A program made the translations under genes and the position numbers. The notes under the pieces were generated by a model. The model saw only the letters and a list, made by a program, of their open reading frames with translations, had not been told where the DNA came from and did no database searches. This document shows positions 1 to 24,486 of a DNA stretch of 24,486 nucleotides, piece by piece; within the stretch, counting starts at the first letter, position 1, and each line of letters opens with the position of its first letter. The stretch is taken from contig CAKRJM010000007.1 in NCBI GenBank assembly GCA_934351765.1, positions 1 through 24,486 on the forward strand. The letters are read 5' to 3'. Source of the DNA: an uncultured Lachnospiraceae bacterium (GTDB lineage Bacteria > Bacillota > Clostridia > Lachnospirales > Lachnospiraceae).

Positions 1-15
1 TAGCGGTTTCCAAGC

Positions 16-131
16 AGAAAATCAATGAAGAAAATCGATGAAGAAATTCAAGGAAGAAATTCAAGAAAGAAATTCAAGAAAGAAAATCAATGAAGAAATT
101 CAAATAAGAAAATCAATGAAGAAATTCAAAT
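16..131. repeat. A-rich degenerate tandem repeat ending in a perfect 26-bp duplication
   Basis: The stretch is built from variants of GAAAATCAATGAAGAAATTCAA. Its last two units, 80-105 and 106-131, are identical 26-mers directly in tandem, while the units before them are shorter and diverged. All three forward frames hit stop codons early (1-3, 26-28, 39-41), so it is not an open reading frame here, although the tail of an upstream gene could end in it. It precedes the mntP promoter. I see no function. Confidence 0.75.
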
Positions 132-207
132 GACAGATTTACAAAAATGTCATGGTTCAGATGACAGGATGCGGAGGGTGTAACAGGCGGGAGAGAGGAA
201 GCCGGTA

Positions 208-213
208 TATAAT
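208..213 (+). promoter_or_regulatory. Candidate -10 box (TATAAT) for mntP
   Basis: A consensus TATAAT lies about 30 bases upstream of the TTG start of the manganese exporter. No good -35 hexamer is present at 16-18 bases upstream, so the call rests on the -10 alone. The downstream ribosome binding site AGGAGGTGG is at 230-238. Confidence 0.4.
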
Positions 214-242
214 AAAAGAAGGCACAGACAGGAGGTGGCATC

Positions 243-818
243 TTGAATTTAGGTGAAATACTGGCTGCTTCTGTGGGGCTGTCTTTGGATGTTTATGCGG
301 TTGCGGTCTGCAAGGGAGCCAAGATTCGGAAAATTGACGGGAGAAAGCTGGCGCAGATGTGCCTGATCTTTACCGGCTGGCAGATGTGTGCCCTGCTCAT
401 AGGGAACCTGATTATGCTGGTTCCTGCGTTCGCCGGAGAATCGGAACGATTCAGTCTGATCTGGTCTGGACTGTCTGCTCTGATCATATTTGGGATCGGG
501 TTTTATATGCTTCATAAAGGAATCCACAGAGAGATGATGTTCGAACAGGTTGAGCCGTGGGGAAATGCAAAAGAGCTGTTTCTTTTAAGCCTGGCGACCA
601 GTGTGGACGCATTTTGGGCAGGAATCGGGTTCGGATTTGTGGATACCTCCCTGTTTTTGGAGATCCTTGCGATTGGAATCATGACGATACTGGCAGTCAT
701 CACAGGAATTGTAACCGGTTATCGGCTGGGATATGAACAGAAGCATAAAGCACAGATCATCGGCGGTCTGATTCTTATTGCCGCCGGAATTGAGATCTGT
801 ATTACGCGTATTATCTAA
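243..818 (+). CDS. mntP: MntP-family manganese efflux pump
   Basis: This 191-residue, highly hydrophobic protein matches the MntP (formerly YebN, DUF204) family in length and pattern, with about six membrane segments. The two repeated family motifs are visible: GLSLDVYAVAVCKG at residues 12-25 and ATSVDAFWAG at 118-127. Their aspartates, D16 and D122, correspond to the acidic residues needed for transport in the family. The expected role is export of excess Mn(II) across the cytoplasmic membrane. The start is TTG, chosen because AGGAGGTGG (230-238) sits at good spacing and no ATG competes. The next gene begins 32 bases downstream, so they may be co-transcribed. Many mntP genes are controlled by a manganese riboswitch; I could not see one upstream. 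Confidence 0.9.
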   Translation: MNLGEILAASVGLSLDVYAVAVCKGAKIRKIDGRKLAQMCLIFTGWQMCALLIGNLIMLVPAFAGESERFSLIWSGLSALIIFGIGFYMLHKGIHREMMFEQVEPWGNAKELFLLSLATSVDAFWAGIGFGFVDTSLFLEILAIGIMTILAVITGIVTGYRLGYEQKHKAQIIGGLILIAAGIEICITRII

Positions 819-850
819 AACCAAAGAAAAAGAAAACGGAGGAATGGAAA

Positions 851-2257
851 ATGGCATCGATTACACATAAGGCAGAGCGTCTGGCATTCAGTAAAGCGAT
901 CGATCTGGCTATGAAAAAGGTTTACAAGGACAGAAAACAGGGTTTTTTACAGCTTACGGATCTGACTCAGAAATTTATGGGAGATCAGTTTCGGGCAGAG
1001 TCCTATGATAATGTAAGAAAAATGATTCAGAATCCGGATTCCAAGTGGATGCAGTATATTAACCGGGCGTTGGATGAGCTGGATCCCAACGTAGTAAAAA
1101 TGACAGCGCTGAATCTGGGATTTGAGGCTGCGTTTTACGGAACAAAGACCATTCGAAAAATGAGAGAGGTTCATCAGTGTAATATTCCCTGGCTGATCCT
1201 GATGGATCCCACAAGCGCCTGCAACCTTCACTGTACCGGTTGTTGGGCAGCAGAATACGGTCATAAGCTGAACCTGACATTTGAGGAACTGGACAGCATC
1301 ATCACCCAGGGCAAGGAGCTGGGCATTTATTTCTATATGCTGACCGGCGGCGAACCGCTTATGAGAAAGAAAGACATTATCCGTCTGTGTGAGAAGCATA
1401 ACGACTGTGCATTCCATGCCTATACGAACGGTACACTGGTTGATCAGGAATTCTGTGATGAGATGAAGCGGGTGGGAAATCTGTCCCTGTCGATCAGTCT
1501 GGAAGGCTTTAATGAGGTCAATGACCTGCGCCGCGGTAAGGGTGTGTTTGACCGTGTCATGAAAGCAATGGATCTGTTAAAGGAAAACGGACAGCTGTTC
1601 GGAACCTCGATCTGTTATACCAGCAAGAACATTGAGACGGTAACCTCCGATGAATTTCTGGATATGATCATTGAAAAGGGATGCCGGTTCTCCTGGTACT
1701 TCCACTATATGCCGGTTGGAAACGATGCGGCTCCGGAGCTTTTGCCGACCAGGGAGCAGAGAGAATATATGTATCACCGGATCCGTGAAATCCGCGGTGC
1801 CACCGGCGGAAAGCAGATCTACACCATGGATTTCCAGAATGACGGTGAGTTTGTCGGAGGCTGTATTGCCGGAGGACGAAATTACTGCCATATCAATCCC
1901 AACGGGGATGTGGAGCCCTGCGTATTTATCCACTACTCCGGAGCCAATATCCGTGAGGTAAGCCTGCTGGACGCACTGAAGCAGCCGCTGTTCATGGCAT
2001 ACCGTGACAATCAGCCATTCAACAACAACCATCTGAGACCTTGTCCCATGCTGGAAAATCCGGAGATCCTGGTAAAGATGGTTCATGAGAGCGGAGCGCA
2101 TTCCACCGATATGCAGTCGGAGGAGAGTGTAGAGCATTTATGTGATAAGTGCAAGGAGTATGCAGCAAACTGGAAGCCGGAGGCAGAAGCACTGTGGGAG
2201 AAGCATCATTTTGTACAGAAGGGCTACTGCAACTATAAAAAGAAGGATGCGGAATAA
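851..2257 (+). CDS. Radical SAM protein with SPASM-like cysteine-rich C-terminus
   Basis: This 468-residue protein has the radical SAM cluster motif CNLHCTGC (C124, C128, C131) and the following GGE motif at 166-168. A C-terminal region contains C338, C346, C357, C398, C431 and C434, the layout of SPASM-type auxiliary iron-sulfur clusters. The first ~110 residues are a helical extension before the barrel. The start at 851 follows CGGAGGAA. The substrate is not shown by the sequence. The neighbours downstream are a diacylglycerol glycosyltransferase and a PlsY-like acyltransferase, so I infer a membrane-lipid or glycolipid substrate. A membrane-spanning (diabolic acid type) lipid synthase is one possibility, because radical SAM enzymes make such lipids in some bacteria. 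A peptide-maturase role is less likely, as no precursor peptide is adjacent. Confidence 0.85.
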   Translation: MASITHKAERLAFSKAIDLAMKKVYKDRKQGFLQLTDLTQKFMGDQFRAESYDNVRKMIQNPDSKWMQYINRALDELDPNVVKMTALNLGFEAAFYGTKTIRKMREVHQCNIPWLILMDPTSACNLHCTGCWAAEYGHKLNLTFEELDSIITQGKELGIYFYMLTGGEPLMRKKDIIRLCEKHNDCAFHAYTNGTLVDQEFCDEMKRVGNLSLSISLEGFNEVNDLRRGKGVFDRVMKAMDLLKENGQLFGTSICYTSKNIETVTSDEFLDMIIEKGCRFSWYFHYMPVGNDAAPELLPTREQREYMYHRIREIRGATGGKQIYTMDFQNDGEFVGGCIAGGRNYCHINPNGDVEPCVFIHYSGANIREVSLLDALKQPLFMAYRDNQPFNNNHLRPCPMLENPEILVKMVHESGAHSTDMQSEESVEHLCDKCKEYAANWKPEAEALWEKHHFVQKGYCNYKKKDAE

Positions 2258-2337
2258 ATAATTCTGATCGTTTGGAAAATACGGAGAATTTCTGAGGCAG
2301 AGAAAGCGGATTAAGACTTTCAGAAAAAGAGAATATA

Positions 2338-2346
2338 TGATATAAT
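2338..2346 (+). promoter_or_regulatory. Extended -10 promoter for the TetR-glycosyltransferase-acyltransferase operon
   Basis: TGATATAAT (TG, one base, then consensus TATAAT at 2341-2346) is a perfect extended -10 element about 22 bases before the TetR start. The -35 region is weak, as is common for extended -10 promoters. The ribosome binding site AAAGGAG is at 2354-2360. Confidence 0.6.
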
Positions 2347-2367
2347 GGGGCGCAAAGGAGCGGTCTT

Positions 2368-2943
2368 ATGGAACGAAAGAAGGAAGCAACCAGAATCCTG
2401 TTGGAAGAAGGCCTGAAGGAACTGATGAAGCGGAATTCCTTTGAGAAGATCACCGTAAAGATGATCACAGATGAGGCCGGGGTGTTGCGCCCCACATTTT
2501 ATAATTATTTCCAGGATAAGTATGAGCTTCTGGAGGGAATTTTCTGCGAGGATATTGAAAAGCAGATGAGGGAGCTGATCCAGGATAATATGGAGGAGGA
2601 AGCTGTAAAAATTCTTTTTTTCCGAATGGAAAAGGAACGGAGCTTTTACAGGAAAGCCTTTGAGATCACTGGACAGAATTCCTTTGAGGAGATTCTGAAA
2701 ACCAGGCTGTATGAGCTGTTTCTGGAATATCTGACGAAGAATCCGCTGAAAAAACAGCCGGGGGTAAGAATCTGGAAGAAGGAGATCATTGCCAGGTATT
2801 ATTCGGTCAGTATGACCGGAATTATCCGGGAATGGCTCCAGACTGACGGACAGGAGATCGCGGCGGAGGATATCCTGGCAGGATATCATATCCTGATGAC
2901 ACATGCAATCTTTGATTTGATTGAAAAAAAGGAGAAATCATGA
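2368..2943 (+). CDS. TetR/AcrR-family transcriptional regulator
   Basis: This 191-residue protein has the N-terminal TetR helix-turn-helix at about residues 20-55, including ITVKMITDEAGVLRPTFYNY, followed by an all-helical ligand or dimer domain. The C-terminal segment around YYSVSMTGIIREWL resembles the TetR_C subtype common in Firmicutes. It starts at ATG with AAAGGAG seven bases upstream. Its stop overlaps the next gene's start in ATGA (2940-2943), indicating translational coupling to the glycosyltransferase. It probably senses a membrane-related or hydrophobic ligand and regulates this operon, but the ligand and operator are not evident. Confidence 0.88.
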   Translation: MERKKEATRILLEEGLKELMKRNSFEKITVKMITDEAGVLRPTFYNYFQDKYELLEGIFCEDIEKQMRELIQDNMEEEAVKILFFRMEKERSFYRKAFEITGQNSFEEILKTRLYELFLEYLTKNPLKKQPGVRIWKKEIIARYYSVSMTGIIREWLQTDGQEIAAEDILAGYHILMTHAIFDLIEKKEKS

Positions 2944-4058
2944 AGGTACTGATTCTTTCCTGCAATACAGGCCAGGGCCACAATACGGCGGGAAAAGCAG
3001 TAAGAGAAGAGCTGCTGCGCCGTGGAATTCCCTGTAAAATGCTGGATACATTACGGTTCGGGCGGCCCAAAACCTCCGGGCGGGCTTCGAAGGTTTATGT
3101 AAAGACAACAACGTCATTTCCGGCAGCGTTCGGACTGGCATACAAGGCGGGGGGAGTTATCAGCTCCAGTCATCGAAAATCGCCGATATATCTGGCCAAT
3201 ACGTTCTATTCTCAGAAGCTGTATGATTATATCAAAAAGGAAGGCTATGACTGTATCGTTATGCCTCACCTGTTTCCGGCAGAGGCAGTGACTTATATCC
3301 GGAGACATTATCCATTCCGGCCGGCCTGTTTTTTCGTAGCAACAGATTATACCTGTATCCCCTTTACAGAGGAGACAGAGATGGACCGGTATTTTATTCC
3401 CAGTAAAGAACTGGCCTGCGAGTATATTGACCGGGGAATCCCGGAATCCAAGCTGGTTGTGACGGGAATTCCGGTGTCGAAGAAGTTTCGAAGCCGGAAG
3501 GAAAAGCTGGAAACAAGACGTGGACTGGGAATCGGAACGGACGGACCGGTGGTGTTGGTCATGACCGGAAGCATGGGCTTCGGAAATATCGCTGACATGA
3601 TCGAGGTGATCGAAAAGGGATTGCCGGAGGATGGGCGGATCATTATTCTCGGTGGAAATAATCATAAATTAAAAGAAAAGCTTCGCAGAGAGTTCAAGGG
3701 ACATAAAATGGTTCAGGTGCTTGATTTCACCACACAGGCCGATCTTTATATGGATATCTGCGATGTGCTGGTGACAAAGCCTGGCGGTCTTACGACCACG
3801 GAGGCGGCGGCCAAGGGAATTCCGCTGGTACATTCAGCGCCAATCCCCGGCTGTGAGACGAAAAATGCCGCGTTTTTTTCCGAGCATGGAATGTCTGCGG
3901 CAGCACAGAGTGACCGGGAAGCCGGTGAACGGGTGCTGGAGCTGCTTCATAACCAGGCAGAGCAGGAGCGAATGAGAGAAGCACAGAAGCATTACATCAA
4001 TGCGGAAGCGGCAGTGACCATCTGTGATTACCTGGAGGCGTTCTGCAAGGAGCGATAA
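2940..4058 (+). CDS. MGDG synthase/UgtP-like diacylglycerol glycosyltransferase (GT28)
   Basis: This 372-residue protein has an N-terminal MGDG-synthase domain beginning with a nucleotide-sugar-fold strand and the motif NTGQGHNTAGKAV (9-21). It also has a C-terminal GT28 domain with TKPGGLTTTEAAAKGIPLV (279-297), the UDP-sugar binding signature. Family members transfer glucose or galactose from UDP-sugar to diacylglycerol at the inner membrane face, making glycolipids and lipoteichoic acid anchors. The size fits UgtP-like enzymes. The start overlaps the TetR stop by four bases and the PlsY-like gene follows 12 bases later, so the three are one operon. The sugar and the number of units added cannot be told from sequence. 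Confidence 0.88.
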   Translation: MKVLILSCNTGQGHNTAGKAVREELLRRGIPCKMLDTLRFGRPKTSGRASKVYVKTTTSFPAAFGLAYKAGGVISSSHRKSPIYLANTFYSQKLYDYIKKEGYDCIVMPHLFPAEAVTYIRRHYPFRPACFFVATDYTCIPFTEETEMDRYFIPSKELACEYIDRGIPESKLVVTGIPVSKKFRSRKEKLETRRGLGIGTDGPVVLVMTGSMGFGNIADMIEVIEKGLPEDGRIIILGGNNHKLKEKLRREFKGHKMVQVLDFTTQADLYMDICDVLVTKPGGLTTTEAAAKGIPLVHSAPIPGCETKNAAFFSEHGMSAAAQSDREAGERVLELLHNQAEQERMREAQKHYINAEAAVTICDYLEAFCKER

Positions 4059-4070
4059 GAGGGACTAGAG

Positions 4071-4709
4071 ATGAGTCTTAAAATGTTGGAAGCGCTGCTG
4101 TTTGCGGCGCTGGGATATGTGATGGGAAGTGTGATGAACGGTTATCTGCTTCCGAAATATCTGAAAGGGATCGATATCACAAAGGTGAGCGAGGATCATA
4201 ATCCGGGAACGGCAAATGTTATGAAATACGCTGGAGTTCCGGTTGGAATTGTGTGCCTTTTATTTGATATCGGAAAAGGATATCTGCCGGTAGTCTGGGC
4301 GACGAGGTTTCTTACGCCGGCCAGCGTGTTTTTTGCCGGAATCCTGGCTGCACCGGTCATCGGACATGCCTACCCGCTTTGGAAAAACAGCCACGGCGGA
4401 AAGGCGATCGCTGTGAGCTTTGGGGTGCTTCTGGGAATTGTACGGTTCAGCCAGAGTGTTTTTCTGCTGGCTGGCATTTACATTGCCATGCTGTTTTTCC
4501 GGGAGATCCGTCCCAATGAGCGGAAAAGCGTTTATACCTTTGGAATTTTTGGGATTGCAGCGACGATTGAGTTGTTTGTGGGAAAATATCCGGGTATCTG
4601 TATCGGAAACATGGTGATCGCCCTGATTGTCATGCGGAAAAACTGGGAGGGAGCACGGTTTGGATCGCAGGAAGAATGGAAAAAGATCAAGGAAACCACA
4701 AATCATTGA
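4071..4709 (+). CDS. PlsY-like glycerol-3-phosphate acyltransferase (divergent)
   Basis: This 212-residue multipass membrane protein carries the three PlsY motif regions: GSVMNGYLLPKYLKGIDI (19-36) leading into NPGTANVMKYAG (44-55), DIGKGYLPV (66-74), and GHAYPLWKNSHGGKAIAV (98-115). PlsY acylates glycerol-3-phosphate from acyl-phosphate to start phospholipid synthesis. The second part of motif 1 reads HNPGTANV where housekeeping PlsY usually has a GSGNIGATNV-like sequence. I therefore infer a specialised paralogue rather than the essential copy. It ends an operon with the TetR and glycosyltransferase genes and is followed by a candidate terminator, supporting a shared role in a dedicated lipid pathway. 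Confidence 0.85.
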   Translation: MSLKMLEALLFAALGYVMGSVMNGYLLPKYLKGIDITKVSEDHNPGTANVMKYAGVPVGIVCLLFDIGKGYLPVVWATRFLTPASVFFAGILAAPVIGHAYPLWKNSHGGKAIAVSFGVLLGIVRFSQSVFLLAGIYIAMLFFREIRPNERKSVYTFGIFGIAATIELFVGKYPGICIGNMVIALIVMRKNWEGARFGSQEEWKKIKETTNH

Positions 4710-4711
4710 TG

Positions 4712-4739
4712 CAGGGAGGGAGACCTCCCTGTTTCTGTT
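4712..4739 (+). terminator. Candidate intrinsic terminator after the lipid operon
   Basis: A perfect 8-bp stem CAGGGAGG / CCTCCCTG (4712-4719 and 4724-4731) closes a GAGA tetraloop and is followed by TTTCTGTT. The T-tract is interrupted, so some read-through into the endonuclease IV gene is likely. No promoter is obvious between it and that gene. Confidence 0.6.
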
Positions 4740-4769
4740 GCAGAGCAGATGCGGTCAAAGGAGGAAAGA

Positions 4770-5633
4770 ATGATCTACGCAGGAAGTCATATCTCTTCGT
4801 CAAAAGGCTATGCCGCCATGGGAAGGCAGATCAAAAAGCTGGGTGGAGATACGTTCGCATTTTTCACAAGAAATCCCAGAGGAGGAAAGGCGAAGGCCTT
4901 TGATCCGGAGGATGCGGAGGCCTTTCGGAACCAGTTCCTGGAGCGGCCGCTGGGTCCCATAGTGGCCCATGCTCCGTATACCCTCAATGCCTGTGCGGCG
5001 AAAGAGGAACTGCGGATCTTTGCACGGGAGACCATGACGGAGGATATCGGGAGACTGGATCAGGTCATGAACGATGCGATACCGGAGCTTCAGATCTATT
5101 ACAATTTTCATCCGGGCTGCCATGTGGGACAGGGAAGTGCAGAGGGAATCCGACTGATCGCGGAGACCCTGAATGCCATCATAAGGCCGGAGCAGAAGGT
5201 GATCGTACTGCTGGAGACTATGGCAGGAAAAGGAAGCGAGGTAGGCGGCCGTTTCGAGGAGCTTCGTGCTATTATTGATCAGGTGAATGATCCGGAAAAG
5301 ATGGGAGTCTGTCTTGATACCTGTCATGTATGGGACGGCGGCTATGATATTGTTCATGATCTGGACGGTGTACTGGAGGAATTTGACCGGGTCATTGGCC
5401 TTTCCCGGTTGAAGGCGCTTCATACCAACGACAGCTTAAATCCCATGGGGAGCCATAAGGATCGTCATGCCAGACTGGGCGAGGGAACCATCGGGAAGGA
5501 GACCTTTCGGCAGATCGTGAACCATCCGGCTCTGCAGGGACTTCCCTGTATTCTGGAAACGCCCAACGATGATGCCGGATGGGCCGAAGAGATCCGGTTT
5601 CTGAAAACCTGTGCCGACAGGCAGGAAAAATAA
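4770..5633 (+). CDS. nfo: Endonuclease IV (AP endonuclease)
   Basis: The 287-residue product is a Nfo/EndoIV TIM-barrel enzyme that cuts DNA 5' to abasic sites in base excision repair. All nine zinc ligands expected in the family are visible: H67 (VAHAPY), H114 (NFHPG), E149 (LLET), D183 and H186 (LDTCH), H218 (LHTND), D231 and H233 (KDRH), and E263 (LETP). An upstream in-frame ATG at 4749 would add seven residues. I chose 4770 because AAAGGAGG (4757-4764) is correctly spaced for it and MIYAGSHIS is the normal family N-terminus. The DUF3786 gene follows after 22 bases. Confidence 0.95.
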   Translation: MIYAGSHISSSKGYAAMGRQIKKLGGDTFAFFTRNPRGGKAKAFDPEDAEAFRNQFLERPLGPIVAHAPYTLNACAAKEELRIFARETMTEDIGRLDQVMNDAIPELQIYYNFHPGCHVGQGSAEGIRLIAETLNAIIRPEQKVIVLLETMAGKGSEVGGRFEELRAIIDQVNDPEKMGVCLDTCHVWDGGYDIVHDLDGVLEEFDRVIGLSRLKALHTNDSLNPMGSHKDRHARLGEGTIGKETFRQIVNHPALQGLPCILETPNDDAGWAEEIRFLKTCADRQEK

Positions 5634-5655
5634 AAGAAAAGGACGGCGAAAACAG

Positions 5656-6339
5656 ATGAAAGAACAGGAGCAGACCGTATGGATGAACGGTGAGGGCGCC
5701 TGGGGCGGAAGAAGCGGCCCCGATTCCAATTATACGAAGGTGGTGGAGGAGTGGCGGAAAAAATTTTTGACCTGGGATCAGGAAGCAATCTGCAGAAAGC
5801 TTCACATCAATACGTATGATGAGAACGAGATCCTGCTTCGGTATTTCGGCGTCCTGCACCGAATCGACCGAAAAACCGGGGAGATCACCTGTCCGGAAAA
5901 GCCGGAATATCGTCCGGGCTTTGATGAATCCATGGCATTTTATAATTACTTTTATTATTCCAGAGAGGGAGCAGTCAATTCCGGAGAATGGGTGAATTTT
6001 CGGGATGTGAAGAGCGCCGGTGTTTTTGACCTGGCATTCCGGAATCAGGTGTTGATCCCGTTTGCGGAAAGCTTTTCCGGCCATTTGAAGGAGTTTCGGG
6101 AAGCAGGGGAAAAACAGGGATTTCTGCCGATTCCCTATGGGGATGCCGGATTTCAGGTACAGGCATTTCCCGGAGTCCCCATGCGGGTCGTGTTCTGGGA
6201 CGGAGATGAGGAGTTTCCGGCGAAGATCACGATCCTTTATGATAAAAATGTTACCGATTTCATTCACCCGGAGAATGTTGTGATGTTAGGGAGCGATTGT
6301 ATGCGGACGTTTCAGAGATATCTGACAGACAAAGAATGA
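5656..6339 (+). CDS. DUF3786 domain protein
   Basis: The 227-residue soluble protein matches the DUF3786 pattern seen in anaerobic Clostridia. Residues ~100-210 contain GEWVNFRDVKSAG, a GDAGFQVQAFPGVP segment and the hallmark VVFWDGDEEFPAKITILYD. No signal peptide or membrane segment is visible. The function of the family is not established as far as I know. An in-frame start at 5611 would overlap the endonuclease IV stop; the ATG at 5656, preceded by AAAAGGACGG, gives the more natural N-terminus. It probably forms an operon with nfo, which may reflect a repair or stress context but does not prove it. Confidence 0.8.
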   Translation: MKEQEQTVWMNGEGAWGGRSGPDSNYTKVVEEWRKKFLTWDQEAICRKLHINTYDENEILLRYFGVLHRIDRKTGEITCPEKPEYRPGFDESMAFYNYFYYSREGAVNSGEWVNFRDVKSAGVFDLAFRNQVLIPFAESFSGHLKEFREAGEKQGFLPIPYGDAGFQVQAFPGVPMRVVFWDGDEEFPAKITILYDKNVTDFIHPENVVMLGSDCMRTFQRYLTDKE

Positions 6340-6445
6340 GAGAACGTGTAACCCCATCGGAGCTGAAACTGTATGAAAAAACAGGAAACAGCTCCGGGAT
6401 TGAAGTAATATAAAACGGAAAGACAAGGGAAAAGGAGGAAGAGGG

Positions 6446-7381
6446 ATGAAACAGACAATGGTACAGATGATTGCAGGGAGAGATCATCTGGAGGAACGGC
6501 CGAAAAATGTCCTTCAGGGCGAAGTCGGCGGATTTCACACGGTTGTATGTCCGGATATTCCGGAGGCCGGAAGCTGGACGATTATCATGGATGCCAGGGA
6601 AGGAGCGCTTCCGCCGGCGGTGTCTGCCGAGGAATTTTTGAAGGAGCTTCGTGCGGGGATCCGGAAGATCAAAGCGGGACATTATGACGGAAAAAAGATT
6701 ACGATCGTCCTGCGGACGATGACAGGGGCTGCACAGAAAGTACGTGCGGTTCTGGATCAGACCGCAGAGTATTTCATGCGGAATGGTTATGTGACCTGCT
6801 GCGGCTGCTGTGGAAAAGAAGTTCCGGCTGCACTTACCAGTATCAATGGGGCCATGGATTTTATCTGCGAGGAATGTTACAGTAATATATGCAATAACCT
6901 GGAGCAGAACCGTCAGGAAATCAAGGCAAAAAAGGGAAATATGGTGACCGGTCTGGTGGGCGCCCTGTTCGGCGCCCTTCTCGGAGGTGCGGTATGGGTT
7001 CTGATCTATCAGCTGGGGTATATTGCCGGACTCGCCGGCGTGGTCGGTTCGGTCTGTGCGCTGAAGGGCTATGAGAAGTTTGGTGGAAAAATCAATATAG
7101 CAGGAATTATTATCAGTATTCTTATGACCATGGTAGCGCTGTATTTTGCTCAGAATATTTGTTATACGATCGAACTCAAAAAGGCACTGGAAGGGTACGA
7201 TATTACATTTTTTGAGGCATACCAGGCCCTTCCCGGTCTGATGCAGGAGTATGGCGAGATTGCCAGCGCTTACTGGACGGAGCTGACAGGGGGGCTCCTT
7301 ATGGCGGCTGCATCCAGTACCGCAATCGCATACGGTATGTATAAGAGCAAGAGCGGTGCTTACAAAACAGAAAGATATTAA
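6446..7381 (+). CDS. Unknown membrane protein with cysteine knuckle
   Basis: I do not recognise this 311-residue protein as a named family. Residues 1-115 form a soluble mixed alpha/beta region. Next comes a likely zinc-binding knuckle with C119xxC122 and C141xxC144 (extra cysteines at 118, 121, 148), and then hydrophobic segments near 166-188, 190-207, 216-238 and 280-299. The charge pattern suggests the soluble part and knuckle are cytoplasmic. The start at 6446 has a strong AGGAGGAAGAGGG site upstream. It lies 106 bases after the DUF3786 gene and is followed by a GC-rich hairpin. Confidence 0.75.
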   Translation: MKQTMVQMIAGRDHLEERPKNVLQGEVGGFHTVVCPDIPEAGSWTIIMDAREGALPPAVSAEEFLKELRAGIRKIKAGHYDGKKITIVLRTMTGAAQKVRAVLDQTAEYFMRNGYVTCCGCCGKEVPAALTSINGAMDFICEECYSNICNNLEQNRQEIKAKKGNMVTGLVGALFGALLGGAVWVLIYQLGYIAGLAGVVGSVCALKGYEKFGGKINIAGIIISILMTMVALYFAQNICYTIELKKALEGYDITFFEAYQALPGLMQEYGEIASAYWTELTGGLLMAAASSTAIAYGMYKSKSGAYKTERY

Positions 7382-7389
7382 ATTAACAT

Positions 7390-7426
7390 CCCCCACAGGG
7401 GCGCGGCGAACGCGCACCTGCAGGGG
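7390..7426. other. GC-rich imperfect hairpin without U-tract
   Basis: The sequence folds as CCCC/GGGG (7391-7394, 7423-7426), CAGG/CCTG (7396-7399, 7417-7420) and GCGCG/CGCGC (7401-7405, 7411-7415) around a GCGAA loop, with single-base bulges. No T-run follows on either strand, so a standard intrinsic terminator is not supported. It may protect the 3' end of the upstream mRNA or be a repeat element. Confidence 0.6.
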
Positions 7427-7521
7427 TTCAAAAGGGGAGGATAAGTATTTCTCTTTTCTTTGGTACTGGTTACAGTATGCCCGGAATGAGAAAACTTATA
7501 CTTCCTTTTTAAAAAAATAAA

Positions 7522-7530
7522 TGCTAAGAT
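7522..7530 (+). promoter_or_regulatory. Candidate extended -10 promoter for the Rpn nuclease
   Basis: TGCTAAGAT (TG, one base, TAAGAT) lies in an AT-rich stretch 42 bases before the TTG start. No convincing -35 element is present, so this is a moderate call. Confidence 0.4.
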
Positions 7531-7571
7531 AAAAGAAGATCATTTCCTGTTGGTACAGAAAAGAGGATAAT

Positions 7572-8582
7572 TTGACTAGAATCCATGCAGATGCGATCAG
7601 CGGAATGAAAGCACAGTATGATGAAGCAGCAAAACGGCTGCTGGCACAGAAATCATTGCTTGCACTGATCTTAAAGCATACGGCAGAGGAATTTATGGAA
7701 ATGACAGAAGAGGACATCGAAGCATGTATCGAGGGAAATCCTGAGATCGCTTCGGCAAGTGTGGATCCTGATTCGGAACAGAAAACGGAGATCACCGGGG
7801 AATCCACAGAAAGTACCATTCCCGGAGAGGGTAAGATAACTTACGATATCCGGTTTGCCGCATACAAACCGGGAGAAAAACAGAAGATAAAGCTGATTAT
7901 CAATATTGAGGCACAGAAAAAATGGAATCCCGGTTATGAACTTGTGACAAGGGGAATTTTTTACTGTGCTCGTATGATATCAGAACAGAAGCATAAAGAA
8001 TTTGAAAAGTCCGATTATGACCGGATCAAAAAAGTTTATTCCATCTGGATCTGCATGAACGGACCGGCTGGAATGGAGAGCGGAATTGCGTCTTATCGCT
8101 TTACTAAACGGGATTATCTGGGAATGTTGCAGGATAAGCATTGGGCATACGATAAGATGGAAGTGGTTCTTGTGGCATTAAATCAGAGTGGGGAAACAGA
8201 AAATCAACTGGTGAATGTTCTGCGGATTTTGTTTTCGGAGAATGCTGACGCGCAGAAAAAGGAGGCAATGTTGCGGGAACATGGAGTTCATGTTGATTCA
8301 GAGCGGAACAAGGAGGTGGAAACCATGTGTAATTTATCGGATTTGATTGAGGAACGTGCGACCGAAAGAGGAATGAAAAAAGGAATTGAAAAAGGGATTG
8401 AAAAAGGAAAATGTCAAACGATTCTGGAATTGATTCAGGCAGGCGTATTGACGGCGGAAGAGGGAGCAAGATGGTTAAATAAAACCGAAGAAGAGATGGA
8501 GGAACTGTGCCGGGAGGAGTATTCGGAATATCGGACGGATAATCATGCAGAGACAGTTTTAAATCAGTCGGAACAAAAGTAA
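7572..8582 (+). CDS. Rpn-family PD-(D/E)XK nuclease (transposase-like)
   Basis: The 336-residue protein belongs to the Rpn / PDDEXK_2 'putative transposase' family. The N-terminus has the family's helix (YDEAAKRLLAQKSLLALILK, then EEF), and residues ~88-160 hold the nuclease core with TYDIRF, INIEAQ and a YELVTRGIFYCARMI helix. The C-terminus is the typical charged tail ERATERGMKKGIEKGIEKG. Rpn proteins are DNA nucleases linked to recombination and phage defence. The start is TTG with AGAGGA at 7562-7567; an ATG at 7605 is an alternative. A strong internal start at 8325 is described separately. The gene has its own candidate promoter and terminator and stands alone, consistent with independent acquisition. 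Confidence 0.85.
   Translation: MTRIHADAISGMKAQYDEAAKRLLAQKSLLALILKHTAEEFMEMTEEDIEACIEGNPEIASASVDPDSEQKTEITGESTESTIPGEGKITYDIRFAAYKPGEKQKIKLIINIEAQKKWNPGYELVTRGIFYCARMISEQKHKEFEKSDYDRIKKVYSIWICMNGPAGMESGIASYRFTKRDYLGMLQDKHWAYDKMEVVLVALNQSGETENQLVNVLRILFSENADAQKKEAMLREHGVHVDSERNKEVETMCNLSDLIEERATERGMKKGIEKGIEKGKCQTILELIQAGVLTAEEGARWLNKTEEEMEELCREEYSEYRTDNHAETVLNQSEQK
8311..8319 (+). promoter_or_regulatory. Internal Shine-Dalgarno inside the Rpn gene
   Basis: AGGAGGTGG lies inside the Rpn coding region, preceded by AACA. It precedes an in-frame ATG at 8325 with good spacing and is at least as close to consensus as the site used by the full-length gene. It encodes the residues KEVE just before Met252. 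Confidence 0.75.
8325..8582 (+). CDS. Predicted intragenic small protein (RpnS-like C-terminal product)
   Basis: Translation from Met252 of the Rpn gene would give an 85-residue protein starting MCNLSDLIEERATERG, consisting only of the charged helical C-terminal domain and lacking the nuclease core. The ATG is in frame, six bases after a near-perfect AGGAGGTGG. Work on E. coli rpn genes has reported internal in-frame products of this kind that block the toxic full-length nuclease. From memory, the MCNLS segment is conserved in many Firmicutes homologues, which would fit a conserved start. That it is actually translated, and acts as an antitoxin here, is inference. Confidence 0.6.
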   Translation: MCNLSDLIEERATERGMKKGIEKGIEKGKCQTILELIQAGVLTAEEGARWLNKTEEEMEELCREEYSEYRTDNHAETVLNQSEQK

Positions 8583-8626
8583 TTGAAAACAGAATTATAA
8601 GCATGACAGGAACATGATCATAAAAA

Positions 8627-8664
8627 CCGGAACGGGGCGGAATCGGCCCCGGCTCTGGTTTTTT
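8627..8664 (+). terminator. Intrinsic terminator after the Rpn nuclease
   Basis: The stem CGGGGC / GCCCCG (8633-8638, 8646-8651) is extended by CCGG/CTGG pairs around a 7-base loop and is followed by six T residues (8659-8664). It separates the Rpn gene from the methyltransferase promoter. Confidence 0.85.
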
Positions 8665-8675
8665 CTTTCAATCTA

Positions 8676-8684
8676 TGGTATACT
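8676..8684 (+). promoter_or_regulatory. Extended -10 promoter for the methyltransferase
   Basis: TGGTATACT (TG, one base, TATACT) immediately follows the upstream terminator. It would start transcription near 8691. This rules against the long in-frame start at 8675 for the methyltransferase, since that ATG would lie inside the promoter. Confidence 0.55.
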
Positions 8685-8707
8685 CGTCCGGAATGAGAGG
8701 TGTTCTG

Positions 8708-9499
8708 ATGAAAATAGAAGAGGAGCGAGTGGCATACACCGGCTTTGCGGAGGTGTATGATCAGTTTATGGATAATGTTCCCTATGGGGAGTGGGCGGAA
8801 TATCTGGCAGGACTGTTAAAGGAATATGGCTGTGAGAACTGTCTTCTGGTGGATCTCGGCTGTGGAACGGGGAGCCTGACGGAGCTTTTGGACGATGCCG
8901 GATATGATATGATCGGGATTGATAATTCGGAGGAGATGCTGGATATCGCCATGGAAAAACGGGCGGTCTCCGGAAAGAATATCCTGTATCTGCTGCAGGA
9001 TATGCGGGCATTTGAACTTTACGGAACCGTGGGCGGGATCGTGAGCATCTGCGATTCCATGAATTACATTACCGAGTATGAGGATCTGGTGAAGGTGATG
9101 AAGCTGGTCAATAATTATCTGGATCCGGGCGGTGTCTTTATCTTTGATCTGAACACAGAGTATAAATATCAGGAGCTTTTAGGCGATCGCACGATTGCAG
9201 AAAACCGGGAGGAGGCCAGCTTTATCTGGGATAATTATTATGACCGGGATAGCCGGATCAATGAGTATGAGCTGGCAGTCTTTGTGAAAGCAGACGAAGA
9301 AGAGCCTCTGTATTACAAATATGAAGAAGTCCATTATCAGAAGGCATATCGCCTGGAGGAAATCCGGCGGGCGGCGAAAGAAGCCGGACTGATCTGGGAA
9401 GCCTGCTATGAGGCGTTCACGAAGGAAGAGCCGAAGGCAGACAGCGAGCGGGTTTATGTGGTATTGAGAGAACACGGAAAGAAGCCGGATCAGATTTGA
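8708..9499 (+). CDS. Class I SAM-dependent methyltransferase
   Basis: The 263-residue protein has the Rossmann-type methyltransferase motifs: motif I VDLGCGTGSLTELL near residue 50, the acidic end of strand two in MIGIDNSEEML, and a later FIFDLNTEYKY segment. The N-terminal YTGFAEVYDQFMDNVPYGEW is typical of a Firmicutes family usually annotated only as class I methyltransferase. The substrate is unknown. The start at 8708 follows GAGAGGTG and agrees with the promoter position. The Hsp33 gene starts 36 bases after its stop with no terminator between, so the two are likely co-transcribed. Confidence 0.88.
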   Translation: MKIEEERVAYTGFAEVYDQFMDNVPYGEWAEYLAGLLKEYGCENCLLVDLGCGTGSLTELLDDAGYDMIGIDNSEEMLDIAMEKRAVSGKNILYLLQDMRAFELYGTVGGIVSICDSMNYITEYEDLVKVMKLVNNYLDPGGVFIFDLNTEYKYQELLGDRTIAENREEASFIWDNYYDRDSRINEYELAVFVKADEEEPLYYKYEEVHYQKAYRLEEIRRAAKEAGLIWEACYEAFTKEEPKADSERVYVVLREHGKKPDQI

Positions 9500-9535
9500 G
9501 CAGGAACAGAAAAAACTCAGAAAGGAATTTGCTAT

Positions 9536-10444
9536 ATGGAAAATAAAATAATACAGGAAACAGCCGGTTATCAGGATTATATTGTCCGCGCTACGGCAGC
9601 AGACGCCAGGATCCGCGCCTTTGCGGCAACGACCAGAAGCCTGGTGGAGGAAGCGAGAGTGCGTCATAACACCAGCCCGGTGGCAACAGCGGCGCTTGGA
9701 CGGCTTCTGACGGCAGGAGCGATGATGGGAAGCACCATGAAGAATGACAGTGATGTACTGACGCTGCGGGTACAGGGGGATGGTCCCATCGGAAGCATTA
9801 CGGTGACTGCAGAAGCGAACGGTGACGTGAAAGGCTGTGTGGGCAATCCGGAGGTACTGCTCCATGCCAATGAAAAAGGAAAGCTGGACGTTGCAGGGGC
9901 TGTGGGACGCGGAACACTGACAGTTATTAAGGATATCGGCTTAAAAGAGCCTTATTCCGGACAGATCGAGCTGGTCAGCGGAGAACTGGCGGAGGATCTC
10001 ACATATTATTATGCGGTATCGGAGCAGGTGCCCTCCAGCGTGGCGCTGGGGGTACTTATGAACCGGGAAAATACGGTACGCCAGGCAGGCGGGTTTATCA
10101 TCCAGCTCATGCCGGGGGCAGAGGACGAGCTGATCGACCGGCTGGAAAAGCATCTGGCCGGGATCACATCGATCACGTCAATGCTGGATGCCGGAATGGC
10201 ACCGGAGGATATCCTGAAGGAGGTGCTGGGTGAGTTCGGACTGGAGATCATGGATCGGATTCCCACCCGGTTTTACTGTAACTGTTCAAAGGAGCGGGTG
10301 GAAAAGGCACTGATCAGTGTCGGAAAAAAAGAACTGGAGGATATGATCCGGGCAGGCAAGCCTGTTGAAGTGTCCTGTCATTTCTGCGAGGAGCATTATC
10401 ATTTTTCCGTGCGCGATTTGGAGAGAATTTTGGCGAATTTGTGA
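9536..10444 (+). CDS. hslO: Hsp33 redox-regulated chaperone
   Basis: The 302-residue protein is Hsp33, a cytoplasmic holdase chaperone activated when oxidants release zinc from its cysteine switch. The N-terminal substrate-binding domain shows GRLLTAGAMMGSTMK and the RVQGDGPIGSI segment. The C-terminal redox switch has the diagnostic C248-x-C250 and C281-x-x-C284, followed by HYHFS. Length and motif order are normal for the family. The ribosome binding site is AAAGGA with slightly long spacing. It follows a methyltransferase gene, probably in one transcript. Confidence 0.96.
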   Translation: MENKIIQETAGYQDYIVRATAADARIRAFAATTRSLVEEARVRHNTSPVATAALGRLLTAGAMMGSTMKNDSDVLTLRVQGDGPIGSITVTAEANGDVKGCVGNPEVLLHANEKGKLDVAGAVGRGTLTVIKDIGLKEPYSGQIELVSGELAEDLTYYYAVSEQVPSSVALGVLMNRENTVRQAGGFIIQLMPGAEDELIDRLEKHLAGITSITSMLDAGMAPEDILKEVLGEFGLEIMDRIPTRFYCNCSKERVEKALISVGKKELEDMIRAGKPVEVSCHFCEEHYHFSVRDLERILANL

Positions 10445-10514
10445 TTTGATAAAAAATACACAAAAATTGTTTCGAAAAATATACAAAAACTATAAAAAAT
10501 GGCGGAAAAAATAT

Positions 10515-10542
10515 TTGCCATCTAGTATGATTATGGTATAAT
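10515..10542 (+). promoter_or_regulatory. Strong sigma-A-type promoter of ppdK
   Basis: TTGCCA (10515-10520) and TATAAT (10537-10542) are separated by 16 bases, close to full consensus. Transcription should start at about 10549, within a very AT-rich intergenic region (10445-10548). Confidence 0.8.
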
Positions 10543-10548
10543 AGGAAC

Positions 10549-10568
10549 AGCAGGTGGGCCGACCTGCT
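10549..10568 (+). promoter_or_regulatory. 5'-terminal hairpin of the ppdK mRNA
   Basis: A perfect 7-bp stem AGCAGGT / ACCTGCT with a GGGCCG loop begins at the predicted transcription start. Hairpins at the extreme 5' end commonly stabilise mRNA by blocking 5'-end-dependent decay; that role is inferred. Confidence 0.55.
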
Positions 10569-10604
10569 ATTTAGCGTCTAAATTAACACAGGAGGGAATT
10601 GAAC

Positions 10605-13235
10605 ATGGCAAAATGGGTATATTTGTTTACAGAGGGTAACGCAAACATGCGCGAACTCCTCGGCGGTAAAGGTGCAAACCTGGCTGAGATGACCAATCTG
10701 GGTCTTCCCGTACCTCAGGGCTTTACCATTACCACAGAAGCCTGCACGCAGTATTATGAAGACGGCAGGAAGATCAATGACGAGATCATGGGACAGATTA
10801 TGGAATACATCGGCAAGATGGAAGAAATCACCGGAAAGAAATTCGGTGATAAGGAGAATCCGCTTCTGGTATCGGTACGTTCCGGTGCAAGAGCTTCCAT
10901 GCCTGGTATGATGGATACAATCCTGAATCTGGGTCTCAATGAGGATGTAGTGGAAGTACTTTCCAAGAAGTCCGGAAATCCCCGTTGGGCTTGGGACTGC
11001 TACAGAAGATTTATCCAGATGTTCTCCGACGTTGTTATGGAGGTCGGAAAGAAATATTTTGAACAGCTGATCGATAAGATGAAGGCAGAAAAGGGTGTTA
11101 CACAGGACGTTGACCTGACTGCTGAGGATCTGAAGGAGCTGGCTGGACAGTTCAAGGCTGAGTACAAGGCAAAGATCGGTTCTGATTTCCCTGACGAACC
11201 CAAGGAACAGCTGATGGAGGCCATCAAGGCTGTGTTCCGTTCCTGGGACAACCCTCGTGCAAACGTATACCGCCGCGACAACGATATCCCTTATTCCTGG
11301 GGTACTGCAGTAAACGTACAGATGATGGCATTCGGCAACATGGGTGAGACCTCCGGTACCGGCGTTGCCTTCACAAGAAACCCCGCAACCGGCGAGAAGA
11401 AGCTTATGGGTGAGTTCTTAATGAATGCACAGGGCGAAGACGTTGTTGCAGGTGTCCGTACTCCTCAGCCGATCGCTCAGCTTCATGAGACCATGCCTGA
11501 GGTTTATGATCAGTTTGTAAAGATCTGCGATACTCTGGAGGATCATTACAGAGATATGCAGGATATGGAATTTACCATTGAAGATAAGAAGCTTTACATG
11601 CTCCAGACCAGAAACGGCAAGAGAACAGCAAAGGCTGCTCTGAAGATCGCCTGTGACCTGGTTGATGAGGGTATGATTTCCGAGGAAAAGGCAGTATCCA
11701 TGATCGATCCCAGAAACCTGGATTCCCTGCTTCACCCTCAGTTTGATACAGAAGCATTAAAGAAGGCAGAACCCATCGCAAAGGCTCTGGCTGCCGCACC
11801 CGGTGCTGCCTGCGGTAAGATTGTATTTACAGCAGATGATGCCAAGGAATGGGCAGCAAGAGGCGAGAAGGTTGTTCTGGTTCGTCTGGAGACCTCTCCC
11901 GAGGATATCGAAGGTATGAAGGCTTCCCAGGGTATCCTGACTGTCCGTGGTGGTATGACCTCTCACGCAGCTGTAGTTGCCCGTGGTATGGGTGCATGCT
12001 GTGTATCCGGCTGCTCCGCCATCGATATGGACGAAGCAAATAAGAAATTCACCCTTGCCGGCAAGGAATACCATGAAGGCGATGTGATCTCCTTTGACGG
12101 TACGACCGGAAACATTTACGACGGTGCAATCCCGACCGTAGATGCAGCGATTGCCGGTGAGTTCGGAAGAATCATGGCATGGGCTGACAAGTACAGAACC
12201 ATGAAGGTAAGAACCAATGCAGATACTCCGGCTGACGCAAAGAAAGCCCGTGAGCTGGGTGCTGAAGGCATCGGTCTTTGCCGTACGGAGCATATGTTCT
12301 TCGAGGGTGACAGAATCGAAGCATTCCGTGAGATGATCTGCTCCGATACCGTAGAAGAAAGAGAAGCAGCACTGGACAAGATCCTTCCGGTACAGCAGGG
12401 CGATTTCGAAAAGCTGTACGAAGCTCTGGAGGGCTGCCCGGTAACGATCCGTTTCCTGGATCCGCCGCTGCATGAATTCGTTCCCACAGAGGAAGCTGAT
12501 ATCAAGAAGCTGGCTGATGCACAGGGCAAGACTGTTGAGCAGATCAAGTCCATCATCGCAGGTCTCCATGAGTTCAACCCCATGATGGGTCATCGTGGCT
12601 GCCGTCTGGCAGTAACTTACCCGGAGATCGCAAAGATGCAGACCAAGGCTATCATCCGCGCGGCGATCAACGTAAAGAAAGCTCATCCCGACTGGAACAT
12701 CGAGCCTGAACTTATGATTCCGTTAGTTGGCGACGAGAAGGAATTAAAGTATGTAAAGAAATTTGTTGTTGAGACTGCTGATGCAGAAATCGCTGCAGCA
12801 GGAATCGATATGAAGTACGAAGTTGGTACCATGATCGAGATCCCCAGAGCAGCTCTGACGGCTGATGACATCGCAAAGGATGCGGAGTTCTTCTGCTTCG
12901 GTACAAATGACCTGACCCAGATGACCTTCGGCTTCTCCCGTGATGACGCCGGCAAGTTCCTTGATGCGTACTATGATGCCAAGATCTTCGAGAATGATCC
13001 TTTCGCAAAGCTGGATCAGAGTGGCGTTGGCAAGCTGATGGAAATGGCAATCGAGCTTGGAAAGAAGACCCGTCCGAACCTGCACTGCGGTATCTGCGGC
13101 GAGCACGGCGGCGACCCCAGCTCCGTAGAGTTCTGCAATAAGCTGGGCCTGGATTATGTTTCCTGCTCACCGTTCCGTGTACCGATCGCAAGACTGGCAG
13201 CGGCACAGGCAGCGATTGCTCAGAAGAACAACTAA
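10605..13235 (+). CDS. ppdK: Pyruvate, phosphate dikinase
   Basis: The 876-residue enzyme interconverts phosphoenolpyruvate + AMP + PPi and pyruvate + ATP + Pi. It has the N-terminal ATP-grasp domain (GGKGANLAEM near residue 20) and the swivelling phosphohistidine domain with GGMTSHAAVVARGMG, whose catalytic histidine is residue 454. The C-terminal PEP-binding barrel has GLCRTEHMF and HCGICGEHGGDP, with the proton-donor cysteine at 831. These positions nearly coincide with the characterised Clostridium symbiosum enzyme. The ATG at 10605 is preferred to a TTG two codons earlier because AGGAGGG (10590-10596) is well spaced. Codon choice is visibly more biased than in neighbours, consistent with high expression. 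Confidence 0.97.
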   Translation: MAKWVYLFTEGNANMRELLGGKGANLAEMTNLGLPVPQGFTITTEACTQYYEDGRKINDEIMGQIMEYIGKMEEITGKKFGDKENPLLVSVRSGARASMPGMMDTILNLGLNEDVVEVLSKKSGNPRWAWDCYRRFIQMFSDVVMEVGKKYFEQLIDKMKAEKGVTQDVDLTAEDLKELAGQFKAEYKAKIGSDFPDEPKEQLMEAIKAVFRSWDNPRANVYRRDNDIPYSWGTAVNVQMMAFGNMGETSGTGVAFTRNPATGEKKLMGEFLMNAQGEDVVAGVRTPQPIAQLHETMPEVYDQFVKICDTLEDHYRDMQDMEFTIEDKKLYMLQTRNGKRTAKAALKIACDLVDEGMISEEKAVSMIDPRNLDSLLHPQFDTEALKKAEPIAKALAAAPGAACGKIVFTADDAKEWAARGEKVVLVRLETSPEDIEGMKASQGILTVRGGMTSHAAVVARGMGACCVSGCSAIDMDEANKKFTLAGKEYHEGDVISFDGTTGNIYDGAIPTVDAAIAGEFGRIMAWADKYRTMKVRTNADTPADAKKARELGAEGIGLCRTEHMFFEGDRIEAFREMICSDTVEEREAALDKILPVQQGDFEKLYEALEGCPVTIRFLDPPLHEFVPTEEADIKKLADAQGKTVEQIKSIIAGLHEFNPMMGHRGCRLAVTYPEIAKMQTKAIIRAAINVKKAHPDWNIEPELMIPLVGDEKELKYVKKFVVETADAEIAAAGIDMKYEVGTMIEIPRAALTADDIAKDAEFFCFGTNDLTQMTFGFSRDDAGKFLDAYYDAKIFENDPFAKLDQSGVGKLMEMAIELGKKTRPNLHCGICGEHGGDPSSVEFCNKLGLDYVSCSPFRVPIARLAAAQAAIAQKNN

Positions 13236-13256
13236 AACAAAACATGAAATACAAAA

Positions 13257-13300
13257 AGCCCCGGTTCAGGAGAGATCCTTTTCCGGGGCTCTTTCTGCTT
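13257..13300 (+). terminator. ppdK intrinsic terminator
   Basis: AGCCCCGG (13257-13264) pairs with CCGGGGCT (13283-13290) across an 18-base loop that can itself pair through AGGA/TCCT. CTTTCTGCTT follows. The complement of the preceding ACAAAAA is T-rich, so the element may also act on the opposite strand as a back-up for the converging gene. Confidence 0.75.
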
Positions 13301-13354
13301 CATAGGAAAGTGTGTCCTATGAAACAAAAATGCTGAAAAATACAAAAGCTTTTC

Positions 13355-13386
13355 AATATAACAAAATGCCCCGGTTTCCCGGGGCA
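13355..13386 (-). terminator. Intrinsic terminator of the PPi-phosphofructokinase gene
   Basis: Read on the minus strand, TGCCCCGG and CCGGGGCA (13379-13386 and 13367-13374) close a GAAA tetraloop, followed by TTTTGTTATATTG. This is a textbook terminator just after the minus-strand stop. Confidence 0.85.
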
Positions 13387-13418
13387 CATGTGATATCCAG
13401 TCCGAATAAAACTGGATT

Positions 13419-15080
13419 TTATTTCTGATGCTCAAGAGCAAGGGTAACGGTTGTGATGTCACATACCTCAGCAGGTCCGTAGTACTGGATCGCACCGGGA
13501 TATACGAAGCAGGTATCCTTTGCCCACTCATCGCGGTGTGCTTCAAAATATTTGAAAGGAGCACCATCCAGCTCTACAAGGGCCTTCTTGATAACGGGCT
13601 TGTCTTCGCCGTGACGTCTCTCGATGTTCATCATCTTGGTGATAGGCATACCGCCGGCTACCCATTCACTTGCCGGTGCGGACAGGTTGGAAACCTTGGA
13701 AAGGTATCCGGTGTAGCCGTACTGAATCAGCATAAATGCGTTGTAGCCCAGAGAGTAGCAGTAGTCTGCGTCAAAGTTGGACGGGAAAGCACATCTTCCT
13801 TCATAACCGAAGAAATGATGAAGGGCATTGAACTTGCCGTTGTAGGTGCCGGCTGCTCTTCTTGCCTCCAGCTTGTCATTTACAAGAGCGGAGAACAGCT
13901 TCTCGGACTCGATCAGGGAAACCTGTACGTTGCCGTGAGGATCTCTCTCTAAGAATAACTGCTGCTGGATCGTCGTGGGAAGGATCTTGAATACTTCCAT
14001 GGAAGCGGCAGTTAAGCCTTTTTCGATGAATGCATACTTATCAGCCCAGGAAGAAAGAGCATTGAACTCATCAGCCTTGCTTCCGGCCAGAAGCTCGTTG
14101 ATCTCCTGGATCAGAACGGAGAATTCGGGAACAAATTCCACAACGCCCTCGGGAATGATCGCAACACCGAAGTTCATGCCCTTTGCAGCTCTTGCAGCTA
14201 CGGAATCAGCGATGTAATCAGCGATCTGGGAAAGGGACATTTTTTTCTCGGCAACTTCCTCAGATACCAGGCAGATGTTGGGCTGGGTTTTTAAAGCACA
14301 CTCCAGGGCAACGTGGGAAGCGGAACGTCCCATAACCTTTACGAAGTGCCAGTATTTCTTTGCAGAATTGCAGTCTCTTTCGATGTTTCCGATGAGCTCA
14401 CTGTAGGTTTTGGTAGCGGTATCAAAACCGAAGGAGCATTCGATATCTTCGTTCTTTAAGTCGCCATCGATCGTCTTCGGGCAGCCGATAACCTGAACAC
14501 CGGTGTTGTGAGCAGCAAAGTACTCAGCCAGAACTGCTGCGTTTGTATTGGAATCGTCACCGCCGATGATTACAATCGCAGTGATTCCGTGCTTCTTGCA
14601 TACCTCGGAGGCAATCTTGAACTGCTCCTCGGTTTCCAGCTTGGTTCTGCCGGAGCCGATGATATCGAAACCGCCGGTATTGCGGTACTGATTGATGTAT
14701 GCATCATCAAAAATAATATAATCGTCTTCGATCAGACCACTGGGACCGCCCTTGAAACCGTAAAGAACGTTTTCCTTGTTCGTAGCCTTTAATGCATCAT
14801 ACAGACCGCTGACAACGTTATGTCCTCCGGGAGCCTGTCCGCCGGAAAGGATCACACCGACAACCTGCTTCTTGTTTTCGGAAGTGTTCTGACCCTTTTC
14901 AAAGGTAATCTCATTCTTTCCGTAAGTATTAGGGAACAGAGCCTTGATCTTGTCCTGATCAGCAACACTCTGAGTGGCTTCTCCCTCTTTTACACAGATA
15001 TCCGCAATGCCGTGACGGAGCATTCCGGGAAGCTTGGGAGAATAGTCATATCTTGCTTTCTGCAAAGGTGAAATATTCAT
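13419..15080 (-). CDS. pfp: PPi-dependent 6-phosphofructokinase (long form)
   Basis: The 553-residue protein belongs to the long (about 550 residue) group of pyrophosphate-fructose 6-phosphate 1-phosphotransferases. Motifs in order are [10 protein letters not shown] (80-89), [10 protein letters not shown] (173-182), [10 protein letters not shown] (201-210) and [11 protein letters not shown] (250-260). GGDDS, where ATP-dependent enzymes have GGDGS, marks PPi as the phosphoryl donor. The reaction is reversible and serves glycolysis and gluconeogenesis. The start is supported by AAAGGAGA upstream on the minus strand. The gene converges with ppdK, and both have strong promoters and biased codon usage. 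Confidence 0.95.
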
Positions 15081-15122
15081 GGTACAATCTCCTTTTTAAT
15101 AGTGTTTTAGTCCACAAAAAGG

Positions 15123-15151
15123 ATTTTAATACATTTCAGGAAAAATGTAAA
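15123..15151 (-). promoter_or_regulatory. Promoter of the PPi-phosphofructokinase gene
   Basis: On the minus strand TTTACA (15146-15151) and TAAAAT (15123-15128) are separated by exactly 17 bases, about 45 bases upstream of the start codon. Confidence 0.7.
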
Positions 15152-15176
15152 CTGTAAACTTTTCATCTGTAATTCA

Positions 15177-15206
15177 TTGCCCCTCCCGGAGTACTTGTGG
15201 TAAAAT
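15177..15206 (+). promoter_or_regulatory. Candidate promoter of the sigma factor/export operon
   Basis: TTGCCC (15177-15182) and TAAAAT (15201-15206) with an 18-base spacer form a plausible housekeeping promoter about 125 bases before the sigma factor gene. It diverges from the phosphofructokinase promoter. The intervening 5' leader contains an inverted repeat. Confidence 0.4.
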
Positions 15207-15269
15207 GAAATTGTTCGCGCAGATAAAAATCCGGGAATGGTTGAAATTCGGAAAAATCAGTAAGGGGAC

Positions 15270-15296
15270 GTTATCCGGCAGCAAGGGGCGGATAAC
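15270..15296. promoter_or_regulatory. Perfect 8-bp inverted repeat upstream of the sigma factor
   Basis: GTTATCCG (15270-15277) and CGGATAAC (15289-15296) are perfect inverted repeats spaced by 11 bases in the predicted 5' leader. The element could be an operator or an mRNA hairpin. No T-run follows, so it is not a terminator. Confidence 0.45.
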
Positions 15297-15331
15297 AGAG
15301 AATAAAAAACAGAGTATGAAAGGATCAGAGA

Positions 15332-15850
15332 ATGCTGACAGAAGTGACTTATGAACGGTACTTTAGAGCACATTATCAGGAGGCGTTGGGCTATGCATGC
15401 AAAAAGATCCCGGTATTCAGTGATGCAGAGGATCTGGTGATGGAAGCCTTTGCCTCCTGTTATCAGAAGCGGGAGCAGTTCAATGAGGAAAAGGCGTCGT
15501 TCCGTACCTGGTTTTTTGTTGTTCTCGGAAACAAGATCAAAAATTATTACCGGGATCACAGGGAACAGGAGGAGCTGGATGATTCTTATCAGTCACCGGG
15601 AGTCTTTGAGGATGAGATGGCGGAGGCTCAGTATATTTCTTCCATGCGAAGCAGGCTGGCAGAGGCCCTGAAGACCCTGAATGAGACCCAGCAGAAAATT
15701 CTGATCTTAAAATATTTTAAAGGATTTGAAAACGGGGAGATTGCAGACCGCCTCGGGATCAGGCCGGGAAATGTGCGCATCCAGGCCATGAGGGCGCTGG
15801 GAAAGCTTCGGGATTATTGTGAAGAACATAACATCAGATGGGAGAAATAG
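15332..15850 (+). CDS. ECF-like sigma-70 family RNA polymerase sigma factor
   Basis: The 172-residue protein has only sigma regions 2 and 4. Region 2 (about residues 10-70) includes DAEDLVMEAFASCYQ and SFRTWFFVVLGNKIKNYYRDH. Region 4 (about 108-165) includes LNETQQKILILKYFKGFENGEIADRLGI followed by the recognition helix. It should direct RNA polymerase to a specific promoter set. Its stop is two bases before the HlyD-like gene, so it leads an operon with the peptide exporter and probably controls that locus. No anti-sigma factor lies next to it, so how it is held inactive is unclear. Confidence 0.9.
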   Translation: MLTEVTYERYFRAHYQEALGYACKKIPVFSDAEDLVMEAFASCYQKREQFNEEKASFRTWFFVVLGNKIKNYYRDHREQEELDDSYQSPGVFEDEMAEAQYISSMRSRLAEALKTLNETQQKILILKYFKGFENGEIADRLGIRPGNVRIQAMRALGKLRDYCEEHNIRWEK

Positions 15851-15852
15851 CA

Positions 15853-16689
15853 ATGGCTCAGATATACAGAAAAACTTCGTTGGAAAGGCTGTCCAGCCCG
15901 GAACAGCTGGATACCGAGCTTCGGATCACTTCGCCCTTATCCTGGCTGGCGCTTCTCGGAGCAGCGCTTGTGTTTGCGGCGGTGATTGTCTGGAGCATAT
16001 TCGGAACACTGCCTGAGACGCTCCAGGCAAGCGGGATGGTGGTATCTGAAACCAATCTGGGAGTGATCTGCGCGGAGAATTACGGAACCGTGAGCAGGCT
16101 TGAAAAGAAAGTGGGAGACCAGGTGCAGGCCGGCGAGGTGACGGCTGTGCTTAAAGGAGGAAACGGGACAGAATACCAGGTCCTGGCAGAGCAGAGCGGT
16201 CAGGTGACGGCGGTTCTGGTGGAAGCCGGGGAGGAGATTTATCCGGGAAAGGAGCTGCTCCGGTATACGCCACAGGCGGAAAGTGCCCAGGCAGCGGTAT
16301 TTTATGTGCCGACGGTCAAAGCCGGCCAGTTAAAGAAGGATATGAAGGTGCTGATTTCACCCGAGTGGGTGGATGCACAGAAATATGGACATATGGAGGC
16401 ATGGATCGAAGAGGTAGGAGCCTATCCGGCAGAGAATCCGAATCTCTGGTATGTTCTGGGAAAGGATAATCAGGTGGCAGAGCAGTTCCTGGCAGAGGAA
16501 CCTGTGACGGCAGTGGTATGCCGCCTGCGGACAGACGCTGCTTCTCAGAACGGTTATTACTGGAGCAATGAAAACGGAAGGAAGCTGACGCTTTCAAACG
16601 GAACCTTTGTGTCAGGAAAGATCATTATCAGTGAAAATGCACCGATCACAAAGCTGATTGGAAGCATGAAGGATAAGCTGGAGGATTAA
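15853..16689 (+). CDS. NHLP-type bacteriocin secretion protein (HlyD-like)
   Basis: The 278-residue protein is a periplasmic-adaptor-like secretion subunit. It has a short cytoplasmic N-terminus, one membrane segment at about residues 30-52, then biotinyl/lipoyl-type beta domains (GTVSRLEKKVGDQVQAGEVT and GQVTAVLVEAGEEIYPGKEL). This matches the HlyD-like component of NHLP peptide export systems. An in-frame ATG at 15838 lies inside the sigma factor gene without a ribosome binding site. The ATG at 15853 is preceded by GGGAGA and was chosen. The gene is packed between the sigma factor and the first ABC transporter with two-base gaps. Confidence 0.85.
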   Translation: MAQIYRKTSLERLSSPEQLDTELRITSPLSWLALLGAALVFAAVIVWSIFGTLPETLQASGMVVSETNLGVICAENYGTVSRLEKKVGDQVQAGEVTAVLKGGNGTEYQVLAEQSGQVTAVLVEAGEEIYPGKELLRYTPQAESAQAAVFYVPTVKAGQLKKDMKVLISPEWVDAQKYGHMEAWIEEVGAYPAENPNLWYVLGKDNQVAEQFLAEEPVTAVVCRLRTDAASQNGYYWSNENGRKLTLSNGTFVSGKIIISENAPITKLIGSMKDKLED

Positions 16690-16691
16690 AC

Positions 16692-18839
16692 ATGGGAGGA
16701 ATGTATGCAAAAACACCGACGGTTTATCAGCTTGAGGCAACAGAATGCGGTGCGGCTTCCCTGTCGATGATCCTTGCGTATTACGGAAAGCATCTTCCGC
16801 TGGAACAGCTTCGGATCGAGACCGGTGTTTCCCGGGATGGATGCAGCGCCGGAAATATCATGCGGGCGGCAAAAAAGTATGGCATGGAATGTCATGGCTA
16901 CCGAAAGGAGCCGGATGCGCTCCGGAAACAGAAAATGCCCTGTATCATTCACTGGAATTTTAATCACTTTGTGGTGCTTGAGGGCTTTAAGGGAAGGCAT
17001 GCCTATATCAATGATCCGGCTGTGGGAAGGCGGAAGCTGACGCCGGAGGAACTGGATGAATCCTTTACAGGGATTGTTCTGACCTTTCAGCCGGGAGAAG
17101 GGTTTGAAAAACAGAAAAAGACAGATACCTGGAAGTCCTTTATCGGACAGCGGCTGGAGGGACAGTATGGTGTCCTTGGAAAGCTTCTGGCGGTGGGACT
17201 GCTTTTAAGCTTTCCGGGAATTCTGCTCCCGGTGCTGTCGCAGGTGTTTCTGGATGAAATCCTGATCGCGGGAAATCAAAGCTGGTTTACAAAGCTTCTC
17301 TTATTTATGGCGGCAGCTGTGTTTATGCAGATCTGCCTTTCTCTCTATCGGGACCGGCTGCTGGCAAGGCTTCAGAAAAAGATGGTACTGCTGTCTGCGA
17401 ATTCGTTTCTCGGAAGAATGTTCCGTCTGCCCATCAGCTTTTTTGATCAGCGGTATGTGGGTGATCTTTCCGGCCGTGCGGCTAATAATGCCAGTGTCAG
17501 TGATTTTCTTGCAGGAGATCTTGCGGAGACGATCCTGAATCTGCTGATCGCGATGTTTTATCTGATCCTGCTGCTGTTATACAGCCCGATCCTGACGCTG
17601 ATAGCTGTCCTTTCGGTAGGACTGGATCTGGCAGTGGTAAAGATGACCTCCGGAATGATCGCGGATTCTGGCATGAAGCTCTCTCAGGATGCCGGAAAAC
17701 TGAGCGGCGCAGTCTGTGCGGGGCTGAGTATCACCAGTACCCTGAAGGCATCCGGCGCGGAGAATGAGTATGTGGGACGGATTCTTGGATATCATGCAAA
17801 GGTGGAGCAGATGAACCAGAAGCTCGGCCGGAATCAGCAGATCCTCGATGCTGTTCCGGATACCGTAAAGATGTGCACGGAGGTGCTTCTTCTGCTGACC
17901 GGCGGATCCCTTGTGATTGACGGGAAGATGACCATCGGTATGCTGGCGGCGTTTTTATCCTTATTTGGTTCATTCCATGAGCCGGTCGAAAAGCTGGCCG
18001 GTTTCATGAAAAAGATCCAGACGGCAAGGGCAGATATCAGCCGTGTGGAGGATATTATGAATTATCCGGAGGATGAACGGTTTTCCGGTGAAGCGGAAAA
18101 GAAAACCTTAAAGACAAAGCTGGAGGGTCAGGTTGAGTTAAGGGACATCTCCTTCGGCTACAGTACCTTAAAGCCGCCGATCGTGTCAGGCTTTGACTGT
18201 CGGATTTCGTGTGGCTCTTCCATCGCCTTCGTGGGCTCTTCCGGCTGCGGAAAGTCTACGGTTTCCAAGGTGATCAGCGGACTTTATAAGCCATGGACCG
18301 GCCAGGTCCTGTTTGATGGAATTCCCATGGAGCAGATCCCGGCGGAGGTTTTAAATGCCAGTGTATCCACCGTCAGCCAGAGTATTACCCTGTTTTCAGA
18401 CTCCATCCGAAACAATCTGACCATGTGGAATGACAGCATTTCGGAATCCGACATGATCGCGGCGGCAAAGGATGCCTGTATCCATGATGTGATCTCCCAG
18501 AAGCCGGGAGCTTATGATTTCCGTCTGGCGGAGGGAGCCTCTAATCTGTCCGGCGGACAGAGACAGCGGCTGGAAATCGCCCGCGCTCTAGTGACAAATC
18601 CGACGGTTCTGATCATGGATGAGGCAACCAGTGCGCTGGATCCGATCGTAGAAAAGCAGATCATCGACAACATCAAGCGGCGCGGCTGTACCTGTATCAT
18701 CATTGCACACCGGCTCAGCGCGATCCGTGACTGTGATCAGATTATTGTCATGGAGGAGGGACAGATTGTCCAGCGTGGAACCCACCGGGAGCTGGCGGCC
18801 GCGGAGGGACATTACCAGACCTTTATCCAGAACTTATAG
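16692..18839 (+). CDS. C39-peptidase ABC transporter (NHLP type, leader-cleaving exporter)
   Basis: The 715-residue protein is a peptidase-containing exporter. The N-terminal C39 domain has the catalytic cysteine at residue 19 (ATECGAASLSMILAYYG), His92 (NHFVVLEG) and Asp108 (NDPA). A six-helix membrane domain follows at about 160-440, then an ATPase with Walker A GSSGCGKST (515-523), signature LSGGQRQR (619-626) and Walker B LIMDEATSALD. It should cut precursor peptides after a double glycine and export the core. The two GG precursors lie downstream in the same locus. It starts two bases after the HlyD-like gene with GGAGGA upstream. Confidence 0.93.
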   Translation: MGGMYAKTPTVYQLEATECGAASLSMILAYYGKHLPLEQLRIETGVSRDGCSAGNIMRAAKKYGMECHGYRKEPDALRKQKMPCIIHWNFNHFVVLEGFKGRHAYINDPAVGRRKLTPEELDESFTGIVLTFQPGEGFEKQKKTDTWKSFIGQRLEGQYGVLGKLLAVGLLLSFPGILLPVLSQVFLDEILIAGNQSWFTKLLLFMAAAVFMQICLSLYRDRLLARLQKKMVLLSANSFLGRMFRLPISFFDQRYVGDLSGRAANNASVSDFLAGDLAETILNLLIAMFYLILLLLYSPILTLIAVLSVGLDLAVVKMTSGMIADSGMKLSQDAGKLSGAVCAGLSITSTLKASGAENEYVGRILGYHAKVEQMNQKLGRNQQILDAVPDTVKMCTEVLLLLTGGSLVIDGKMTIGMLAAFLSLFGSFHEPVEKLAGFMKKIQTARADISRVEDIMNYPEDERFSGEAEKKTLKTKLEGQVELRDISFGYSTLKPPIVSGFDCRISCGSSIAFVGSSGCGKSTVSKVISGLYKPWTGQVLFDGIPMEQIPAEVLNASVSTVSQSITLFSDSIRNNLTMWNDSISESDMIAAAKDACIHDVISQKPGAYDFRLAEGASNLSGGQRQRLEIARALVTNPTVLIMDEATSALDPIVEKQIIDNIKRRGCTCIIIAHRLSAIRDCDQIIVMEEGQIVQRGTHRELAAAEGHYQTFIQNL

Positions 18840-18861
18840 ACAGCGAACAGGGAGACATAGT

Positions 18862-21414
18862 ATGGAAGACAAGAAGACGATTTCTTTACAGGGCGGAGAA
18901 TACTTCCTGACAGAAGAGATGACCAGTGCGTACCGGATTCTGGGCGGTACCGCATTTCTTTATATTGTTCCGCTTCGGAAAAAAGAGATCGGAAGACGTT
19001 CCTTTTTATATGAAATAAAAGCAGGAGAGGTGATCCCCGGATTCTGTCATCAGGACATGGACTACTGCCAGTGGCGGTTCTGTATTGTGCCGGTAGAGGC
19101 GGTTTCGGTGGAGGTCATTCCCTTCGGCAGCACCAGAGTCCTGCGAGAGCGTTTTGTCAGGAAAGCGGATCTGAAAAACTATGGAAAAGAAGGCTTTGAA
19201 GGCTGCATTACTGACCGCTATCGGAAAAACATTGTGGTGGAGGATGGTTTTATCAGGAGAAGCCAGAAACGGCGGATCGATGCGGCGGAGCGTACAAGGA
19301 ATCTGATCCGTGGGGCATTTCGGAAAGAGGCGTCTGTACCGGAAACGGAACGCACGGGAAACCGGCTGTATGATGTCATGACAGTGCTCTGTGCGGAACG
19401 GGAGATTTCCATTGCACCATATGAAAAGGTGAAGGAGGTCTGCGGAGAAGACGGCAGTATCGCGGAAATTGCGAGGCTGTCTCATTTTGCATACCGGCGG
19501 GTCCTTCTGACCGAAGGCTGGGAGCGGATGGACGGCGGAGCGCTCCTTGTTTTTAATGAAAAGAAAAAGCCGTATGTATGTCTGCCCAAAAAGCATGGCG
19601 GTTATCTGCTTTATGATACAGAAAAAGAAACATTAACTCCGGTGACGAAAGCGCTGGCGGCTGCATTGGAGCCGGAGGCGTATGTGATTTACCGGCCGCT
19701 GCCAGAGCAGGCGGGACGGCAGGAGCTGATCCGGTTCTGCAAAAAAAGCATCCGAAGGAATGATATGATCCTGCTGTTTGTGTTAACGGTGGTGACGGCG
19801 CTCATTGAGCTGCTGCTCCCGATCATCACCTCCTCTCTGTATGATGTCTATATTCCGTTGGGAGCGAAAACAATCCTGCTTCAGATCGGATGCCTGATGG
19901 GAGCATTTCTGATTGCAGATATTCTGTTCGGCATTGTGAAAAATCTTGTAAATTTCCGGATCATCAGCCGGATGTCCTGCGAGCTTCAGACTGCGGCTTA
20001 TGACCGTCTGTTTAATCTTCCTGAAAGCTTTTACCGGGCTTATGAATCGGCAGATCTGGCACAGAGAGTCATGGGGGCAGGTGTACTGGCGGGAACCATC
20101 GGTTCGGCGGTTCTGATGACTGCGGTCAGCCTGGTGTTTCTGGGAATCTGTCTGGGAAAGATGATCGGTTATTCCGGGAAACTGGCCGGGGCCGGAATCG
20201 TTATGACTGTCATTTACGGGCTTTTTTATTATGGGATCTCCGTGCGGGCATTGCGTTATAAAAAGAAGGTGGTGGAGCTGGAGGGAAAAACCGGTTCCAT
20301 GATGTATCAGTTTTTAAACGGGATCGCAAAGCTCCGGATCACGGGAGTGGAGGACCGGGCTCTATATGAATATATGAAGCCCTATGTAAGCCTGCGAAAC
20401 TGTGAGGAACGGAAGCGGAGGATCCTGAGTCTTGGAAAGACCATGAATCTGGTCTCCGGCGCAGTGTTTGCCATGATCCTTTATCTGGTGGTCATGAAAG
20501 GAAGCATAGCGGTCAGTCTCGGATCGTTTCTCGGGTTTCAGACGGTGTTCGGAACCTTTACGGCATCGGCCCTTCAGCTTGTTCAGGCATTGATCCAGGT
20601 GCGCAGTGCAAAGCCGGAGCTTGAACGGTTAGAGCCGGTGTTTAAGAACCGGCCGGAATTTGAGGAAGCCAGTGAGCTTCCCGGCGAACTGAGCGGTGCG
20701 GTGGAGGTCAATAATGTATCGTTCCGTTACAGTGCGGATGCTCCGGTGGTTTTATCGGATCTTTCTCTGAACATCCGGGCCGGGGAATATATCGGGATCG
20801 TCGGAACCTCCGGATGCGGCAAATCAACCCTGTTAAAGCTGCTTCTTGGCTTTGAAAAGCCGGTTTCCGGGAAGATTTATTATGACAATAAGGATATTGA
20901 CAGTCTGGATAAGCGGGAGCTGAGGAGAAAAATGGGGGTGGTGCTTCAGGACGGAAAGCTGATTTCCGGAAGCATTTATGAAAATATCACCATCATAGCT
21001 CCGGAAGCTTCGATAAAGGATGTGGAGCGTGTTGTGGAGGCAGTTGGATTAAAGAAGGATATTGCGGCCATGCCCATGGGACTCCACACGATGCTCAGCG
21101 AGGACTGCGGAACCATTTCCGGAGGTCAGCAGCAGAGGATCCTCATTGCCCGGGCAATCATCTCCAACCCGAAGATCCTGCTGTTCGATGAAGCCACAAG
21201 CGCGCTGGATAATGTAACCCAGCGTATGATCTGTGATACGCTGGAGGCTATGGATTCTACCAGAATTGTGATTGCACATCGTCTCAGCACGGTGATCCGC
21301 TGTGACCGGATTCTGGTGCTGGACAGGGGAAGGATCGCAGAACAGGGCTCCTATGAGGAGCTGATGGAGAAAAAGGGCCTGTTTTATGAACTGGCAAACC
21401 GCCAGCTTTCATGA
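18862..21414 (+). CDS. NHLP-type ABC transporter without peptidase domain
   Basis: The 850-residue protein carries a long N-terminal region of about 290 residues with no C39 catalytic motif. It is followed by an exporter membrane domain (about 295-590) and an ATPase with Walker A GTSGCGKST (648-656), ISGGQQQR and LLFDEATSALD. NHLP loci typically pair such a permease/ATPase with the peptidase transporter, so the two may work as a heterodimer or in sequence. An open frame extends back to 18703 within the previous gene, but the ATG at 18862 has GGGAG upstream and gives the right N-terminus. The function of the N-terminal region is not evident. Confidence 0.88.
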   Translation: MEDKKTISLQGGEYFLTEEMTSAYRILGGTAFLYIVPLRKKEIGRRSFLYEIKAGEVIPGFCHQDMDYCQWRFCIVPVEAVSVEVIPFGSTRVLRERFVRKADLKNYGKEGFEGCITDRYRKNIVVEDGFIRRSQKRRIDAAERTRNLIRGAFRKEASVPETERTGNRLYDVMTVLCAEREISIAPYEKVKEVCGEDGSIAEIARLSHFAYRRVLLTEGWERMDGGALLVFNEKKKPYVCLPKKHGGYLLYDTEKETLTPVTKALAAALEPEAYVIYRPLPEQAGRQELIRFCKKSIRRNDMILLFVLTVVTALIELLLPIITSSLYDVYIPLGAKTILLQIGCLMGAFLIADILFGIVKNLVNFRIISRMSCELQTAAYDRLFNLPESFYRAYESADLAQRVMGAGVLAGTIGSAVLMTAVSLVFLGICLGKMIGYSGKLAGAGIVMTVIYGLFYYGISVRALRYKKKVVELEGKTGSMMYQFLNGIAKLRITGVEDRALYEYMKPYVSLRNCEERKRRILSLGKTMNLVSGAVFAMILYLVVMKGSIAVSLGSFLGFQTVFGTFTASALQLVQALIQVRSAKPELERLEPVFKNRPEFEEASELPGELSGAVEVNNVSFRYSADAPVVLSDLSLNIRAGEYIGIVGTSGCGKSTLLKLLLGFEKPVSGKIYYDNKDIDSLDKRELRRKMGVVLQDGKLISGSIYENITIIAPEASIKDVERVVEAVGLKKDIAAMPMGLHTMLSEDCGTISGGQQQRILIARAIISNPKILLFDEATSALDNVTQRMICDTLEAMDSTRIVIAHRLSTVIRCDRILVLDRGRIAEQGSYEELMEKKGLFYELANRQLS

Positions 21415-21487
21415 ATCCGGTCTGGCAGCATAACGCGTTTTGGCCGTGCCGGCATTCTCCGGTAAATTTTTTAAACTTTTAAAAAAA

Positions 21488-21518
21488 ATCCGGAAAAGCC
21501 TGTAACAGATTTCCGGAT
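21488..21518. promoter_or_regulatory. 9-bp perfect inverted repeat upstream of the precursor genes
   Basis: ATCCGGAAA (21488-21496) and TTTCCGGAT (21510-21518) flank a 13-base loop. On the plus strand it is preceded by eight A residues but has no following T-run. On the minus strand it would read as a hairpin followed by eight T residues. It lies 61 bases before the first precursor gene, so it may be an operator, a processing site or a terminator for antisense transcription. Confidence 0.55.
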
Positions 21519-21578
21519 CATGTGTATAACTAAGTGACAGCGGGAGCTGATAAAAATGAAAAAGCGGAGGAATGGATC

Positions 21579-21881
21579 ATGAATGAGAATAAGTTAATGG
21601 AAGAGTTAAAAAAGGTAACCGTAAAGGAAGAGCAGGTAAAGCGTCTGGTAGAAGCAGAATCTCTGGAAGCATTCCGGCAGATCCTTGCAGAGTGCGGAGC
21701 AGAAATCGGTGAGGAAGAAGCAAAGGGCCTTTACGAGGGCTTGAAGGAGCAGAAGGACGGAGAGCTTTCGCTGGACAGTCTGGATCAGGTATCCGGAGGA
21801 ATCGCACCGGCAGTAGTAGCCATCGGAGCCGGAGTAGCATTTTTATACGGCTTCTACAGAGGAATGCGAAAAAGATGCTGA
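21579..21881 (+). CDS. Double-glycine precursor peptide 1 (bacteriocin-like)
   Basis: The 100-residue precursor has a long acidic, helical leader (residues 1-74) ending ELSLDSLDQVSGG, a canonical double-glycine cleavage site of the Nif11/NHLP leader type. The 26-residue core (75-100) is hydrophobic at first (IAPAVVAIGAGVAFLYG) and ends in a cationic tail, RGMRKRC. It contains no Ser, Thr, Asp or Glu, one terminal Cys, and a GxxxG pair (core positions 17 and 21). This suggests an unmodified membrane-active peptide. GCGGAGG (21564-21570) marks the ATG at 21579 over an in-frame ATG at 21534. It should be cleaved and exported by the C39 transporter encoded upstream. Confidence 0.85.
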   Translation: MNENKLMEELKKVTVKEEQVKRLVEAESLEAFRQILAECGAEIGEEEAKGLYEGLKEQKDGELSLDSLDQVSGGIAPAVVAIGAGVAFLYGFYRGMRKRC

Positions 21882-22016
21882 TTCCTGAGGAAAAGGGAGC
21901 ATTGCAGGCGGAAGGAAGAAAAACGCGCCGAACCATCGGGCAGCATAGATAAAGGAAAAAAATCAGAGCAGAAACAGAAGATCAAAACAAAACATAGAAA
22001 TCAGGAGGAGCATGAC

Positions 22017-22343
22017 ATGACAGAAATCAGTGTAAAGGTAATGGAAGAAGCATTTCAGGATCAGGAATTTGAGGAAAAGGTATTAAACTGTGAGAGTAAG
22101 GCAGAGTTAAAGGAGCTGTTTGCATCCAAGGGAATTGAGATGAGTGATGAAGAGATCCGACAGATGGTGGAGCATGTAAACAGCCTTCTGGAGAATGGGG
22201 ATGAGCTTTCTGAGGACAGCCTGGATCAGGTGTCCGGCGGAATCGGTATCGTAGCAGCCGGAGCGATCATTGGAGGCGCGTATGTTGCAGGCCGTTTATA
22301 TGCAAGATATGCAAAAGGTAAAATGGGATGGTGCGGACGGTAA
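22017..22343 (+). CDS. Double-glycine precursor peptide 2 (bacteriocin-like)
   Basis: The 108-residue precursor has a Nif11-like leader (1-75) ending DELSEDSLDQVSGG. The 33-residue core (76-108) begins IGIVAAGAIIGGAYVAG and continues with a cationic stretch ending GWCGR. The core has no Ser, Thr, Asp or Glu, a single Cys at core position 31, and G7xxxG11. It parallels peptide 1 in layout: a small-residue helix, then a basic tail with one Cys. The ATG at 22017 is eight bases after AGGAGG. Another ATG at 22012 is out of frame and stops after two codons. It is 135 bases from precursor 1 and probably in the same transcript. Confidence 0.85.
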   Translation: MTEISVKVMEEAFQDQEFEEKVLNCESKAELKELFASKGIEMSDEEIRQMVEHVNSLLENGDELSEDSLDQVSGGIGIVAAGAIIGGAYVAGRLYARYAKGKMGWCGR

Positions 22344-22378
22344 AGGGAGCACGTTTCCACAGAAAAACGGAAGAACAG

Positions 22379-22405
22379 GCGGCTTATAAAAGCCGTCTTC
22401 TTCTG
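22379..22405 (+). terminator. Weak terminator or attenuator after precursor 2
   Basis: CGGCTT (22380-22385) and AAGCCG (22390-22395) form a 6-bp stem (7 with a G-T pair) around ATAA, followed by TCTTCTTCT. The short stem and mixed pyrimidine tract suggest partial termination, which would leave the precursor mRNA more abundant than the downstream genes. Confidence 0.45.
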
Positions 22406-22446
22406 ATATGTGCGCAAAAATGCCAGAAAGAAAAGGAATGTTGGAA

Positions 22447-22644
22447 ATGGATATGGAAAAGGTTTTGAAGCTGGCGGCAAAAACACAGGAGTTTGCACCA
22501 AATGACGAACTGACAGAACTGGTGGAGGCGGTGGATGATGAGCTTTCTGAGGAGGATCTGGATCTTGTAGCGGCGGCATCAGCGGCGCCGGATTATGAAA
22601 AATTTCTGGATTATATGAAAACGCATCAGACGGGCAAGAGCTGA
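22447..22644 (+). CDS. Leader-like small peptide lacking the double glycine
   Basis: I do not recognise a named family for this 65-residue peptide. It ends its acidic N-terminal part with DELSEEDLDLVAAA (31-44), clearly related to the DELSEDSLDQVSGG of precursor 2 but with AAA replacing the glycines. The following 21 residues are hydrophilic, quite unlike the two bacteriocin-like cores. Several in-frame ATGs exist (22408, 22420, 22438, 22447, 22453). I prefer 22447 because AAAAGGA (22431-22437) is nine bases upstream. It may be a signalling peptide, a leader-binding partner or a decayed precursor. Confidence 0.65.
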   Translation: MDMEKVLKLAAKTQEFAPNDELTELVEAVDDELSEEDLDLVAAASAAPDYEKFLDYMKTHQTGKS

Positions 22645-22681
22645 AGCCGGGCGGAAAACTTGCAGAAGAGTACAGGAGTTT

Positions 22682-23053
22682 ATGATGATAACAAGAGAAA
22701 TGGTTGATGGGGTTCTGGAGATCCTTCTGGATGGAACCAGAGTGCTGTGCATCCGGGAACAGATGAAGGATGATATTTTTTATATGGAAGCGGAGGGAGA
22801 GATCCGCAATGAGGTTGCTCATGAGTTTGAAGATGAGCTTATGGCAGCCGTCTCCGTATGCAGAAAAATCCGGCTGGATCTGTCAAAGATCACATATCTG
22901 GCCAGTGGTGCGTTACGGAGCCTTTTGTCAGTGCAGCAGATCATTGATGAACAGGAAGGTGCTGAGATGATATTGGTTCATGTCTCAGAGCCGGTCATGG
23001 AGGCATTAAAGGAATCCGGATTTGATGAGATCCTGTTTATTGAAGAGGATTGA
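22682..23053 (+). CDS. STAS-domain protein (anti-sigma factor antagonist-like)
   Basis: The 123-residue soluble protein has a STAS fold in its second part: a strand IRLDLSKITYLASGALRSLL (63-82), then a helix, a strand (AEMILVHV) and a final helix (MEALKESGF). Ser75, in the ASGAL turn, aligns with the serine phosphorylated in SpoIIAA-type antagonists, so partner switching is possible. Residues 1-35 are an extra N-terminal segment. ATG codons at 22682 and 22685 are both possible after AGGAG. No kinase or SpoIIE-type phosphatase is in the window. It sits between the leader-like peptide and the TIR receptor-like gene. Confidence 0.8.
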   Translation: MMITREMVDGVLEILLDGTRVLCIREQMKDDIFYMEAEGEIRNEVAHEFEDELMAAVSVCRKIRLDLSKITYLASGALRSLLSVQQIIDEQEGAEMILVHVSEPVMEALKESGFDEILFIEED

Positions 23054-23096
23054 TGAAACGTGACAGAAAACAAACAGATGGAAACGAGGTAGAGCT

Positions 23097-24486
23097 GTGA
23101 GACGATGCTCCGTAAAGCCCTATGAAGGGCAGGAAGCTTATATTTTTATCAGCTATTGTCATAAAGACAGAGCAAGCGTTTTTCCGATCATTGAACAGCT
23201 GGCACGGGATGGTTACCGGGTCTGGTATGACGAGGGAATTGATCCGGGATCGGAGTGGCCGGAAATCATTGCCAGTCACTTAAACGGAAGTGCTGCCTGT
23301 GTAGCGTTCATTACGGAAAATGCAGTAAACTCCCATAATTGTAAACGGGAGATCAATTTCGCATTATTAAAGAAAAAGCCGTTTATTTCAGTGATCCTGG
23401 AGCCGGTTCAGATGTCCATGGGCATGGAAATGCAGCTGGCGGCGACCCAGGCGATTTTTAAGTATACGCTGGAATCGGAAAAAGAATTCTATAAGAAGCT
23501 GTATGCGGCAAGGATGCTGGAATCATCCATGGGCCTGCCGGATGCGCAGATCGAGGTTTCCCGTCCGGAGGATTATGTAGCGGAGGAGGAAAGCCTGTTT
23601 GAGGAGATACGTGAACCGAGAGACAGCTTCAGTGATAAGTGGTTCCGCAGTGAACCGGAGACAGCGGATGCGAATGCCGACAGTCAGGCGAAGGAAACAG
23701 AACGCCAGATGGAGCGGAAACTGAAAGCGGCGGAAGAGGCACGCTGTCAGGCAGAGGCTGCGCGGCGGGAGGCGGAAGAAAAGCTGAAGGCGGCGGAGGA
23801 GAAGCACCGCCAGGCGGAAGAAGAAGCAAAGCGTCAGGCGGAAGAGGCTGCACAGCGGGAAGCAGAAGCAAAACGTCAGGCAGAAGAGGCCGCCCGTCGG
23901 GAAGCAGAAGCACAGCGTCTGGCAGAGCAGAAAGCGGCAGAAGAAGCGCGCCGCCGGGAAGCAGAAGCAAAACGTCAGGCAGAGCAGAAAGCGGCGGAAG
24001 AAGCGCGCCGTCGGGAAGCAGAAGCAAAGCGTCAGGCAGAGCAGAAAGCGGCAGAAGAAGCGCGTCGTCGGGAAGCAGAAGCAAAGCGCCAGGCAGAAGA
24101 AGCCTTGCGTCTGGCAGAGAAGCAGCGGAAGGCAGAGCCGGAACGCCATCAGACACCGGAGAAAAAAGAGAAGAGGGGCATCTGGCTCATACCGATTGTG
24201 CTGATCGCGGTCATTTATGTATGCCTGAATGGAATTCCAAAGCTGTTTTTTGGGGGGAAGATGGAAATCAGCGGACAGAAGGTGGAGAAGGATGCTGAGA
24301 ATCTGTATCTGTCGAATAAAATGCTGACGGCAAAGGACATGAAGGCCCTTTCTTCCATGAAGGAACTGGAGGCAGTCTATCTGACAGACTGTACGCTTGA
24401 TGATGAAGCAGCAGCTGCCATCGGGACGAATGCAGAGGGACTGAGGATCCTTTGCATGGAAAACTGCACGGGAGTGGAAAACTATC
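23097..24486 (+). CDS. TIR / coiled-coil / transmembrane / LRR-like protein (partial, runs off the end)
   Basis: The first 463 residues are present. Residues 13-123 are a TIR domain (YIFISYCHKD, RVWYDEGIDPGSEW, and C82xxE85, where E85 matches the NADase glutamate). A spacer leads to a long charged coiled coil (about 197-355) with three near-identical 19-residue repeats. A basic stretch (EKKEKR) precedes one membrane segment (362-380), and three degenerate leucine-rich-repeat-like units follow, at 400-410, 424-434 and 449-459. The charge pattern puts TIR and coiled coil inside the cell and the repeats outside. The GTG start follows GAGGT; an in-frame stop at 23061 excludes a longer N-terminus. 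The 3' end is missing. Confidence 0.85.
   Translation, partial: MRRCSVKPYEGQEAYIFISYCHKDRASVFPIIEQLARDGYRVWYDEGIDPGSEWPEIIASHLNGSAACVAFITENAVNSHNCKREINFALLKKKPFISVILEPVQMSMGMEMQLAATQAIFKYTLESEKEFYKKLYAARMLESSMGLPDAQIEVSRPEDYVAEEESLFEEIREPRDSFSDKWFRSEPETADANADSQAKETERQMERKLKAAEEARCQAEAARREAEEKLKAAEEKHRQAEEEAKRQAEEAAQREAEAKRQAEEAARREAEAQRLAEQKAAEEARRREAEAKRQAEQKAAEEARRREAEAKRQAEQKAAEEARRREAEAKRQAEEALRLAEKQRKAEPERHQTPEKKEKRGIWLIPIVLIAVIYVCLNGIPKLFFGGKMEISGQKVEKDAENLYLSNKMLTAKDMKALSSMKELEAVYLTDCTLDDEAAAAIGTNAEGLRILCMENCTGVENY
23913..24083 (+). repeat. Three 57-bp tandem repeats inside the TIR protein coiled coil
   Basis: The units 23913-23969, 23970-24026 and 24027-24083 each encode a 19-residue block of the form KRQAEQKAAEEARRREAEA. 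Units two and three differ at only three bases, all synonymous. Unit one differs at its first residues (QRL for KRQ). More diverged versions of the same block lie upstream. Confidence 0.9.

Follow-up and report, generated by a model that had tools for sequence, protein, structure and literature searches.

Toll and Toll-like receptors combine an LRR ectodomain, a single membrane span and a TIR domain. The TIR NADases of bacterial defence, such as Thoeris ThsB and SPARTA TIR-APAZ, as well as AbTir, are soluble proteins that respond to cues from within the cell; internalins are secreted or wall-bound surface binding proteins. A span and an outside sensor on a signalling protein are found in PASTA-type Ser/Thr kinases (PrkC/StkP). 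For Cat1, the cue is reported to be cyclic oligoadenylate, and the NADase site to arise between stacked TIR domains, with K121 and Y122 contributed by the partner TIR (PMC12162218). The main text of the paper on NHLP/Nif11 export systems mentions a kinase once, and TIR, STAS, forkhead and sigma factor not at all (Haft and others 2010, PMC2887384).

How does the present locus compare? In a stretch of 24,486 nucleotides from an uncultured Lachnospiraceae bacterium (the window), an NHLP peptide-export operon includes the gene of a TIR–coiled coil–membrane span–LRR protein (Table 1). We read this protein, at about even odds (a probability of roughly 0.5), as a receptor-like TIR protein of the operon, in which LRR sensing would lead to TIR clustering and NAD cleavage. 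With Toll receptors it shares the LRR ectodomain, the single span and the TIR domain, the topology being predicted by hydropathy and charge only; its order, however, is reversed, with the TIR domain N-terminal and the LRR part C-terminal, and it has a long coiled coil between the two and an LRR part that is internalin-like. Because of this reversal, the "Toll-receptor-like architecture" of the preliminary description refers to parts and topology rather than to descent: the protein belongs with the TIR domain proteins and is receptor-like on paper, but by its domain order it is not a Toll-like receptor. Its predicted TIR fold is that of Cat1, ThsB, TIR-APAZ and AbTir, and four site residues are as in Cat1, whereas the span, the predicted outside LRR part and the export-operon setting distinguish it from the defence TIR NADases and AbTir. 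LRR sequence and predicted fold are those of internalin A, placing the repeats in the internalin type; internalin A, however, has no TIR domain, and unlike in internalins the N-terminus is a TIR domain rather than a secretion signal, with the hydrophobic peak at residues 362–380. Like PASTA-type kinases it pairs a span with an outside sensor, but it carries a TIR domain where these carry a kinase. The window holds all three export proteins and the double-glycine precursors of NHLP/Nif11 systems; compared with the systems in the main text of PMC2887384, its STAS–TIR part is an addition. In titles and abstract openings of the literature, a scope outside which most subscription papers fall, we found neither a bacterial TIR–span–LRR protein nor TIR genes in NHLP operons.

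Table 1. Features of the operon and of the TIR–coiled coil–span–LRR gene in the window; scores in bits are given against the family cut-off.
Feature	Position	Strand	Basis or remark
ECF-type sigma factor, 5′ of export genes	15332..15850	+	TIGR02937, 107 bits vs 42.9
NHLP secretion protein, HlyD-like	15838..16689	+	TIGR03794, 160.5 bits vs 156.2
NHLP export ABC transporter subunit 1 with C39 peptidase	16692..18839	+	TIGR03796, 983.1 bits vs 853.3; Pfam Peptidase_C39
NHLP export ABC transporter subunit 2	18862..21414	+	TIGR03797, 763.8 bits vs 709.4
pepA, double-glycine precursor, class IIb bacteriocin-like	21534..21881	+	TIGR03949, 22.6 bits vs 21.5
pepB, double-glycine precursor, Nif11-type leader	22017..22343	+	TIGR03798, 27.4 bits, below cut-off 32.3
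pepC, short leader-like peptide without GG site	22408..22644	+	member of conserved family
STAS-domain protein, 43 bases 5′ of TIR gene	22682..23053	+	Pfam STAS, 1.3e-10
TIR–coiled coil–membrane span–LRR protein gene	23097..24486	+	GTG start; interrupted by window 3′ end
TIR domain, residues 16–104	23142..23408	+	Pfam TIR_2, 75.3 bits vs 28, E 7.8e-21
FSDKWF motif, residues 178–183, 3′ of TIR domain	23628..23645	+	typical of the window's TIR branch
Coiled coil, residues 205–350 (146 residues)	23709..24146	+	length-variable
57-bp tandem repeat, 3.8 copies, within coiled coil	23879..24097	+	DNA tandem repeat search
Basic stretch PEKKEKRG, 5′ of span	24156..24179	+	positive-inside side
Single membrane span, residues 362–380	24180..24236	+	hydrophobic peak, Kyte-Doolittle mean 2.5
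LRR ectodomain start, three repeats visible	24258..24486	+	runs on past window

The reading frame of the TIR gene (23097–24485) is open at its 3′ end and encodes 463 residues, about half of the protein; P0143 (926 aa) is identical to it over window residues 351–463 and adds 436 residues past the window end. The preliminary description had reported a TIR domain with a C82xxE85 pair, one hydrophobic span after a basic stretch, and three repeats spaced by 24–25 residues, all of which stand: the Pfam TIR_2 score exceeds its curated cut-off with C82 and E85 in place, the hydrophobic peak directly follows PEKKEKRG, and the first residues of the repeats are 402, 426 and 451, which gives spacings of 24 and 25. 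The coiled coil it had put at about 160 residues is present, but shorter. Although the truncated 463-aa frame matches no Pfam LRR family at E ≤ 0.001, P0143, identical over the stretch in question, has LRR_4 at 2.5e-35 and is predicted with high confidence to form an internalin-A-like LRR solenoid with a C-terminal cap, from which we take the three repeats to be LRRs. Internalin A is also the best Foldseek match (1.2e-19), and the LRR part matches it in sequence (4.8e-37); the LRR fold that the preliminary description expected of the complete protein is thus predicted.

Searching with window residues 358–463 returned P0001 at 97% and P0002 at 96% identity, the latter a protein of 799 aa that differs from the window protein at both ends. 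A TIR–span–LRR profile built from four proteins gave 794 matches at E ≤ 1e-20 among 7997 candidates scored, and TIR_2 and LRR families are present in all of the best 120. These best 120 include 11 proteins of 865–933 aa that, the coil apart, differ hardly at all from the window protein and are therefore probably strain variants; one, P0162, is missing the first part of the TIR domain. Because the 11 share TIR domain, span and LRR part while their coils differ in length, we rejected the possibility of a chimera or assembly artefact. From sequence and structure prediction, the TIR–coiled coil–span–LRR architecture is established, and common to many proteins. In genome surveys the profile matched 1/248, 1/196 and 1/23 genomes, only the surveys' own centre genomes, so that no strong neighbourhood count can be given for TIR–span–LRR genes. 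We also considered, and set aside, a plasmid or phage gene. Megablast of positions 15300–24486 against 72,556 plasmid records returned a single 43-base match; by tblastn the TIR part had no match in plasmid records and one, at 39.5% identity, in phage records (the unannotated record H2); and a P0143 scan of viral contigs matched two stretches, neither a relative.

Across the window and 12 variants the coil measures 112–181 aa, which makes the spacer a variable-number repeat, and the P0143 model contains a long helix at residues 198–371; with a pTM of 0.60 for the full model, the mutual placement of the domains is unsure. Among the 120 listed TIR–span–LRR matches, which include the 11 window variants, a single span is present in 119 and two spans in the remaining one, and K/R residues are more numerous in the 15 residues before the span than after it in 115, equal in four and fewer in one. 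By the positive-inside rule, the basic side of a span is cytoplasmic. The K/R excess on the TIR side would thus place the TIR domain in the cytoplasm and the LRR part outside, as judged from hydropathy and charge only. With internalins, surface binding proteins, among the closest solved LRR relatives, one might instead think of the LRR part as an adhesin or surface anchor and of the TIR domain as a regulator without ligand gating. This we hold to be very improbable, as the one-span anchoring to a TIR domain is kept in all but one of the 120 listed matches and other ectodomain types occupy the same operon position (see below).

Is the TIR domain an enzyme? A TIR fold is predicted for this protein type by the structure model, and S19, D45, S79, C82 and E85 are invariant in 61/61 rows of an alignment (A5) that we selected from 241 proteins; the C..E motif recurs in 120/120 listed TIR–span–LRR matches (best 120 of 794). 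The profile of NHLP-linked TIRs matches a sole PDB chain, that of Cat1, and weakly (1.8e-5). In this alignment S19, D45, S79 and E85 fall onto Cat1 S7, D33, S68 and E74, residues described as lining the NADase site, and the D33A, S68A and E74A mutants, like N10A, are reported to be defective in vivo (PMC12162218). Cat1 H8, N9 and N10 are unmatched, their counterparts being Y20, the variable position 21 and H22, and K121 and Y122 fall outside the alignment. The four aligned and conserved residues, which together with the predicted fold do not point to the pocketless TIR fold that the preliminary description named as refuting it, favour an enzymatic TIR domain and are no proof of one; NAD may be what it consumes.

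Beyond the TIR domain proper, F178 and D180 of the FSDKWF motif are invariant in 21/21 rows. An FSDxWF-like motif occurs in 105 of the 120 closest TIR relatives listed and in 14 of the 119 TIR–span–LRR matches looked at, 11 of these 14 being window variants. The closest TIR relatives by sequence carry an FHA domain at their end in 115 of 120 listed matches and have no span in 116 of 120.

All genes of the operon, from the sigma factor through the export genes, pepA, pepB and pepC to STAS and TIR, point in the same direction, and the HlyD-type, ABC1 and ABC2 proteins all score above the NCBIfam NHLP cut-offs (the ABC2 frame is open from 18703, with 18862 as its likely start). None of the window's peptides exceeds the curated cut-off of an NHLP/Nif11-type precursor family. 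Relatives of pepC are present in 8/10 sister loci, seven found by tblastn and that of L080 by ORF (L001–L004, L080–L083). The gene lies directly 5′ of STAS in the window, L002, L004 and L080–L083; an FHA gene stands between the two in L001, and PP2C and kinase genes do so in L003. Conserved in its body and variable in a short tail, pepC is a candidate signal or accessory leader, its export being putative. A nucleotide-binding N-terminal domain of ABC2, which might read a TIR product, was also sought: at E ≤ 1 this part matched no Pfam family in the window and L003, and gave one weak, unrelated Pfam match in L004.

The preliminary description had made its case depend on homologues near peptide export genes, and these we found in ten NHLP or NHLP-like loci. 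Among 56 loci from a genome scan, L001–L004 and L037 have STAS directly 5′ of TIR together with both ABC genes, and further genome searches yielded the same arrangement in L080–L084; STAS is thus directly 5′ of TIR in 10/10 (the STAS alignment left out L037). HlyD was matched in five of the ten (L001–L003, L080, L084), and the NHLP cut-offs are passed in four (ABC2 in L001–L003, both ABC proteins in L080). The export proteins of L004, L081–L084 and L037 are below the cut-offs while an NHLP model is still their best family, which is why we call these loci NHLP-like; in this scoring L081–L083 are represented by ABC1 and L037 by ABC2.

A profile of the window's TIR branch (A3) matched 14 genomes at E ≤ 1e-60, with the operon in 10. 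The simple rule that a strong TIR match means an NHLP operon, tested with 19 additional genomes scored with A3 included, is false: 4/14 genomes lack the operon in the DNA examined (G621 with L007, G008 with L005, G1476 with L008, G006 with L009). Where the match reaches profile position 179, through FSDxWF, 8/8 genomes have the operon (G001–G004, G355, G539, G447, G501), or 4/4 as an independent count, since G001–G004 had supplied profile rows. Five weaker TIR matches (L085–L089) are without NHLP genes. The link therefore belongs to the FSDxWF TIR branch and not to TIRs at large; the association of this branch, the window's own, with STAS and with export genes of NHLP type is supported by the ten loci. 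The surroundings of three other TIR–span–LRR genes are readable (L006, L009, L010) and hold no NHLP genes in the DNA examined. In genome surveys, matches at E ≤ 1e-50 were found in 2/394 genomes of the order of G001; at E ≤ 1e-40, weak ones included, in 9/161, 5/71 and 7/100, the 100-genome set overlapping that of 161; and at E ≤ 1e-55 in 0/392 of the order of G616.

FHA occurs in or near the TIR protein in 6/10 sister loci (L001, L003, L004, L081, L082, L084), a Ser/Thr kinase in 4/10 (L003, L082–L084) and PP2C in 4/10 (L003, L004, L081, L082), so that at least one of the three is present in 7/10, as judged by probes with Pfam on examples. The probes found no kinase, PP2C or FHA in L002, L037 (a short contig) and L080; the window, whose end cuts the TIR gene, shows none of the three either. 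The C-terminal part of the TIR protein varies from locus to locus: FHA in L001, L003 (by tblastn) and L084, a BspA-type LRR in L080 and also, as judged by reading, in L002, a span followed by a short tail in L004, L081 and L082, an RCC1-like part in L083, SPOR in L037, and the internalin-type LRR in the window. In L083, the kinase ectodomain matches both halves of the ectodomain of the adjoining TIR protein (33% and 36%); the two genes are adjacent (1620–6462, minus strand) and share one ectodomain type, RCC1-like, of which the TIR protein has two copies. The L003 kinase ectodomain likewise matches the TIR ectodomain of L011 (31%, 5.9e-15), and in L084 a PASTA kinase is the next gene. Ectodomains common to TIR proteins and kinases are the best sequence-based evidence for a sensor role, towards which the listed matches P0168, P0173 and P0175, combining FSDKWF, LRR and a PASTA family, would also point.

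The same neighbourhoods can be read without catalysis, the TIR domain being a non-enzymatic clustering domain and the protein a scaffold at the membrane; by bringing together STAS, kinase, phosphatase and FHA partners, it would control both sigma factor and export operon. The regulatory character of the sister-locus neighbours (STAS in 10, FHA in six, kinase in four and PP2C in four of ten loci) and the FHA ends of the closest TIR relatives agree with it. So does a TIR survey in which the glutamate is described as frequent in receptor TIRs too and as one that need not accompany reported activity (PMC7075850), which leaves its conservation no proof of catalysis. Invariance of all four Cat1-site residues in 61/61 rows, on the other hand, seems to go beyond a scaffold's need, and we consider this account rather unlikely, if a serious contender.

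How did the LRR part come to this TIR domain? In a tree of 62 TIR rows of our choice, drawn from the window, 18 loci and 43 of the 241 proteins, the window's TIR domain is nearest to TIR–FHA rows (up to 77% identity, with P0004) and falls outside a clade, supported at 96/92, to which 23/29 LRR rows belong. A single LRR clade is not rejected by the AU test (p 0.131), and the bootstrap is unsettled, with six long-branch rows. A swap of the LRR part between TIR lineages is likely from these sequence data. The NHLP label is not clearly clustered on the tree (nine changes, with 65/500 shuffles as low), 46/62 rows having no known context. Further protein contexts of TIR domains were seen by reading only: a protein resembling an FtsK-type translocase in L036 (9941–11956), and proteins resembling tubulin-type proteins in L014 (9260–10360) and L045 (9266–10849).

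A role in defence has to be weighed as well. Thoeris pairs a ThsB-type TIR with an adjacent ThsA-type effector. ThsB models match P0143 weakly (3.9e-4), and the window ends within the TIR gene, with the 3′ neighbour beyond it; the TIR–FHA protein of L084 has a ThsB match of 2.8e-6 and a Pfam ThsB_TIR score of 23.7 bits against 21.2. Such matches would suit a membrane-anchored anti-phage or anti-competitor alarm, in which the LRR part would respond to damage, to phage adsorption or to a foreign peptide and the TIR domain would deplete NAD and so kill or arrest the cell; the operon would make the peptides against or with which the alarm acts. TIR NADases do act in defence, Cat1 being an example in the report cited above (PMC12162218). 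A further argument comes from TIR relatives outside NHLP operons, which are found near RyR-domain proteins: phage RyR-domain proteins are described in a preprint as degrading cADPR-type signals (PMC13232231). However, the best PADLOC match of P0143 is only 1.1e-4 and the window gene sits in an export operon, and we regard the alarm as unlikely.

The RyR neighbours are of different kinds. L009 (6302–9762) encodes an ion channel with RyR (28.7 bits vs 27.4) and a second membrane protein with an EHxRW signature. A relative of the latter is found in L028 (8013–9917; 3.7e-98, with an RyR match of only 0.48). L010 matches this second L009 protein over 55 residues where its contig ends (9024–9188), and a membrane protein with EHxRW lies near the TIR–span–LRR gene of L006 (7897–9882); at E ≤ 1 the second membrane proteins of L006 and L009 match no Pfam family. 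In L086 (324–1706) RyR is matched at 2.7e-11, and the C-terminal part encoded by the TIR gene is of a different kind. Among 15 genomes examined, five have one RyR match each, at about 11 kb (G005), 3.5 kb (G006) and 2.3 kb (G594) from the TIR gene or on other contigs (G007, G621), while the eight genomes of this set with an NHLP-type operon, and G008 and G617, have none. As the set was partly chosen for RyR-like proteins already seen, we give no chance figure. The RyR link rests on few loci, and a pair of TIR-made messenger and channel is possible. Beside the TIR–span–LRR gene of L006 lie genes for another TIR protein and for a NUDIX protein (5248–7900). In L106 (101–7055) and L107 (1–7516), from two genomes, a small RyR-domain protein is preceded by gene sets that look alike by eye, comprising a ~600-aa protein, a PP2C-like protein and a ~1400–1500-aa protein.

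For the window protein, we arrive at the following picture of a receptor-like TIR protein. Binding outside the cell, perhaps of a peptide from its own locus or from a neighbour, would cluster the LRR parts, the coiled coil would bring the TIR domains together, and the clustered domains could cleave NAD, as in Cat1 with its site between stacked TIRs. The product or the loss of NAD, together with the STAS protein, might then tune the operon or stop growth, an output in which Ser/Thr kinase, PP2C and FHA partners would join STAS in the sister loci. Both ligand binding by the LRR part and the gating of the TIR domain by binding are steps that we infer. The idea of a peptide receptor is weakened by the nearest TIR relatives, which are mostly soluble and FHA-tailed, and by L006, L009 and L010, where no NHLP genes were seen in the DNA examined.

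A bolder version, which we offer tentatively and think doubtful, takes these proteins for genuine TIR receptors that span the membrane. A single membrane-bound TIR enzyme would be fitted with interchangeable outside sensors (LRR, BspA, RCC1-like, SPOR), be paired with Ser/Thr kinases that bear the same sensors, and watch the operon's own exported peptides. RyR-domain channels in sister loci would be gated by what the TIR domain makes; sensing from outside, a NAD-derived messenger and a channel would then amount to a bacterial equivalent of Toll and cADPR signalling. The RyR neighbours seen elsewhere are a candidate reader of a TIR-made messenger. The operon and its sister loci supply named partners (STAS, kinase, PP2C, FHA), and pepA, pepB and pepC are candidate ligands, which makes the receptor question directly testable. 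If the receptor-like reading is true, LRR sensing outside the cell would be linked to TIR output in bacteria, in a domain order opposite to that of animals. And if the protein is gated from outside, bacterial TIR signalling would be a membrane receptor system too, beyond the internal phage alarm.
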